From Marivita geojedonensis (GTDB taxonomy: Bacteria; Pseudomonadota; Alphaproteobacteria; Rhodobacterales; Rhodobacteraceae), in the NCBI RefSeq assembly GCF_002115805.1, contig NZ_JFKC01000001.1, positions 578,568 through 642,567 on the forward strand: a stretch of DNA of 64,000 bases, given 5' to 3'. Both the position numbers and the translations under genes were made by a program. Shown here piece after piece: positions 1-64,000 of the stretch. The notes beneath the pieces were generated by a model. That model ran no database searches, was not told the DNA's origin, and saw only the letters and a program-made list of their open reading frames with translations. Within the stretch, counting starts at the first letter, position 1. Every line of letters begins with the position of its first letter.

Positions 1-1078
<1,078 letters not shown>

Positions 1079-1978
1079 ATGGCTGCTCTTACGATCAAAC
1101 AGCTTCGGTATCTTGATGCCTTGGCCAGACACCAGCATTTCGGACAGGCTGCAGATGCCTGCTCGATCTCTCAGCCTGCACTGTCGCTTCAAATCAAGGA
1201 ATTGGAGGCAATAACGGGAACGGCACTGGTGGAACGAGGGCCCCGCACAGTCAGGCTGACGCGCATTGGCGAAGACTTTGTTCGTAAGGCGCGTCAAGTC
1301 CTGGTTGCAGTCGATGAACTGGAGGACCTTGTCCGCGCCGCGCATGGCCCACTTGCCGGTCGGTTTCGACTGGGTGTCATTCCAACAGTTGCACCATATC
1401 TCCTTCCATCGACAATAGCTGCTTTGTCAGAGCGCTTCCCTGATATTGAGCTGGAGGTTCGGGAATCGGTCACGAAGTCCCTCGTGGCAGATCTATTGGA
1501 GTCCCGTCTGGACGCGGCCATCGTAGCGCTGCCGATTTCGGAACAAGCCCTGAGGGAGTTTGCACTCTTCAAAGAGGATTTTGTCCTTGTTCGTCCAAGC
1601 TCTGACGCGGAAAAGCCCGTGCCAAGTCCTGACATGCTCAGGACCATGCGTTTGCTGCTCCTCGAAGAAGGTCACTGCTTTCGCGATCAGGCATTGAGTT
1701 TCTGCGAGATAAAGAAAACGCAGCCACGGCAATTGATGGAGGGCAGTTCGCTGTCCACACTGGTGCAGATGGTGGGCGCAGGAATGGGCGTGACGCTCAT
1801 TCCAGAAATGGCGCTCAACCTGGAAACCCGGTCAGCTGACGTTTCCATTGCCCGGTTCCCCAGCCCAACACCGTCAAGAACGATCGGAATGATCTGGCGC
1901 AAGTCCAACCCGTTGGCAGATCACTTGATGCAAGTGGGTGCGATCGTTCGAGGCTTGGGAAACCGCAAGAACCGATGA
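1079..1978 (+). CDS. oxyR: Hydrogen-peroxide-sensing LysR-type regulator OxyR
   Basis: LysR-family transcription factor of 299 residues, the usual length. The N-terminal winged helix-turn-helix (about residues 1-60) has the typical FGQAADACSISQPALSLQ recognition region, followed by a periplasmic-binding-protein-like effector domain. The segment EEGHCFRDQALSFC places Cys200 and Cys209 at the positions of the redox-active C199/C208 pair of E. coli OxyR, which identifies a peroxide sensor rather than a generic LysR protein. It is divergent from katG, its expected main target. The ATG at 1079 gives the complete helix-turn-helix domain. Confidence 0.95.
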   Translation: MAALTIKQLRYLDALARHQHFGQAADACSISQPALSLQIKELEAITGTALVERGPRTVRLTRIGEDFVRKARQVLVAVDELEDLVRAAHGPLAGRFRLGVIPTVAPYLLPSTIAALSERFPDIELEVRESVTKSLVADLLESRLDAAIVALPISEQALREFALFKEDFVLVRPSSDAEKPVPSPDMLRTMRLLLLEEGHCFRDQALSFCEIKKTQPRQLMEGSSLSTLVQMVGAGMGVTLIPEMALNLETRSADVSIARFPSPTPSRTIGMIWRKSNPLADHLMQVGAIVRGLGNRKNR

Positions 1979-2293
1979 TCAAAGGCGCCAGGCCCAAAGC
2001 CAATTCCTCGACGCGCTGCACAAGGGTGAACCCAAATCCTGATTCACACCGAGCGTGCATGAGCAGTCAAAGGTTCACCTCAGGATTTGTGGACACGGCT
2101 CCCGGAACATCGCAGGATAGAGTTGGTCATGCAGCTTGAGCACTTTCAACAAAGGCTGGATGCTGCAGGTCCGGAGCAAGCCACGAAACGGGTGCCTTGA
2201 ATTCCATACCCCTGTGGCGCTCTGAAATCTCTGCGCCATGTGGCGAATGCTGCGCCGTAAGGAAAAACGATTGCCGACGGATATGGAAAATCC
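1979..2293. other. Intergenic spacer upstream of the first HExxH protein
   Basis: No convincing gene is seen in these 315 bp. A TTGA-N6-TCAA palindrome at 2136-2149 fits the loose FNR/CRP-family consensus and lies about 145 bp before the next start. It is weaker than the boxes further right. Confidence 0.4.
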
Positions 2294-3007
2294 ATGAGAA
2301 GAGACGCTTCCCTAGCGTCCGCAATCGTCATGTCCATGACGATGTCGCTGGCTGCGCAGGAAAATGGTTTGACGGCTGACGACCCACCGGCCTTTCAATG
2401 CCCGTCTGGCCATTTGGAAGTATATGCAACAGATCCCGAATTGGCGCGCCGCATTTGCGACATTGAGAAACAGACAGCCCCGACCCTCGCCGCCTGTGGC
2501 ATGTCGGATCGTACACCGCTCAGTCTTTACGTGGTGCAGCGGATCGAAGCGGCAGGACCTCACTGTCTTGGTGCGTATATCTGCGAAACCGATGAAATTG
2601 CCGTTGTTGCCCCAGAGCAGCTTGCCACGCTCGAAGTGCTGTCTGACATCTACCGCTCCATGGATGCGGCAGTCCTGTTTGACAGCCTTGTGGTGCATGA
2701 GATCACCCACGCGCGGTTGACCAAGGCGCTGCAGGGCGAGGAACTCAGCGTCGCTTCCCATGAATACATTGCTTACGCTATGCAGATGGCATCGTTGCCC
2801 AGCGCCGTTAGACAAAGCTTGGAAGACGTCCGCGCCGAGGGTCCAGTGGACCGTTCGGCCATAAACGAATTGACACTCTTCTTTGGTGGACCCGATGCCT
2901 TTGCGCCCTTGGTCTGGCGGCACTTTCAGACAGACGGAAACGGATGTGATTTCGTAAAATCGCTGATCGATGGAACCACCATATTGGGTCTGCCGCCGGA
3001 CAGCTGA
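2294..3007 (+). CDS. Secreted DUF6639-like protein with HExxH motif (paralogue 1)
   Basis: The 237-residue product has a short hydrophobic N-terminus (about residues 8-21) that looks like a signal peptide ending in AxA-Q. The centre carries HEITH (135-139) and, 17 residues later, HEYIAYA (156-162). This HExxH plus downstream His/Glu arrangement resembles zinc metallopeptidases of the gluzincin type. Cysteines at about 36, 55, 68, 91 and 97 suggest disulfides in the periplasm. Two further copies lie at 4205-4954 (minus) and 12557-13237 (plus) with the same layout. The family matches what I know as DUF6639; no activity is established, so protease function is inference. Start choice is the ATG that gives the signal peptide. 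Confidence 0.75.
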   Translation: MRRDASLASAIVMSMTMSLAAQENGLTADDPPAFQCPSGHLEVYATDPELARRICDIEKQTAPTLAACGMSDRTPLSLYVVQRIEAAGPHCLGAYICETDEIAVVAPEQLATLEVLSDIYRSMDAAVLFDSLVVHEITHARLTKALQGEELSVASHEYIAYAMQMASLPSAVRQSLEDVRAEGPVDRSAINELTLFFGGPDAFAPLVWRHFQTDGNGCDFVKSLIDGTTILGLPPDS

Positions 3008-3222
3008 GACGAGGTCGCCTGCGAGACCCCATCATCGCCCTGCCCCGCGCAGCGCAGACCAGGCTCATGCAGCTGAATAGGTGGGATCTCATCCGGATAG
3101 GAGGTTGCAGAACCACATCACGTGTCTGCATCTCACAGTCCCTTAAGCAACTTGTCCCACCTGGAGACCACGCAGGTCGCCGCCTGTGACAGTCTCCGCC
3201 CGCCGAGCGGGCAGCGCCCGGT

Positions 3223-3236
3223 TTGATACATGTCAA
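3223..3236. promoter_or_regulatory. FNR/CRP-family box TTGAT-ACAT-GTCAA
   Basis: The palindrome TTGATACATGTCAA matches the TTGAN6TCAA consensus of FNR/DNR-type regulators with one deviation from the ideal FNR box. Its end lies 65 bp before the ATG of the SnoaL-like gene at 3302, a distance compatible with class II activation. Confidence 0.6.
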
Positions 3237-3301
3237 ACACGGAATGTTTCGAAACACATATACTCTCCAGAGTGTGGAGAAATCCTGGGGAGGAGGGATC
3301 T

Positions 3302-3742
3302 ATGCAAGAGCTATCACACAAGACCATGGCTGCGCTGGCTTTCGGCGCGTCACTTGTTCTGCCGACGCTGGCGGTATCGGATGGCATGTCCGATGAAGAA
3401 GCGATCCTGGGGATCTGGTCGACATACACGGAGGCACGGGTCGACGGTGATGCGGAGACTTGGCTGAGCCTTTGGGACAAAGAGGGCATCCGGATGCCGC
3501 CCGGTGTTCCAGCGGTTGACTATCAGACCTTTGCGCCGGGAACCGCGAAGCGGTTTGCCAATCCGCCAAAGTCGATGGACATCAACTCCGAAGAAATCGT
3601 CATTGCAGATGAGTGGGCCTACTCGCGCGGCACGTTTACGGTCAACGATGCAGTGGAGGGGAAGTTTCTGACGATTTTCCGCCGTCAGGATGATGGATCG
3701 TGGCGGATCTATCGTGACTCGTTCAGCATGAATAGCGAGTGA
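3302..3742 (+). CDS. Secreted SnoaL-like / DUF4440 (NTF2-fold) protein
   Basis: The 146-residue product starts at an ATG six bases after GGAGGAGGGA. Residues about 8-26 form a signal peptide (AALAFGASLVLPTLAVS). The mature part, from MSDEEAILGIWSTYTEARVD to the terminal FLTIFRRQDDGSWRIYRDSF, is the alpha-helix plus curved-sheet pattern of SnoaL/ketosteroid-isomerase-like folds. These domains bind small molecules or act as isomerases or cyclases; the substrate here cannot be told. It stands alone on the plus strand behind an FNR-type box, so low-oxygen induction is likely. A longer frame from 3230 lacks a ribosome site and was not used. Confidence 0.75.
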   Translation: MQELSHKTMAALAFGASLVLPTLAVSDGMSDEEAILGIWSTYTEARVDGDAETWLSLWDKEGIRMPPGVPAVDYQTFAPGTAKRFANPPKSMDINSEEIVIADEWAYSRGTFTVNDAVEGKFLTIFRRQDDGSWRIYRDSFSMNSE

Positions 3743-4204
3743 TCGGCACGCCCCCCGGGTCAGCACGATCCGAACGGTGGGGCAGTAATAATTGCCGATT
3801 TTAAGACGGCTGGTGGCACCGCAGGGTGGTCTTTCCTGTCCCGAAGACCATCTCGGTGCCACCAGTGTCTTTTTGTTACCGCGGTCTCTCTTGTGTGGCT
3901 CTGACCTTAGTCAGAACGCCGTCAGCGCGGAAGCCATGACGGTCCTGCCACTGAACGCACTCCCGAAATCGCGGCAGCCAGTCGGGTGCGCAACACGGTC
4001 TACCCGCAAGCGGCGAGCCATTGTGAGAGCATGTTTGTCAGGGCGAGCAGGCTTTTTTCGGGGGTGTGGGAAATGCACGCTGTCCCTCGAATCACCGATG
4101 GGACTGCGTAATCTGAGCGGGAGCGTAGCGTTGCTGCAGTGCGAGGAACCCCAGACATGGGATCATCGCCTTTTGTTGAGGAAGCCTGCGGCACATCGCG
4201 GTTC
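3743..4204. other. Gene-free stretch with one strong hairpin
   Basis: Between the SnoaL-like gene and the convergent HExxH gene I see no gene. The only structure is the hairpin at 3812-3863, entered separately. Confidence 0.5.
3812..3874 (+). terminator. Rho-independent terminator-like hairpin
   Basis: GGTGGCACCG (3812-3821) pairs perfectly with CGGTGCCACC (3854-3863). A second internal helix GTGGTCTT/AAGACCA extends the stem. A T-rich tail TCTTTTT follows at 3868-3874. It probably ends the SnoaL-like transcript 70 bp upstream. Confidence 0.65.
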
Positions 4205-4954
4205 TCAGTCCCAGAGGGTGTTGAACAGCAAGTCACCGCGAATGATCCGGTCCACGAGATCCGAATCTGCACCCTCCTGGTCGAAATGCATCCACGCCAT
4301 GGCAGCAAAATGGATGGGGGAGAACTGCAGCAGGGACGCACTGATCTCATCGAAGACAATCGGGGCTGCAATTTGGGCCTTCTCGAGGATCCGGATGCGG
4401 TCCGCCTCGGGCAGAAGGTCCAATTGGATGGAATAGGCCAGGTACTCATGAGCAACCCGCGGCAGGAACCGGCCCGAGCTGTGCTGGTCGATATGCGCAT
4501 GCACAAGCTCATGGACCAGAACTGTCTCGAACAGCAGATCCGGCTCCATCTCGGCAAACCCGATCGAATGAGCCGTTTGATCCTGCAGGCAGCTTCTGGA
4601 CAGGATCTGCAGCTTCTTCTCCATGGCATTATACAGGCCGACGCAGACACCCTGAGCCACATCCAGCGCGCTGGTGATCTCGACACGGGCAGGCTCAAGC
4701 ATTTCGAAACCCAGTTGCGCGAGCCGGGCATGTGTCTTGTCGATGATTGCGCAGGCCAGATCGGCCTCCTGCGGATCCTCTGCAGAGACCGAGAACGCAC
4801 CACTGTGACAGGAGACGACAGGCGTTTCGGCCAGCGCAGGCCGGGTCAGCACACTCAACAGGCAGAGAGTCAGAGTGAGGGCTCTGAAGCCGTCCATCAC
4901 CACGGAGCGTGCCGGCAGGATCGGGGGTTTGATATCGGGGGTCAACCGCTGCAT
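4205..4954 (-). CDS. Secreted DUF6639-like protein with HExxH motif (paralogue 2)
   Basis: The product is 249 residues from the ATG at 4954 (AAGG upstream) or 230 from MDGFRAL at 4897. Both starts give a hydrophobic export signal ending in ALA-ET. The core holds HELVHAH and then HEYLAYS, the same HExxH plus His-Glu layout as the proteins at 2294 and 12557. Conserved features shared by the three copies include an early Cys-containing segment, a Leu-rich turn before HExxH, and a C-terminal WxHF segment. A zinc-dependent peptidase role in the periplasm is plausible but not shown. It is convergent with the SnoaL-like gene and upstream of the cytochrome genes on the same strand. Confidence 0.72.
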   Translation of the reverse strand: MQRLTPDIKPPILPARSVVMDGFRALTLTLCLLSVLTRPALAETPVVSCHSGAFSVSAEDPQEADLACAIIDKTHARLAQLGFEMLEPARVEITSALDVAQGVCVGLYNAMEKKLQILSRSCLQDQTAHSIGFAEMEPDLLFETVLVHELVHAHIDQHSSGRFLPRVAHEYLAYSIQLDLLPEADRIRILEKAQIAAPIVFDEISASLLQFSPIHFAAMAWMHFDQEGADSDLVDRIIRGDLLFNTLWD

Positions 4955-5250
4955 TTGGGCCTTACTTTAGGGTCTGAACACAGGGCAATCGAGGGGCAAC
5001 CGGGCCTTTGCAGGCATAAGACACCTCTTTTGGCGGGCACATTTGTGCCAAAAACCAAAGACAGATGCCTCCCACCAGCTACACGTGCGCACAGCCACAA
5101 CCCAAGGCAGCTCATGCACTGTCCTGGGCCAGATTATCTTGGACCAAAACGCGCGACAGGGCCGAAGAGGCTGCTCACGGAGGAGACGCAGAGCGAGCAG
5201 CCTCTGGCACATGATGTTTTTGCGCCAGGGCGCAGGGGAAAGGACCGATG
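4955..5250. other. Spacer without recognisable gene
   Basis: About 300 bp between two minus-strand genes. I see no coding sequence and no clear palindrome or terminator. Confidence 0.4.
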
Positions 5251-5661
5251 TTACTCCTGGATGGAGGACAGGTATTCCACCAAGGCCAGAACCCGATTCA
5301 AGGCGTAGGCGCGCGCTTCGGTCCAGGAATAATGGGCTGTCGGGTCATCCTGCATCTCGGTCATATACCGATCACCCCAGATCGGCATATCCCGTCCGCC
5401 ATGGACAGCGACATCAGCCGTGCCATCGATAATCGCGTACACATCCGCGATGGGGAATACCCCCCCGTTCATCTTGCTCAGGACAGTGAGGTCTGGCGGC
5501 GTGTTCAGGAGCTGTGAACTGACAGGTCCATCTCCTTTGCCATCCTGTCCGTGGCACACCGCACAGGAGTTGGAATATTCGATGGCCCCGAGATCTTGCG
5601 CATTGGCAATAGATCCAAGCAGCACCACCAGCCCGCAGGCCAAAACTCCCCTTTTCAACAT
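5251..5661 (-). CDS. Small periplasmic monohaem cytochrome c (copy 1)
   Basis: The 136-residue product starts at an ATG behind GGGAGGT. Residues 1-22 form a signal peptide (ending ANA-Q). The haem site CAVCH is at 33-37, with GKGDGP just after it, and the likely axial Met92 lies in MPIWGDRY. The layout matches class I cytochromes c of about 110 mature residues. Three close relatives (6076, 6648, 7224) share GDGP, the PxDLTxL stretch, FPxxxxxxxID and MPxWGD, so they arose by duplication. They probably shuttle electrons in the periplasm; the partner enzyme is not encoded in the window. Confidence 0.88.
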   Translation of the reverse strand: MLKRGVLACGLVVLLGSIANAQDLGAIEYSNSCAVCHGQDGKGDGPVSSQLLNTPPDLTVLSKMNGGVFPIADVYAIIDGTADVAVHGGRDMPIWGDRYMTEMQDDPTAHYSWTEARAYALNRVLALVEYLSSIQE

Positions 5662-6075
5662 GGAACACCTCCCATTGGTCTTCAGTTAAATCCAACGTCG
5701 CAGAACCGACCGACAACTCTTGAACACCCGAAAAACCCAACCTGACATATGCGTCGCCCAGCGACCGCCCGCCTGTCACAGCTGGCACGGCGGAGCTGTG
5801 CACTTCGACGGCCACGGCGTCTTGGTAAACGCCCGCGCGTCTGGTTCGACATCTCGCCCCCAAATCAGGCCCAAATCAGGCCATGTGACAGGCTGTGCGC
5901 ATCCCCCTGGGCGCAGAACGACAGGCAAGACCTGCCGGCCCCTCAAACCGGGCGGCACGACACATCCCGCACCCGATATCCGAGACGCATGCCTTTGGGC
6001 ACCCACGACAGGTGTCGCGGCAGAGACCCTCCGGTAGCTCGACGCAAAGCGCTCTGCCACCGACCTGTTGCCGAC
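5662..6075. other. Spacer with an 11-bp tandem repeat
   Basis: No gene is supported in these 414 bp between two cytochrome genes. CCAAATCAGGC occurs twice in tandem at 5860-5881. Its role is unknown. Confidence 0.4.
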
Positions 6076-6471
6076 CTATTCCTGGATCGTCTCGAGATAA
6101 TAGGTCAGCGATAGAATGCGCCCGAGGGCCACCATCTCTGCCGTTTCCCCACTCCGGCTGGTGGCTGAGGCTTGAAAGCGGTCCCCCCAGACCGGCATCT
6201 CGCTCCCATGCACCGGGATCACGTTTCTCCGGTCAATCATGAACAGCGTGTATTCAAACGGGAATTCACCATCATTTCGCGCGGCCAGCGTCGTGAGATC
6301 CGGCGTATGGATGTTCAACAACCCCGCCAAAGGACCATCACCCTTCCCGGATTCGCCATGACATCCGGCACAGGCAATCATGTATTCCTTTTGGCCGGAA
6401 CTCTCCTGCGCGTTTGACGGCAAGCATGACAAACCCAAGAAAACTGATGCTACGAGAATACCAAACTTCAT
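6076..6471 (-). CDS. Small periplasmic monohaem cytochrome c (copy 2)
   Basis: The 131-residue product has a signal peptide (about 1-21, ending SNA-Q), the haem site CAGCH at 34-38 with GKGDGP after it, and axial Met92 in MPVWGDRF. It aligns without gaps over most of its length with the copy at 5251 and, like it, ends in a hydrophobic helix plus YLxTIQE. An AAGGGAAGG ribosome site precedes the ATG. It lies in the same orientation as the copies at 5251 and 6648 and may be cotranscribed, although gaps of 176 and 414 bp leave room for separate promoters. Confidence 0.88.
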   Translation of the reverse strand: MKFGILVASVFLGLSCLPSNAQESSGQKEYMIACAGCHGESGKGDGPLAGLLNIHTPDLTTLAARNDGEFPFEYTLFMIDRRNVIPVHGSEMPVWGDRFQASATSRSGETAEMVALGRILSLTYYLETIQE

Positions 6472-6647
6472 TTTGACATCCTTCCCTTGTTGATATCGAC
6501 GTCACCTGGCTGAATGGACACCCTTCACGCCATGCGCGCTGAGTGCCTGTGGTTTCGGGACTCACCGGAAACGACGGGTTCGGCGTTTCCGGGATCAGGA
6601 GACGCGGCAGGCAAGAGACCGTGCCCGCATCGACCCCGCACCGGTCG

Positions 6648-7070
6648 CTATTTTTGAATGGACTCGAGATAGAGCACGACGGAGAAGATCCGCCCGGCAG
6701 CGATCTCCAGGGCGTCCCCGGGAGAGACACCGCGGTCTTCCAAAGTATCCGCCAGGAAATAATCACCCCAGACAGGCATCTCGGAATCCCCGTGCCCTGG
6801 CTGGTCCATCCCCGCTGCGATCAATTCGTAGACATCCGAAAACGGAAAGGACCCACCGGCGCGCGCAGCCAGAGTCGTCAGATCCGCTGGCGGCACCTTG
6901 AAGAGCTCGGCAATCTCACCACCGCCGGATGCATCCGGTCCATGGCACAGCGCACACCGCGCGGTAAACGTGGATTTGCCCAATGTTATCTCAGATTCCT
7001 GTGCCTGTACCTGCGCAATTGGGGCAGACAGACATATCGCTAGTACAACGGCTTTGGCTCGGTTCATCAT
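6648..7070 (-). CDS. Small periplasmic monohaem cytochrome c (copy 3)
   Basis: The product is 140 residues from the first of two ATGs behind GGGAGGATTG. A longer frame from 7154 crosses the promoter and is rejected. There is a signal peptide (about 1-23), the haem site CALCH at 39-43 and axial Met98 in MPVWGDYF. The GKGDGP segment of the other copies is altered here, which marks it as the most divergent of the four. It is first in a possible minus-strand set of three cytochrome genes. The divergent promoter with an FNR-type palindrome (7154-7167) separates it from the fourth copy. Confidence 0.88.
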   Translation of the reverse strand: MMNRAKAVVLAICLSAPIAQVQAQESEITLGKSTFTARCALCHGPDASGGGEIAELFKVPPADLTTLAARAGGSFPFSDVYELIAAGMDQPGHGDSEMPVWGDYFLADTLEDRGVSPGDALEIAAGRIFSVVLYLESIQK

Positions 7071-7153
7071 CAATCCTCCCTTTGTGTCGAGCTCAAGACC
7101 TCCAATCTTGAAGTCGACCCATTGAAGGGTACCGCGCTCAAAACATAGTGACA

Positions 7154-7167
7154 TTGAGATATGTCAA
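7154..7167. promoter_or_regulatory. FNR/CRP-family palindrome in divergent cytochrome promoter
   Basis: TTGAGATATGTCAA is a TTGAN6TCAA dyad. It lies 83 bp before the minus-strand cytochrome start at 7070 and 56 bp before the plus-strand cytochrome ATG at 7224, so one site could serve both promoters. Confidence 0.5.
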
Positions 7168-7223
7168 AGCGCGTCAGGACCTGAGTCCCTAGCATCACCA
7201 GACTTTTATGGGAGGTGCAAAAA

Positions 7224-7694
7224 ATGCCGGAACGCAAAATCAACGTCACCACGCTGTCGCCGAATTTGGGGTCAGGCCTGCGCGCACTCTGTTGTCTTGC
7301 GGCGCTTGCTGTCGCGCCGATCTCCGTGTCTGCCGAGGAAGACCTCATTGGCGCTGACGAATATGAGGCGGCCTGTTTGGCGTGTCATGGGGTTGGCGGC
7401 AAAGGCGATGGCCCGATGGCAGAATACCTGTCGGTCACACCTTCGGACCTGACGGCAATCGCCAAGAACAATGAAGGTGTGTTTCCGCTCCTCGAAATCT
7501 TTCAGATCATCGATGGCCGCACGGAACTTGGAGCCCATGGCGTCCGGCATACGGAAGGCTGGGAAATGCCCATCTGGGGGGATCGCTACAAGGAACAGGC
7601 CGGCAGCAAATACGGCCCATACGGGAGTGAGCAGGCGGTTCGGGCGCGGATCCTCGAACTGGTCTTCTATCTCCAGGCCATCCAGCAACAGTAA
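7224..7694 (+). CDS. Small periplasmic monohaem cytochrome c (copy 4)
   Basis: The 156-residue product starts at the ATG seven bases after GGGAGGT; a GTG nine bases upstream is less likely because it overlaps the ribosome site. A signal peptide covers about 1-37 (ending VSA-E). The haem site CLACH is at 51-55, followed by GKGDGP, and Met115 lies in MPIWGDRY. The MPIWGDRY segment and the end YLQAIQQ tie it to the three minus-strand copies. It is transcribed away from them and towards the NAD-synthase-like gene 180 bp downstream. Confidence 0.88.
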   Translation: MPERKINVTTLSPNLGSGLRALCCLAALAVAPISVSAEEDLIGADEYEAACLACHGVGGKGDGPMAEYLSVTPSDLTAIAKNNEGVFPLLEIFQIIDGRTELGAHGVRHTEGWEMPIWGDRYKEQAGSKYGPYGSEQAVRARILELVFYLQAIQQQ

Positions 7695-7872
7695 CACGCC
7701 ACCTCGACTGCGCTGCGGGACAGATACCGCGACGCGCGGCGGTCACGTTTGACCGTCGGGGTCGCCTTGGACCAGCGCCAGGGTGGGAGGATTTCGGCAC
7801 CCGGCCGAAGTTCTCGATTTTGGCGTGAGGAGAGCACTGCCCAATCAGGATGCCCCGTTCGGAGACATATCT

Positions 7873-8852
7873 ATGAGACCTCTTGAGATTGATGCCGATC
7901 GAGCCATCGAGGCCATCTGCAACGCCATCTCCGAGAAGGTCACGCGCGACATGTCAGAAGGTGTCATACTCGGGTTGAGCGGCGGGCTTGATTCCTCGGT
8001 TTTGGCCGCCCTTGCCGTCAAGGCCCTTGGCGCCGGGAAGGTGACGGTTGTCTATCTCTTCGACCGCGACAGCGATGCCGGAATTGGCCGCAACGCCCGG
8101 CTGATGGCGCAGCATCTGGGTCTTGAGCTGGAGATCCTGGATATTTCGGAGGAGATGAAAAACTCCCAGGTCTACAAACCGCTCTTCATCAAGCTGTTAA
8201 GACTCTCTCCCCTGATCGCAAAACTCAGCGCCGGGAGCTATCGCGTCATTTGTGGAGAGAGCCCGTTTAAATCGACGCTGCGTGTTGGGCGCGGGGAACA
8301 TCTCAGCCCGTGTACAAAAGACTCCTCTTTGGAATGACGATGCATCATGTCGATTCCGGCTTTGCAGCCCGGCACAAATATCGCCGTGTGTTGCTTGAGC
8401 GCTTGGCCCTGGAACGCAAACTGTCCCTCATTGGCGCAGCCAACCTCTCGGAATGTGACGTGGGCTGGTTTGTAAAAGACGGTATCGACGATCTCCCGTT
8501 TCAACCCTTGACTGGCCTTTACAAGACACAGGTACGCCAATTGGCGAAGGCGCTTGCGCTGCCCTCGGAGATATCCACGCAACTTCCCTCGCCGGACATG
8601 GCGAAAGGTGTGACCGATGAGTTCGGGATTGGACATGACTACAGCGTGGTGGACCAAGTGATCGACGGGGTCGACAGAGGCCTGACCGCTCAGGACATCG
8701 CCAAGCTGGGCATTCCCCTGGGCGAGATCACCGATATCCAGGAGCTGATGCAGCTGTCGGATTGGAAACGCCAGTCTCCGCATGAGGCGCCCCCCGTCGA
8801 TGGGAAACTGGCCGGCGGGCTGAGACGGACGACAGAAGGCCAAGGCTCTTAG
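7873..8852 (+). pseudogene. nadE: NAD(+) synthase-like gene split by a frameshift
   Basis: Two frames together give one protein of about 325 residues of the NAD synthase (PP-loop ATP pyrophosphatase) family, which amidates nicotinate adenine dinucleotide. The first part (7873-8337) has the PP-loop SGGLDSSVLAAL and CGESPFKSTLR. The second (from about 8310, other frame) continues with YKRLLFGMTMHH, the segment IGAANLSECDVGWF and PLTGLYKTQVRQLA. The frame changes between 8271 and 8337, most simply by loss of one base in or near the CCC run at 8307-8309. No glutaminase domain is present, so it would be ammonia-dependent if repaired. It may be a real pseudogene or a sequencing error; the rest of the reading frame is intact. 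Confidence 0.8.
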
Positions 8853-9064
8853 CTGAGACCAGGATTGCCGTTCTGCGGATCCTCGCAGGACGCGAGAGTC
8901 CGGGACAGGTATGCGCCGTGGTGGACGGAGCATTCAAGACATCCCGGCGGACAGATGACCCGCGATTGCGGGATCCCGCAGCAACAGAGTCTGGCTGAAC
9001 GCAACGGCGGGACATGGACTGCGACACGCCCTGCACAGATCTCAGCGAAGCGCCGGCCATGAAG

Positions 9065-9092
9065 CCGGATCCGCCATTCTGAGCGGATCCGG
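9065..9092. terminator. Perfect 10-bp stem hairpin between convergent genes
   Basis: CCGGATCCGC (9065-9074) and GCGGATCCGG (9083-9092) are exact reverse complements around an 8-base loop. It lies between the end of the nadE-like gene and the end of the convergent lipoprotein gene. No T-run follows on either strand, so termination is inferred from position only. Confidence 0.4.
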
Positions 9093-9111
9093 GTTGTGCA
9101 AGGGAGCGTGT

Positions 9112-9270
9112 TTACGCGCCCGGGATCACGCTGCAGTCACTGGCATCCATGTCAAGGACAGGGTCATTTGGACCACACTCCTCTTCGCTCACCGGATATG
9201 TCCCTGTCTCGGTACATCCTGTGATCGCGAAGATCAGTGCCAGCAGGGCGGAATATGCAATATGTTTCAT
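9112..9270 (-). CDS. Small lipoprotein (52 aa)
   Basis: A short reading frame with AAGGAAC five bases before its ATG encodes 52 residues. The start MKHIAYSALLALIFAITGC is a lipoprotein signal peptide with lipobox AITG-C, Cys19 being the lipidation site. The mature part is only about 33 residues, acidic, with two further Cys (EECGP and DCSVIPGA). It follows the rhodanese gene by 115 bp on the same strand and may share its FNR-type promoter. I do not recognise the family; a periplasmic or outer-membrane-attached helper of the sulfur protein is possible. Very short, but signal, ribosome site and context agree. Confidence 0.6.
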   Translation of the reverse strand: MKHIAYSALLALIFAITGCTETGTYPVSEEECGPNDPVLDMDASDCSVIPGA

Positions 9271-9385
9271 AGTGGTTCCTTTTTCAGTTTGAGGTCAGGA
9301 AAGAGCAGAGACCGGGGGAGATCCGCGCGACGCGGCTTTGATCGGGCAAAGCTCCGAGAGCCCAACAGCGCCCGAGCAACATGGA

Positions 9386-10312
9386 TCAGAACGTCACCTT
9401 TTGGTCTGTGATGTGCCCCGTGTGAGTCCACTCGGCCATCGACCCATCAAAGAGCAGGGCGTTTTTGTTGTTCAGCAGCTCATGGCTCACAAACCAGCCG
9501 ATACTGGCCAAGTGGCCTGTATTGCAGAAGTTGATCTGTGGATCCGTGAGGGACACTCCGGCTGCCGCATAGAGGGCCGCGAGAGCATCGGACTCCCGGA
9601 ACGACCCTTTTGCATCAACCGTCAGCCAGCTGTGAGGAAGATTCACCGAGTTCGGGATGGTCCCGGCGGTTTTGGCAGCCCCTGATTTTGTAATGCCCAA
9701 GTGGAAGTCACGGGTGCGATTATCGACCGGCACCACACCTGTCGCCACCATGATCTCGACGTCGTCCGCGGTGAGAAGCATGTGCTCTCTTGGCTTGGCG
9801 ACAAAGGACGCCGAACCCCTATCGACCTTGCCTTTTTGCAGGGGGTTGAGAGGGATCTTCTTGTCATCCAGCTCCTTGAGATAAGCGGCCATGCCGCCAT
9901 CCAGAATGGAGAGCTCATCATGGCCCAAATAACTCAAGGTCCAGTAGACTCGGGTCGCGGCACCCATGTCCGATGAGCTGGTCCCGCCAGGGATCAGCAC
10001 GATATGATCGTCGTTCGAAACACCAATCCTCCCGAGATGCGCCGCAATCTGCTCCGGCTCGCGCACCAGCCCCCGCACCTGTCCAACCTTCATGCGCCAC
10101 TGGTCCTTGGGACCACCATATTGGGTATGCACGGCGCCAGGAATATGGCCGTCCAGATACGCGCCCCCACTCCGCAGATCGACAAACACCACATCTTCGC
10201 TGTCGAGGTTTTCCGTCACCCATGCCACATCAACCAGAGGGTCGGCCGCATGGGCAAAACTCGCAAGGCTAAGCGCTGCAGCGGTGACTGCCAGGGATAG
10301 TGGATAGGTCAT
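9386..10312 (-). CDS. Periplasmic two-domain rhodanese (sulfurtransferase)
   Basis: The 308-residue protein has a signal peptide (1-22, ending AHA-AD). Two rhodanese domains follow. The first (about 27-150) contains DLRSGGAYLDGHIPGA but no catalytic Cys. The second (about 175-305) contains the active-site loop CNTGHLAS with Cys263. The family moves sulfane sulfur from thiosulfate or other persulfides to an acceptor such as cyanide or a thiol. Export to the periplasm, nearby cytochromes c and two DUF2892 proteins suggest a role in inorganic sulfur handling. A perfect FNR box lies 112 bp upstream. Broadly SseA-like, but the signal peptide sets it apart from cytosolic SseA. Confidence 0.88.
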   Translation of the reverse strand: MTYPLSLAVTAAALSLASFAHAADPLVDVAWVTENLDSEDVVFVDLRSGGAYLDGHIPGAVHTQYGGPKDQWRMKVGQVRGLVREPEQIAAHLGRIGVSNDDHIVLIPGGTSSSDMGAATRVYWTLSYLGHDELSILDGGMAAYLKELDDKKIPLNPLQKGKVDRGSASFVAKPREHMLLTADDVEIMVATGVVPVDNRTRDFHLGITKSGAAKTAGTIPNSVNLPHSWLTVDAKGSFRESDALAALYAAAGVSLTDPQINFCNTGHLASIGWFVSHELLNNKNALLFDGSMAEWTHTGHITDQKVTF

Positions 10313-10424
10313 GGTGTCCTCCCGTCAGGATGCGAGGAGATGGCAAGACTTCAGGCCACGTGACGCAACGACCGAACAGCAAACCCTCGCACCAGCAAGC
10401 TTCCACGTTCGAAAACCATTGTTG

Positions 10425-10438
10425 TTGATATGAATCAA
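10425..10438. promoter_or_regulatory. Perfect FNR box TTGAT-ATGA-ATCAA
   Basis: An exact match to the FNR consensus TTGAT-N4-ATCAA, 112 bp upstream of the rhodanese start (minus strand). It is the best such site in the window together with 14128-14141, and supports oxygen-dependent control of the rhodanese operon. Confidence 0.75.
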
Positions 10439-11003
10439 AACGGAGAACCGGCGCTATCCCAGTCCTGGGTATGGCAGGACGGTTTTTGAGCCCTCCATGA
10501 AGAGCGGATGCGCGGGTTTCGCCGTCCTGGACGCTTGGCCGGTTCGCCGGTGCATCCAAAACCGGTCTGAACCTGGGCGGTTTGGGTGTTTCGGGAACCC
10601 AGGTCAAGGGATAGGGAGATGCGTTCAGCCCTAGCCGTGCTTCATGAGGCGCCCAGTGTCGTTCCCCGGACAGGTCACGGGTAACCCCGCCTTAGGAGCA
10701 TGGACGAAACCATCAATCACAGCCGGGAACACCTCGACCGGTGCGCGCGCGTGCCGCGCGAACTGCGGCTTGGCAAACACCGGTTTGAGGCCAAGCGTCA
10801 CAAGCTGAAATCAGGCTTGGAATGGAGTCCAGAGAGTGTCGGCCTTCACGGCTCAAGCCTTCTGGGGCAAATGTCCTGCACCTGCGCATGCACAGCGCAG
10901 GACGCCCTGAAGCGCGATCGACCCGACGCGCGGCGATCGGACCCAAAGACCGAGCTGGTGAGTCATGGCCGCGATTGGAAACCGCGGCCAGAGCAGAGAA
11001 GCG
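10439..11003. other. Gene-free stretch between rhodanese promoter and dihaem cytochrome
   Basis: Open frames here (for example 10700-11143 plus) overlap the 3' end of the real cytochrome gene and have no recognisable product or ribosome site. I see no repeat or terminator with confidence. Confidence 0.4.
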
Positions 11004-11840
11004 CTATTCCGGATCCGGGAGAGGCGGCAGTTGCCGCAGATACAAAACAACAGCGTCCAGATCTGTTTCGGTCATCGAGGCATAATACCCATATCCCATG
11101 GGAGGCATCATGGGACTGCCATCCGGTCGCTTGCCCTGGGTGATCATCATCTTGATCTCGTCGTCCGTATACCCTGCGAGACCGTCCTCATGACTTGTCA
11201 GGTTTGCGGAAACCGAGGTTCCCCATGGCCCATGAAACGGAAACCCGCCAGCGCCAAGATGTGTATCCAGCATCGGGCCCATGGGACCCGGCGTCGAATG
11301 GCATTCCACGCAATGAGCAACCGGGCCTGCAAGATACTCCCCATATTCGACAGTCACAGCGGCAGGGATGGCGGCGACGCTCTCGATGGGCGGGCCATAG
11401 GCCGGTGGGAGGGGAATATTATAGGTCGAGAAAGGTGTTGTATTGTCACTTGCAGGGACGGTCCGGAGAAACATGACGATCGACATGAGATCATCGTCTG
11501 AGAGACCGCGATACAGTCCAATCGGCATCGGAGGTCCAATAACAGAGCCATTAGGTCGGATACCCTCCCGGATGGCGCGCGCAAGTTCTGCGTCAGTCCA
11601 TTCCGCAACACGGCTCCCCGGCGTAATGTTGACAGCCCAGGCCTCGAACGCCTCTGACTTCTCCACCATGAATCCGCCGAGCTCATTTGCCATATCGGGT
11701 CCGTTTGGACCCTGCGGTGTGTGACAATTGCCGCAGGCCGCTGGCCCGCGAACCAGGTATTCACCGCGCTCCAGGCTGGGCTCAGCCGAAACCGCGATGG
11801 GCAGCACCATGACCAGGGCTGCAAGTAGATCGTTTCGCAT
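11004..11840 (-). CDS. Periplasmic dihaem cytochrome c
   Basis: The 278-residue protein has a signal peptide (1-19, ending VSA-E) and two class I cytochrome domains. The first haem site CGNCH (36-40) is followed by TPQGPNGPDM, the second CVECH (177-181) by STPGPMGPM. Candidate axial Met residues lie in GPPMPIGLYRGL and PMMPPMGYGYYASM. The pattern, including DGSPMMPPM and SDDDLxxIVMFLRT, is that of the cytochrome subunits of PQQ or flavin alcohol/aldehyde dehydrogenases and related dihaem electron carriers. No dehydrogenase subunit is nearby, so it is probably a stand-alone electron carrier. It is unrelated in detail to the four small cytochromes. Confidence 0.87.
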   Translation of the reverse strand: MRNDLLAALVMVLPIAVSAEPSLERGEYLVRGPAACGNCHTPQGPNGPDMANELGGFMVEKSEAFEAWAVNITPGSRVAEWTDAELARAIREGIRPNGSVIGPPMPIGLYRGLSDDDLMSIVMFLRTVPASDNTTPFSTYNIPLPPAYGPPIESVAAIPAAVTVEYGEYLAGPVAHCVECHSTPGPMGPMLDTHLGAGGFPFHGPWGTSVSANLTSHEDGLAGYTDDEIKMMITQGKRPDGSPMMPPMGYGYYASMTETDLDAVVLYLRQLPPLPDPE

Positions 11841-12192
11841 AGATGGTCCCCCGTTTCGTGAGGCACGCTTGTTTTTGATATAGTCTGCGCGCTCTCTGCT
11901 CTCATGCTACCCGATCCTGGCGGTTTCGCCTAATCCCGCGTTTCCCGGCCTCGGCCAAAGCCCGACACCAATCTCGACATGGCCGCACCTCTCACCCGCT
12001 TTTGGGAGGTGATGGACCAAAACAGACCAATCCCACCTCCAGCAGCCCCTCGAGACACATGAGACGGGGGCGCTGCCTTGACCGATAACCCAACCGCGCT
12101 GCTCGTTCAGAGGATAGGACCGGCTGAAATAGAGCTTGTCACAGAAGCTTCTTTTGCGATTATTGAGACATGCACGAACAGGGAGGTCTCAA
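11841..12192. other. Divergent intergenic region
   Basis: This 350-bp region lies between the dihaem cytochrome (minus) and the first DUF2892 gene (plus) and must contain both promoters. I find no clear FNR palindrome here. The GGGAGGT at 12181 is the ribosome site of the next gene. Confidence 0.4.
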
Positions 12193-12396
12193 ATGACCGT
12201 AGAACGTTCAATCCTTTTGATCGTTGGTGTTGTGGTTCTTGGCAGTGCACTTCTTGCAGCGTTCCATAACCCGAATTGGCTTTGGCTGACGGGTCTCATG
12301 GGTGCACACCTGATCCAGGCATCGTTTACGGGGATGTGCCCCGTTGTCATGACATTGAAGAAACTCGGGCTTCCCACGAAAGCCGGATTTGCGTGA
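12193..12396 (+). CDS. DUF2892 inner-membrane protein (copy 1)
   Basis: A 67-residue product begins at an ATG behind GGGAGGT. Two short hydrophobic helices (about 6-22 and 28-44) are followed by TGMCPVVMTLKKLG. This GxCP segment after helix two is the hallmark of DUF2892, the membrane domain fused to rhodanese in YgaP-type proteins. Here it is free-standing near a periplasmic rhodanese. It likely sits in the inner membrane with its Cys available for persulfide chemistry. A longer frame from 12136 lacks a ribosome site. Confidence 0.82.
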   Translation: MTVERSILLIVGVVVLGSALLAAFHNPNWLWLTGLMGAHLIQASFTGMCPVVMTLKKLGLPTKAGFA

Positions 12397-12556
12397 CGTC
12401 CTGTGTCGAACGACGCGGTTCGGCGCTTTGGTCAGAATGGGGCACATGCGCCAGGCTTTGAGCGATTGGCGCAGAACTGGTTCTGTGCAACGGCGTCACT
12501 TCATATCCAAGCTGTCTCCCGAGCAGAGTCAGCAAGGCAGGTCCAACAGGCGACGA

Positions 12557-13237
12557 GTGTGGAAAACCGGGATCTGCGCGGCCTTGGCCAGTCTTCTGGT
12601 TTCGTCGGTTTACGCCGATGACCTCCAAACCTGTTCAGATAGGCAGTTTTCTGTCGAGGCGCCAAATGACGAGTTGCTTGAAACGCTCTGTCACGCCGCA
12701 CCGCGCATCCGGGACACGCTTTCAGACTGCGGGCTGACCCAGACGAGACCCTTGACGATCAAGGTTGTGGACGAGTTGAGCCACAAGATTGGAAACTGCC
12801 TCGCGTGGTTTGATTGCGATCACGACTCCATCCGGCTGACCAATCCCGCCCGTTATCCAGAGGTTATTGACCAGGACAGCCCCTATGCCACGCTGCCAGC
12901 GGATGTCTTGCTGGAAAATGCGCTCACGCACGAACTGGTGCATGCCCTCATTACGCAAAGTGCAAATGGTCGCGAAGTATCCCTGATTGATCACGAATAC
13001 ATTGCGGCCGCACTTGAGCTCGAATTGATGGAGCCTCAATGGCGCGATGTGTTGATTTCTGCAGCTCCCGTGTCGCTGCCGCCAAAAACTGGGCTGATCG
13101 ACATTTGGATCTATGGGCTGGAGCCCCGCAAGTTTGCGACCAATGCATGGCAGCATTTCAGTTTGCAGCAGAACGGTTGCGGATTGGTGGAACGCATCGT
13201 TCAAGGGGACGAGACACTGTCCCGGAGTTCACGATAA
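12557..13237 (+). CDS. Secreted DUF6639-like protein with HExxH motif (paralogue 3)
   Basis: The GTG at 12557 gives 226 residues with a typical signal peptide (WKTGICAALASLLVSSVYA-DD). The frame is open back to 12389, where it would overlap the DUF2892 gene. The core has HELVHAL and then DHEYIAAALELE, the same HExxH plus His-Glu pattern as the proteins at 2294 and 4205. The C-terminal WQHFSLQQNGCGLVERIV matches WRHFQTDGNGCDFVKSLI of copy 1, so these two are the closest pair. Metallopeptidase activity is an inference from the motif. Confidence 0.72.
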   Translation: MWKTGICAALASLLVSSVYADDLQTCSDRQFSVEAPNDELLETLCHAAPRIRDTLSDCGLTQTRPLTIKVVDELSHKIGNCLAWFDCDHDSIRLTNPARYPEVIDQDSPYATLPADVLLENALTHELVHALITQSANGREVSLIDHEYIAAALELELMEPQWRDVLISAAPVSLPPKTGLIDIWIYGLEPRKFATNAWQHFSLQQNGCGLVERIVQGDETLSRSSR

Positions 13238-13387
13238 CGGACCCCGACAACGGCCTGTCCACGCGACGGGAACGTGACATCGCAGGGGCACATGCCTGAT
13301 GCCCACGACATGCCTTCAGCGCCGAGTCACGTCCGGAGGTGATGTCGAGGCCCGACGCGGACAGTCCCAAACCCCTGAGCGATCGCG

Positions 13388-13401
13388 TTGACCCACATCA
13401 A
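13388..13401. promoter_or_regulatory. FNR-type box TTGAC-CCAC-ATCAA
   Basis: One mismatch from TTGAT-N4-ATCAA. It lies 53 bp before the DUF2892 start at 13455, a good class II position. Confidence 0.62.
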
Positions 13402-13454
13402 CGCAATCACGTCCCAAAACACGTTTACTGGGCACGTGTTTCAAAAGGGGGGAC

Positions 13455-13676
13455 ATGCAGATGGCAACCGGAAAAGCGGGGCGTGTTGGACCACTGGATC
13501 GGATCATTCGGCTGATCCTGGCACTGGTACTTCTAGGGTTTGCACTATTCTGCCCATTTGCACAGGCGCTTGGGCCCGTTGTTGTTTGGATAAGCGGGTT
13601 TCTGGGGGTTGTGCTGTTTATGACGGCGTTCATCGGTCGATGCCCCATCTATCAATTGGCGGGCATGCACACGTAA
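13455..13676 (+). CDS. DUF2892 inner-membrane protein (copy 2)
   Basis: The 73-residue product starts behind GGGGGGA. Two hydrophobic helices (about 20-36 and 40-60) are followed by IGRCPIYQLAG, the Cys-Pro signature of DUF2892. Compared with copy 1 it has a longer basic N-terminus (ATGKAGRVGPLDRIIR). It probably sits in the inner membrane and takes part in sulfane sulfur handling with the rhodanese; this role is inferred from YgaP-type fusions. The FNR-type box 53 bp upstream suggests oxygen control. A start at MATGKAG, two codons later, is equally possible. Confidence 0.82.
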   Translation: MQMATGKAGRVGPLDRIIRLILALVLLGFALFCPFAQALGPVVVWISGFLGVVLFMTAFIGRCPIYQLAGMHT

Positions 13677-13957
13677 AGATCCGGCAAGGACAAACCTCAC
13701 ACGTCGAGACCCAAGAACGAATAGTCCGCCGGTGACGCCTTGGCTGGTTGCCGTGACCGCGTCCTGGCCTTTAATGACGCCTCAATAGCGCGGGTACTGT
13801 TGACGCAGAGTAGAGCCCGATCAACCCGTCGCTGCGGGCACCAGAAAAGTTATGGAGACGGAAAATCCGGTAGAAAGGTCAGCATTGCTCACTTGATTTA
13901 TGTGCGTTCTGTGGGACGCTTCTTGCGTTGCGGACTCATCGGTCCGAGCTCCCAAGT

Positions 13958-14005
13958 GAAGGGGCCTGCGCCCACCCCACCTCTTTCCTAGGCGGAGGCC
14001 CCTTC
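13958..14005 (+). terminator. Strong GC hairpin, possible terminator
   Basis: GAAGGGGCCT (13958-13967) pairs exactly with AGGCCCCTTC (13996-14005), with further GC pairing inside the loop. TCTTCAT follows directly and a six-T run comes 14 bases later. It lies 280 bp after the DUF2892 gene, so it may end either that transcript or a small RNA. Confidence 0.45.
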
Positions 14006-14127
14006 TTCATCGGTGCGGTTTTTTGCATGAGGACGCCCTAAAGACATGCGGCATCGAAGGTCCGCTGAAGCAAGTGCAAACAGAAATGCCTGGGCCCGAA
14101 TGTGCGAAAGGCGTTCACAGCATTGCA

Positions 14128-14141
14128 TTGATGTTGATCAA
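14128..14141. promoter_or_regulatory. Perfect FNR box TTGAT-GTTG-ATCAA
   Basis: Exact FNR consensus, 68 bp before the ATG of the small gene at 14210. Confidence 0.72.
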
Positions 14142-14209
14142 ATCCCGATCCCGGACAGGATGGCACACTTCAGCGTCAACAAACCCGCAATCTGGAGGTC
14201 ACGCGCGTC

Positions 14210-14413
14210 ATGACAGGCATGAAGTATGTTTGGAAGATCACTGCGCGCGGCGACCAGGGAAGCACGGAACGCCCGCCGTGCTACGCCTATGCAGGCAGCA
14301 TGCGGGAGGCCTTGGAATTGGCGGGTGAGCCCGATGCCATTGCGACACCTCAAGTTGGTCGAGAATGGCACAGCCTCATGGACGGTCGGCGCGTTTGGCG
14401 TGAAGAACCCTAA
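14210..14413 (+). CDS. Small cytosolic protein of unknown function
   Basis: A 67-residue product starts at an ATG behind GGAGG; a second ATG (MKYVWK) lies three codons in. It has no signal peptide or membrane segment. The sequence (MKYVWKITARGD...PCYAYAGSMREALELAG...GREWHSLMDGRRVWREEP) looks like a compact alpha/beta fold with many aromatic residues. I do not recognise a family. It is preceded by a perfect FNR box, so it likely belongs to the low-oxygen set on its left, and it converges with the MscS gene. Confidence 0.6.
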   Translation: MTGMKYVWKITARGDQGSTERPPCYAYAGSMREALELAGEPDAIATPQVGREWHSLMDGRRVWREEP

Positions 14414-14488
14414 TTGTGGCCGACAGTTTCAATTAGGGAGCACCTGGTCGCGTTTTGACCTGTGCGCGCGAGGTCCACTGACACGTGC

Positions 14489-15901
14489 TCATGACGAGTC
14501 TGCCCGGGACGCATCCGTGCCATGGTGATGAATATGAACATCCCGTTGCGGATACGGTATCGAGATCCCGGCCTCGTCAAATTTTTCCTTTATTTGTTGT
14601 GTCAGGTCCCAATAAACCGTCCAGTAGTCAGCTGTCTTGCTCCACGGCCTGCAGATGAAATTTACCGAATTATCCGCCAGTTCATGTACGCGAATAACAG
14701 GTTCCGGATCGGCCAGAACCAGGGGATGGGCGGTCACTGTCTCTTTGATGACGTCTAGCGCATCAGAGATGGAGTCCGCGTAGGAAATACCAAACAACAA
14801 ATCGACCCGGCGTGTTGTGCTTGCAGTGACATTTGTAATGACGTTCCCCCAAACATTCTTGTTCGGGATCACGATCACCTGGTTGTCGGGCGTGACCACT
14901 TTGGTAGCAACGATACTGACGGATCGCACAGTACCAGCCACACCACCAACATCGACATAATCGCCCTCATCGAATGGCCGGTTGATCATGATCATCAGTC
15001 CACTTGCGAGATTTCCAAGCGTGTCCTGAAACGCAAACGCCAAAATGAACGAAGCACCACCAATCAGGGCGAAAACGGGTGTGATATCGATCCCCATGGC
15101 AGACAATACCACCAGCAGACCAAACGCCAGAACCAGCCAGTAGACCACCGTCGCGAGAAAGGCCTGCAAGAGCTTGGAGAGATTTGGAACACGGCCCATC
15201 ATCCGCTGACTTGTGCGCCGGCTCACTCTTGCAAACAAGAGCAACCCTAGGAGTGCAACGGCAAGTACGGCCCCGTTCAGCCCAACCGAAATGCCACCTT
15301 CGCGATCCATAAGCCAACTCAAAGTCTCGGACACGAGAGTTTCAAAATCGGTGTTCCGTGTTTCGTCAATAATGACCGAGGACCGATACGCCCGATACTC
15401 CGCGACCAGAGATGGATCACCGCCCTTCTTTTCCAGGGAGGAGATGACCCTGCTGTATTTGTCGAACAGTGCCTTTCTCTCAAGGACCAGCGCGGACAGG
15501 TTTTGGCGAGCCGCATCTTCGACACCCTGATCCGTCCGCAAGATGGTGATTTGTGCGGCCATCACCTCTTCTGTCGCTGCGCGTACAGTTTCCAACCAGG
15601 TTTCCGCGAGACTTTCCAACTCGGATTTCGTGAGGGGGATCAGTCGCAGTTCAAGCTCGTTTAGGGGAATATTCGGGTCCAGTATGTCGCGCGAAAGACC
15701 GGGTTCGGAATTGGCCGCATTATCATCGACAACCTGCTCCGAATTGGCACCCGTTGTCCTGCTAGCATCGCCCTCTGAGAGAGTTTCCTGGGCCGGCACT
15801 GCGACTGTTGAGAGCAAGAGAACACAGGTCGCAAAAAGACCCAGCATACAGGCAAGCACCCAAGACCCTCTCGTGACCACGTTGCTCTGGATGGATGTCA
15901 T
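14489..15901 (-). CDS. MscS-family mechanosensitive ion channel
   Basis: The ATG at 15901, preceded by GAGGGGGA, gives 470 residues; an upstream frame to 16090 is an unlikely N-terminal extension. There is an export signal (ACMLGLFATCVLLLSTVAVPAQ), then a periplasmic, partly coiled-coil region (about 50-190). Three membrane helices follow. The pore-lining third helix with GGASFILAFAFQDTLGNLASGL leads into the beta domain (EGDYVDVGGVAGTVRSVSIVATKVVTPDN) and the C-terminal alpha/beta domain. The family releases solutes on osmotic downshock. The extended periplasmic domain makes it larger than E. coli MscS (286 residues). It is not obviously linked to either neighbour system. Confidence 0.9.
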   Translation of the reverse strand: MTSIQSNVVTRGSWVLACMLGLFATCVLLLSTVAVPAQETLSEGDASRTTGANSEQVVDDNAANSEPGLSRDILDPNIPLNELELRLIPLTKSELESLAETWLETVRAATEEVMAAQITILRTDQGVEDAARQNLSALVLERKALFDKYSRVISSLEKKGGDPSLVAEYRAYRSSVIIDETRNTDFETLVSETLSWLMDREGGISVGLNGAVLAVALLGLLLFARVSRRTSQRMMGRVPNLSKLLQAFLATVVYWLVLAFGLLVVLSAMGIDITPVFALIGGASFILAFAFQDTLGNLASGLMIMINRPFDEGDYVDVGGVAGTVRSVSIVATKVVTPDNQVIVIPNKNVWGNVITNVTASTTRRVDLLFGISYADSISDALDVIKETVTAHPLVLADPEPVIRVHELADNSVNFICRPWSKTADYWTVYWDLTQQIKEKFDEAGISIPYPQRDVHIHHHGTDASRADSS

Positions 15902-16181
15902 CTGCTGTCCCCCTCGTCGACGTCTCGAAATCACAGACTGTCGCCATCTGAGAAGAAACGCAATTTTTGGCAAACCAGCGAGTAACGGAGAAAAGCGAGC
16001 AGTTGTCTCGACAGCGACAAACACCCCCAAAAATGGCGCAGACTGCGAAGATCTTTGAGATTGATGAACCGGGCCGAATCCGATGAACACGGCGCCGGGT
16101 CACTGGTCTCGAAAAGGTGTCAAGAGAGACACACGTCAGACGTCGAGGTCGACATGTGTCACGTCTTGCCGAAGATTGCGT

Positions 16182-16700
16182 CTACTGGGTGTCGGACGTG
16201 GCCGTCGAGTTGCCCATGGCTGCTGCACCCAGAAGCAACGCGGCGACACCACCGACCACCGTGGGTGTGAAACTGCCTGCGACAACCGCGCCTGCAGCTG
16301 CGCCCCCGGCTGCAACTGTACCAGGCGGGCAGGTGCCGACAACGGCCGCGGCCGCCGAACATTGAACGCGGATCTCTGAATTCGTTTCGAAACGCGCGCT
16401 GATGATCGCCCGGTCTCCGCAAGCATTTTGACTGCGGGCGATTTCGTACGCGCGACGCTCAGACTCCGATGCTCCCGTAGCAGCGACGGGAATGCATTGC
16501 GCGCCAGCCACACCTTCCGCGCAACGAACACCGACGCGCCCATCCTCGAGAAAGCGCGCCGACACGATCAAATCGTTCTGACCTTCACCACATGCTTCCT
16601 GAGCTTGGGCGATGGCCAAAGCCTCAGCATTGGATTGAGCAAATGCACCCGTGGCCGAAACGGTCAAGGCCATCATGGCGGCGAGGAAGGGGCTTTTCAT
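16182..16700 (-). CDS. Secreted protein with paired Cys-rich segments, unknown function
   Basis: The 172-residue product (ATG at 16700 after GGAGT) has a signal peptide (1-21, ending AFA-Q). The mature part contains two related segments, QEACGEGQNDLIVSARFLED and SQNACGDRAIISARFETN, each followed by a short strand with RVGVRC or RIQVRC-like Cys. This looks like an internal duplication with disulfides. The C-terminus is a Gly/Ala-rich hydrophobic stretch (about 128-165) that could insert in a membrane. I do not recognise the family. It lies just before the EPS locus on the opposite strand; a link is unproven. Confidence 0.65.
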   Translation of the reverse strand: MKSPFLAAMMALTVSATGAFAQSNAEALAIAQAQEACGEGQNDLIVSARFLEDGRVGVRCAEGVAGAQCIPVAATGASESERRAYEIARSQNACGDRAIISARFETNSEIRVQCSAAAAVVGTCPPGTVAAGGAAAGAVVAGSFTPTVVGGVAALLLGAAAMGNSTATSDTQ

Positions 16701-17266
16701 AGTGGACTCCGGTTCTGACGACGACACAACTTTGCGGGTAGATAACATGATTAAACTGAGCTGCCAAAGATCAAGTGAAAAAATCTCGGATTTCAGGCGT
16801 CATCTCATGACCTCCGCAATAATATGTATAAATGAAAAGCCGTTTCGGTCAGCTTGGAAAGCAGTGGCAGCACGTCTACACATGGAAAGGACTTCGAGCC
16901 TTGTTGGACATACCTCCGCATCTCACAAAACTGGCAAGATACTCCTGATTTTCTCAGAGAATCAGTGATAATCGCGGCTTGTGTATGATCTTTTTGGACT
17001 TTTGCGGGCAGTCTTCTTTGTTTGACTGCGCTAGCGTCGCCGAAACCGTGATCCGTTGGAGTCTTTTTGTAACTGCAATAATTGGCTAGGCACGCATCGC
17101 AAAGAGATACAGGCCGCGTTGAATGACCAAAATTTGGTCGACGGGCAAGTTATCGCCCTGTGACTCTTATCAGTGTGACAATATGGATTGAGCGTTGGAG
17201 GCAAAACCAGTATCGTTTTAGTTGTAGATATTGGCAGACATTTCACGTGAACGGTGGGGGTTCATT
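16701..17266. other. AT-richer intergenic region before the EPS locus
   Basis: No gene is supported here. The stretch contains the promoters of the divergent 16182-16700 gene and of the exoY/wzc pair. No exact operator can be given. Confidence 0.45.
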
Positions 17267-17911
17267 GTGTTCGACAGTTTGATGGACGATGTCGCGGGTT
17301 TAGCGACGTCGAAGAGGCGCAGCTCTTTTGTATTCAAGGCGTTCAAGCGGCTGTTTGATTTGTTCGTCAGCCTGATGTTGCTGCCTCTGCTCGCCGCGTC
17401 CGCGCTTGCGATTCTTGCACTCAATCCGCTGCTCAACCGTGGGCCTCTGCTGTTCAGGCAGCAACGCATGGGACGGCACTGCCAACCCTTTGTCGCGTAC
17501 AAATTCCGAACGTTGCTCCCCTGCACGTTGTCGCACAGAGATGTAAATGACCCCCTCGAACACCATCGCATTACAAAGCTTGGCAAGTTTCTGCGACGCA
17601 CCCGGCTTGATGAGCTGCCCCAGATCATCAATGTGCTGAAGGGGGAAATGAGTCTGATTGGACCGCGTCCTGACTACCTGCCGCACGCCCAAGTGTTTTT
17701 GAAGGACATTCCAGGATACCGTGAACGTCACGAAGTGCGTCCGGGAATCAGTGGGCTGGCTCAAACGGAAATTGGCTATGTGCAGGGTCCGAGTGACACG
17801 CGCCGCAAGGTGCTGGCAGACCTCTATTACATCAGAAATTCCGGCTTCCTGCTGGAGTTTTGGATCGTATGGCGCACCTTGTTGATCGTCTTTGGAGGAA
17901 AAGGTTTGTAG
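17267..17911 (+). CDS. Undecaprenyl-phosphate sugar-1-phosphate transferase (ExoY/WcaJ type)
   Basis: The GTG at 17267, six bases after GGTGGGGG, gives 214 residues. One N-terminal hydrophobic helix (about 25-45) is followed by the conserved bacterial sugar transferase domain: RQQRMGRHCQPFVAYKFRT, LGKFLRRTRLDELPQIINVLKGEMSLIGPRPD and RPGISGLAQ. This family loads the first sugar phosphate onto undecaprenyl phosphate at the inner membrane and so starts the repeat unit. It lacks the extra membrane domain of PglB/WbaP types and resembles ExoY. It is followed 48 bp later by the Wzc-like co-polymerase, with which it probably forms an operon. Confidence 0.92.
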   Translation: MFDSLMDDVAGLATSKRRSSFVFKAFKRLFDLFVSLMLLPLLAASALAILALNPLLNRGPLLFRQQRMGRHCQPFVAYKFRTLLPCTLSHRDVNDPLEHHRITKLGKFLRRTRLDELPQIINVLKGEMSLIGPRPDYLPHAQVFLKDIPGYRERHEVRPGISGLAQTEIGYVQGPSDTRRKVLADLYYIRNSGFLLEFWIVWRTLLIVFGGKGL

Positions 17912-17959
17912 GTTCGGAACAGCGACTTTGTCGAAACACGGACCAAGTCGCGCTTACAT

Positions 17960-20140
17960 GTGAGATCAGCAGTAGGAACACAGATTTTGTTGCAGGACTA
18001 CGCACGCGCTGGACGCAACCAGAAATCCGAGCATATCGGAGACGACGAAATCGATCTCCTAGAGCTGTTCGGGTCGCTCTGGCGCGGCAAATGGATCATT
18101 TTGCTCTGCGCCTTGCTGGCGGGTCTTGGTGGCGGCTACTATGCGTTCCAACTTGCGGTACCGAAATATTCTGCGCAAACAACTCTCGCCATTCAGGTTG
18201 GTGGCTCGCAAATTGTCGATATCGACAGCGTGTTTTCAGGTGTCTCCGCCGACACCGTGTCTCTGAACACGGAAATCGAGGTCATCAAATCGCGCAAACT
18301 GGGAGAGCAACTCGTCAGAGAGCTCAATCTCACAGCGGATGCCGCATTTAATCCCTATCTCGCGGACACGGGGCCAGCCTTCTACGAACCGTATCTCGAA
18401 CCCTATCTGAAGGATTGGTTCGGCTTCGAATTTCCGGAAGAGCCGACACCGACGGAGTTTCAGCAGTTCGATCGCACAGTCGTTAACGCGATGAGCGCGA
18501 TCAGCGCGTCGTTACAGCGTGATACCTACGTGTTCACGCTCTCAGCCAAAACGGTTGATCCGCAGAAATCCGTCTTGCTCGTGAATACGCTGGCTCAGCT
18601 CTACATCGCGGACCAGATCGCCGTGAAATTCGAAGCCACTGAAAATGCGGTCACCTGGCTTTCTGAGCGTGTTACCGAGTTGGAAATTGAACTGAAAGAA
18701 AAAGAAGACGCCATCAAGGATCTCCGCTCCAGGTCAAACGTGGTCAATGCAGAGGTCCTTGCAGGATTAAACCAGCAAGCAAACGATATTCAGGACCGCC
18801 TGCAAAGCCTGCGTGAGACCGCGGAAGGAGCAACAACCCGTCTGGAACGTTTGCGAGCTCTTCAACTCGATGGATCGCCGGAAGAAATCCTGGAAGCCTT
18901 TCCCGACCCGGTACTTCAGAGGCTTTACAACGATCTGAGCGATGGCGGTCCGCAAAGGTTGACTTTGTTCGATGACCGTTTTGCACTGCTCGTGGATCGG
19001 GAGGCCACAGACACGCAACGTGCCCTGACGCAGGCCGAGTCCCTGTCTGCATCTTATGACGAGCTTCAAACCCGGATTGCCCTGCAGACGCAGGATCTGA
19101 TTGATCTACAGCAATTGGAACGCGAAGCGGAAGCAACGCGCATTCTCTACGATACATTTCTAGCGCGTCTGAAAGAGACAACTGTTCAACGTGGGTTGCA
19201 GGAGGCCGATGCCCGAGTGCTCTCACCTGCGATAAATGGCGTTTACGTTGAACCACGCAAGTCACGGATCGTGGCACTCTCGCTGATCCTGGGCAGCATG
19301 CTGGGGGTCGGCATTGTCTTGCTGCAGCAGTTTTTGCACAATGGCTTCCGGACCGCCGAGGATCTGGAGCGCCACACCGGTATCGGTGTTATGGGTCAAA
19401 TTCCGCGGATCCCGATTTCAAAACGCGAAGCCCTTATTCCCTATCTGAATGACAAACCCACATCTGCAGCCTCAGAGGCCGTCCGCAACCTGCGCACGTC
19501 GGTGATGCTGTCAAACATTGACCAGCCACCCAAGGTCATCATGTCGACCTCGTCGATTCCGGGCGAAGGCAAGACCACGCAGGCCATCGCATTGGCCAAG
19601 AATTTTGCGACTTTGGGGCGGAGTGTTCTCTTGATTGAATGCGATATCCGGAGACGAACCTTCAGCCGATATTTCAAAACCGCGCCTGATTGCGGGATCG
19701 TCTCGGCTTTGTCACGTCGTCGACCCCTGGATGAAATCGTCTTTCATGACAAGGCATTGTGCGCAGACGTGCTTATGGGAGAAAAGAGCTCGGTGAATGC
19801 GGCAGATCTCTTCAGTTCCGACCGCTTCCAGGAGTTTATTGGGAACGCCCGAAAATCCTACGATGTCATCATCATCGACACGCCGCCCGTCCTTGTGGTT
19901 CCCGATGCTCGTGTCATCGGCCAGGCTGTTGATGCAATTATCTATTCGGTGGCGTGGGACAAGACCGCCAAGGCCCAGGTGGACGAAGGTCTGCGTCAAC
20001 TGGCAGGCGCCAATCTCAAGGTTGCTGGATTTGTTCTGTCTCAGATCGACCCAAAAGGCATGCAGCGCTACGGCTATGGTGGTCGCTACAGCGCCTATGG
20101 GGCCTATGCCAAATACGGCAAACATTACTACGACACATGA
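17960..20140 (+). CDS. Wzc/ExoP-type polysaccharide co-polymerase and tyrosine autokinase
   Basis: The 726-residue inner-membrane protein controls chain length and export of exopolysaccharide. An N-terminal Wzz domain has helix one at about 33-55 (WIILLCALLAGLGGGYYAF). A long coiled-coil periplasmic part (about 215-395) and helix two at about 433-452 follow. The cytosolic BY-kinase domain has Walker A SIPGEGKTT near residue 532, Walker A' LLIECDIRRR and Walker B VIIIDTPPVL. A C-terminal Tyr cluster (YGYGGRYSAYGAYAKYGKHYYD) holds the expected autophosphorylation sites. The GTG start at 17960 is the first in frame. A strong terminator follows the stop. Confidence 0.94.
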   Translation: MRSAVGTQILLQDYARAGRNQKSEHIGDDEIDLLELFGSLWRGKWIILLCALLAGLGGGYYAFQLAVPKYSAQTTLAIQVGGSQIVDIDSVFSGVSADTVSLNTEIEVIKSRKLGEQLVRELNLTADAAFNPYLADTGPAFYEPYLEPYLKDWFGFEFPEEPTPTEFQQFDRTVVNAMSAISASLQRDTYVFTLSAKTVDPQKSVLLVNTLAQLYIADQIAVKFEATENAVTWLSERVTELEIELKEKEDAIKDLRSRSNVVNAEVLAGLNQQANDIQDRLQSLRETAEGATTRLERLRALQLDGSPEEILEAFPDPVLQRLYNDLSDGGPQRLTLFDDRFALLVDREATDTQRALTQAESLSASYDELQTRIALQTQDLIDLQQLEREAEATRILYDTFLARLKETTVQRGLQEADARVLSPAINGVYVEPRKSRIVALSLILGSMLGVGIVLLQQFLHNGFRTAEDLERHTGIGVMGQIPRIPISKREALIPYLNDKPTSAASEAVRNLRTSVMLSNIDQPPKVIMSTSSIPGEGKTTQAIALAKNFATLGRSVLLIECDIRRRTFSRYFKTAPDCGIVSALSRRRPLDEIVFHDKALCADVLMGEKSSVNAADLFSSDRFQEFIGNARKSYDVIIIDTPPVLVVPDARVIGQAVDAIIYSVAWDKTAKAQVDEGLRQLAGANLKVAGFVLSQIDPKGMQRYGYGGRYSAYGAYAKYGKHYYDT

Positions 20141-20172
20141 AAAAAGCGGGCCCCGAAGAGGCCCGCTTTTTT
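20141..20172. terminator. Bidirectional rho-independent terminator
   Basis: AAAAA precedes a GCGGGCC/GGCCCGC stem (20146-20152 with 20160-20166), which is followed by TTTTTT. It can end both the plus-strand wzc transcript and the convergent minus-strand wza operon. Confidence 0.9.
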
Positions 20173-20194
20173 ATCGTTTTGAGGAAGTTTTGGT

Positions 20195-21568
20195 TTAGTT
20201 GCCCGCAGCGTTTGCCGTGCTGATTGCTGCCCCAACGAGGCCAAAGGTTTGCTGGAGCGACCGGCCCCATTTTGTTACCGGCTGCTCTTCGATGAAGATG
20301 ATGTCATTGGGGCGCATCTCCATGCGAGCCGCCAAGGTCAGGTTCACCGCGTTGCTGGCATCCAGATGCCATGCTGTCACCGCACCAAATTCCGCAGGGT
20401 TTTCCGAGGCACGCAATACGTAAATGTGCCGTGAGCTTCCGGTCGCATTGCTGTAACCGCCACTGTCATAGAGCGCATCGGCAAGGGTCGCTGTCTGACC
20501 ATAAGGAAGCGCAAAGCGACTTTGCTTGGCTACCTCTCCTGTCAGATAAACATAATCCCGCTCGACGGCACCGTATTCGGCTCGTGCACCAAAATTCGAC
20601 CGTTGTTCGTCCAAAGCCGCCCGCCGAAACCCAACTTCAGCCTGCAGCTCAGCCAAAGCCTGTGTTCTGGCCTGGTTTCTCTGGGCAATCACATCGAGAC
20701 GCTGTTGGTAAAACAGCAAGGCTTGCTCGAGATCGTAGGTGGTATCGACATACACGGCATCACCATCGAGAAGGATACGCCGTTGCAGGGAGGCATCCGC
20801 AAAATAATCCCGAATGGGAATTTGGTAGAGCGTCCCGTTTCGGTAGATACGGATGGAGCCAAACTCGTCATTTGCCAGTTGAACCCCACCGGCAGCGGCC
20901 AGTGCTTCGCCGAGGGTCAGGGGCCGGAGCGTGATGGGTATCAGGGTTGAGCTGCCTACGGCGCCACCGATCACCACGCGCTGCGAATTAAATTCCGAGA
21001 CTTCAAGACTGAAGGCAGGATCGACCTGGTTCCGAACAAGGATCTCAAAAATCCGGGCCTCCGCTTCTTCCACCGTCAAGCCGGCGATATCGATCTGTCC
21101 GATTTCCGGAATGGCAATGCGGCCATCATCCCGCACCGTGTAGCCCTGCCGCCGGTTCTGGGCCGCAAGAAGTCCGGTCAGCTCTTCGACGGTTGTTCCA
21201 ACGGATTTCGTGGCGAGAAGAACGACGTCACCGACCCCGATCCGGTATGTTTCCGGAAGGATTTGCGGCGGCGGGCGCAGCTGCAATGTGCCCGGTGTTT
21301 CCTCCGGGACGAAGGGTTCTTCCGGAAGGGGTCCCCCAAACCGCAAAGACCCTCCTCCCGCTGTCTGGTAGAAGGCTGCCGGAAGAGATTTAGGTGTGTA
21401 GGACGAGCGGTTCGCCACCAGCACACTTTGTGCCGTGAGCGGGATTTCACGGACGGCTACGCCGGCGCCCGCGTCTTTTACAGTCGGGCTATGGTAGGTA
21501 ATGCCGCATGCCGTTGTCACAAGAGCTGTGCTCAACAGCGCGATCCCAAGATAATTTCGGCGCTTCAT
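20195..21568 (-). CDS. Wza-like outer-membrane polysaccharide export lipoprotein
   Basis: The 457-residue protein has a lipoprotein signal with lipobox TTA-C, Cys21. The polysaccharide export (PES) domain begins at YRIGVGDVVLL (about 106) and is followed by SLBB repeats with RVVIGGAVGSSTLIPIT and YVYLTGEVAKQSRFALPYG. A C-terminal amphipathic stretch precedes the end, as in the Wza membrane helix. It forms the outer-membrane channel for the exopolysaccharide and docks on the Wzc-like protein encoded convergently. It is last in the yjbH-yjbF-wza operon. Confidence 0.93.
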   Translation of the reverse strand: MKRRNYLGIALLSTALVTTACGITYHSPTVKDAGAGVAVREIPLTAQSVLVANRSSYTPKSLPAAFYQTAGGGSLRFGGPLPEEPFVPEETPGTLQLRPPPQILPETYRIGVGDVVLLATKSVGTTVEELTGLLAAQNRRQGYTVRDDGRIAIPEIGQIDIAGLTVEEAEARIFEILVRNQVDPAFSLEVSEFNSQRVVIGGAVGSSTLIPITLRPLTLGEALAAAGGVQLANDEFGSIRIYRNGTLYQIPIRDYFADASLQRRILLDGDAVYVDTTYDLEQALLFYQQRLDVIAQRNQARTQALAELQAEVGFRRAALDEQRSNFGARAEYGAVERDYVYLTGEVAKQSRFALPYGQTATLADALYDSGGYSNATGSSRHIYVLRASENPAEFGAVTAWHLDASNAVNLTLAARMEMRPNDIIFIEEQPVTKWGRSLQQTFGLVGAAISTANAAGN

Positions 21569-21615
21569 ACTCGACCCTCAATTCCGATTCGACGTCGGCG
21601 TTCCATCGCGAAAAC

Positions 21616-22212
21616 TTAACGGATGACCCGCTCGGTTTCCACGTAACCAACGCCCGGCGAGACCCATTGGCGTGATTTCAGAACCAAGCCGTTGCTATTT
21701 CGCCAGTATGTATTCTCGATCTGCCGCTCATCGTTGATGCAGGCTTCTGTGATGCGTGTGGCAGTGACAAGGCGATTTCCGACAGGTGTTTGGACGGATT
21801 GTGTGTCAGACCTGCGGCACTGAAACGTCATGAAAAAGCTTTGGTATTCGCCATTCATATAACCATTGATCCGCGGCGCCCACGCGAGTGCTCCGCCATT
21901 TACCGCCGCGATCGACTGGGTTGCATCAGCTCCCATGAGGTCATCACCCAGACCACGCGTCGAGACGATCACGCCTTGATCGAATGAAAACGTTGCGTTG
22001 TCTGCCGTCCGCCATGTGACAACGCTGCCGATGCGGGCAGCTTCAGTGGCAAAGCCCTGCGCACCGAGCACGGGAACAGACACTTGGAGACTGTCACGGG
22101 TGGCTGTCCCGATCACGACCTCTGAACCACCAAGACCCGCAAGTGATGTGAGCTGAGAACACGCGCCAAGGATCGTAGCAACCACGAGACTTATGAAAGA
22201 CCGCCACATCAT
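21616..22212 (-). CDS. yjbF: YjbF/GfcB-family lipoprotein
   Basis: The 198-residue product starts at the ATG that overlaps the yjbH stop (ATGA). The signal MMWRSFISLVVATILGAC gives lipid-modified Cys18. The remainder (for example TRDSLQVSVPVLGAQG and YWRNSNGLVLKSRQWVSPGVGYV) matches YjbF/GfcB, a beta-rich periplasmic lipoprotein of group 4 capsule and EPS operons. Its exact role is unknown in the family; the fixed link with YjbH and Wza suggests help in outer-membrane export or retention of the polymer. Confidence 0.85.
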   Translation of the reverse strand: MMWRSFISLVVATILGACSQLTSLAGLGGSEVVIGTATRDSLQVSVPVLGAQGFATEAARIGSVVTWRTADNATFSFDQGVIVSTRGLGDDLMGADATQSIAAVNGGALAWAPRINGYMNGEYQSFFMTFQCRRSDTQSVQTPVGNRLVTATRITEACINDERQIENTYWRNSNGLVLKSRQWVSPGVGYVETERVIR

Positions 22213-24308
22213 TTCCAGAACCGCCCCCATCCGTTTTGTAGTTCCGGTTTATGGAGCTCCCGCACGGTCTCGTAGAGACGGTCCGACACATTCAAGCGCG
22301 CACCGCCATCACGCTGCACCGGGCGCATCGTGTAGGTCAGTTTGTCTGTATTAGGTTGCCCCGTGACCGTGCTGATCGGAATCTCGAACCGCAGACCTTT
22401 GTCGAACGAGCCTTCGCCAAAATCATCAAAGCTGACATCGGTGAAAGTGGCAAACGCCCCAACTTTCCAGCCGTTTTTGAACTCACGATCCAGTGTAAAG
22501 GTGGTTCCCCAATCTCCGGCGAGATAGCGGCCAACATCGAGCTGGGAATGAAACCCGTTGCCCATATCCCAATATCCAGAGACATGGCCGGTTGCGACTT
22601 CATAATCCCTGAACCCAAAGAGCTGGTCGAAGTCACGTTGCTTGACGTAGTTGAGCTCAGCTCCCAAGGCGAACGGACTGTCGATCGGTTTCCAGAGCAG
22701 TTCCGTTGAAATCCCGCCAAACATCGGCTCCAGGTATCCGGCAGTCACTCGACCGTAAAGATCTTCGCCTGGCTTGAAGTAATACGCGCCTACCAACTCC
22801 GTGATCGCAGGATCCCCTTCGCGATCGTAGATGTTGAAATCCGAGCGCACTTTTTCGAGCACCGATGTAGAGGCACGGGTGCTTTCGTCGAGATTGCCAG
22901 CGAGTTTTTTGCGGACGGCACCGCGGAGTTCAAAACCAGGAGCAGGCTGGTATTTTGCAGCCAGTTCGAGGCCAACATCGACCCGGATGGGATCATCCGG
23001 GTCGAACAGACTTGGCGTCAGATAGGGGCGCAACTGCCATTCGAATTGCGGATACCGTCCAGAGATCGGCGATAGCGGCCCAGTGTCAGGTTCAATGGAG
23101 GCACGGGCAAAACTGCTCCAGCTATTGTCGTAGGTGTATTCGAGCTCTTCGAGATCTGAGCGGTTCAAGGTCACGGCCGCCCCAGAAAGTCCCGCGACAA
23201 CAGGCACAATCGTAAATGTATCGACACCTGTTGGCACCGAATGGGTCAGTGCCCGCGCCGTTCGACCAACAACCTGCGCCATGTTCGGATACGTGGCGTT
23301 TTCAACCTCGATCCGGATGCTGCGCCCTGACGCCGAGAAGCCATGCAGCTTCAACCCGGACTGTGCAAGAGCAGCCTGAATCCTATTTTGGACACGGGTT
23401 TCTCCAATGGAGTCTACGCTCCATCCAAGAGAAGCTGCATTGCGTCGCGGCAAGACCGGCATCGGCGCACGATCAATCCCTGGTCCCCCACTGGGTGATT
23501 TGGGGTTGGTTGCAAATGTGGCCTGCACCCCGAATTCCGAGCCATAGAGATAATGCGCGCCGAGCGTGATGCCGGGGCGGTATTGGTAGGAAACACCGAA
23601 GTTGTAGGGTGACTTGCGTTCAAAGGCAGATCCATCCTCAAACGGATAAGCATCCGATGAGTATTCAGCGGTGATGGCGAGTTTCTCGGTCGCCTGCCAC
23701 TCAATCCCGCCAAAGAACGCCGCGTTACCTCGGAAGAACTGGTCCGCTTCAACGGTTCCGCCTTTGCCAAAATCACGGGTTGGTCGTGTCTTCATCGCAT
23801 CACTGAAGACGCCGAGTGGATTATCAAACCCGCCGACGCCTGCCAGACGACCCCAGCCCAAACCGCCGGTTACGCGAACACCACTTCCAAGCGTTTTGGT
23901 GGCAACGACATATTCAGAGGAATAGATCCCTGTTCCGAGAAAGTCGTTCAAGCCAACAGCTACAGCAGGCTGCCAAGTGTCCGGGTTTTCGTCGATCAGA
24001 CGATATTGAAGCGAGAAGCTTCGATCGAAGAGTTCGGATCCTTCGCGCTGGAAGTTTTCAATATTTGAGTAGCGGAAACTCCCGGACAGGCGCGGCGTGA
24101 TTTGGAACGTGATCGTGTTACGCGACTGGTTCTTGAAGTAACTGGACGTGAAGGCCAGTTCTGCATCCGGACGGCTCAACGCCGACGGCGTGTCGATCAG
24201 ACCTGGATAGCCATAAGTATTGTATCCGGAATACGGCTCAGCCAGAGACTGGCCCAAAAACACGCCTCCAGACGCCACAACAAGAGTTGATCTGATCAAG
24301 TACCGCAC
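22209..24308 (-). CDS. yjbH: YjbH/GfcD-family outer-membrane beta-barrel protein
   Basis: The 699-residue protein has a signal peptide (about 1-23, ending SLA-E). The start of the mature part, PYSGYNTYGYPGLIDTPSA, is the diagnostic N-terminus of YjbH. Many alternating strands (for example SFRYSNIENF and YQYRPGITLGAHYLYGSEFG) point to a two-barrel outer-membrane protein, which recent knowledge of GfcD/YjbH suggests is a secretion pore partner. It is translationally coupled to yjbF by a 4-base overlap. It is first in the operon; the 219 bp upstream hold the promoter. Confidence 0.9.
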   Translation of the reverse strand: MRYLIRSTLVVASGGVFLGQSLAEPYSGYNTYGYPGLIDTPSALSRPDAELAFTSSYFKNQSRNTITFQITPRLSGSFRYSNIENFQREGSELFDRSFSLQYRLIDENPDTWQPAVAVGLNDFLGTGIYSSEYVVATKTLGSGVRVTGGLGWGRLAGVGGFDNPLGVFSDAMKTRPTRDFGKGGTVEADQFFRGNAAFFGGIEWQATEKLAITAEYSSDAYPFEDGSAFERKSPYNFGVSYQYRPGITLGAHYLYGSEFGVQATFATNPKSPSGGPGIDRAPMPVLPRRNAASLGWSVDSIGETRVQNRIQAALAQSGLKLHGFSASGRSIRIEVENATYPNMAQVVGRTARALTHSVPTGVDTFTIVPVVAGLSGAAVTLNRSDLEELEYTYDNSWSSFARASIEPDTGPLSPISGRYPQFEWQLRPYLTPSLFDPDDPIRVDVGLELAAKYQPAPGFELRGAVRKKLAGNLDESTRASTSVLEKVRSDFNIYDREGDPAITELVGAYYFKPGEDLYGRVTAGYLEPMFGGISTELLWKPIDSPFALGAELNYVKQRDFDQLFGFRDYEVATGHVSGYWDMGNGFHSQLDVGRYLAGDWGTTFTLDREFKNGWKVGAFATFTDVSFDDFGEGSFDKGLRFEIPISTVTGQPNTDKLTYTMRPVQRDGGARLNVSDRLYETVRELHKPELQNGWGRFWK

Positions 24309-24527
24309 TGCTGCCTCCGGAGAATCATTTTTCTTTGGGATTCTCTCCGCCTCTAGCGTCGTCTGTTCTATGCGCGCGCTCTATTGATTTCGACAGGTTT
24401 TCATGGACGAAATCTGATCGTTGCAAACGAGTCACGCAACGTAGTCCATTCGACTACGCCAAAAGACTAACACTGTGTCGGACGAAAGAACTGTCCAAAA
24501 CAACTATTCGACGTGTCGCAGAAAGCC

Positions 24528-25496
24528 TCAGGCGCGAAAATCCTCCTGATGATCGAGGAACCAGCGGTAAGTCTCCCGAATTCCGTTTTCCAAGGGGATC
24601 TGGGCGGTCCAGCCCATATTGCTGAGCCGCGAAACATCCATCAGTTTGCGAGGCGTCCCATCCGGTTTTGATGGATCCGTCAGAATCTGGCCCGTGAAGC
24701 CGGTGACGTTGGCCACAAGTTTCGCTAGCTCAAGGATCGACACATCGGTTCCGGATCCAACATTGATATGGCTGAGCATGGGCTCCGTGTTGGCTTGGTA
24801 GGTCGATTTGTCGAGATCCAGAACAAAGAGGCTTGCCTCGGCCATGTCATCGACATGGAGAAATTCACGGCGGGGTGATCCTGTGCCCCAAATGGTCACG
24901 CTGTCGCGACCCTCTTCCTTTGCCTCATGAAATCGACGGATCAAAGCGGGCAGAACATGAGAGTTCTCGGGATGGAAATTGTCGCCCGGACCGTAAAGAT
25001 TGGTCGGCATGACCGAACGGTAGTCCGTTCCATATTGCCGGTTGTAGCTTTCACAGAGCTTGATCCCGGCAATCTTGGCGATGGCATAGGGTTCATTGGT
25101 AGGCTCCAACGTCCCGGTCAGAAGCGCCTGCTCGGCCATCGGCTGATCTGCATGTTTGGGGTAAATACAGGACGAACCCAATTGCAGAAGACGTATCACG
25201 CCCGCAGCATAGGCTTCATGGATGACGTTACACTCCATCATCAGATTTTCGTAAATGAACTCGGCAGGGTAGGTGTTGTTGGCGTGAATGCCGCCCACCT
25301 TGGCGGCTGCCAGAATGACAACATCCGGACGTTGGGCCTTCAGGAAGGCGCGCACCTGCGATTGATCGGTCAGATCAAGCTCGGAATGGGTGCGGGTGAT
25401 GATCGTTAGATCTTCGCCGGACGCTTTGCGCGCTTCCAATCGACGCAGGATTGCCCCTCCCACCATGCCCCGATGTCCGGCAAGATAGATTTTCAT
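24528..25496 (-). CDS. fcl: GDP-L-fucose synthase
   Basis: The 322-residue SDR-family epimerase/reductase makes GDP-L-fucose from GDP-4-keto-6-deoxymannose. The ATG at 25496 puts the NADP-binding [10 protein letters not shown] at residue 7; a longer frame is ignored. The catalytic Ser region is GSSCIYP, the YxxxK motif is YAIAKIAG, and the family segment [27 protein letters not shown] is present. Only 5 bp separate it from gmd, which supplies its substrate. Cytosolic. It feeds the GT11 fucosyltransferase at 41125. Confidence 0.95.
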
Positions 25497-25501
25497 GGGC
25501 G

Positions 25502-26626
25502 TCACCCGTTTTCCAGGCTGACTGGAATGTCGTGCCCATGTGCCTTGAGAAACGCATGTCGCTGCGCAATCTTCAGGTCTTCGGCGACCATCTCGGCACA
25601 CATTTCCTGCGTTGTAATCTCGGGCTCCCAACCCAACGCGGCCTTGGCTTTGGACGGGTCCCCAAGGAGTGTTTCGACTTCCGCCGGACGGAAATACCTC
25701 GGATCAATCCGCATGATCACATCCCCGGGTTTCACGGACGGAGACTTGTCGCTTGTCACCGAGACCACAGTCGCAATCTCATCGACCCCATCCCCAGAGA
25801 ATTCCAGGGTGATGCCAAGCTCTTTCGCGCTCCATGTGATGAATTGGCGAACCGAGTATTGCTGTCCTGTCGCGATCACAAAGTCCTCGGGCGCGTCCTG
25901 CTGCAGCATCATCCACTGCATGCGGACATAGTCTTTGGCGTGCCCCCAATCACGCAGAGCATCGATATTGCCCATGTAGAGGCAGTCCTCCAAACCCTGC
26001 GCAATATTGGCGAGGCCTCTGGTGATCTTTCGGGTGACAAATGTCTCTCCCCGCCGCGGACTCTCGTGATTGAAGAGAATGCCATTGCAGGCATACATGC
26101 CATAGGCTTCGCGATAGTTTACCGTGATCCAGAAGGAATAGAGTTTCGCAACAGCGTATGGGCTACGCGGATAGAACGGCGTGGTTTCTTTCTGGGGCGT
26201 TTCCTGCACAAGCCCGTAGAGTTCCGACGTTGAGGCCTGGTAGAAACGCGTTTTGCGTTCAAGTCCCAAAAACCGGATGGCCTCCAAAAGGCGCAGCGTC
26301 CCGATCCCATCAACATCGGCGGTGTATTCAGGGGCCTCGAAACTCACGGCGACATGGCTCTGCGCGCCAAGGTTATAGACCTCGTCCGGCTCCGTTTCCT
26401 GCAGGATCCGGGTGAGGTTCGAGGTGTCCGTCAGATCACCATAGTGCAGCTTGAACTTTGGATTTGTCTCGTGCGGATCCTGATAAATGTGATCGATCCG
26501 CTGTGTGTTGAACGACGAGGCGCGGCGCTTGATGCCATGTACCTCGTATCCTTTATCCAGAAGGAATTCGGCAAGATAAGACCCGTCCTGCCCCGTCACG
26601 CCAGTGATCAATGCCCGTTTGCTCAT
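25502..26626 (-). CDS. gmd: GDP-mannose 4,6-dehydratase
   Basis: The 374-residue extended SDR enzyme converts GDP-D-mannose to GDP-4-keto-6-deoxy-D-mannose. The NADP site is [15 protein letters not shown], the conserved segment [17 protein letters not shown] follows, the catalytic triad lies at STSELYG and [10 protein letters not shown], and [11 protein letters not shown] is present. Length and motifs are standard. It lies between a family-2 glycosyltransferase (15 bp upstream) and fcl (5 bp downstream), so the three form one operon. Confidence 0.96.
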
Positions 26627-26641
26627 CGGTCTCTGTCTACC

Positions 26642-27382
26642 TCAAAAGAACTGTTGGATTTTGGAGAGATTTTTCCGGGCCAAGGTGCCCAGGCCCCCGA
26701 CCCCGTTGCTCCGGATCGCACGGTAGTCTTCCCGACTTTTCCGGAGGATCTTGCCCAGGGATTTGTTGCTTTCACCACCTACCCGCATTTTGACCATGAC
26801 GTCCGGGATGTATCCCAGCTTGATCTGCCCTTTTCCCAGATATCGCAGCATGGCGTCGTAGTCTGCGGCAATCCGGTAAGATGTGTCGTAAAGGCCATAC
26901 CTGTCAAAGACATCGCGCCTCAGATACACGGTGGGGTGCGGTGGCATCCATCCTTTGGACAGGCGGTCTTGACTGTATGGGCCTGAGCGCCATCGGCGGA
27001 TGATACGGCTCGTGTCGTCTGCCGCAACATAGTCGAGATCGCCGTAAACGCCATCGAGATCCGGATTCGAAAGAGCCTCCGCCACAGCTGTCAGGACGTC
27101 AGTATGCGCGAACAAATCATCCGAATGCATAAGCCCGATGACGTCACCCTGCGCACGGCGAATGCCGCGGTTGATTGCATCATAGATGCCGTCATCCGGC
27201 TCGGAGGTAAGGCGCATCCTGTCGTTGGATATTTCGGCAATCAGGTCGACCGTTCCATCGGTGGAGCCACCATCTTGAATGACGTGCTCGACCTGAGCAT
27301 AATTTTGTGAGGACACACTGCCGAGCGCCTGCGCAATGGTGGCCCGGCGGTTATAGACTGCGGTGACAACGGAGATTTTCAA
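26642..27382 (-). CDS. Family 2 glycosyltransferase (WcaA/WcaE-like)
   Basis: The 246-residue GT-A enzyme adds a sugar to the lipid-linked repeat unit. The N-terminus ISVVTAVYNRRATIAQALGSV, the segment HVIQDGGSTDGTVD and the metal-binding region around IGLMHSDDLF (DxD-like) are classic. The end (KSREDYRAIRSNGVGG) matches colanic-acid WcaE-type transferases. No membrane segment is evident. It is the first gene of the gmd-fcl operon. Confidence 0.88.
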   Translation of the reverse strand: MKISVVTAVYNRRATIAQALGSVSSQNYAQVEHVIQDGGSTDGTVDLIAEISNDRMRLTSEPDDGIYDAINRGIRRAQGDVIGLMHSDDLFAHTDVLTAVAEALSNPDLDGVYGDLDYVAADDTSRIIRRWRSGPYSQDRLSKGWMPPHPTVYLRRDVFDRYGLYDTSYRIAADYDAMLRYLGKGQIKLGYIPDVMVKMRVGGESNKSLGKILRKSREDYRAIRSNGVGGLGTLARKNLSKIQQFF

Positions 27383-28085
27383 AGGGGAAATTGGTTTGGC
27401 TGGGATTTGGTCAGATCAGGGATGAAGCCGTGACGTTAGTGCAGATACCAGGTCGTTTGAAGCCCATAATGGGGTAGAGATTGGCACTGAAGGCCATAGT
27501 ATTTTGCCGGTCGCCCGTCCCTCATGAAGGAAAGGAATATCCTAATAACGCCCACTATCAGGTATTTGGACCATCTCACATCCTCTTTGACCACAACCCC
27601 GAAAAGAATTGATATTTCAGCGCTTTAAGCTCTAACCTTTCAACATCGCCAAATTCAACCTATGATTGATTTCTGGCTTTGTTTCGGGACATCGCCCTTT
27701 GCACACGGATTATGCATACCGCTCTTCACCAATGATATTTTGCGCCAATCTGGATAGAATCTGACAGTGCATTTGCAAAAGAGCCTTTAAAAATACTGAC
27801 CTTGAGCACAGGATAATTTGGAGTACAGGTCAAGCCGAATGATCCGAGACGCCAGACGTTTGTTTCGCAGAGCCCTCTGTGCCTTGAACGTGCACAGCTG
27901 GAGGGACAGTTCCAGCATGCCCGAAGAGGTTTGCCAGTACTGCTACAAACGGCGCGGAAAAACCGTCTAGCGTCGCGTGTTTGAGACATTTCCGCTCTCT
28001 CGCACTTGCTGGACCGTGCTTGTTCTGATTTCCAGGGCAATGTCATGTCGACATATCCTGTGTTTGTTTTGGGACTTGAGAGGTT
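27383..28085. other. Gene-free junction at the left side of the integrase insertion
   Basis: About 700 bp without a supported gene. It holds the promoter of the glycosyltransferase-gmd-fcl operon at its left end. The rest is AT-richer than the neighbouring genes, and the open frame at 27726-28046 has no recognisable product. It may mark the boundary of the inserted integrase region. Confidence 0.45.
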
Positions 28086-28649
28086 TCATGCCGCCATCCG
28101 CGCTTGGTCCCGTACCGCAACCCAGGACTGCAGAGCTTTGCGACGCTGCGCGCGAGCTTCCCGCACATAGCGCTGCAACAGGCGGTGCCGCTTGCCACCC
28201 CGAGCCGTCTCTTCGACCTCAACCTTGGCAATACGCGTAAGCAGGCTTAGTGCCTCGCGCCGCTGGCGCTTGGTACAGGGCTCAACAGCAAGCTCATCGA
28301 GGATCATGTCCCGCAGCTCCTTGAACTCAGTCAGGACATCGGATGGCCGTTCGCGACCTGACTCGAAGTCCTTGAGCGCCTGCTCAGCGCGCACCAGACC
28401 CGCTTCGGCCTGTGCCAGTATCAGGGCTTGAACGCCAAGATCGTCATCGGGCATCAAATCCTGCGCTTGCAGATCGGGTTGGTTCAGAATGACCGCCAAC
28501 CAGGAGGCAACAGACGTCGGATCGAGCCGGCCTGTGACGCCATGCCGACGGGCGTTCTGCGCGACCACGGCTTTCCCGCGCTCCGATCTTGGCCCCGTAC
28601 TCTTCTGCGCATTGACCCGATTGCGGGCGGTTTGGTCTCGGTGGGTCAT
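28086..28649 (-). CDS. Conserved hypothetical protein with basic N-terminal motif
   Basis: The 187-residue cytosolic product begins with RNRVNAQKSTGPRSERGKAVVAQNARRHGVTGR. I know this as a recurring N-terminal signature of multi-copy hypothetical proteins found near mobile elements in several phyla. The rest is mostly helical and charged, with a basic C-terminus. Its start overlaps the end of the next upstream gene by 4 bases (ATGA). Function unknown. DNA or RNA contact is possible from the Arg/Lys content. Confidence 0.6.
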   Translation of the reverse strand: MTHRDQTARNRVNAQKSTGPRSERGKAVVAQNARRHGVTGRLDPTSVASWLAVILNQPDLQAQDLMPDDDLGVQALILAQAEAGLVRAEQALKDFESGRERPSDVLTEFKELRDMILDELAVEPCTKRQRREALSLLTRIAKVEVEETARGGKRHRLLQRYVREARAQRRKALQSWVAVRDQARMAA

Positions 28650-29296
28650 CCCTCGATCACCGTTCCTTCGACGGGGCGCGCATTTTGGAGAAGATCGTAG
28701 TCCCGTCTCACTTCACGGCGACGGCGCTCAAGATCCGGCAACTTCTCCTCGTGATATTTGACAGATGCTCCGTAGGAGCGATGCGCCTCGCCCAACAATG
28801 CCAACGGATCGAGCCCGAGCTTGGCAATCTCACCATATGCGGTTTCCTGTTCGCCGGGATCGCCGGACAGACACATCTTCCAGAGATGCTCTGCATGTTT
28901 GTCTGCCGGAGCGGGATCGAACTCGTAAGGTTCGTCCCAGTCATCTCTCTCCCCGCCCTCCTCGATGAATTTATCATATTCAACATCCATCTCGGAGTTG
29001 TAGAGGTCCTCATAGTAAGAGCGCAGAGCGTCTCGAATGGCCGTTTGAATATGACGGCGCAAACCTGCGTCGCGCATACGGCGGTGCTGCAGCAGCTCCC
29101 ATTCGATGGCGATGAGGTTTTCGGCAATGACACATTCGTACGGCGTAAGTGGCGCCAGCGAGCGCATCATGCCGTCGTGAAAGCTTTGGAAAGAGCCGGG
29201 ATCCTCTCCAACGATGGGATCTCTTGCGGGCAGCATGTCGGCAAAACTCGAAAGGTTGAACCGATTTGGATCGGGAAGCGAAAGGTCTTGTGCCAT
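28646..29296 (-). CDS. Conserved hypothetical acidic protein
   Basis: The 216-residue product has no signal or membrane segment. It is rich in Glu/Asp in its middle (about 100-130) and ends in a helix with many Arg (EEKLPDLERRRREVRRDYD). It is translationally coupled to the following gene (28086-28649) by ATGA and shares its strand with the XRE-type gene. I do not recognise its family. The pair lies inside the insertion that carries the integrase, so it is probably cargo of that element. Confidence 0.55.
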   Translation of the reverse strand: MAQDLSLPDPNRFNLSSFADMLPARDPIVGEDPGSFQSFHDGMMRSLAPLTPYECVIAENLIAIEWELLQHRRMRDAGLRRHIQTAIRDALRSYYEDLYNSEMDVEYDKFIEEGGERDDWDEPYEFDPAPADKHAEHLWKMCLSGDPGEQETAYGEIAKLGLDPLALLGEAHRSYGASVKYHEEKLPDLERRRREVRRDYDLLQNARPVEGTVIEG

Positions 29297-29554
29297 TGTG
29301 CACTCCTTCTGGGCTGTGTGGCCCCTTGTGCGCGTCCCCCCATGCGCTCGCGAATCTAGTCGTTCCCCTTTTGTTTCACCATATATTGAGACGCCCGTTC
29401 ACGCAACCACCAGGCATGGTGGTGCGCTTACGACCCCGCAGGGTGTTTCCGCGCCGCTCCCGAACTGTAGGCCCATGGTGTCGGCTCAAGATCGATTGAA
29501 ATCATGTGTCGTCCGGCAGGTTCTTGATGCTGGTGAGCATTGACCAAACACGGA

Positions 29555-29803
29555 TCATGTTTTCGGCGATCCGATCCGGATGCCAGGACGATCATCAGGG
29601 GCGCCAATGAACTCAATGCCTGCGTTTTCAAAATGGGTTCTTAGAAGTTGCAGGTGTCCCTTTCGAGACTTCGGTATCCCCTGAGACGCTTCGTATCTCT
29701 TTAGTGTGGCGGAGCCGATACCCGTACTTTCGGCAATTTCTTTGATACTCCAGCCAAGCGCAGCACGAGCAGCTTTGATCTGTTCCGCTGTTATGTCCTG
29801 CAC
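29555..29803 (-). CDS. Small XRE-type helix-turn-helix regulator
   Basis: Start choice is the GTG at 29803 with AGGAT upstream, giving 82 residues. The sequence ITAEQIKAARAALGWSIKEIAESTGIGSATLKRYEASQG is a clear Cro/CI-type helix-turn-helix, and the tail LRTHFENAGIEFIGAPDDRPGIRI is common to small XRE regulators. It is divergent from the integrase gene 35 bp away and likely controls it. A longer frame to 29905 overlaps the integrase and lacks support. Confidence 0.8.
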   Translation of the reverse strand: MQDITAEQIKAARAALGWSIKEIAESTGIGSATLKRYEASQGIPKSRKGHLQLLRTHFENAGIEFIGAPDDRPGIRIGSPKT

Positions 29804-29838
29804 TTGAATTATGATCCTTTTGGTATCATATTGGATGA

Positions 29839-30744
29839 ATGAATAATCCGGCCAAACCAGATTGGCGCTCTGCCTTTCTACGCCTCGAAGGGGCCTATGC
29901 GCCATTGACGATGCGCGCGTACCGCGCGGATGTCGAGGCCTTTGAAACCTGGTGCTTTGACACCGGGATACCCGGTCCTTTCCCGGCGACCGTCGATATG
30001 TTGTGCAGGTTCATCGACGACCAAGCCGAAATGAAAGCGCATTCGACAATCAAACGCCGTCTCTGTGCCATTCGACTGGTTCACCGCCTCCTTGATCAGC
30101 CTGATCCAACCGGACATCCGGACGTCCAACTCGCAGTCCGTCGGGTGCGTCGAAAAAAAGCGGCGCGCCCGAAACAGGCGAAGGGTCTTACCAAAGCGTA
30201 TCTTGAGCGGTTTCTCGATGCTCAACCCGATACACCGTGGGGATTGCGAAACCGCGCGATGCTGTCCTTGGGATACGAATTGCTGACCCGTCGATCCGAG
30301 CTGGTTGCATTGAGAACGGATGATCTTGAGTTGCGGTCAGACGGGACGTTTCGCGTTTTGATCCGGCGCAGCAAAATGGATCAGGAGGGATTGGGACGCA
30401 TATCCTTCACGTCTCGCAAGACCGCTCGCCTGGTCCAGGATTGGTTGGAGTGGCGCGGCGCGAAGATCATCCCTCTCTTCTGCCCAATTTACCAATGCAA
30501 ACCGATCAACCGAGCTCTTGAAGCCACCATTGTCAAAAGCATTGTGAAAAATGCAGCGCGAAACGCGGGTCTCGATCCTGCAGACATTGATGCCTTCAGT
30601 GGACACTCAATGCGGGTCGGAGCCGCTCAGGACCTCCTTCAGAGAGGTGTTGATACAGCTGCCATCATGCGTGCGGGAGGCTGGAAATCCGTCAACATCC
30701 TTGCCCGCTATCTGGAAAAGGCGGAGCACAACGTTTGGGAATAA
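29839..30744 (+). CDS. Tyrosine recombinase / integrase
   Basis: The 301-residue site-specific recombinase has an N-terminal SAM-like DNA-binding domain (about 10-105). The catalytic domain has Arg in LLTRRSELVAL (about 153), Lys in RRSKMDQ (about 178), the HxxR box HSMRVG (about 257), W in GGWKS and the nucleophile Tyr in ILARYLE (about 289). All catalytic residues are present, so it appears intact. It marks the insertion between the gmd operon and the ydcF gene. No attachment-site repeats could be identified by eye. Confidence 0.92.
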   Translation: MNNPAKPDWRSAFLRLEGAYAPLTMRAYRADVEAFETWCFDTGIPGPFPATVDMLCRFIDDQAEMKAHSTIKRRLCAIRLVHRLLDQPDPTGHPDVQLAVRRVRRKKAARPKQAKGLTKAYLERFLDAQPDTPWGLRNRAMLSLGYELLTRRSELVALRTDDLELRSDGTFRVLIRRSKMDQEGLGRISFTSRKTARLVQDWLEWRGAKIIPLFCPIYQCKPINRALEATIVKSIVKNAARNAGLDPADIDAFSGHSMRVGAAQDLLQRGVDTAAIMRAGGWKSVNILARYLEKAEHNVWE

Positions 30745-30762
30745 GTGTATGAGCCGCAGCAC

Positions 30763-31560
30763 TCAGCAACTGCGTGGCATCACCTCGGTTGTCCGACCCG
30801 TGACGCGATAGACCACCAGCCCAATCCACTCTTTGGCCGCGACATTGAGAAGCTTCAAATTTGCGGCGAAAGACCAACCAAGCCCGGGCCGGTCGGCAGC
30901 GCGATAATCCACCGGATACGGGACAATGTTCCGCCAACCCGCGGCACAGAACGCGCCAACACTGCGCGGCATGTGAAACGCAGATGTGACCAAAACCCAA
31001 GGTCCTGCCGTGATGTCATCGACTAGAGCCCGTGTCAGAGAGGCGTTTTCAGCCGTATTGCGAGCTTTTGGCTCCAGCACGACCCGCTCTCTGGAAACCC
31101 CGAACGCATCAAAGAGGGTTTGTGCGCCGTCTGCCCCCGAAACGCTCTGATCTATTAAACTAGCACTCCCGCCAGTGAAAATGAGCTTCGCGTCGCCATG
31201 TTGTTTTGCAAGCGCCGCCCCGAGAAGAAGCCGTTCGCCGGCATCGTTCAACTCTGGCAAGCCAGAAACAGCTGACATGCGTGCGTCTTCACCGCCCCCA
31301 AGGACAATGATCGCAGCCGGATATGAGATATCCGGCGCCGCGGGAAACCGGACCTCCAGAGGACGAATGAGAATTGCCCCAATTGGAACAATCCCAATGA
31401 TGAGAACGAGACTGAGCGCGCACAAAACAAACCTGCGCGCGACCAGAAACGACTGACGGTGAAGCCCCCATAGGGTCAGACCGAGCAGCACGGTGAGCCA
31501 GCTTTCCGGCTGAATAAGCAGCCAGACAAGCTTGGACAAAACGAAGAAAAGGCTGTCCAT
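30763..31560 (-). CDS. YdcF/ElyC-family (DUF218) membrane protein
   Basis: The 265-residue protein has two N-terminal membrane helices (about 7-30 and 38-65) followed by a DUF218 domain. Its marks are AIIVLGGGEDARMSAVSGLPELNDAGERLLLGAALAK, LIFTGGSA, PKARNTAENASLTRALV and LVTSAFHMPRSVGAF. In E. coli ElyC/SanA such proteins affect envelope and lipid-carrier homeostasis. Here the position between sugar-nucleotide genes suggests an envelope polysaccharide role. It is convergent with the integrase, 18 bp apart. Confidence 0.85.
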   Translation of the reverse strand: MDSLFFVLSKLVWLLIQPESWLTVLLGLTLWGLHRQSFLVARRFVLCALSLVLIIGIVPIGAILIRPLEVRFPAAPDISYPAAIIVLGGGEDARMSAVSGLPELNDAGERLLLGAALAKQHGDAKLIFTGGSASLIDQSVSGADGAQTLFDAFGVSRERVVLEPKARNTAENASLTRALVDDITAGPWVLVTSAFHMPRSVGAFCAAGWRNIVPYPVDYRAADRPGLGWSFAANLKLLNVAAKEWIGLVVYRVTGRTTEVMPRSC

Positions 31561-31685
31561 CAGCCAAGATCAAATCGCTTGAACTTCTGTTGGTGTGCAC
31601 ATCTCAAAGAGAACGGGACGCCCTCCATACGCAGCCAAACCAGCTACGCGCTGCTTGAGTCTTCAACCCGAGCCGTGCAGCGCCT

Positions 31686-31915
31686 TCAAGACGAGACGGA
31701 TTTATTTTCGCAGAACCCGATCCGACCCACACTCTCATACGCGACAAAGCCTGCGTCCCGCGCCACGTCGGCGCTGTAGATGTTACGCAGGTCGGCCATG
31801 GCGGGCCGCGACATGCTGGATGCGATCTTGTCGAGGTCCAGCGCGCGGAACTCGTTCCACTCTGTCAGCAGCACGATCAGGTCCGGATCGTCGCAATCCG
31901 CGTAGCTCCGCCCGT
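31686..31915 (-). pseudogene. C-terminal remnant of UDP-glucose 6-dehydrogenase
   Basis: The frame directly after the uxs stop reads GRSYADCDDPDLIVLLTEWN and then EFRALDLDKIASSM, MADLRNIYSADVARDAGF and YESVGR. This is the C-terminal UDP-binding part of UDP-glucose/GDP-mannose dehydrogenases. Only about 70 of some 440 residues remain and there is no start, so it is a gene fragment. UDP-glucose dehydrogenase makes UDP-glucuronate, the substrate of the adjacent uxs product. The lost gene was probably in the same operon; a functional copy must exist elsewhere if UDP-xylose is made. Confidence 0.8.
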
Positions 31916-32899
31916 CTACACTTCAACGAGTTCCGGCAAACGCTTTTTGAAATATTCGATTGTCCGCGTAAGGCCTTCTTCCAACTCAATTGTTGGCTCC
32001 CAAGACAGCGCCTCCCGCGCTTTCGTGATGTCCGGCTGACGCTGTTTGGGATCATCAGCCGGCAAAGGCATCTGAACCAATTCCGATTTTGAACCCGTTA
32101 GTTGGATTGTCTTTTCAGCAAGCTCCCGAATGGTGAACTCGCCGGGATTGCCGATATTGATGGGCCCAGTGACAGAGTTGTCGGTCTCCATCATTCGCAG
32201 AAAACCCTCGACGAGATCGTCGACATAGCAGAAGCTTCGTGTCTGCTGCCCATCCCCAAAAATCGTGATCGGCTCTCCCCGCAAGGCCTGGACGATGAAG
32301 TTCGAAACCACGCGGCCATCCGCATGATGCATGCGCGGGCCATAGGTGTTGAAGATGCGGACAACCTTGATGTCGAGATTGTGCTGGCGCCAATAGTCGA
32401 AAAACAACGTCTCAGCGCAGCGTTTGCCTTCATCATAGCACGACCGCGGCCCGATCGGATTAACATTGCCCCAGTAGTCTTCGGGCTGTGGGTGGACCGA
32501 CGGATCCCCGTAAACCTCGCTTGTTGAGGCTTGGAAGATCCTGCAGCGCAGTCGCTTGGCAAGACCCAGCATGTTGATGGCGCCATGCACAGACGTCTTA
32601 GTGGTCTGGACCGGGTCGTGTTGGTAGTGAATTGGAGAGGCCGGACAGGCGAGATTGTAGATCTCGTCGACTTCGACATACAGCGGGAAGGTCACGTCAT
32701 GGCGCATGAATTCGAAATGTGGGTGTCCATGCAGGTGCTCGATATTGCGTTTTGTCCCCGTAAAAAGGTTATCAGCACAGATCACCTCGTGCCCTTGATC
32801 GAGAAGCCGATCAATCAAATGGGACCCGAGAAACCCGGCTCCACCCGTTACAAGAATGCGTTTGCGGCTGTCATAAAGTCGCGTCACTGATTGCTCCAA
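31916..32899 (-). CDS. uxs: UDP-glucuronate decarboxylase (UDP-xylose synthase)
   Basis: The 327-residue SDR enzyme converts UDP-glucuronate to UDP-xylose. The NAD site [15 protein letters not shown], the segment [13 protein letters not shown], the catalytic [22 protein letters not shown] and YDEGKRCAE (YxxxK), and [21 protein letters not shown] are diagnostic of UXS rather than of ArnA or GalE. The length is that of soluble bacterial UXS. Its last codons abut a ugd remnant, so the 3' end may have been touched by a deletion, though VEV is a plausible end. Its promoter lies in the divergent spacer to the acetyltransferase. Confidence 0.94.
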
Positions 32900-33214
32900 T
32901 TTTGGTGAAGTTTAAGCTTGGTTTCCGGGTTGCTCACGAACAAGCGATCGTATCGTGCAAAAGTATCACGCCTCGTGGGCTGGGGAGTGAAACCCTTCGC
33001 TCCCATCAAAGACGCCTCGTTTCACCATATAAGCGAATAGGCAGTCGAAGGCTGAAAGTTATAACTTGAAAATTGGGCGCGAAACTTCGAGAGCCAAACA
33101 ACGAGCGGCAACAGCGAAGGGCCGCTTCTGACAACCTGTTTGCGAAATTCGCGCGCGCAAGCCATACAAAACGCCTCAGTTCGCCAATCTCTTTCGAATG
33201 TACGGGTGCCTCAT
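32900..33214. other. Divergent spacer between uxs and acetyltransferase
   Basis: About 315 bp without a gene. It must contain the uxs promoter (minus) and a promoter for the plus-strand acetyltransferase. No operator is recognised. Confidence 0.4.
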
Positions 33215-33709
33215 ATGCAGCAGCGGAAAATTGTTCGGTTGGATCTTGCATCGTTCAAGAAACCCTCGATAGACGGCAACCCGACACTACCCCTCCGCGC
33301 TCTCTGGTATCTCATAAACACAGTAATCTTCCGCAGTAGCCTGCTCGGCCTGATGCCTTCTCCATCCAAGACGGCTGTGCTCAGGATGTTCGGCGCGAAG
33401 GTCGGCAACGGCGTCGTAATCAAGCCTAGGGTCAATATTAAGTCCCCGTGGTTTCTCGAGATTGGCGATCATGTTTGGATCGGTGAACAGGTCTGGATCG
33501 ACAATCACACGACGGTCCGCATCGGCCCAAATACCTGCATAAGCCAGGGTGTATATCTCTTCACCGGCAATCACGACTGGAATGATCCGGCATTCGCCTT
33601 CTTCTGCACGCCGATTGAAATTGGAGAAAGTGTCTGGATTACTGCGTTTTGCCAGATTCCTCCAGGCAGTGCTATCCCGGATCAAACCGTAGTACTCGAC
33701 AAGGAGTGA
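33215..33709 (+). CDS. WcaF-like left-handed-beta-helix acetyltransferase, short C-terminus
   Basis: The 164-residue product (ATG at 33215; an upstream frame to 33140 is open) matches WcaF-type O-acetyltransferases. It has LPLRALWYLINTVIFRSSLLGLMPSPSKTAVLRMFGAKVG and then hexapeptide repeats VVIKPRVNIK, WIGEQVWIDNHTTVRIG and SQGVYLFTGNHDW. The usual last part (VGAGSVVTKDLPP... GNPAR) is missing; the protein ends after PPGSAIPDQTVVLDKE. It may therefore be 3'-truncated by about 25 residues, and activity is doubtful. It lies alone on the plus strand and converges with the next glycosyltransferase, 4 bp apart. Confidence 0.75.
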   Translation: MQQRKIVRLDLASFKKPSIDGNPTLPLRALWYLINTVIFRSSLLGLMPSPSKTAVLRMFGAKVGNGVVIKPRVNIKSPWFLEIGDHVWIGEQVWIDNHTTVRIGPNTCISQGVYLFTGNHDWNDPAFAFFCTPIEIGESVWITAFCQIPPGSAIPDQTVVLDKE

Positions 33710-33713
33710 TGGC

Positions 33714-34862
33714 TCAAACTGACAGGATTTCATCGTAGAGACCGTGTGTCAGACGGGCCGAAATCCTCCAGTCGAAAGAGCCGTGAGCTAGAGCGTGCGC
33801 GGCCTCGCTTGCCCTCTGTTGCACCTCATGATTATGGAAATATCGAAGCATACCTGCTGAAAGGCTGACCTCGAGATCTTCCTCCTCAAGAACCTGCCCT
33901 GCGCCCACCCTGGAAATCTCGCGCCAGATATTGACCTTACGTGTAATGAGCGCAGGGACACCGGCATGCAAAGCTTCAGCCAAAGCAATAGCGAAATTTT
34001 CCTGCTGTGAAGGCAGGAGAAAGACATCTGATGCCGCCATTGCTTGCCATTTTTCGCGGCCCGCCAAGAACCCTAGGAATCGGACGCTCTCCTCAAGCTT
34101 CAATTGCGCCACGAGTTGCCGTAATTCCCCCTCGGCTTCACCTGAGCCGACGAAAAGAAGGCACGCAGAGGGTTCAGACTGCAGAACTTTAATCATGGAT
34201 CGAAGCGCAGTTTGCGGACGCTTTTTGGCATGCAACCTGCCAAGGAAAATGGCGCGCTTCCGGTTTCGCAATTCCGGATGCTGCGACAGGAATTCCTGTC
34301 GGAGGGTTTCAGTACGATCTGGGGGGGCGTCCGCACCCAGGGGAATGATCGCTGATGAAGTCTCGCCTGTGATTGGGTTTGCAAGGCGTCGCTCTTCCTC
34401 TGCCGTGAACAAAAGTTGCGATGCCCCTCGGATGGTACGTCCTTCGATCACCGCAAGATAAAGACGCTTCTTCCATGGTTTTTGGCCGATCGAATATGGG
34501 TCAAGCATACCGTGTGGTGACACAACATACGGCACACCGGCTCGTTTTGCCTGACGGACCGCCGAAGCAACAAGGGGGCTCCACATGGTATGACAATGCA
34601 GGATGTCGGCAGCTGAAACCGCCTTTGCAACCTGTCGGCTGGCGGCACCGAAAGTGGCAGCCAACTGGTTGGGTAACACGATTGCGCCGGGGCATGTTGC
34701 TCTCAAAGCCTCGCCACGATCTGACGTCATTTTTGCAGTTGTTAGGATTTGCGCAGAAAAGCCGTTTTCGGCAGCATGCTCAGACAGTCGTTCCACTACG
34801 ACCGGAGGACCACCAGCCGAGGCATCGAGATAAGGCGTTACATGCAATACGCGGCGGCTCAA
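33714..34862 (-). CDS. Family 4 glycosyltransferase
   Basis: The 382-residue GT-B enzyme starts VLHVTPYLDASAGGPPVVVERLSEHA, the glycine-rich acceptor loop of GT4. The segment VPYVVSPHGMLDPYS is common to WcaI/capsule transferases. The donor domain has AIFLGRLHAKKRPQTALRSM and an E-x7-E type motif in QQENFAIALAEAL. Cytosolic or membrane-associated. It is the last gene of the long minus-strand operon that begins with the radical SAM fusion. The donor sugar is unknown. Confidence 0.9.
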   Translation of the reverse strand: MSRRVLHVTPYLDASAGGPPVVVERLSEHAAENGFSAQILTTAKMTSDRGEALRATCPGAIVLPNQLAATFGAASRQVAKAVSAADILHCHTMWSPLVASAVRQAKRAGVPYVVSPHGMLDPYSIGQKPWKKRLYLAVIEGRTIRGASQLLFTAEEERRLANPITGETSSAIIPLGADAPPDRTETLRQEFLSQHPELRNRKRAIFLGRLHAKKRPQTALRSMIKVLQSEPSACLLFVGSGEAEGELRQLVAQLKLEESVRFLGFLAGREKWQAMAASDVFLLPSQQENFAIALAEALHAGVPALITRKVNIWREISRVGAGQVLEEEDLEVSLSAGMLRYFHNHEVQQRASEAAHALAHGSFDWRISARLTHGLYDEILSV

Positions 34863-34964
34863 TTCAGGCCACCGAAGTTATCGAAAATATTGCGAGTGCC
34901 GTTCACGGCATAACAGATGCTCAACGAGCGATTTCTTAGCAAGGCCACTCTACTCGACATAGCC

Positions 34965-36077
34965 TCACACCTGACGGCGCCGAGACAGCACTTCTCTTGC
35001 TGCCGCGATCCATCTACGCGCGCCCTCGTCCACCCCCCATGACTTTGCTGCCAAGCTTGAGGCTCTAGCCATATCACATCGCAAGTCCGGGTCGATCGCC
35101 AACTTTTCAAGCGCTTTTGAAAGGGCCCGTGCATCTTGTGCTGGTGTTATGAAGCCATTCACTCCTTGCGACACTAGATCTCGTCCCGCGCCGACGGCAT
35201 CGCTGACGACGATGGGCAAGCCTGCACCAAGAGCTTCGTTTACGACGACACCCCACCCGTCGTGCCTGCTGGGCAAGCAAAAGATGTCAGCCGATGCGAA
35301 AACTGAGGGAAGGTCCTCAGGATCCTTATGGCCGAGGAAGAGAACACGATCCCGTAGTTCGGCCAGAACTGAGGCATAGTATCGTTCTTTCTCGGGACCG
35401 TTGCCCAAGAGAACTAGGCGCAAATTTGGACGCCTCCTGGCAATACGATCAAAGGCGGCTAAAAGGATGTCCACGCCCTTCCGCTCGATCATCTGACCAC
35501 TGAACAGCACATCAACCGTCTGTTTATTTCTTGTTGCCTTTGACCGCGCCTGTTGGAAAGGCTCCAAGTCACAGAAGTACGGAATATTCAGTGTGGGCTT
35601 GTCGGGAAACAATTTTTCGTAGGCTTCAACGGCGACTTCACCTATTCCCGCAATGGCAGCGGCGCGCCGCAGCGGGGTTTGCAGCAGTTGACGAGCTTTT
35701 CTTCCAATGGCTCCACGTTTTGAGAAGCCAGGAACCTCACCCCAGTAGATCATCGGAACGTCTTGTTTTGCCAAACCTCGCATTACAACTTGCGCCGTGA
35801 GTGACGAGTAATCACTAACGATCACAACATCTGGTGCGAACTTCTTGACTTCAGAGTTTGCGGACGGATTCCAGTAAGTAGTCGCTCCCAAAATATCTTT
35901 TGAGTAACCGGGCAAGACTCTTTCGTAGTCAAAAAAATCCGGTCTCTTCCATTGCCGATCCGAAGCCGATGATGCATAGTAAAATACTTTGATTTCCACT
36001 TCCCCCGATGACGCAATTGTTGAAAAGAGCTGTCTTTGATAGGGTGAGGGGATCACAGTCAAGAAAAGAAGCTTCAT
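34965..36077 (-). CDS. Family 4 glycosyltransferase
   Basis: The 370-residue GT-B protein opens with MKLLFLTVIPSPYQRQLF, the start of one GT4 subgroup acting on capsule and O-antigen units. The donor-site half has DVLFSGQMIERKGVDILLAAF and an E-x7-E motif in SRHDGWGVVVNEALGAGLPIV. Its ATG overlaps the polymerase stop by 4 bases, so both are translated from one transcript. No signal or membrane helix. The linkage formed cannot be predicted. Confidence 0.9.
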   Translation of the reverse strand: MKLLFLTVIPSPYQRQLFSTIASSGEVEIKVFYYASSASDRQWKRPDFFDYERVLPGYSKDILGATTYWNPSANSEVKKFAPDVVIVSDYSSLTAQVVMRGLAKQDVPMIYWGEVPGFSKRGAIGRKARQLLQTPLRRAAAIAGIGEVAVEAYEKLFPDKPTLNIPYFCDLEPFQQARSKATRNKQTVDVLFSGQMIERKGVDILLAAFDRIARRRPNLRLVLLGNGPEKERYYASVLAELRDRVLFLGHKDPEDLPSVFASADIFCLPSRHDGWGVVVNEALGAGLPIVVSDAVGAGRDLVSQGVNGFITPAQDARALSKALEKLAIDPDLRCDMARASSLAAKSWGVDEGARRWIAAAREVLSRRRQV

Positions 36078-37498
36078 GATCTAATCTTAAACTTTTTATG
36101 GAGAATGATCGCAAAAATTGGAAGTAGGGTTGGGAAAACCGATAAATAGCTGCGCATCGCAATCCCAGCCGCGAAAAAACCAAGTGCGAAAGTGATGACA
36201 TCGAATGTTGTCGCGGCTCGAGCTCCGCGCCGGTTCCATAATGCAGCCATTGCACCTAGAAACAGAGAAGCTAGCAGGATAGCGATGTAGCCGCCGGCCA
36301 TCCAGAACTCACCCACGAAGGTAGCTGACAACGTCATTCCTTGAACACCAAGAGCTTCCTCAATCCCCAAGGACAAGCCTTCTGGTTTCCCAGGCCAAAG
36401 GGCGCGAGGAACGGGACGGATTGCCGCGATGTAGGGAATTTCGAAACCGAGGTAGCCAGCCCGCTCGGGGAAGACCTCAGTCAAATGAGCAACGTTGACC
36501 ATGTTCATGTCAACGAAAAGGCTATCTGTCCTCTGCAAAGCCAAGCCGAAATTCTGAAGGCCTAAGTTTCTTATTTCCGGTAGGTAGTAGATGGCGAAGT
36601 AGGCAACGGTTGCTATCGGAGCGAATACCAAAGCCAGCTTGCGCAGGTTCATTCGAGGCTTCATAAGCGCATACGCCGAAATGAACGTCGCGAGATGCGA
36701 TAGGAAAACGTTTCTCGTACCTGACGCAAAACTCTCAAATAAAACCAGTGAAAGAAGCACCATAGCAATCAGAATCTGCCACCTGTAATACTTCTTACGA
36801 TTTGCCAGAATGGCGGCGGCAAGGGGGGGGATCAGGTATTTCAGCAGTGCCAATTCGTTCAGCAGAGTCGACAGGGACCCAAATCGTCCACGCGCCCAAG
36901 GTTGTGAAAAACGCGGCCGAGTTAACTGGTAAAAAAGTTCGAAGATGTCGAAGCGCACAGCGATCAGCATATAAAGGTAACCAAATACCGCGCAAACGAT
37001 CATCAAACGCACTGTCGCATTTGGCGAAACTTTAAGTTCAAAACTTGATGAAATGGACTGTCGTACGGGAAAAGCATGCCGCCCCAAGACGATGCCTGCG
37101 AACCCAAGCAGAACGGCGGTCACCGCTGTCTGGGCTGAGTTCAGCGAAACCAGTCCGAGGAGCGTCCTTTGTGGAAGGAGGAACTCAAGAAACGTTAGCA
37201 GATATAGAACACCGAGCATGAAAAGGTCTATGCGTAGGAGGTTACGAACGCCAGTTTGTCCCTCTACGAAAAACGCGACGACCAAGCCGACCGCGAGCGC
37301 AAACGCTGGATTAGAGAAGGCTTGATCAGCGTTTTCCGCAATAAGTGTCGACATCCAAGCGGTCACTAGGCTGAAGAGAAGAATAAACGTCGAAATCAGC
37401 TTCAAGTTATTTGATCGATGGGCCGGCACCTGTGCCGAAGGCGCGTGATCCTTCAGAAAAGGTTCCTGTGCAGAAGTTTCAATCAAAGGTGTCATCAC
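36074..37498 (-). CDS. Wzy-like O-antigen/EPS repeat-unit polymerase
   Basis: The 474-residue protein has at least ten hydrophobic segments, starting after a polar N-terminus of about 30 residues (FILLFSLVTAWMSTLIAE). A larger loop lies after about residue 290 and includes GYLGFEIPYIAAIRPVPRALWPGKPEGLS. This arrangement and the PRALWPGKP segment fit oligosaccharide repeat-unit polymerases (Wzy/EpsG-like), which join repeat units on the periplasmic face of the inner membrane. Both its ends overlap neighbouring glycosyltransferase genes by 4 bases. Low sequence conservation is usual for this family. A flippase (Wzx) was not found in the window. Confidence 0.8.
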   Translation of the reverse strand: MMTPLIETSAQEPFLKDHAPSAQVPAHRSNNLKLISTFILLFSLVTAWMSTLIAENADQAFSNPAFALAVGLVVAFFVEGQTGVRNLLRIDLFMLGVLYLLTFLEFLLPQRTLLGLVSLNSAQTAVTAVLLGFAGIVLGRHAFPVRQSISSSFELKVSPNATVRLMIVCAVFGYLYMLIAVRFDIFELFYQLTRPRFSQPWARGRFGSLSTLLNELALLKYLIPPLAAAILANRKKYYRWQILIAMVLLSLVLFESFASGTRNVFLSHLATFISAYALMKPRMNLRKLALVFAPIATVAYFAIYYLPEIRNLGLQNFGLALQRTDSLFVDMNMVNVAHLTEVFPERAGYLGFEIPYIAAIRPVPRALWPGKPEGLSLGIEEALGVQGMTLSATFVGEFWMAGGYIAILLASLFLGAMAALWNRRGARAATTFDVITFALGFFAAGIAMRSYLSVFPTLLPIFAIILHKKFKIRS

Positions 37499-38700
37499 AC
37501 AACATTGAAATATTGGCTAGATAGGGACATCAGCCGAGAGCCGAGCCGGTCGATGGAAAACCTGTCACTCAGGGTTGCCCCGTCACTTAGCGCCTGGACC
37601 AAGGATGGACTGTGGAGAAGGAATGCAATCAAATCGGCCAAAGCCTTCGGTTCAAGATTTTGAAGCACAAACCCATTTTTGCCATCCTCAACAACAGCTC
37701 CGCATCGATCCGATGAAATAATGGGCACGCCTGCGCTAAGAGCTTCCAACTGCGTTAGACCGAATCCATCTGAACGCGTTGGAAACAAAAAGATATCTGC
37801 GGCAGAGTAAAACTCTGCTGCTTTGCTTCGAGGGACTGCCCCATGAAAGATGATTCGCTCGTCAACGGTTGCAGTTTCAGGGATCTGAATCTGTAGAGGA
37901 CCAACGACGTCGAGCCTCAGAGGCAAATCTGGTAGAAGCGCCATTGCGTCCAATACGATATCGATTCCTTTTCTCAGCGTGACCTGGCCGAGGAAAAGGA
38001 GCCTGAGAGGCCGTTCAGATCGAAAAGTCGGGGACGTCTCCTTCGGGGAAGTGACCTTTTGGGATTCATAGGCGAGCGGTACCACCACGATCTTGTCGGG
38101 AGCCACACCCTCGTTCAGCAATCCTTGCCGTGACCACTCTGAATTCACCAAAATTAGATCGGCCAAGGCGGTTTCTCTGCGCCAACTCTCCCAGTAAGCG
38201 GAAGGGATGTGCTCATGCACCTGTCCAGCCAGTTTGTATAGGTCCGCAACTAGCTGCGCCTCCGAGAGCCCCGGGTCGATCTGTCCAAGCACCGTGGGCC
38301 AACCCCGTGCTTTCGCCGCCGCGAAAACGCGTTCGGCTGCATAGCTATAGGCGAAGACAATCCCGTGCTCTTCTGGCGCCCGCATTACCGTGTGGGCCGC
38401 TACCCGTTGGAACCAGGCGTTTCGGTCCATGATCTGCGACCATCCTTCCTTTCGGGCAACTTGATCCTGCAATGCGCGTCGAAGCGCGGATATAGTCGGT
38501 GCCACAACCTGCGCCTGCGCAAGCTCCTGATGCCACCTCTCGCCAAGCCTAGTCGAGACGCGTCCTATTATTCCGTCCGCCCACATATCCGTCACGAGAC
38601 GACCCAGCCGCCCCTTCCGCTGCAGCGCGCGTGCGATCGCGTAATTTTCCCGCGCTCCGATCTGGCAGATGGTCCATAGGGGTTCTGATGCGAACGCCAT
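37495..38700 (-). CDS. Family 4 glycosyltransferase
   Basis: The 401-residue enzyme has a divergent N-terminal half (ICQIGARENYAIARALQRKGRL). The C-terminal half is a typical GT-B donor domain: LRLLFLGQVTLRKGIDIVLDAMALL, ADIFLFPTRSDGFGLTQLEALSAGVPIIS and GFVLQNLEPKALADLI. The conserved E-x7-E type motif in SDGFGLTQLEAL binds the nucleotide sugar. It overlaps the polymerase gene by 4 bases. The N-terminus recalls transferases that act on long-chain acceptors, but no more can be said. Confidence 0.89.
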   Translation of the reverse strand: MAFASEPLWTICQIGARENYAIARALQRKGRLGRLVTDMWADGIIGRVSTRLGERWHQELAQAQVVAPTISALRRALQDQVARKEGWSQIMDRNAWFQRVAAHTVMRAPEEHGIVFAYSYAAERVFAAAKARGWPTVLGQIDPGLSEAQLVADLYKLAGQVHEHIPSAYWESWRRETALADLILVNSEWSRQGLLNEGVAPDKIVVVPLAYESQKVTSPKETSPTFRSERPLRLLFLGQVTLRKGIDIVLDAMALLPDLPLRLDVVGPLQIQIPETATVDERIIFHGAVPRSKAAEFYSAADIFLFPTRSDGFGLTQLEALSAGVPIISSDRCGAVVEDGKNGFVLQNLEPKALADLIAFLLHSPSLVQALSDGATLSDRFSIDRLGSRLMSLSSQYFNVV

Positions 38701-38709
38701 ATTTCGGTC

Positions 38710-39585
38710 TCAGAAGTCTGTGCGGCGCATAGATCCAGTCGAGCGCAGTCTGCGATAGAGTCGATAGGTCGTTTTGCTTACCGGACAACGCGTGTTGAGT
38801 AGCCTTATCCCGTCAAGCCAGCCTACAAGCAGCCCATATGCCATGTCATGTGGCTGTTTGGCCCGCACCATGCTTTTGATACCATTCCAAGTCGTACCGA
38901 GTAGGTGCAATGGAACGCTTTCTGTCGGCACATTTCTGAAGGCGAAAAGGATATCGTTTCTTCGGCCATAGAAATGCATGCGGCGAAGATCGCGTATGGG
39001 AGACTCGTAATGGATGATCGGATCTGCTCTCCCGAGGCGAATTAGAAAGTCTTGATCCAATAAACGTATGGCGAAGTCTGTCTCCTCACCTTGGTGGACC
39101 AGATCTTCTCGAAAACCGCCGACACTCAAGAACGTTTCACGTCTTACCGCGAACGCAGTGCCCTTGAAGCAGTCGGTGATCCAGGTATCACTACTGTTTG
39201 GCGGGAATTGTAGCCGCCGACCCGCGTATTTTGGCTCAATAAGTGGAATGGCAACGCCCGCGATGCGAGGATCGTCAAAGTCGGCCAACGTTTGTCGAAC
39301 CGTGTGTATGGACGAGAACTCGGCGTCATCATCAATCGAGAATATTATGTCCCCAGATGCTTTGCGAAAGGCTTCGTTGCGACGAACGATCAGCCCGGCG
39401 GAAGCCTCATGCCTCAACAAGTATACTTGCGGAAACTCGGCCGAGACCATCTCCGAAGTGCCATCAGTCGAGCCATCATCGATCACTAGAATCTCTGGGC
39501 GAGCAGTCTGCTCCGTGCATGACGCAAGAGCTACTCGCAAACTATCCCGGCGATTTTTGGTTGTAATGACAACGGTTGCCCTCAT
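38710..39585 (-). CDS. Family 2 glycosyltransferase
   Basis: The 291-residue GT-A enzyme has VVITTKNRRDSLRVALASC, ILVIDDGSTDGTSEMV, DIIFSIDDDAEFSS with the metal-binding DDD, and GGFREDLVHQGEETDFAIRLL with the catalytic ED. A C-terminal region (HFYGRRNDILFAFRNVP) is typical of rhamnosyl- or glycosyl-transferases of this subgroup. Start 39585 directly abuts the stop of the acetyltransferase gene, so the genes are coupled. Acts at the cytosolic face of the inner membrane. Confidence 0.9.
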   Translation of the reverse strand: MRATVVITTKNRRDSLRVALASCTEQTARPEILVIDDGSTDGTSEMVSAEFPQVYLLRHEASAGLIVRRNEAFRKASGDIIFSIDDDAEFSSIHTVRQTLADFDDPRIAGVAIPLIEPKYAGRRLQFPPNSSDTWITDCFKGTAFAVRRETFLSVGGFREDLVHQGEETDFAIRLLDQDFLIRLGRADPIIHYESPIRDLRRMHFYGRRNDILFAFRNVPTESVPLHLLGTTWNGIKSMVRAKQPHDMAYGLLVGWLDGIRLLNTRCPVSKTTYRLYRRLRSTGSMRRTDF

Positions 39586-40185
39586 CTAATCAGTTTCCAC
39601 CGCAAACTCACCTCTTCTGGAGCCGTGGAGCCATTCACTGAAACGTGCAGGAACACCGGTGGCGACAGCACCAGCGGGAATGTCTTTCGTCACGACGGCA
39701 CCAGCGCCGACAATAGCGTTGTCGCCAATTGTCACCCCTTTCAGAACAATAGCATTGGCGCCGATCCAGACGTTACGCCCAACATGAGTAGGCGCAGCTT
39801 TCAGCGGTTGATCTCCGACCCTCTGGCCGAGCTTAGCCTCATGATCATGATCGGTAAGATAAACAAATGGACCAATCATCGTGTCTGCGCCGATCGTCAA
39901 CTCGTCTGATACATCAATCATAACGTTCCGGTTTACATAAACGCGCGGCCCAATTCGCAAGCGAGGGCGTGCTACACGCTTGCCGCTGGTCAGGAGAACC
40001 ACGCCGTCGTCTAGGGCGACACGCTCAGAGAGCAAAATATCCCATGGATTGCGTGGCACGGAGATCCTGCGAATCCAGCAGTTCTGTCCGATTTGCATTC
40101 CGAACATACGTAGGCGCGCAATCCTGGTCCGCATTGCAATCGCTGATGGTGCTCTAATGACAAAATTGATCAGTCGATCACTCAT
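39586..40185 (-). CDS. Left-handed-beta-helix O-acetyltransferase (WcaF/CysE-like)
   Basis: The 199-residue product has hexapeptide repeats (about 70-175): RVYVNRNVMIDVSDELTIGADTMIGPFVYLTDHDHEA, VGRNVWIGANAIVLKGVTIGDNAIVGAGAVVTKDIP and GVPARFSEW. The His of TDHDHE is the likely active base. Such enzymes acetylate sugar hydroxyls with acetyl-CoA in the cytosol before export. Unlike the protein at 33215 this one has a complete C-terminus. It overlaps the next gene (40182) by 4 bases. Confidence 0.9.
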   Translation of the reverse strand: MSDRLINFVIRAPSAIAMRTRIARLRMFGMQIGQNCWIRRISVPRNPWDILLSERVALDDGVVLLTSGKRVARPRLRIGPRVYVNRNVMIDVSDELTIGADTMIGPFVYLTDHDHEAKLGQRVGDQPLKAAPTHVGRNVWIGANAIVLKGVTIGDNAIVGAGAVVTKDIPAGAVATGVPARFSEWLHGSRRGEFAVETD

Positions 40186-41090
40186 CCTGAATCACTCATC
40201 CTAAGCTTCCGGATCGCCAGCGAGAACCCCGCTGCTGCTAGGAATTTGTATCGACCCTTTGCCAAATGCCAGCTGAGCGTGCGCTGGTACAAGTCACCCG
40301 CCGCTGTTGAATGGCCCGTCTTTGCTGCTTCCAATATCGCAGGGCGCGCATGCCGCGAGATAATCTCGCGACGGGCAGACGCTAAGGATCGGCCGCCAGG
40401 GTAGGCACCAGCCTCTTCGCGCTCAACCAACCGGATTACGCCAAGAACGGTCTTTTCCACATCGCCCATTTCGTTGCCAGAATGAACGCGGTGCGCAACT
40501 GTCACGGGGCTGACCACGCGAACGAAACCTGGGGCATCGGAAAGCTGCAGAGCAAGATCGTGATCCTCACCGTTCAGCCGGTCTTCGGGGAAACCTTCCG
40601 CGTACACGAAAGCATCGCGTCGAGCTACCATCATCCCCCCACCTGCGAACGCCGCGACTTTATGGCTCGCGGCGAAATTTGCATAGACCTCAGCAGTTGC
40701 TGCTTCAAGCAAACCGAAATCCGGAAGTTCTGCAAAATCTCGATACCGGGCAAACAGCAAAGAGGGTCGATCGTATCTCTTCAACAGGTCGCGATAGGTT
40801 GAAAGCGCCCAAGGTGGCCACAGATCATCACTGTCGAGAAAGGCCAGATAATCACCGGAGGCTTCAGCTGCACCACGATTGCGTGCAGCGCCGGGGCCAG
40901 CATTTTGCTGCCGTATCGCACGTATCTCGGGGTGTGTGTTTTGCAGCCACTCGACGGTACCATCGGTCGACCCATCATCAACGACGATGATTTCGAATGG
41001 TGCGCAGGTCTGCGCCGCAATCGACTCTAAGCAGTGCTTGAGATAGCTCAACCGGTTGTAGGTCGGGACAATGACTGAAAACTGCACCAT
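40182..41090 (-). CDS. Family 2 glycosyltransferase
   Basis: The ATG at 41090 gives 302 residues starting MVQFSVIVPTYNRLSYLKHCLESI; a seven-codon upstream extension is possible. Key features are IIVVDDGSTDGTVEWL, GDYLAFLDSDDLWPPWAL with the DxD metal site, and FPEDRLNGEDHDLALQLSDA with the catalytic ED. A helical C-terminal part follows. It belongs to the coupled set 39586-38710. Substrate unknown. Confidence 0.9.
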   Translation of the reverse strand: MVQFSVIVPTYNRLSYLKHCLESIAAQTCAPFEIIVVDDGSTDGTVEWLQNTHPEIRAIRQQNAGPGAARNRGAAEASGDYLAFLDSDDLWPPWALSTYRDLLKRYDRPSLLFARYRDFAELPDFGLLEAATAEVYANFAASHKVAAFAGGGMMVARRDAFVYAEGFPEDRLNGEDHDLALQLSDAPGFVRVVSPVTVAHRVHSGNEMGDVEKTVLGVIRLVEREEAGAYPGGRSLASARREIISRHARPAILEAAKTGHSTAAGDLYQRTLSWHLAKGRYKFLAAAGFSLAIRKLRMSDSG

Positions 41091-41124
41091 GTGCCGATAA
41101 TCCAAATACACCCAGCTCGTAGCC

Positions 41125-42069
41125 TCATACCGTCCTCCAGTTTGGCGGTATCAGATCGCTGGTGTCGACAGAATTGTCTGCAAACCACCGCGCAGGGGCG
41201 AGAACATTGCGCGCGCTATCGGCTGCCAGCCAAGCAGCCCACCAAGAAAAGGTGCTGTTTGCGATAATGAGATTTGCGCCCCTTGACATCAATTGCATCT
41301 CGAACGCGTGTTGAGGCACACCGTCCGGTGCGCGCATGTCGACATATTCTGCCTCAATACCCAGTTGCGGTAGCTCCTTCCGACTCCAACCCAAGTCGTC
41401 AGAAAAGACGAAAAAGCGGGGCTTGTCGATTACAGATCGGATCTGTGCAATCGCGTCGCGGTAGTAATCGAGGCCAACGAAGCCAAGCAGATCAGCATTT
41501 TCCGCGACACTCACATAGTCTCCGCGCCTTATGTGCAATACAACGCTGTTAACCTCGCCTAGCTTACGCACGAGCGCCTCACCTGCAGCGCCGAGCGAAT
41601 GGCGAAAGGTTAAGTCCTGTCGAATTTGCGACTGTTGTTCCTCGAGGTATCTCCAGGATTGCCACAGACCTTCGAGGTATACCGGCGGTTTGGCACAGAG
41701 AACTGTTGGATCGAAACGAAAGCCGTTTTCGTGCAACATCTCAAGCGGGCCAAGTCGTGCCGGCAACAACCCAGCACTCGCCAACCGTTTTCGCAAGTGG
41801 AAGTGCGCCTTACCCAGCTTGCCCGTACCGAAAGAGTGGTAGCGGCGCACGTCATCACGCCGAGCGAAATTCGCCTCGAGTGAAAAAATACCGAGCCCGT
41901 AATTCCGATTGGTCAAATGAAGCCCAGGTCGATGGTCCTCAAGCAAGAACTTGTCCAACACAAGGGGAGCACCAGTACGCATGGAGATTACCCGTCCAAG
42001 CGCATACTGAAACATCTGATTGCCAAGTCCGCCCAGCAGGCGGACAATAACCATTGGCGGATTACTCAT
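41125..42069 (-). CDS. Family 11 alpha-1,2-fucosyltransferase
   Basis: The 314-residue GT11 enzyme has VRLLGGLGNQMFQYALGRVIS near the N-terminus, VVLHIRRGDYV with the donor-binding HxRRxD motif, and the closing segment IIANSTFSWWAAWLA. All three conserved GT11 blocks are present. It transfers L-fucose from GDP-fucose, which Gmd and Fcl (24.5-26.6 kb) supply, so fucose is a predicted repeat-unit sugar. Some GT11 members have other acceptors, so the alpha-1,2 linkage is expected rather than proven. Confidence 0.92.
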   Translation of the reverse strand: MSNPPMVIVRLLGGLGNQMFQYALGRVISMRTGAPLVLDKFLLEDHRPGLHLTNRNYGLGIFSLEANFARRDDVRRYHSFGTGKLGKAHFHLRKRLASAGLLPARLGPLEMLHENGFRFDPTVLCAKPPVYLEGLWQSWRYLEEQQSQIRQDLTFRHSLGAAGEALVRKLGEVNSVVLHIRRGDYVSVAENADLLGFVGLDYYRDAIAQIRSVIDKPRFFVFSDDLGWSRKELPQLGIEAEYVDMRAPDGVPQHAFEMQLMSRGANLIIANSTFSWWAAWLAADSARNVLAPARWFADNSVDTSDLIPPNWRTV

Positions 42070-42087
42070 TGATCTCTGTGGAGTTAG

Positions 42088-42918
42088 TCAGTCGCGCTTG
42101 AAAATAAAGTTGTTGTTACCGGGTAAATCCAGCCCTTGTGACCATGCCTCCACTTCACTTCGACTGACAGCCTTCCCGGGAGAAAACACGTTCTCAGCAC
42201 AATAGCCATTCTGCCAAAACATATCGAACGTTGGCAGAAGGTTCGGGTTGATCCCAATGCCATCGGGCATATGTTCGTCGATTCCGATTTCAACAAACCA
42301 AACCGGCGCCAAGGCCCGCTGTAGTTGTCTAAGCGCACCTTCGAGCACAGGCAGCTCGAAACCTTCAACATCGATCATTACCAGCATTCGCTGGTTCTTG
42401 AAACGGTCGGAAAGGATCGTATCAAGGGTAAGGACGGGCACGCGCGCAAAATGGCCGGCCTCGCAATTGGCCCAGCCACTTATCAAGGAAGCCGCTGTCC
42501 CGCCTCCATAGATTTTGGTCACTTTTGCTCTATCGCCAAGAGCCACTTGGAAGAGTTCGACCTCGTCCCATTGGTTCGCCTCGAGATTTCTGAGAAGCGT
42601 AGAAAAATTCTCTTCAAGAGGTTCTACTGCGACAACGCGCTTTCCCATGTTCAAAGCATGGCAGACATAGTAGCCGACATTTGCACCAACATTTACAAAG
42701 ACATCTACTTCGCTCAGAATTGCCTGAACGCACTTAGTCTCCATTGGCTCGAATGCTCCATTCTGCATCGCGTCGGGACCCAGCAGCTTGAACCCGAAGG
42801 GCGTTTGCACCGGCTCTACCTGCAGCTTCCGTTCGCGATAGGCTCCCTTCAAGGCCGCATATAGAACAGGTGACTTTCTCAATGCTCTTAGGACGTTCTT
42901 CTGAAGAATTTGAAGCAT
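42088..42918 (-). CDS. FkbM-family methyltransferase (copy 1)
   Basis: The 276-residue SAM-dependent methyltransferase has VDVFVNVGANVGYYVCHALNMGKRVVAVEPLEENF as motif I and the FkbM end MLVMIDVEGFELPVLEGALRQL with VWFVEIG. FkbM enzymes O-methylate hydroxyls of polyketides or sugars. Here a sugar of the repeat unit is the likely target. A second FkbM gene lies immediately upstream, yet the two share only the family motifs, so they probably methylate different positions. Confidence 0.88.
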   Translation of the reverse strand: MLQILQKNVLRALRKSPVLYAALKGAYRERKLQVEPVQTPFGFKLLGPDAMQNGAFEPMETKCVQAILSEVDVFVNVGANVGYYVCHALNMGKRVVAVEPLEENFSTLLRNLEANQWDEVELFQVALGDRAKVTKIYGGGTAASLISGWANCEAGHFARVPVLTLDTILSDRFKNQRMLVMIDVEGFELPVLEGALRQLQRALAPVWFVEIGIDEHMPDGIGINPNLLPTFDMFWQNGYCAENVFSPGKAVSRSEVEAWSQGLDLPGNNNFIFKRD

Positions 42919-42933
42919 TACTGTAGGACTACC

Positions 42934-43713
42934 TTAATCGTCACGTCTGCTTGCGCGGCGCATGAACAGAGCATCAATCTGAAACACAGGTTCGCCAAGG
43001 CGAACGCCCTTCCCAAATGCTCGTAAAACGAAGCCTGCCTCCGCCAAAAAGCCTAGAACCTCATGACTAGCGGGTTGACCTTCATAGATTTCTTCAAAGC
43101 TAAGTTCAATTAGGACACTATGAGCACGACGAAGTGCTTCGGTGCCTCCTGTGAGCACTTCCAGTTCGAAACCCTGAACGTCGAGCTTTATGAGACCCGG
43201 ATAAGCTAAGGCTAGTTCCGCTATCCGGTCATCTAGGCGTTCTACAGGTACGTTGATTTGCTCAGACTCTGAAAGCCCCCAGACCTCAGCGCCCTTCGCC
43301 CCAAGCTCCAGCAGGCTGGAGGCATCACTGAAGTTCGTTACGTGCAGAGTATGGATGCCCGATTTGGCACCTAGCGCAACTTCATGAATATGAACCCTGT
43401 CGGTTTCCGTCGCGAACTTTCGCAATCGAGCCAGATGCTTTTCCAGCGGTTCGAAAGCATGAATTTCGGCTCTTGGGAACTGACTGTGTGCCAACTGCGC
43501 CCATGTGCCTACATTGGCACCCACATCGTAGATGACATTAGGTGGACCGCATTCCCGAGAAATCAGGTCAAGCAGTTCAAGCGAGTCGATATGACCGCTC
43601 CGCAAGTGCTGCGCAGGAGTAGATTTCAATCGGCGTAGACGCCGCCTATCAGTAGCCCATTCGCCAATGCGCTCAATCAGAAGCAGCGGATTGGAAAAAA
43701 GTTCACGCCTCAT
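42934..43713 (-). CDS. FkbM-family methyltransferase (copy 2)
   Basis: The ATG at 43713 (MRRELFSNPLLL) gives 259 residues; a long upstream frame overlaps the preceding glycosyltransferase and is rejected. The SAM site is NVIYDVGANVGTWAQLAHSQFPRAEIHAFEPLEKH, and the family end is LIKLDVQGFELEVLTGGTEAL with SVLIELSF. It overlaps the upstream gene by 11 bases. Expected role: O-methylation of a sugar residue, cytosolic. Confidence 0.87.
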   Translation of the reverse strand: MRRELFSNPLLLIERIGEWATDRRRLRRLKSTPAQHLRSGHIDSLELLDLISRECGPPNVIYDVGANVGTWAQLAHSQFPRAEIHAFEPLEKHLARLRKFATETDRVHIHEVALGAKSGIHTLHVTNFSDASSLLELGAKGAEVWGLSESEQINVPVERLDDRIAELALAYPGLIKLDVQGFELEVLTGGTEALRRAHSVLIELSFEEIYEGQPASHEVLGFLAEAGFVLRAFGKGVRLGEPVFQIDALFMRRASRRDD

Positions 43714-44974
43714 TATCGAGGCTCGCTTCCACAAACAGTGGGGACTTCTGTAACGCCCTATAGAATGTCGCGATAGCGCGCTCATAGGAAAAAAGTTCTT
43801 CGCCGATTTCAGCCGCTCGCCTGCCAACGCGCAACCGATGCGCCGGATCGGTAAGACGACGCAAAGCTTCAGCAAGCCCGTTGCCCTCCACTTCAGTGAC
43901 GCATTCGGCCACGCCCTCATACTTTTCCGCCCATTGGACCGCCGAACAATAATCGGGACCTGAGATAAGCAATGGAAGACCAGTCAATGTGTAATCGGTA
44001 AGTTTACTCGGAAAACTGAGCTCCATATTTAGGCGGTCGCGAGCTTCGAAAGACATGGGCACATACAGTATATCAGATTCCCGCCGTAAGGTCTCGATCA
44101 ACTGGGCGGACGGAACCATGCCCCGGAAGCGAATGTTAGGTTTGTTCAGTCCTGCGCGTGCGCCCGCTTCAGCATCGACCGGGCCGAAAATTTCGAGTTG
44201 ACCGCGGATCTTCGCCAACTCGTCAGCAACCCGCGTTAACGCGCCAACATAACCAGGCGAGTTTATCGAGCCAGCGAAGGTGCAAATCAGCCCGTCACCG
44301 GTCTTGGCAGCCCTTGCTTGGGGTCCGTCTTGGCTAGGTTCGAGCTTGTCTCGCGAAGGATAAAGCACCGTTCCTGTTTCACCAAAGCGCCGCCCATAGT
44401 TTTCCTCCATAAACGGCGAAACGCACAGCCGTGAGTGTGCCGCACGGTAGGTCCTGCCAAACAACTCCTCGCGGCTGGACTGTCCAATTATTTTTGAGGG
44501 AAGTTTGGCCCATTCGTCATGACAGATTAAGTGAAACGGTACGTCGAGGATGCGCGCCGCATGAGCAGCGGCAATCCAACTCACCCCATGGCTAACCGTC
44601 ACAATCGCTTCAGGTTTGAATGGTTTGAGCCTATCTGCAAGCCGGCGTCCAAGAAAACGCGCGGTTACAATGCGCAATGCTTCATATTCGAGGTGAAAAC
44701 GTGTCGAGTTCAACCGCGAACACGGCACCGGTTCCGAGAGATAAATCGCATTTTCGATCCTCCTCTCAACCTTGGATCGCTCCAGTCCGGCCTCGACTAT
44801 AGTCAACTGTCCGGTGGGATAATCTGCCATCAGACGATAGAGAAGTGCTGAACCATGATAGGATGCCTCGACCGGAACATCGCCGACATAGGCGAGACGG
44901 GGTAGACTCTTAAGTAGTGGTTCGACGCTGGCCATTTGCCCAGGCGCAGCCTCATTTGGTTTCGCTGTCATCAA
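43703..44974 (-). CDS. Family 4-like glycosyltransferase
   Basis: The 423-residue protein has a GT-B layout. The N-half (LAYVGDVPVEASYHGSALLYRLM) and EAIVTVSHGVSWIAAAHAARILDVPFHLICHDEWAK fit a donor/acceptor groove. The C-half has LICTFAGSINSPGYVGALTRVADEL and DILYVPMSFEARDRLNMELSFPSKLTDYTLTGLPLLISG. The classical E-x7-E motif is not obvious; the FPSKLTDY segment takes its place, as in some sialyl- or mannosyl-transferase-like GT4 proteins. It is therefore a less certain glycosyltransferase than its neighbours. Confidence 0.78.
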   Translation of the reverse strand: MMTAKPNEAAPGQMASVEPLLKSLPRLAYVGDVPVEASYHGSALLYRLMADYPTGQLTIVEAGLERSKVERRIENAIYLSEPVPCSRLNSTRFHLEYEALRIVTARFLGRRLADRLKPFKPEAIVTVSHGVSWIAAAHAARILDVPFHLICHDEWAKLPSKIIGQSSREELFGRTYRAAHSRLCVSPFMEENYGRRFGETGTVLYPSRDKLEPSQDGPQARAAKTGDGLICTFAGSINSPGYVGALTRVADELAKIRGQLEIFGPVDAEAGARAGLNKPNIRFRGMVPSAQLIETLRRESDILYVPMSFEARDRLNMELSFPSKLTDYTLTGLPLLISGPDYCSAVQWAEKYEGVAECVTEVEGNGLAEALRRLTDPAHRLRVGRRAAEIGEELFSYERAIATFYRALQKSPLFVEASLDNEA

Positions 44975-45006
44975 TTGTCTGATTTGTTCAATAGAACCAA
45001 CTTACC

Positions 45007-46074
45007 TTAGACATCTACTCGCCGTTTCCAGCTCTCATAGATCTCCCCAATCGTCTCCTCGACCGTGCGAGTGATGTCCCATCCAGGATAATGCGCCCTC
45101 ATCTTGGTGAGGTCAGAATAGTAACAAATGTGGTCACCAATCCGGTTCGTATTGTCATATTCGTATTGCATTGGTTTGCCCGAAATACCCGCGATGATAT
45201 CGAAAGCCTCTAGTATGGATACTGAATTGGCCTTGCCACCACCAATGTTGTAGACTTCGGCTTTGCGCGGATTGGCAATGAAGGCGGCAATGAACGCTGT
45301 GACGTCGGCACTGTGAATGTTGTCACGAACCTGCTTCCCCTTGTATCCGAAGATTCGGTACGTCCGTTCTTCCAAGTTGCAACGAATGAGATAGCTCAAG
45401 AACCCGTGTAGCTCGACCCCGCTATGATTGGGCCCTGTGAGGCAACCCCCGCGCAGGCAGCAGGTCGGCATGTCGAAGTAACGACCATATTCCTGAACCA
45501 TCACGTCGGCCGCGACTTTTGATGCGCCAAAGATTGAATGCTTGGACTGGTCAATGCTGAAAGTCTCAGAGATTCCGCCGGAGAAGGCAGGATCGTCATA
45601 GTCCCAGCGTGTTTCTTTCTCGACGAGCGGAATGAGGTTGGGTGCGTCGCCATAGACCTTATTCGTGCTCATGTGCACAAATGGCGATTCCGGACAAGCT
45701 TGCCGGGTCGCTTCAAGCAGGTTCAGCGTCCCCATGGCATTCGTGTCGAAATCGTCAAAGGGACGCGAAGCGGCCAGATCGTGGCTAGGCTGCGCTGCAC
45801 AATGCACGATAGCCGACGGCTTTATTCGTGCGACCAACTCCAGAACCGCCTTGCGATCCCGGATGTCACATTCGACATGAATGAACCTGTCGAAACGCTC
45901 GGACAGGCGGTGCTGGTTCCAGCGCGTATCCCCAGACGCCCCGAAGAAGTCGGCCCGCATATTGTTGTCGATGCCGTAGACCTGCCATCCTTTCTGGCAG
46001 AAATGGCTCACGACTTCAGATCCGATGAGCCCCGAAGAGCCTGTTACTAATAGTGTCGCCACTTCCACCCCCAT
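45007..46074 (-). CDS. NAD-dependent epimerase/dehydratase (RfbE/tyvelose-epimerase-like)
   Basis: The ATG at 46074 gives 355 residues. The dinucleotide fold is [23 protein letters not shown] with [12 protein letters not shown], the catalytic region is [14 protein letters not shown] and the YxxxK motif is replaced by [12 protein letters not shown] (Ser-Phe-Gly-x-x-Lys, with His/Ile before). The [10 protein letters not shown] and [21 protein letters not shown] segments match the CDP-paratose/tyvelose epimerase (RfbE) branch. The lack of a Tyr in the usual place is seen in this branch and should be checked. No CDP-sugar synthesis genes are nearby, so the true substrate is unknown. Confidence 0.85.
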
Positions 46075-46126
46075 TTCTCGATGATAATGATCACGAACAA
46101 TCTTCCCTCTAGAACGAGCGAGGCGC

Positions 46127-47362
46127 TTACCGCCTGGCTGTCTCCAGGATACGTTCAAAAATCTTGCTGTAGCCGTCAGCCTGCCGCTCTAGCGAAAATT
46201 CACGTTCGGCCACTGTTCGACACTCCGCAGCCATTTCGCCCCTAAGGTCGGGCCTGTCCAGCAAGGTCTCGATGCACCGCGCGAAGCTTTCGCAATTATC
46301 CTGCAGAGCGAGCAACCCCGTCTGTCCTTCGCGGACCAGTTCAGCTACGCCGCCCACGTCGAATGCTACCATTGGAGTGCCGCAGGCCAGACTTTCCTGA
46401 AGGACAACCGGCAAATTGTCAGAGCGTGTCGGGAACAGGCAGATGTCAACGGCCGAGAAGATCTTCCGCTTTTCTAGCGGATCGGCGATATAGCCCAGAT
46501 ACCTGTGATCGACCGCGAGGTTAAGGTCGCTATCACTGTCGACCGTACCGACGATGGCAAGGAAGAGCTTCTTGCGAACATCCGGAGAAAGTCGCTTCAG
46601 CGCCTCCTGCAATAGGTCAAAACCCTTTCTCGGGTCGGAGATATTGTGCGCAAGACAAAGCGCGACCGGACGATCAAGCGGAAAACCAAGGTCTTGGCGT
46701 GCCTGAACGGGATCTTCGGGGCGATAGACCTGCGTATCGATCCCGTTGGGCACATGATGCACAGGTATCGGCGCAAGCAAGCTTTGCCGAGCAAGATCCG
46801 CTATCCAACTCGACACGCCGACAAACTCTACATTGGCCGCGTGAAACGCTCGACGCTTAAGCCGATGCGAGAGCGCAGACCCGTCGCGCTTCATTGCCTC
46901 ATAGCTTTTTGGATAAGGGCATCGCCCGCATCCGATCAACCAGCGGTCGCAGTCGAAGCTGTAAACACAGTGCCCCGTAAAGCTCCACATGTCGTGTAGC
47001 GTTATCACGGCGGGGCACTTTCGCGTCAACTTTGGCAATGCGAGATAGTTGATGTATCCACCGTGCAGGTTGTGAAAATTAACGATGTCCGCTCTTTGGA
47101 ACCAATCTTGACGAGCAATGGCGCGGGTATTCAAAATGCCGATATTGCCCAGTCCGGCCTCATAGGTCGCCCTGCTCGCGAGCTTTTGCCAAATATTTCC
47201 AACCCGCGGGATGAAGTGGCAGTTCGGACCGATATCTCTGTCATAGGATGTTGCAGCGAAATCGACACGGTGACCGTAGTCTTCAAGACCACGACCCAGG
47301 GCCTCCACCGCTATTCCAGCACCCCCTTTGCCAACAGTCCCGTTGACGAGAAGAACGTTCAT
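46127..47362 (-). CDS. Family 4 glycosyltransferase (WcaC-like)
   Basis: The ATG at 47362 overlaps the stop of the radical SAM fusion by 4 bases and gives 411 residues; a start 15 bases upstream is less likely. The N-terminus [26 protein letters not shown] is the GT4 loop. The Cys-rich stretch [13 protein letters not shown] and [13 protein letters not shown] marks a known subgroup with WcaC. The donor domain has [25 protein letters not shown] with an E-x7-E-like motif. Coupling to the fusion gene suggests they work on the same unit. Confidence 0.91.
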
Positions 47363-49632
47363 ACCAGGCTGCTCCAAACGCTTTCCGTGGCATCGAGCAT
47401 CCGGCCAGCGGTTACCTTTGCCAATGATATTGCCCGTTCGGGCCTGCCAATGTCATTTAGGAAACCGGCAATCTTTCCACCTTGCGTGTAGTCCACGGCC
47501 AGATAGGGCGCATTGGCCTGCTCGGCAAAGACGACCGAGTGATACCGCATGCAAATGTTGAGTTCCGCACCGCGCATCGCCGTCAGAATTTCATCGGGCG
47601 AAACCGGTAGGTTTTCGACCTGGATGTCTTCGTCCAACAACCCGTGCCCTGCGATCAGTTTGCGTTTCAGATGTCGGTTGAACACGCGGTCGTCGCCGCC
47701 GATCCAATGATGGCACATGGGCAGCAGGCGAAGGCGAAGTTCCCTCTCCTTTACAATGGTGGCCATGAAAGACAGAAGCTCCTCCTCGAACCGATCGTTC
47801 AACCCTGCGCGTTCATCATCGGTCATGCCCGGAAGATAATGAGCGCCCACCTTGCGCAGGAAGAAGCAGACTTCGCGCCGCTCATCGGACGCGGGCATAG
47901 AGACACCTTGGCGCAAATGCTGCTCGACATAGGCAATAGCTGGATCATCAATCTTCCGAGCGTCCACACCGAAGTCCGACCGCGACCGGTCTACGCTCGC
48001 TTGATCACGAAGTTCGACCGTGCTGGCCAGACGAAGCATTTGCCCCACAGCCCCGATAAATCGAGGCTCGCGGAGCGGACCGAGACCGCAACCCTCGACC
48101 CGAGCCACAGCTTTGCGCGAAGCAGCGCATGTGAAGGCGAAAAGCATGTGATCGAGCGCCTGCAAGTCCATCAAGGGGCCGCCCGCCACGACCACCTCAT
48201 CGACTGTATTGCAGATCTCCTCGAATCCCGCCGAGTAGGTTTCGATGATTTTGATATCGTCGAGATCAAGCACAACCCGCGTTTGGCGCGAGATAAATGG
48301 GTGTAAGCTCGCTAGGATGATGCGCTTTGGGGGATTTGCACGACGGCGCAGCCGGTCAAGGACACCCCAAAGGATTGCTTGGTCCCCGACAGTTTCGGTC
48401 CCGTACCATCCGACGATCAAGACACCGTTTGAACGCAACGTCTGAGGATCATCAAATTGGGCACATGGCGCTGTCCTGCGGGCGGATGCGGTAAGGCGTT
48501 CTATCGAATACCGACTAGCGTGTCGTTTAGATTGCAAATAGAAGCCGACCTTTTCCGTAAACTTGGGCTCGGCATGATAATCGTGGATGCAATCATCACA
48601 ATGATCTTTTTTTATTGCATCACGCTTATCGATATTCCCGAAGAACAGTTTACTTCCGGATTGTTCAAGCAGGTTGCCCAATGTAGGCGATTTTGGTGAG
48701 CAATAAAGCAAACCACGCTGCGCCGAAATAATCACACCGTCGTAATGATACTGACAACCGCTCATGCGCTTTTTGTTGTCTACCAACATGCCCTTAATAC
48801 TACTATAGGTTTTGCGCACAGCAGGGCGTGTTTCATATGATGCATTAAGGCGCATATAGAACAAGGCAAGGTTGTAGAGCTGAGCATCAGTGAAATTACG
48901 AATTTGGTCCCCATTATCATTATTGTACAGCCGGTCGATAAACTCGGCGATGCGGAAACTGGCAAGCAGGTCGTTTTCGATCACCCAATCAAGTAGTTCG
49001 TCAACGTGATCCGCATTTGTTTTCGTGATTGTGCAGCCAACTGAAAGTGCCACACCAGCCTCACGCAGTCGATCTATAACCTTTACGGCGCGTTCAAAAT
49101 TGCCGTTACGGCCTCTTACCCTGTCATGTACCACGCCAACCCCGTCGAGCGAGACCATCGCGGAAAAGTCCACACCGGCATCTCGGCAAACATCGCGCGA
49201 CGCAAGTATTCTTTCGACGACCCGGTCAGGTTGAAGCGCATTCGTGATTATCGAAGCATACCGAAGACTTGAGAGGTTCTCGATGCCGGCCTGAAAGATG
49301 CGGTCAAGATCCGGGCGCAGCGTCGGCTCACCGCCAGTTACGCCGAGTGAAAGCACTTTGTCGAAAAGTGGATCCTGAAAGATTCTTTTGAACTCCTCTA
49401 GCGTTGGCCCCTTCTCTCTATGTCCTTCCCAGATACCACACATCTCGCAACGAGCGTTGCACACGTCATTCGCCATCAAGCTGATGGAATTTGGCTTCGG
49501 CGGAAACAGTTCGCCGAAAAGGTCGCGGCGCGCCTGATGTTTGGCAAGACGACTCATGTCACGAATTGACCGCAAAATGTTGCGCATTTCATCGGGTACA
49601 AGAAGCTTCAATATTCTTCGAGTAGAATTCAA
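47359..49632 (-). CDS. Radical SAM - polysaccharide pyruvyl transferase fusion protein
   Basis: The 757-residue two-domain protein starts with a radical SAM domain (about 45-360). Its [4Fe-4S] motif CNARCEMC (Cys58, 62, 65) is followed by the SAM-binding TGGEPTL (99-105) and TNAL. Four later cysteines (293, 311, 345, 348) look like a SPASM/twitch auxiliary cluster. From about 402 (NGVLIVGWYGTETVGDQAILWGVL) to the end it is a CsaB/WcaK-type polysaccharide pyruvyl transferase, with VVVAGGPLMDLQ and the closing MRYHSVVFAEQANAPYLAVDY. The second half ketalises pyruvate onto sugars; the radical half could modify a sugar or a peptide. It heads the long minus-strand EPS operon, directly behind an IS. 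Its fused state is clear from one open frame. Confidence 0.88.
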   Translation of the reverse strand: MNSTRRILKLLVPDEMRNILRSIRDMSRLAKHQARRDLFGELFPPKPNSISLMANDVCNARCEMCGIWEGHREKGPTLEEFKRIFQDPLFDKVLSLGVTGGEPTLRPDLDRIFQAGIENLSSLRYASIITNALQPDRVVERILASRDVCRDAGVDFSAMVSLDGVGVVHDRVRGRNGNFERAVKVIDRLREAGVALSVGCTITKTNADHVDELLDWVIENDLLASFRIAEFIDRLYNNDNGDQIRNFTDAQLYNLALFYMRLNASYETRPAVRKTYSSIKGMLVDNKKRMSGCQYHYDGVIISAQRGLLYCSPKSPTLGNLLEQSGSKLFFGNIDKRDAIKKDHCDDCIHDYHAEPKFTEKVGFYLQSKRHASRYSIERLTASARRTAPCAQFDDPQTLRSNGVLIVGWYGTETVGDQAILWGVLDRLRRRANPPKRIILASLHPFISRQTRVVLDLDDIKIIETYSAGFEEICNTVDEVVVAGGPLMDLQALDHMLFAFTCAASRKAVARVEGCGLGPLREPRFIGAVGQMLRLASTVELRDQASVDRSRSDFGVDARKIDDPAIAYVEQHLRQGVSMPASDERREVCFFLRKVGAHYLPGMTDDERAGLNDRFEEELLSFMATIVKERELRLRLLPMCHHWIGGDDRVFNRHLKRKLIAGHGLLDEDIQVENLPVSPDEILTAMRGAELNICMRYHSVVFAEQANAPYLAVDYTQGGKIAGFLNDIGRPERAISLAKVTAGRMLDATESVWSSLV

Positions 49633-49656
49633 ACCGCCCTCCTCCCAAACAAGTTA

Positions 49657-50487
49657 GGGTCAGGATTCATAACCAGAACATGACAACTGCGGCCAGAGCG
49701 CATGCTGACAGAAAGACCTTTGGGCACCTGTCATAGCGTGTCGCGACGCGCCGCCAGTCCTTGAGCCGAGCGAAGCTGTTCTCGATCTTGTGGCGCTTTC
49801 GGTACAGCGCCTCGTCATGGGGGATCGGAACCTTGCGGCTCTTTCTGGAAGGGATGCACGGCGTAATCCCCTTGTCTTCCAGGGCTTCTCGATACCAGTC
49901 CGCGTCGTATCCGCGGTCCGCCAGCATGTGTTCGGCGGGAGGAAGCCCGTCCAGCAGTGCCCGTGCGCCGATGTAATCACTCCGCTGGCCAGCCGTCAGA
50001 AACATCCGCAGCGGACGGCCAGCTGCGTCTGTAACCGCGTGCAGTTTCGAATTCATACCGCCCTTGGTGCGCCCGATCAGGCGACCGCGCCCCCCTTTTT
50101 CAGCCCCAGGCTTGAGGCTGTACGGTGCGTCTTCAGATGTGTCGCATCGATCATCAGCGTGTCAGTCTTACCGCCCTGATCGGCCAGTTCCAGAAGCATC
50201 CGGCGAAAATCCCTTTCTCGCTCCACCGCTTCCACCGGCTGTATAAGGTCTTGTGCGGGCCATAAACGGCAGGCGCATCGCGCCACCGTAAGCCATTGCG
50301 TTTGGGGAATATTATGCCGCTCAATACCCGCTTGTCATCCACACGAGGCTTGCCGTGAGACTTTGGAAAGAAGGGCTCAAGCTTCGACATCTGCGTGTCG
50401 CTCAGCCAATAAAGATCACTCATATCAGCGCTCCGTTTTTCGAAGCGTGAATCACGCGCAGGCGCTGTTATCAATGCATCCTGACCC
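49657..50487 (-). mobile_element. IS5-family (IS427 group-like) insertion sequence
   Basis: An 831-bp element has imperfect terminal inverted repeats, GGGTCAGGATTCAT at the left and ATGCATCCTGACCC at the right, and is flanked by TA on both sides, the usual target duplication of this group. It carries one transposase on the minus strand that is broken by frameshifts. It lies between the acyltransferase gene and the radical SAM fusion, so it separates the ABC-transporter end from the main EPS operon. Confidence 0.87.
49667..50423 (-). pseudogene. IS427-like transposase with two frame changes
   Basis: Three frames together cover a complete DDE transposase of about 250 residues. Frame one (50423-50154) is MSDLYWLSDTQMSKLEPFFP to RWSEKGIF. 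Frame two, from about 50210, has LADQGGKTDTLMIDATHLKTHRTASSLGLKKGG, with the first Asp of the triad. Frame three (to 49667) has the second Asp in HMLADRGYDADW and Glu in KRHKIENSFARLKDW. The breaks fall at a TTTT run near 50209 and at an A5G6 run near 50090. One shift could be programmed, as in related IS5 elements, but two suggest decay or homopolymer errors. Confidence 0.82.
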
Positions 50488-50940
50488 TAAAGTATTGCGT
50501 CGAGAGAATTATGACAAAAACGCTCCCACATCGCGAAATTCTGTGAGCGCTAGAAAGTTGTCGATTTTCTCACAGTTTTCAATGCTATGTCGAAAACGCT
50601 TCGATTCGAGACGCCAAAAGAGAATTTGGGTTCAAATGATTGAGTGCCGATGAAGTCAGTAGAGCGATCAACTGTTGCTTGCTGGGCCATTGGGTCCAGG
50701 AGGTCGTCATCGCTGCTGTTGCAAGAAGACATGTCACAGTCGCAATAGCTCTCTGAAAAACGCTCCAAAATGGGCGACTCATTCTGCCTGAAAGATACAG
50801 TTGCTGGTTGTGCAGCATGGTAACTCTGCAGCAATGCACCGCGCGTTGACACAATGACCGACAGATAGTATTTGATTGCGTTGTTTTTCACGCGTTGATC
50901 CGGCTCGGTAAAAGTATCTTGGCGGCAAGGATATCTACCC
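50488..50940. other. AT-rich gene-free stretch beside the IS
   Basis: About 450 bp with lower GC than its surroundings. The frames here have no recognisable product, codon pattern or ribosome site. It probably represents noncoding or decayed DNA next to the IS. Confidence 0.4.
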
Positions 50941-51507
50941 TCATAGTTTTGTCGGGCTCTCAGAAGTATAGTTCCAAAAGTCGCTACCCGGTTCGCGGGA
51001 AACCTTTCCTATTGGTTTGGCAGGCACACCCCCAACGACCGTTTTTGGGGGAACATCTTTGTTAACGAGGCTTCCAGCTGCAATAACGGCGTCATCATGT
51101 ATCGTGACGCCCCCCAGAATCGTTACATTCAAACCAATCCAAACTCGATTGCCAATAGTAATTGGGGCTCCAATTGGTTTCATAGTGTCTATGTCATGCC
51201 CCGCGGTATTCAAGGTTAGACCACCAGCACATGCAACATCGTCACCAATGCTTATATTATCATAATTCCATATTCTGGCAAAGCTACCAAGTCCACTTCG
51301 ATCTCCAATTGAAATATTCCCGCGCGTGTATAGGTAAATTTGAGTGCCCCAAGTGAAACGTTGCCCCACTTCAATCCTCATATATCGAAGATAAACACGA
51401 CGAAACCAGTTGAAATTCTCACGACCTTCAAGAGCGAATTCCACTTCTGAAAAATTACGCAAAGTGAATTCGACAGTCTTTTGGAAGTATTTTCTTATTT
51501 TCCGCAT
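50941..51507 (-). CDS. Left-handed-beta-helix acyltransferase (CatB/WbbJ-like)
   Basis: The 188-residue product has hexapeptide repeats from about 65: YTRGNISIGDRSGLGSFARIWNYDNISIGDDVACAGGLTLNTAGHDIDTMKPIGAPITIGNRVWIG, ending VIAAGSLVNKDVPPKTVVGGVPAKPIGKV. The catalytic His lies in TAGHDID. It probably acetylates a sugar of the exported glycan. Its base composition is clearly more AT-rich than the surrounding EPS genes (many ATA, AAA, AAT codons), which suggests separate acquisition. It lies 187 bp after wzt on the same strand. Confidence 0.86.
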   Translation of the reverse strand: MRKIRKYFQKTVEFTLRNFSEVEFALEGRENFNWFRRVYLRYMRIEVGQRFTWGTQIYLYTRGNISIGDRSGLGSFARIWNYDNISIGDDVACAGGLTLNTAGHDIDTMKPIGAPITIGNRVWIGLNVTILGGVTIHDDAVIAAGSLVNKDVPPKTVVGGVPAKPIGKVSREPGSDFWNYTSESPTKL

Positions 51508-51693
51508 TAAGACGGGATCTCTATCACAAAATACTGCAGCTGTACAAGCGTTTGGGTGCTGGTGTGCATGGAGGATAGGTGAACTCCAATAGTTCTAATG
51601 ACGACTTTGGTAGCAAATGTGAGTTAGTCCGTTCTCAAGCATATAATTCTTGGGCGCCAATCAAGTTGCTCTCGATCACGGATTCTCCTCTTC

Positions 51694-52974
51694 TCAAGCA
51701 TGCGACCAAATAAGCGGCGGCATGAGTGGCCCATTGTCCCATGATTCATACTTCGCCATGCGTGAGCCCCGATCAATAACTGTTACGGCCAAGGCGGATG
51801 GCTGACGATCAAAGACCCGACCCTCATGAGAATTGATAGTGAGAATTATGCTGTAATCTCCGCCGACAAGGAGGGGCATTGGGACGCGTGCATTTAGCTC
51901 TATCCTGTGTTCGCCCCGGCTTTGATTAACCAAGAGAGAACGCAACGGAAATTCATCCGTGAACACACGTCTATTATAGCGATCTTGTAGAGCTATTGTG
52001 AGAAACACATCGCCCGAAACCGGAGCATACTGACCGATACCAATACGAAACTCAATATCATCAGTGTGATCAAAGTGCGTCTCAACACTGCCATCGGTCT
52101 TCGTGCTCTGCGCGAAAAGCAAGGCAAGCGGTTCGCCGCGTGCAATCGCGTTTTTTCCCCAATCAGTGGGTGGGCCGCCATTGGGCCTATGTCGTTGATA
52201 CGCGTTTAAAGTGTCGGCGAGGGGTCCACGATGGATGATACTGCCTTGATCCAATAGCATGCCACTGGTGCAAAGTGCCGATACCATGCCCAATTGGTGC
52301 GAGACAAACAGCACAGTTCGTCCCCCCTTGGAGACGTCCTGCATTTTCCCGAGGCATTTCTTCTGGAACTCGGCGTCTCCGACCGCCAGCACCTCATCGA
52401 CGACAAGAATTTCCGGTTCAAGATGTGCGGCCACGGCAAAAGCGAGCCGGACGTACATCCCGGACGAGTAGCGCTTAACGGGCGTGTCAAGAAACCTCTC
52501 CACACCAGCAAAGTCCACGATTTCATCGTATTTGCGTCTGATCTCGGCACGCGTCATGCCGAGGATTGCACCATTCAGATAGATGTTCTCGCGTCCCGTG
52601 AGTTCAGGGTGAAACCCTGTGCCGACCTCAAGAAGGCTTGCGACACGGCCCTCGATCGTCAAGCGGCCCTCACTGGGTTCGGTAATGCGTGAGAGAACCT
52701 TGAGAAGCGTCGACTTACCCGCACCGTTTCGGCCGATGATGCCAACGACCTCTCCACGCTTGATCTCGAAGTTCAGATCCTTGAGGGCGAAAAACTCTTC
52801 GCGTTGGTCTCCGGCGATCAATGCGCGACCAGCAGCCATATCGCGGGCAGAGCGTATCAATTTGCCGGCCTGATTGTACAAGATGTCGCGCAGCGCAGTG
52901 TAGCGCTCGTTTGTCTCGTGGCCGATGACGTACTTCTTGCCGAGTCCCTCGGCGCGGATGACAACGTCGCTCAT
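51694..52974 (-). CDS. wzt: Wzt-like polysaccharide ABC transporter ATPase with C-terminal glycan-binding domain
   Basis: The 426-residue protein has an ABC domain with Walker [10 protein letters not shown] (81-89), signature [16 protein letters not shown] and Walker [14 protein letters not shown]. After about residue 250 comes a beta-sandwich domain ([42 protein letters not shown]) like the Wzt C-terminal domain that recognises the finished glycan. It powers export of lipid-linked polysaccharide through Wzm across the inner membrane. Its ATG overlaps the wzm stop by one base (ATGA-type coupling). The presence of the binding domain suggests chain-terminal recognition. Confidence 0.92.
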
Positions 52975-53876
52975 CAGATCAAATCTGCAAACGCTCTTTC
53001 TGTGCGGCGGAAGAACCTGATGCCGTACCAGAGGAAGAAGGCGATCACGCCAAGGCTCAGCGCGAAACTTGGCAAGTGGATGGCCGCTTCACCGCCCAGC
53101 AAACACCAACGGAAGCCATCAATCACCCCTACCATTGGATTTAGGCCGTAGAGGAGCCTCCATCCTTCTGGGATGTTTGCACTCGAAAACCCAACTGGCG
53201 ACACGTAGAGGCCAAACTGTACGATGAAAGGAATGATGTAGCGGAAGTCCCTGTACTTAACGTTCAACGCCGAAAGAAGCAGCGCCGGACCGAGGGAAGC
53301 AGCCACCGCAAGCACGACAAAGAACGGCAAAAGTAGCAAACGCCAATCGGGAAAGAACCAGAACCATAACATCAGCAATAGCATGAGAACGAAGCTGATC
53401 GCAAAATCTACCAAAGACACTACCGCAGCGGCGGAAGGAATTACAAGCCGAGGAAAGTAGACTTTTCCCACAAGGGCGGAGTTCGAGAGGAGGCTGTTCG
53501 AGGATTCGCCGAGGATCGTCGAGAAGAGGAACCATGGGAGCATTCCGGCAAAGACCATTGCCGCATACGGAGCTTCTCCATCTGAAGGCAGTTGCGCCAC
53601 GCGTCCGAAGATAACTGTGAATACGATCATCGTCAGCAATGGCCGTATGACCGCCCATGCAACACCGATCACTGTCTGCTTGTAGCGCACCGCGATATCC
53701 CGCCACGCGAGGATCGCGAAGAGCTCTCGGTAGTGCCATAGATCCCGCCAGTATTGCGCATCAGCCCTCCCTGGCTCCAGGACAAGCCGCGGAATTTGGT
53801 GGGCTTTTGACGCTGTCGTACCTTTCATTGGGTTCTCAAATTCGGCTCGATGGAAGAAGCTAAGTGTGTGTGACAA
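52974..53876 (-). CDS. wzm: Wzm-like polysaccharide ABC transporter permease
   Basis: The 300-residue ABC-2-type permease has a cytosolic N-terminus with [40 protein letters not shown], the classical interface helix of Wzm/KpsM/TagG proteins. Six hydrophobic helices and the conserved [25 protein letters not shown] segment follow. Together with Wzt it forms the inner-membrane exporter. The gene starts next to an IS903-like remnant, which may have changed its promoter. Confidence 0.92.
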
Positions 53877-53920
53877 GAATCAGTGCAGACGCATCTTGTT
53901 GCATGGCTGCGCTCATCATG

Positions 53921-54118
53921 CCGCCTGCCTGTCGGCGCAGCATCCCAGCTCATCTCGGGATCAAACCAGATCGTCAGCGAGCCCCAGCGCTTGAGCGCTT
54001 CATTGTAGGCCGGCCAGTTCCTGGTCTTGTAGGTCGGGGGTGTGGGTCTGCTCATGCATCCCGGCTACTACGCTGGATTCACGAGATGAATTCCTCATGA
54101 GATTTGTGCAACAGAGCC
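53921..54118 (-). mobile_element. IS5/IS903-like element, 5' remnant
   Basis: The terminal repeat-like GGGCTCTGTTGCACAAATC (read on the minus strand from 54119) is the typical end of IS903-type IS5 elements. It is followed at 54055 by MSRPTPPTYKTRNWPAYNEA and about 25 more residues of the transposase N-terminus (LTIWFDPEMSWDAAPTG). Homology stops near 53921, so only the first 45 codons remain. The other end is absent. It lies directly upstream of wzm. Confidence 0.82.
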
Positions 54119-54157
54119 CCTCAAACCCCCGATAACGCAAACTCTGACCACAGCGTG

Positions 54158-54523
54158 TCATCCGGCGCCTTTCGATGCGCTGACCTTTGACGGTTTGTCG
54201 GGCATGTCTGCTTCGAGCGCTTCAATCTCGGCCTTGAGCGCTTCATACTCTGCATATTTCCGCCTGAGGAAACCGGCCGTCAGGCGTGCCTTTGCGTCAA
54301 TCCCGCTTGGCGTGAGAATATAGGCGTAGCGGAGCTTGTTATCGGAGGCTCGGAAGTTATTGATCTTGACTTCGCCTTTCTCGACGAGCGCTTTGATCAC
54401 GTAATTGACCGCACCAAGACTGAGACCCAACGCGTCCGAGAGCTGGCGTTGTGACTTCTCCGGATGCTCTTCCAGGAGCCGCAGCAGACGAAACCGGACG
54501 TCATCATCAATGCGCTTGCTCAC
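54158..54523 (-). CDS. MarR-family EPS-associated transcriptional regulator
   Basis: The 121-residue winged-helix protein (DVRFRLLRLLEEHPEKSQRQLSDALGLSLGAVNYVIKALVEKGEVKINNF) ends in a coiled-coil helix (RKYAEYEALKAEIEALEAD). This is the known small MarR-type regulator family that occurs next to exopolysaccharide loci. It probably controls the EPS genes in response to a signal that is not known. It lies between the wzm/wzt pair and the RiPP cluster on the same strand, so it may influence both. Confidence 0.88.
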   Translation of the reverse strand: MSKRIDDDVRFRLLRLLEEHPEKSQRQLSDALGLSLGAVNYVIKALVEKGEVKINNFRASDNKLRYAYILTPSGIDAKARLTAGFLRRKYAEYEALKAEIEALEADMPDKPSKVSASKGAG

Positions 54524-54890
54524 AACGCCGGATCCACGGCTACCGCACCGGCGCTCACGGCGTCCGGGTTACATCTAATCTCGCACTGGTTGTGCGCGTT
54601 CATACATGAACGGGTAAAGCAGCTGCTTCCGCTATGCAATGGGATTACCGTCATCCATGGGGCCTTTTCTGTGCACTTGCCCAGAAATCGGGCACGTCAC
54701 AGCGGTCAAACGGCGTCGCGTGTCGCGACGTTCAAAGCATGCGCGTCGGCTAGGCGCCCGTTCATACCTGACGCTGGGTTCTCAACCGCCGAAACGCAAC
54801 AGCGAGAATTTTTTGCAGAATCTCGAAGTTTGTAGTCGGGGATATGACAGACGCCCTCAGGCCGAAAGCGACGGGATAGATGCATCATCA
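54524..54890. other. Spacer between RiPP cluster and MarR-type regulator
   Basis: About 370 bp without a supported gene. It follows the cyclase stop and includes the promoter of the MarR-type gene. I see no strong hairpin with a T-run. Confidence 0.4.
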
Positions 54891-56834
54891 TCAGGTTTGA
54901 CCGCCTTTCGGGTCCGATCGGGCCGTCGCGCCTGTCTCGGTCTTTAAGCGTCCCGTCAGAAAACGTGCGAACTCAATTGGTTCACGCGCAAGCGCGAAAG
55001 CCATGGATGGCCCGTCGCCGCCGGTCGCCTCGGCAACGAAGGAAGCTTTGAGCGCGTCGGGGTCAGGGATCTCGTCAAGGGCCCTCTCGACCGCATCGAA
55101 GTCAAAAATCTCCGATAGTCGCGGGTCGTGACGCAGTCCGGACAATTCCTTCAGGTATTCGCTTTTCTGCTCGCTGAGGCGCATCAGACTGCAGGGAAAA
55201 GGCGCCAGCTTCTTGCGCCGGGTTCGTACGCTTTCCGGCAGAACATCCTGCATCGCTTCGCGGAAGATCGCCCGACCCATCCCGTCGCGCATGAAGAATG
55301 GCGTTGGCAAGCGAATAGCAAACTCGATCAGTTCCCGATCAAGCAAGGGAAATGCATACTGGATGCCGTGAGGCGCGCCTTGCAGAGCCCAGCTCTCCAG
55401 GCGATATGCAGTGAACGCTCTATGAAATAGAGCCAAACGGTTGCGCTTGGTATTCGCGCTCAAACGGATGTCGCCCCGCCACCGATTGCGAAAGGCCGGG
55501 CGCAAAAAAGACTTCAGCTTTTGATCCAGCGTAATGGCGGGCTCCTTGCCAGCGGCAAGACGCAGCAAATCTCGCAGGTTTGCGGGTAGAAAATAGGGCA
55601 GGACTTCGTTGGCAAAAATCCGCGCCTTCGAGGTGCCAAGCACCGCGGAACGCCCTTTGAGTTCCGCCCACAGCAACCGCCAGCGGCCTCTGACAAGGTA
55701 CTCGGCATAGGAGCCGCGACCGTTGTAGGTGACGATCTCGTCACCGCCCCACCCGGACAGGATCACGTCAACGGCATCTTGATGGGCGGCCCGCAGGACC
55801 TTCTCCTCTTGATGTTTGAATCCTTCCAGTCGGTCGGCCCAGGCATCGACGATGACATCGTCACAATCTGCCGGAGTAATCTTTGTATTGTAGAGATTGG
55901 GCTCGCTCTGCAATGTTGCATCGACGTAAGGTCGCTCATCGATGAATTGGAGGTCTGCTCTAAGTTCAGAAACGAACGAATACGTATGCAGGTTCCGCCT
56001 GTGCTGGCCCAGGATGCGGGCGGCGAGAACTGAAATGGCCGTGGAGTCCAGCCCGCCGCTCAGATGTGCACCGATTTGTCCCTGTTTCGGGAGGCGACGA
56101 CTCACAGCGGCGTCTAGAAGGTCTCGCAACTGTGTCGCGCAGTCCTCGAAATGCGACAGATCCTTGATCGGGTTTACGGCTCTCAATTTCCAGTAGCGAT
56201 GTTGGTCTGTCAGGCCTTTCGACGAGATACGAAGAACATGCGCGGCGGGCAGGCGTCTCAAACCGGGAATTAGCGTGCCCTCCGGATCCGACATGTCGAA
56301 TACGAAACTTTTTATGGCGGCCTCGACGTCCAAGTCTTCCGAGGCCAGTCCGCTGCGAACAATCATGTCAGGGTGCGAGGCCCAGGCGAAAAAATCGTGC
56401 GGTTTGTGAAAATAGAACAAGGGGCGTACGCCGGCATGGTCGCGCGCGAGCGTAAGTTGCTGTGTCTTGTCATCCCAGATTGCGTAGGCAAAATCTCCCT
56501 CCAGCTGATTTGGGGCATCATTCCCAAACTGACCATGTAATCGACAGAAGAGACGTTCGCGCTCTGAAGTGGAAAGATCGAGGGAACCAGCTATGCCCGG
56601 GGCGCGGTAGAGGCGCGCATCAGCCACACACAAAAATTGACCGTCGCATGTTGGGGGAAGGCCGGCGACATTCCGACCGATTGCGAGACGTCCCATGCCT
56701 ATTTGCCCGGCGCAATGATGTTTAATGGCCCGTCGGGTTTCGGGCGCGCATGCAAAGACATCTCCCATTCGAGTCAGATCAGCGGGCGCCACGTGGGTAC
56801 CGTCCAGCTTCCAGATCCCAAAAATCACGTCCAT
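54891..56834 (-). CDS. Asparagine-synthetase-like protein (lasso-peptide cyclase type)
   Basis: The 647-residue protein has an N-terminal glutaminase-like domain and a C-terminal PP-loop synthetase domain with HLSGGLDSTAISVL (SGGLDST at 259-265) and SGWGGDE. The usual Cys2 nucleophile is missing: the protein begins MDVIFGIW, so it cannot use glutamine. This loss is typical of the lasso cyclases (C proteins), which adenylate an Asp or Glu side chain and close the isopeptide ring. The neighbours B1, B2, kinase and ABC exporter agree. The alternative, an amidotransferase for EPS, is less likely because of the B2 and PqqD genes. It is the last gene of the cluster. Confidence 0.85.
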   Translation of the reverse strand: MDVIFGIWKLDGTHVAPADLTRMGDVFACAPETRRAIKHHCAGQIGMGRLAIGRNVAGLPPTCDGQFLCVADARLYRAPGIAGSLDLSTSERERLFCRLHGQFGNDAPNQLEGDFAYAIWDDKTQQLTLARDHAGVRPLFYFHKPHDFFAWASHPDMIVRSGLASEDLDVEAAIKSFVFDMSDPEGTLIPGLRRLPAAHVLRISSKGLTDQHRYWKLRAVNPIKDLSHFEDCATQLRDLLDAAVSRRLPKQGQIGAHLSGGLDSTAISVLAARILGQHRRNLHTYSFVSELRADLQFIDERPYVDATLQSEPNLYNTKITPADCDDVIVDAWADRLEGFKHQEEKVLRAAHQDAVDVILSGWGGDEIVTYNGRGSYAEYLVRGRWRLLWAELKGRSAVLGTSKARIFANEVLPYFLPANLRDLLRLAAGKEPAITLDQKLKSFLRPAFRNRWRGDIRLSANTKRNRLALFHRAFTAYRLESWALQGAPHGIQYAFPLLDRELIEFAIRLPTPFFMRDGMGRAIFREAMQDVLPESVRTRRKKLAPFPCSLMRLSEQKSEYLKELSGLRHDPRLSEIFDFDAVERALDEIPDPDALKASFVAEATGGDGPSMAFALAREPIEFARFLTGRLKTETGATARSDPKGGQT

Positions 56835-56842
56835 GAAAGTCT

Positions 56843-57994
56843 CTAAACGTACTCTGCAGCGATACTTGCAAAAGCAGTGTCTGCGATGGGACGGCCAGTC
56901 ATCATCTGGAGATGCAGACTACCCCATCCGGAATTCGTTTCCAACAGCAACGGCCCGTCATCGCCAAAGGCGACATCCCAACCCAAGAATACATAATGAG
57001 GCAAATTGGTATGACCTTTGCGAACGACCGCAAGAACGTATTGCCAGTCAGGGAGGATCTTGCCTTCAAGTCCGCGGCTCGCAGAGGTTTGCGTTGCCTC
57101 ATGGATTTCACAGATGCGCCCGGAGCTTGTTTCAATCAAGGCCATGTCGCCGCCCTGCGTGACTTCACTACCTGGTCGTGGCCAGACCACTGCTGCAGCA
57201 ATGATTTCCACGGAGCCATCGTGTCTTCTACCCGTCACGATCCTGGCACAAAGCGGTGTTTCGCCGACGTAGGGAATGTGTTCCTTGTTCGCTTTGACAA
57301 CAGTTTGGACGAGTGTCTTTCCATGGGTGCGTGAGTGTCCTGCGATATGTGCCTCCATCTGAGATCGCTGGAGAACCCGGTCCCTGCGCCGGTATGTGCC
57401 GTCGACCCAGATCCAACGCTCCGCACCGATGCCAGACTTGGTTCGAGCTGGTTTGAGCCATAGGTCGCGCCGCGGAACCGACCCTCCTTCTTCCTGTTGG
57501 CCGCTGTTCCAAACTGCAAGGAGCGACGGCGCCCGCAAGCCGAGCCTAGTACAAAACGTGTCAAAAAGCTGCTTGTCTGAAACCGGGCAGGGACCAGGGC
57601 ACCACCCGGCCGCACGGTTGAGGACCATTAAGGATGAGGTGTTTTCGGTCCAGTAGAGGTAATCATCCAAACGCGCGCGCCGTTCTGGTAGCCAAAGCTT
57701 GTACAGAAAATATTCCAGCGGTGGTATATTGTAGTGCACGGCAAGCAGCCACGCATCGAGAATGCGCGAGGGTGCGGCCTTTTGTTCAAGGCCGCACCTT
57801 ATCGCTGTGGTGAGAGATCCGATTGGCCATAGCAAGGCCATCGCAGACTTCGCGGCCAGTCGTTTCCATGCGGGATGTCCGGAGAACATGTCGTGGCGTC
57901 CGATGACCCGCAAACGATGCATGACTGGGCTACCACGAGCTTCATTGGCCGGATGAAATGGGAACCCCAATTGGCTAAGCCGAACCAGCCTCAT
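56843..57994 (-). CDS. ATP-grasp protein (sugar-transfer-associated type)
   Basis: The ATG at 57994 overlaps the stop of the B2 gene by 4 bases and gives 383 residues; the open frame upstream to 58198 is a shadow over B2. The protein has an ATP-grasp fold of the sugar-transfer-associated type. Marks are DLWLKPARTKSGIGAERW in the N-terminal grasp part, TLVQTVVKANKEH and, near the end, VFLGWDVAFGDDGPLLLETNSGWGSLHLQ with the metal-binding Glu and Asn. ATP-grasp enzymes join a carboxylate to an amine or thiol. It is not a standard lasso gene, so it may add a tailoring step. It lies between B2 and the cyclase. Confidence 0.8.
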   Translation of the reverse strand: MRLVRLSQLGFPFHPANEARGSPVMHRLRVIGRHDMFSGHPAWKRLAAKSAMALLWPIGSLTTAIRCGLEQKAAPSRILDAWLLAVHYNIPPLEYFLYKLWLPERRARLDDYLYWTENTSSLMVLNRAAGWCPGPCPVSDKQLFDTFCTRLGLRAPSLLAVWNSGQQEEGGSVPRRDLWLKPARTKSGIGAERWIWVDGTYRRRDRVLQRSQMEAHIAGHSRTHGKTLVQTVVKANKEHIPYVGETPLCARIVTGRRHDGSVEIIAAAVVWPRPGSEVTQGGDMALIETSSGRICEIHEATQTSASRGLEGKILPDWQYVLAVVRKGHTNLPHYVFLGWDVAFGDDGPLLLETNSGWGSLHLQMMTGRPIADTAFASIAAEYV

Positions 57995-58449
57995 GCGAAC
58001 TTTGCGAGCGGTAGATATTCGGAGACATCCGGACCGCCAATGATCACTCTTTCTCCCGCGCGCAGCCAAGCATGCGCGTTGAAACCATCCGGATCCGAAG
58101 TCCGCTTTTCGGCATCCCGGTGAACTCCGAAATAGGCCGTCGTAGGTATGCCGCGCCGTTTCAACAACAGCCGGGTCGCCAAGGTCTGCTCTATGCAAAC
58201 TGCCTTGAAGGGAACCACCATCGATGCCCGTTGCACCGCCGATGAAACACGCATCGCGACACCAATCTGCGCGATGGGCAAAAAAAGTGAAGTTTCCCGC
58301 ATCGGAAGGCCCAAGACCCGGGTATGCAAGCGCATCGGAAACAGCGTAAGAAATCGCCCAAGCAAAAGCGCTGCCGCTGCTTCGATCAGTAACGCCTTAC
58401 GATGCCTTGGTGTGCGTAGAAACCGCCTGGTTGCGGTCATCATTGTCAA
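57991..58449 (-). CDS. Lasso-peptide biosynthesis B2 protein (transglutaminase-like leader protease)
   Basis: The 152-residue protein has the B2 core FKAVCIEQTLATRLLLKRRGIPTTAYFGV and then FNAHAWLRAGERVIIGG. Cys85 and His126 are the catalytic pair of the transglutaminase-like peptidase, and the last member is probably Asp in GGPD. B2 removes the leader from the precursor, using the PqqD-like B1 to find it. An N-terminal hydrophobic stretch (about 20-40) is typical. It follows pqqD by 76 bp and is coupled to the ATP-grasp gene by 4 bases. Confidence 0.9.
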   Translation of the reverse strand: MTMMTATRRFLRTPRHRKALLIEAAAALLLGRFLTLFPMRLHTRVLGLPMRETSLFLPIAQIGVAMRVSSAVQRASMVVPFKAVCIEQTLATRLLLKRRGIPTTAYFGVHRDAEKRTSDPDGFNAHAWLRAGERVIIGGPDVSEYLPLAKFA

Positions 58450-58525
58450 TCACGCCCGGATTCTTGCAAATGACTAGAAACCTGCGTTTTCCAGATCATC
58501 GCGCGAGTTGAATTGCTGTAAATCA

Positions 58526-58837
58526 TCACTCACCACTCCCGGAAAGTGTTTCATTGGTACCCACGCGAATGATTAGACCGTGGTCCAACAAGTCATTCAG
58601 AAAAGACATGGTCTGCACTTCACAAATTCCGCGATCCACATCGTATTCTGCCAAAAGAAGGTCAATGATGCCGGAAACCGAAGTGGACCCTTCAATTGAA
58701 CGCCAAATTGCTTGACCTGTTTCCTCGACGGAGAAGTAATGACCGCTCTCCACGCGCATCATCAGTGTCTCAGGGCCAATATCGGCTTCCAACTGGTGCT
58801 CGCGTTTCTCGATGATATCGTGCAAGCTTAATTTCAT
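58526..58837 (-). CDS. PqqD-like RiPP recognition protein (lasso B1)
   Basis: The 103-residue product starts at an ATG seven bases after GGAAA. The PqqD fold is seen in PETLMMRVESGHYFSVEETGQAIWRSIEG, then a three-helix part with SVSGIIDLLLAEYDVDRGICEVQTMSFLNDLLDHGLI. PqqD-like proteins are RiPP recognition elements: they bind the leader peptide and present it to the protease and cyclase. The separate B1 and B2 genes fit the split-B lasso architecture. It lies 27 bp after one precursor candidate (58865-59098). Confidence 0.88.
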   Translation of the reverse strand: MKLSLHDIIEKREHQLEADIGPETLMMRVESGHYFSVEETGQAIWRSIEGSTSVSGIIDLLLAEYDVDRGICEVQTMSFLNDLLDHGLIIRVGTNETLSGSGE

Positions 58838-58864
58838 TGCTTGTTTCCAGTGAGGCGCGTCGCC

Positions 58865-59098
58865 CTAGCTACGTCGTTCCCGAACGTATTCCGTGTCAGG
58901 GAAAAAATTGCCCGATCCAGTATGTCCCAGCACAAATAGATTGTGGCATCTGCAGTCCGGTCCCACACCAAGGCAAGCGGTATATGCTCGGCTAGAAACC
59001 GGTTCAGCCTTCACGAGGCTGTTCCATGCGAAGTATTCTTGTCGGTGCTCACATGTGTTTTTGTCACCGCTGCGTTGACTCGACTCGCGTTCAAACAC
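58865..59098 (-). CDS. Candidate RiPP precursor with lasso-like C-terminus
   Basis: An open frame of up to 77 residues from a GTG at 59098, or 48 from a GTG at 59011-region codon MKAEPVSS, ends 27 bp before pqqD. Its last residues GSGNFFPDTEYVRERRS look like a lasso core: Gly1, a Pro-Asp at 7-8 that would close an eight-residue ring (compare the GxxxxxPD/E cores of benenodin and caulosegnin), a bulky tail and a terminal Ser fit for the HPr-type kinase. Against it, the upstream part lacks a clear leader motif (the Thr is at -1, not -2) and codon use includes rare Arg codons. It overlaps the other candidate in a different frame; at most one is likely real. Confidence 0.4.
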   Translation of the reverse strand: MFERESSQRSGDKNTCEHRQEYFAWNSLVKAEPVSSRAYTACLGVGPDCRCHNLFVLGHTGSGNFFPDTEYVRERRS

Positions 59099-59151
59099 GG
59101 CCTTGACCAGGCTTTTTTGACAACCGACTCAGTTGAGCAATTATTAACCAC
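59011..59151 (-). CDS. Candidate RiPP precursor with lasso-type leader
   Basis: A short frame behind AAGGAG (nine bases before a GTG at 59151; an ATG at 59178 is in frame) encodes 46 residues. The leader has KKAWSRPCLNASRVNAAVTK, which fits the lasso leader rule Y/W-x2-P-x-L-x9-T: Trp, Pro, Leu and Thr are spaced as expected, the Thr at -2. The predicted core is THVSTDKNTSHGTAS. It has an Asp at position 6 and ends in Ser, which suits the kinase, but a ring closed at 6 would be smaller than known lassos. It lies between the kinase and pqqD genes, where the precursor is expected. Confidence 0.55.
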   Translation of the reverse strand: MVNNCSTESVVKKAWSRPCLNASRVNAAVTKTHVSTDKNTSHGTAS

Positions 59152-59289
59152 AACGACGCACTCCTTCAAAGCAACCATCCACCGGGAACCTACACGTTGA
59201 AATAGCCTTTGGCGTGATTTAGGTCAACATGTACAGGATCAGGCTGGCTGTTTCGACGCAACCCAACATGTAGAGTGGCGGGCCAGCCT

Positions 59290-60249
59290 TCAAAGCTGGT
59301 TGGATGATAACCAGTGTTCCTGCAACAGTGCGATGGTCGTGTTAATCTGATCAAAGTCATATGCTCGCTCTAGGCGATACACCTTGGCCTGTCGTAGGAT
59401 CGACACCGCAGCCTCGAAGTAAAGCGCCTCATCCCCAAGTTCTTGCACGAGAAATGGCCTGTAGGCTTGACTTCGGACCACCGCCGCGGCTTCAGAACTA
59501 GGAAGAGCAACAATTCTCGGCATTGCAGGCCCGGGTACACGTGTCAGTTCGACGACTTCCAGTATCGAGGCACTCGCTTTCGTATTGAGCCCCGATTCCA
59601 CGTAGTACTTGTCGAGTCCTCGCAGAACTGGCTGCGTCACGCCATTCGTGATCTCAAGCATTTTGATCGATTGCTGCCAGAGTTTCAGCTTGCGGCCATC
59701 TGAGTGCGCAATCGCCCCATCTGTTGTCAACTCGACGGCGCAAATATCATCACACAAGACCTTGAACCCATGCCGCTGGAGTGCGGCAGCCATAGTGGAT
59801 TTGCCAGCCCCGGACTCTCCACAAAACAGGACCGCTCTTCCCCCGATGTCTACGGCGCTTGCGTGCAAGGTAACGACCTTGCGCATGTGGAGGACAATCC
59901 CAAGCACAGATCCGATCAGGTAGGCTGCAACGTCGTCATGGGCCTCGGATTGCGGCCACACAGAAACCGTCCCGTCCGCTGAAATCTCGAACACGGCCAC
60001 ATCGGGAACTACAAAATGAAAGGTTGTTTCATCGCAGGCCCAGTTCAACCCCGTCATCTTGGGCGTGCGCGGGTATGACGGTTTCCGGCTGGCATGCACA
60101 AAACTCAGCTGAGGATGTTCCAAGCCGGTAATCTCCTCCACAAGTCCCGGCAATTCGAATTCGCTTTCGATAACCAGGCCCGCACTTCTGTAACGTTTTG
60201 CTTTCAAATCGGCGTCCCGAACCCGTTGGAGGCGCGACACCCCATCCAC
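59290..60249 (-). CDS. HPr-kinase-like protein (lasso-peptide kinase type)
   Basis: The 319-residue protein has a C-terminal HPr kinase/phosphorylase-like fold with P-loop GESGAGKST (144-152), preceded by TLHASAVDIGG and followed by FKVLCDDICAVEL with acidic metal ligands. The N-terminal half (about 20-110) is a separate domain of unknown role. In paeninodin and pseudomycoidin-type lasso clusters such kinases phosphorylate the C-terminal Ser of the precursor. Both candidate precursors here end in Ser. Start is the GTG at 60249; an upstream TAG limits extension. Confidence 0.85.
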   Translation of the reverse strand: MDGVSRLQRVRDADLKAKRYRSAGLVIESEFELPGLVEEITGLEHPQLSFVHASRKPSYPRTPKMTGLNWACDETTFHFVVPDVAVFEISADGTVSVWPQSEAHDDVAAYLIGSVLGIVLHMRKVVTLHASAVDIGGRAVLFCGESGAGKSTMAAALQRHGFKVLCDDICAVELTTDGAIAHSDGRKLKLWQQSIKMLEITNGVTQPVLRGLDKYYVESGLNTKASASILEVVELTRVPGPAMPRIVALPSSEAAAVVRSQAYRPFLVQELGDEALYFEAAVSILRQAKVYRLERAYDFDQINTTIALLQEHWLSSNQL

Positions 60250-60480
60250 CGGCAGGCGCTAGGGTGGTCGCCTTGCAGGCTCAAGCGAACCCAGCCACCG
60301 CGCGCATCTCGCTGCAACATCGGGTGCATTCGAAAAAAATGGATCTGTGATGTTGGACGAACCATGCCTGCTCCTTTCTTCGCCAATATGTCAGTTAACA
60401 CGCGAACGGGACAAGCGTTCTGGCTCTCGGTCGCACGATCCGGCGCGACGCTGTTCTGCCGAGCCGGGCACCGCGATTGT

Positions 60481-61698
60481 TCAGCGGCCTTTGGCCGGTG
60501 CAGTCCGCAAGCGTCCCAGCATACGTGCAGCACGAACAAACAGGTAACCAAACTCCAGCCCATGTGGAAGGTCAACCATGGCCAGTTCCGGCGGGCTTGG
60601 TGCCAGGAGCGCACGCAGTTGCGTGGTCAACCGTTTCGGCTGGTCTGACATCGAAATCTCCATGTGACGCAGCAGTCCTTTGGCGATTTCGAGGGGGTGT
60701 CCCGGGGGAGGAGGATCGTCAACTCGGCTCGCTGTTTCCAGCATCCAGGTGAGAGACTGCGCCGCCAATTCCTTGCATTTTGGACAGTCTCCAAGCAATT
60801 GCCTGAGCGGACCGGGAAGTGGGGTGTCATCGATTTGCGTGATCATCATGATTGCGGCGCCAACGACGCGCGACATCCCGATTTCGTGAGCGCGATTTAC
60901 CAGACCATGCCAGTCGTTCCGGACAAGGCGTCCATTTCGAAGGGTCCAGCGAATATCATTCAGCCATTTCAATCGCATCCAGCCATGGGCCAATCCGTGC
61001 GCGCAAAGGTAAATGAAGTGATCGAGTCCGTCGGGAACAAGGATTTCGCCTATTCCATCAATGACCGTGGAATGGCCCCAGGCATGTTGAGGGGCAGTGG
61101 GCATCATGCCTTCGACCTTTTGCCAGCGCCAATGCATCTCGACGCCGATGCCTTTTGATGGCGCAAAAAAAAGCAGCTGATTTGTCACCCGCATCAAGCG
61201 TTCTGTCTGGCGCTCAGAGCCCAGAAGCTTCCTGAACTCCGAGCTGTATCCCATGGTTTCTAAAACCGAGGCAGCCTCGCTGGCTTGGCTCGGAGGTATC
61301 AGGAGATCGATGTCCCCCGGATCACGTAAGGCCACATCTTCATGAATCACCATGGACAGGGGCGCGCTTTTCATCACCGAAGCCGTGATCCCGGCGTCCC
61401 GAAATGCCTGTGCTAGCAGGCCTGTCTCGCGTGCCAGAGCCAGGGCGCGCAAGGCGCGTTCACGGGAGATCTCGATGAGCTTGACGCGCGCAGCATCAGG
61501 CACCTGAGCGTCCGGTAGCCATTCAAGATTGCGCCGCAGAAGCAGAACTGATTTGTGTCGTGCTGCAAGGTCGATGATCCGGTGCCAGTCGACGGGCGGG
61601 TCAGGCGCGCGCGGATCCGGTCCAGTGAGTTGGACCAGCGCCCACCATGCATTTCTGGCCTGATCCGTTTCTTGTGTCGGGGTGGGGTCTTTGATCAT
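60481..61698 (-). CDS. Nucleotidyltransferase-family protein (NTP_transf_5 type)
   Basis: The 405-residue protein has the conserved block VMKSAPLSMVIHEDVALRDPGDIDLLI. Asp129 and Asp131 form the D-x-D metal site of the polymerase-beta-like fold. The family member in the pseudomycoidin cluster decorates the phosphorylated C-terminal Ser with sugars. A related role here, after the HPr-kinase-like enzyme, is likely by context. It lies between the exporter (76 bp) and the kinase gene (231 bp). The substrate is unknown. Confidence 0.83.
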   Translation of the reverse strand: MIKDPTPTQETDQARNAWWALVQLTGPDPRAPDPPVDWHRIIDLAARHKSVLLLRRNLEWLPDAQVPDAARVKLIEISRERALRALALARETGLLAQAFRDAGITASVMKSAPLSMVIHEDVALRDPGDIDLLIPPSQASEAASVLETMGYSSEFRKLLGSERQTERLMRVTNQLLFFAPSKGIGVEMHWRWQKVEGMMPTAPQHAWGHSTVIDGIGEILVPDGLDHFIYLCAHGLAHGWMRLKWLNDIRWTLRNGRLVRNDWHGLVNRAHEIGMSRVVGAAIMMITQIDDTPLPGPLRQLLGDCPKCKELAAQSLTWMLETASRVDDPPPPGHPLEIAKGLLRHMEISMSDQPKRLTTQLRALLAPSPPELAMVDLPHGLEFGYLFVRAARMLGRLRTAPAKGR

Positions 61699-61774
61699 CG
61701 GCTCATGGAATTAAAAAATCTCGCCGGCAAAAATGGCCGCTTGGGTCGTTTCTGTAAGATAGGTCATACAATCC

Positions 61775-63529
61775 CTATTTCGCGCCCCCCTGCTCCACCT
61801 CGATCCTGCCACCATCCAGTCTCAAGATGCGATCAGCAAGCTCCAGACTGGCGGGCCTGTGCGTGATCAGGACAACAGTACGTCCCGCCAGGGCTCTGCG
61901 CGCTGTTTCCACGAAGCTTGCTTCGCCTTCCGGATCAAACATCGCGGTCGGTTCGTCAAGGATGAGTATCGCAGGTTTCTTGAGCAGAGCCCGCGCGAGG
62001 ACGACGCGTTGCCGCTGACCTCCGGACAGGCGGATACCTGCTTCACCGATGATCGTATCGAGGCCTTCAGGTAACTCTGAAATGAACGGCCAGGCCTCCG
62101 CCTCACGCGCGGCTTGTTCTACCTGATCGCGCGCTGCGGAGGGTAGTCCGAACAGGATGTTTTCGGCGATCGTTCCATCGATCAACGCCACCCGCTGTGG
62201 TACAAGCGCGATGGCCTGACGATATCCGGAAAGCTCCAGAGACGAGATTTCCTGACCATCAAGGTAGATCTTCCCTGCGTCCGGAGTTCTGAACCGCATC
62301 AGGAGATCGACCAGCGTACTTTTGCCTGCACCATTCTTTCCAATGATGGCCACGGTTTCGCCCGCTGAAATATCGAAACTGACGCCGCTTAGGAGCTGGG
62401 GGCGGCCTGCATGGCGAAAGCTCACATTTTCGAAACGCAGTGCCCCATTTATCGGGGATGGCAGCGGGGCTCCTCCGCTGACCTCGGGGGTCATGCCGAG
62501 CACGATATTCATGTGACGAAGTGCACCACGTGCCTGCTGGAACTGCCCCCACAAATCGGCAAAACTCGCAACGGGACGTGTCAAAAGGCCCGCGTAGAGC
62601 AGGAAACTGACCAGTTCGGCGGGCCCCATTTGGCCTTGGGATACCTTGCTACCTGCCAACCAGATGATGAGCACGACAGCGGCGGACGCCGTGAACTTAA
62701 TGGCTGGTCCCAGTAGGCTCTGATATGCGGCCATGCGCTCCTGCAGAGCGCGGTAGTGTGAGACGCGCGTCGTGATGCGATGCTTTTCGAGTTCCTCACG
62801 CGTGTAGGCCTTGACGGCCTGCAACACAGAAAGGTTTTCGTCTGCAAGGGAAATCCAGGCTGCATACGCATGGCGAAGCTCACCGGCCAATGGGCGAATG
62901 TGCCGACCAAACAGCTTCATGAACAGGTAGAAGCCTGGTACGCCAAGAATGACCGGTACAGTAAGAATGGGGTCGATCTTCAGCATCAGGGCGAAAGAAC
63001 CTGCGAGAACGATCGATTGTGGCAGGATCCCAAGAACGGATCCCGTCACGAATTCGCCCAAGACATCCACTTCGCGCGACACCAGAGACAAGAGGTCTCC
63101 TCGTCTCTGGTCCTCAAGCCACGACAAGGGCAGGCGCTGTAGATGATCGTAAACCTTGATGCGCAGCTGCGCTGTTAATCGCTCAATCGTACGTTGCAAA
63201 ACGCGTCTTTGAAGGACCTGTAGTCCAGACTGAATGAAGAGAAGAGCGATCAGGCCGCTGGCCAGCAGGCCGATCGAAAACTCGGTCTGCGCGAACAGCC
63301 CGCCAACGATGGATCCGCCCAACCAGGGAACAAACAGAACAGCGCCGCTCTCGAGCACCATCAGCAACAAACAAAGCGCCAGATGCCAGCGGAACGGCCA
63401 AAGGTTTTGCTGCAGGAAGGCCGTGTTCACGATATCATTCGCCTGCTCATACTTCTCCAACCCTGTTCGGAAATAATGCGTTGCCAAAGTTCTGCCGACA
63501 AGCTTCGGTCCGCGATTGATGCAACCCAC
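61775..63529 (-). CDS. ABC exporter, fused permease-ATPase (lasso D type)
   Basis: The 584-residue protein has six membrane helices (about 50-330), Walker A GKNGAGKST, signature LSGGQRQRVVLARALL, Walker B ILILDEPTAMFD and the switch His in LITHRP. It has no C39 peptidase domain, as in lasso exporters (D proteins), where leader removal is done by B2. It would export the mature peptide and give immunity. The first ATG at 63529 is followed by a 40-residue polar stretch; a start nearer the first helix is possible. It is the first gene of the cluster. Confidence 0.87.
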   Translation of the reverse strand: MGCINRGPKLVGRTLATHYFRTGLEKYEQANDIVNTAFLQQNLWPFRWHLALCLLLMVLESGAVLFVPWLGGSIVGGLFAQTEFSIGLLASGLIALLFIQSGLQVLQRRVLQRTIERLTAQLRIKVYDHLQRLPLSWLEDQRRGDLLSLVSREVDVLGEFVTGSVLGILPQSIVLAGSFALMLKIDPILTVPVILGVPGFYLFMKLFGRHIRPLAGELRHAYAAWISLADENLSVLQAVKAYTREELEKHRITTRVSHYRALQERMAAYQSLLGPAIKFTASAAVVLIIWLAGSKVSQGQMGPAELVSFLLYAGLLTRPVASFADLWGQFQQARGALRHMNIVLGMTPEVSGGAPLPSPINGALRFENVSFRHAGRPQLLSGVSFDISAGETVAIIGKNGAGKSTLVDLLMRFRTPDAGKIYLDGQEISSLELSGYRQAIALVPQRVALIDGTIAENILFGLPSAARDQVEQAAREAEAWPFISELPEGLDTIIGEAGIRLSGGQRQRVVLARALLKKPAILILDEPTAMFDPEGEASFVETARRALAGRTVVLITHRPASLELADRILRLDGGRIEVEQGGAK

Positions 63530-63830
63530 ACACCAAGCTGGCCTTGAATCACGGCGATGGAGGTGCTGATGGACGAACCCAAATAACTAAATGCGGAGAT
63601 TTTCGATGACGATCAGATTGAAGCCCGTGAAGCGTTGTGCCGCAAGCGCAGAAATATTTTGGTTGTCTTCCAGACGTCTCATGATGGGTATGCTTCAGTA
63701 TGGGTCAGCGCAGGTTTCTTGCGCTACGACAACAACACCCATGCGGTGTCCGCACGGCTGGACTACAGCGTAGCTGAACAATAGTCATTTGTAGCTTGCT
63801 GTGACGATCGGAATAGCCATCGGATCATTA
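63530..63830. other. Promoter region of the RiPP cluster and possible coding remnant
   Basis: About 300 bp upstream of the exporter. A plus-strand frame ending in TAG near 63783 reads SVWVSAGFLRYDNNTHAVSA and then RLDYSVAEQ. It looks like the last strands of a beta-barrel protein, but has no start, so it is at best a gene remnant. Confidence 0.35.
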
Positions 63831-64000
63831 GGGTTAGGATTCATAACCAGTAGATCACGACAGCAGCGAGTGCGATGGCTGAGAGGAAGACCTTGGGACA
63901 GCGGTCATAGCGTGTCACCACGCGTCGCCAATCCTTGAGCCTGCCAAACATAATCTCGATGCGGTTGCGCCGTTTATATCGGCGCTTGTCGTATTTGATC
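63831..64000 (-). mobile_element. IS5-family (IS427-like) element, cut by window edge
   Basis: The end GGGTTAGGATTCATAACCAG, preceded by TA, matches the left end of the IS at 49657 with one difference in the first 14 bases. The element continues beyond the window. It has the same orientation as the copy at 49.7 kb. Confidence 0.8.
63841..64000 (-). CDS. IS427-like transposase, C-terminal end
   Basis: The frame reads IKYDKRRYKRRNRIEIMFGR and then LKDWRRVVTRYDRC to the end VVIYWL. The Glu of RIEIMFGRLKDW is the last residue of the DDE triad. It is clearly related to but not identical with the copy at 49667 (KIENSFARLKDWRRVATRYDRC). The N-terminal part is outside the window; the visible part is intact. 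Confidence 0.82.
   Translation of the reverse strand, partial: IKYDKRRYKRRNRIEIMFGRLKDWRRVVTRYDRCPKVFLSAIALAAVVIYWL

Follow-up and report, generated by a model that had tools for sequence, protein, structure and literature searches.

What does a run of biosynthetic genes beside a polysaccharide locus of Marivita geojedonensis make, and what part does an ATP-grasp gene play in it? According to our analysis of the window (the whole 64-kb stretch of DNA), the cluster is, judged by its sequence, a lasso peptide cluster of the kinase type, that is, of the paeninodin/pseudomycoidin kind. The data establish eight genes, a conserved precursor, retained motifs and the co-occurrence of the ATP-grasp gene with one clade of cyclases. 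We consider it probable that a kinase- and nucleotidyltransferase-containing lasso cluster with its own precursor gene has here an added ATP-grasp gene, and that its product is a lasso peptide of about 17 residues; this peptide is likely phosphorylated on its C-terminal Ser, after which the ATP-grasp enzyme probably attaches a further group. Few clusters for phosphorylated and glycosylated lasso peptides have been characterized, and lasso tailoring enzymes are wanted for peptide engineering.

Gene Content and Conservation of the Cluster

The ORF list and the Pfam and NCBIfam profiles revealed seven cluster genes, all on the minus strand, which bears out the claim of the earlier note that seven genes, from exporter to cyclase, share one strand. 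These encode an ABC exporter (D; 61775–63430; PF00664, 146 bits; PF00005, 123 bits), an NTP_transf_5 nucleotidyltransferase of the PsmN kind (N; 60481–61698), an HPr-kinase-like peptide kinase (K; 59290–60249, exact start uncertain), a PqqD-like leader-recognition protein (B1; 58526–58837), a leader peptidase (B2; 57991–58443), an ATP-grasp ligase (56843–57994), and an Asn-synthetase-like, lasso-type cyclase (C; 54891–56834). The earlier note listed no precursor gene (A); one was found on the same strand at 59011–59151. The starts of B2 (58443) and of the ATP-grasp gene (57994) are revised likely starts, the latter overlapping the end of B2, and the likely exporter start at 63430 was set by visual comparison with its A. 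lutimaris counterpart, the mechanical ORF extending to 63529.

Aliiruegeria lutimaris possesses all seven genes in the order of the window, and A. sabulilitoris has six of them, again in this order, on a 6.9-kb contig. The identity between the window and these two species is 53–60% for the cyclase and 56–57% for the ATP-grasp protein, and the exporter ortholog in the A. lutimaris locus (L021) scored 904 bits. A Paenibacillus plasmid locus matches the cyclase, kinase, B1, B2, exporter and nucleotidyltransferase of the window. In an annotated paeninodin-family cluster, that of the Priestia plasmid pB2.3 (L169), a homologous kinase stands beside the precursor, B1 (PqqD), B2, cyclase and ABC exporter genes; no nucleotidyltransferase or ATP-grasp gene is annotated within the 10.9 kb examined, and its gene order is different. 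Our literature search found no paper on lasso peptides in Aliiruegeria.

A transposase fragment, recognized by eye, is located at the contig end. With this insertion sequence immediately upstream of the exporter gene, the locus may be decaying and the strain may not express the cluster. Yet none of the eight reading frames is interrupted, and the motifs of the ATP-grasp protein and the kinase are intact; we regard a decaying locus as quite improbable.

The Precursor Peptide

The precursor ORF of 46 aa lies between the kinase and B1 genes, starts with GTG 9 nt downstream of GAAGGAG, and comprises a leader (59065–59151) and the predicted core TKTHVSTDKNTSHGTAS (59014–59064). Two Aliiruegeria species carry its counterpart in the corresponding position (L021, 11288–11443; L022, 2435–2587), and the presence of such a small ORF favors the lasso reading put forward earlier. 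ORFs of the precursor kind appeared by chance in 2 (window gap), 1 and 0 of 3000 shuffled gaps. A 77-aa ORF at 58865–59098 was rejected as the precursor, having no Pfam match at E 0.1 and no W/Y-x-x-P-x-L motif.

The leader departs from the usual marks, Tyr(-17)-x-x-Pro-x-Leu and Thr(-2), and would carry W-x-x-P-x-L at -15 and Ala(-2). The motif of YxxPxL leaders starts at -17, while Ile(-2) has been proven in the bsf cluster and Ala(-2) predicted elsewhere (PMC10368454); therefore, neither mark is required. When the Trp is placed at -15, as in the relatives, the predicted ring acceptor Asp8 (59041–59043, minus strand; index 23 from the leader Trp) falls in the core position range 7–9, which hinges on the leader/core cleavage site that we infer; under the canonical spacing, the three closest precursors would have it at 6, 5, and 6, which lies outside this range. 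An Asp or Glu at index 22–25 from the leader Trp, the place of a lasso acceptor, was present in 40/49 precursors (window, L141 and L044 having been added by hand), as against a mean of 16.7 and a maximum of 29 in 2000 shuffles. One clade precursor (L147, G020) is without Asp or Glu at 7–9.

The core ends in Ser (59014–59016, minus strand), the predicted phosphorylation site, and this ending is common among the candidates of the relatives. It closed 46 of the 55 cluster-adjacent candidates (these 46 deriving from 42 loci), vs. 2 of the 12 far ones, in a count unfiltered by last residue that leaves out L140, stretches of up to 4000 bases (so the window's own small copies), identical tails and, without good reason, L014; the other scans of the relatives were filtered for a final Ser, Thr or Cys. 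The conserved precursor thus supports the earlier proposal of a lasso-type RiPP cluster whose product is likely modified at the C-terminal Ser.

In the alignment of 10 close precursors, Lys2 occupies one of only three invariant columns, and the C-terminal Ser is found in 10/10, a set chosen partly by its Ser/Thr/Cys end. Core residue 3 is Ser or Thr in 8/10 (counted by eye). The kinase might target Thr3, in the manner of BsfK, which modifies Ser3 (PMC10368454), the terminal Ser being kept for another reason. We find this unlikely: the close relatives L044 and L143 have Val and Ala, respectively, at this position, the terminal Ser is found in 10/10 here and in 46/55 of the unfiltered set, and the Ser3 substrate BsfA has Asp rather than Ser as its last residue (same source). 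The bsf cluster of Bradymonas sediminis shares with the window the A, B1, B2, C, D, K, and N genes and a non-Thr penultimate leader residue; it differs in the site of kinase action, the Asp end, the YxxPxL leader, and the lack of an ATP-grasp gene among its seven genes (same source).

Leader Processing Proteins and Cyclase

Both leader-processing proteins are recognizable by profile. B1 matched PqqD (PF05402) with 64.7 bits and the lasso PqqD model NF033536 with 70.5 bits, below its cut-off of 80; its best PDB match was the lasso PqqD chaperone 9x90_B (2.4e-15). B2 exceeded the cut-off of 33 of NF033537 (81.5 bits) and scored 71 bits with PF13471.

The cyclase matched PF00733 with 130 bits, and its best model was that of lasso cyclases, NF033535 (250 bits, under the exception-model cut-off of 525). 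The protein begins with MDVIFG and therefore lacks Cys2. In a tree built by a quick method and containing seven long branches, six AsnB/EPS-type references formed one clade that excluded the window cyclase, a placement in favor of the earlier reading; an EPS amidotransferase assignment of the cyclase was rejected on this sampled set. Other lasso-type cyclases surround the AsnB references in this tree, so lasso cyclases are not established as one clade.

Kinase and Nucleotidyltransferase

The kinase carries an HprK C-terminal domain (PF07475, E 1.3e-7; 31.8 bits, just below the Pfam cut-off of 33.3), and its best NCBIfam match was TIGR04352 (48.9 bits, below the cut-off). His126, Gly141, Lys147, Ser148, and Asp164 were invariant in the kinase alignment, and Asp165 nearly so; the spacing of the His, P-loop and Asp-Asp motifs agrees with the motif listed in PMC10368454. 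A single-protein search of the genome contigs with the kinase found no relative. By tblastn, it matched (2e-22) a gene annotated as “aldolase” between the precursor and B1 in the Priestia paeninodin-family cluster. The nucleotidyltransferase (PF14907, 151 bits) has its D-x-D in PGDIDLLIP; its similarity reaches 551 bits in A. lutimaris vs. 50 bits in A. sabulilitoris, where the protein still belongs to PF14907, and a PDB search at E 0.1 gave no match.

Three marks of the pseudomycoidin kind were found in the window: an HPr-kinase homolog with its motifs, an NTP_transf_5 protein and a precursor with a C-terminal Ser. Known kinases of this type modify the linear precursor at its C-terminal Ser, and placing a hexose on the phosphate needs PsmN (PMC8498205, PMC9266682). 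In the proteobacterium Sphingobium yanoikuyae, the lasso precursor SyanA is likewise modified at its C-terminal Ser by an HPr-kinase homolog, SyanK (same sources), and the psm cluster of Bacillus pseudomycoides belongs to a Firmicute host; both were likened to the window by description, and the accessible parts of the sources mention no ATP-grasp for either, in which they differ from it.

The ATP-Grasp Ligase

The ATP-grasp protein scored 63.4 bits with PF14397 (cut-off 31.4), and Lys181, Asp340, Glu352, and Asn354 were invariant in its alignment. Its predicted model (pLDDT 88.9) has a helical N-terminal part and the ATP-grasp fold. The top rows of the structural comparison were LysX/ArgX, RimK, and D-Ala-D-Ala ligase, all amide-forming; carbamoyl-phosphate synthetase and carboxylases, which are not amide ligases, appeared within 2–3 Z units in the same list. 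The resemblance to RimK, LysX/ArgX and the other amide ligases is one of modeled fold; in contrast to them, the window protein lies in a lasso cluster, has the helical part, and its profile found no PDB sequence match at E 0.01. Graspetide ligases belong with these amide ligases by function class.

Among 63 relative loci (stretches of at least 6 kb with a kinase and a cyclase, all cyclases being in the tree; L140 and the window left out), an ATP-grasp gene was present in 9/12 loci of the window's cyclase clade vs. 1/51 of the others, with L142, which has several clusters and cyclases inside and outside the clade, counted as inside, and with Fisher values that ignore relatedness. Absence was checked in each locus with our own HMM built from the positives, rather than with Pfam. 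L141, L142a, L035, and L044, four of the sixteen separate loci of the clade, show no ATP-grasp gene of their own, and in G020 and G378 it is on a different contig from the clade cyclase. G020 combines the nucleotidyltransferase and the ATP-grasp domain in one 698-aa ORF, and in G920 the kinase, ATP-grasp, B2, and B1 genes stand side by side. The ATP-grasp relative G1021 proved to be the A. lutimaris contig again.

Judged by this co-occurrence, the “extra ATP-grasp step” proposed earlier stands as a part of the system, and not as a defined chemistry. The enzyme probably forms an amide at the phosphorylated C-terminal end. The ATP-grasp gene appears to be a new element in a kinase-type lasso cluster. 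ATP-grasp tailoring of lasso peptides was not found in the accessible parts of the literature searched (PMC8498205, PMC13003496, PMC10368454, PMC9266682, PMC13352647, and PMC8939145), by which its absence in print is not established. Because the gene recurs in one cyclase clade and shares an ORF with the nucleotidyltransferase in one relative, a lasso tailoring step unrecorded in that literature is indicated.

Another substrate is conceivable, in that the enzyme could couple the Lys2 side chain with a carboxylate. The result would be a second ring or a ring conjugate, a natural lasso–graspetide hybrid. The invariance of Lys2 in the close precursors and the amide ligases at the top of the structural list are consistent with this, but the occurrence of Lys2 and that of the ATP-grasp gene do not coincide: Lys2 is present in L141 and L142a, which show no ATP-grasp of their own, and missing in L146 and L154, which have one. 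Lys2 as the sole substrate was therefore rejected, and we give this ring chemistry only a small chance.

The Polysaccharide Neighborhood

As the earlier note had stated, the cluster lies next to a polysaccharide locus, a large one at about 17–54 kb of the window (ORF lists by eye; exporter pair and MarR-like gene by Pfam), and polysaccharide-type neighbors recur around the A. lutimaris locus. No EPS operon was recognized by eye in the ORF lists around L036, L141, and L143, where two L141 neighbors were family-scanned. The proposed link of the peptide to a surface glycan was set aside as unsupported, as it derives from the neighborhood. Of the earlier interpretation, the lasso-type RiPP with its Ser end and the membership of the ATP-grasp protein are supported, and the ATP-grasp chemistry and the glycan link are not.

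These neighbors also raise the alternative of an EPS-associated amidotransferase or protein-modification system of the HPr-rel-A kind, with no secreted lasso peptide and with the ATP-grasp gene an EPS gene adjacent by chance. In line with it are the name of PF14397 (“Sugar-transfer associated”; no paper on such an ATP-grasp was found), TIGR04352 as the best NCBIfam match of the kinase, and two ATP-grasp relatives (G852 and G116) with no lasso genes within the stretch examined. We nevertheless consider it highly improbable, given that the conserved precursor has a lasso leader, acceptor and Ser tail, the cyclase is without Cys2 and outside the AsnB/EPS clade, and the ATP-grasp gene follows the cyclase clade.

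Proposed Pathway

For the kinase-type lasso cluster, we propose the following steps, in an order that we infer. B1 would hold the leader by W-x-x-P-x-L, and the kinase would place a phosphate on the C-terminal Ser while the precursor is still linear. Cleavage by B2 would follow, some 15 residues past the start of that motif, and the cyclase would close the ring between Thr1 and Asp8. Next, the nucleotidyltransferase would decorate the phosphate (with hexose in pseudomycoidin), the ATP-grasp enzyme would form an amide, either with the C-terminal carboxylate or on the group already attached, and the ABC exporter would secrete the product. More tentatively, and with somewhat less than even confidence, we suggest that this lasso clade has recruited a dedicated ATP-grasp amide ligase that couples the phospho(hexosyl)-serine end of the peptide with an amine or an amino acid, adding further ATP-driven carboxyl chemistry; in its boldest form, this proposal would use the conserved Lys2 and yield a natural lasso–graspetide hybrid. 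A W/Y-x-x-P leader, an acceptor 21–24 residues on and a Ser end together provide a simple core finder for kinase-type clusters.

Gene content and genomic surroundings

The seven proteins listed in the earlier note are all encoded on the minus strand at 54891–63529 and each belongs to the family assigned to it there, in the transcription order ABC exporter, nucleotidyltransferase, kinase, a 452-base gap, PqqD-like B1, leader peptidase B2, ATP-grasp and cyclase. B2 scored above the cut-off of its lasso model; lasso models were the best matches of B1 and the cyclase, below cut-off, and the closest solved relative of B1 is a lasso B1 (9x90_B, E 2.4e-15). The kinase retains the His, P-loop and Asp-Asp residues, with the motif spacing given for lasso kinases in PMC10368454. 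It matches (2e-22) a Priestia plasmid gene annotated as “aldolase,” which has a “paeninodin family lasso peptide” gene on one side and B1 on the other, and a Paenibacillus plasmid locus matches the nucleotidyltransferase, cyclase, kinase, B1, B2, and exporter of the window.

The window end coincides with the contig end (642567); the same kinase occurs in another record, on a contig of 643218 bases. Immediately upstream of the exporter (63530–64000) there is part of a transposase gene, recognised by eye, and the contig stops there, so the assembly was broken at a likely repeat and the native promoter region of the operon may be displaced.

Next to the cluster lie a polysaccharide locus and a MarR-like regulator; in Aliiruegeria lutimaris the cluster also has a similar MarR-like gene nearby, along with genes for a glycosyltransferase and a sulfotransferase. 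The suggestion that the peptide is linked to the surface glycan is nevertheless unsupported, because no EPS operon was recognised by eye in the ORF lists of two other ATP-grasp loci, L036 and L143. By eye, the large EPS locus of the window (17000–54000) comprises proteins for chain length and export, numerous glycosyltransferases, genes for sugar nucleotides and, by Pfam, an ABC-2 exporter pair. A long ORF at 47359–49632 looks like a radical-SAM protein fused with a region resembling polysaccharide pyruvyl-transferases. Between EPS genes, at 49667–50474, there is another transposase gene, apparently split and IS5-like by eye.

Precursor peptides

A scan of 84,980 species (genome_contigs collection) with kinase alignment A1 found 67 loci, the matches at the bottom of the list being very weak. 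A. lutimaris (L021) carries the complete set of seven genes, arranged as in the window, and a 6.9-kb contig of A. sabulilitoris (L022) carries those from nucleotidyltransferase through cyclase, its nucleotidyltransferase belonging to PF14907 yet showing only distant likeness to that of the window (50 bits). The earlier note reported no precursor, but the kinase–B1 gap in all three contains a single short ORF whose product has a W-x-x-P-x-L motif and ends in Ser: SVVKKAWSRPCLNASRVNAAVTKTHVSTDKNTSHGTAS in the window, AAKKAWKTPVLNVSKATPAASKTNTNEGGNSKHNASLS in L021 and PQKKPWTTPALRIAEMRAAQGKSADTREKNKNFGAAS in L022. Translation in the window probably begins at a GTG codon (59151) that GAAGGAG precedes by nine bases, which makes the peptide 46 aa long. 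Such an ORF appeared in 2, 1, and 0 of 3000 dinucleotide-preserving shuffles of the gaps, values which guard against chance ORFs and not against the choice of pattern, since the pattern was fixed after the family had been seen.

The family scan covered 125 stretches initially, and then only those with the kinase plus B1 or cyclase; candidates were intergenic W/Y-x-x-P-x-[LIVM] ORFs, with the last residue unfiltered. A Ser end was found in 46 of 55 candidates within 1.2 kb of cluster genes vs. 2 of 12 farther ones. Adding the window, L141 and L044 to these 46 gave 49 Ser-ended tails, in which residues were counted from the leader W/Y. D/E occurred at index 22–25 in 40 of them (2000 within-peptide shuffles: mean 16.7, maximum 29) and was nearly absent at index 16–21 (0–2 of 49 per position). 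Of the other nine tails, seven carry an Asp at index 26, in agreement with the −17 spacing seen in classical leaders, and one carries it at 27; the L026 tail has it at neither. Such a placement is what a lasso ring acceptor would be expected to show. With a core starting from Thr (index 16), the window acceptor at index 23 would be Asp8; the corresponding predictions are Glu7 in L021 and Glu8 in L022.

The putative cut site is drawn from relatives with the same short spacing and Thr two residues before it (e.g., L047, L052, and L071, by reading of the scan); the penultimate leader residue of the window would be Ala. The only invariant columns in ten aligned close precursors are W, P and one Lys. 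This Lys is core residue 2, and the next position is S/T in eight of the ten. Lys2 is present in 10 of 13 precursors found for the window cyclase's clade and absent from L146, L147, and L154; the L154 precursor comes from G378, where the clade cyclase is on a different contig. The presence of Lys2 does not follow that of the ATP-grasp, which argues against Lys2 as the sole ATP-grasp target.

Cyclase phylogeny and proposed modifications

In a tree of 89 cyclases built by a quick method, six AsnB/EPS/NAGGN-type references formed one clade (support 99) that does not include the window cyclase, an outcome in line with the lasso reading in the earlier note. The window cyclase groups with the two Aliiruegeria cyclases (support 100) inside a 17-row clade (98). 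The AsnB references are nested among other lasso-type cyclases (24-row set, support 96), so this tree does not recover lasso cyclases as one clade.

Two reviews (PMC8498205, PMC9266682) name the C-terminal Ser of the linear precursor as the site of lasso kinase action and state that, in pseudomycoidin, attachment of one or two hexoses to that phosphate requires the nucleotidyltransferase. By analogy with pseudomycoidin, the window peptide would be phosphorylated and then decorated at its C-terminal Ser. Modification at core position 3, as by the lasso kinase BsfK at Ser3, is kept as a rival to this C-terminal route.

RimK adds amino acids to peptide C-termini. The top structural matches of the ATP-grasp include RimK, and in one relative NTP_transf_5 and ATP-grasp domains share one 698-aa ORF (L015:10284–12380); from these, C-terminal ligation appears to be the most likely role of the ATP-grasp. 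Kinase/nucleotidyltransferase lasso clusters are already known; the limited set of published papers searched contained no mention of an ATP-grasp partnered with one lasso cyclase clade.

Several relative loci have further features. At L035, which has the same cyclase clade as the window and where no ATP-grasp was seen, an AMP-binding plus phosphopantetheine carrier protein (2290–5046) lies beside the lasso precursor and cyclase. A 2OG-Fe(II) oxygenase adjoins the cyclase in two clade members (L141:10750–11379, PF13640; L142:5867–6514, similar by eye). On one contig, L142:883–19900, several lasso-type clusters lie next to one another, with kinases, sulfotransferases and cyclases numbering three each. 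One kinase-type locus, L041:8232–9042, has several different candidate precursors (at 8232, 8738, and 8950), a hint that a single set of enzymes may act on more than one core.
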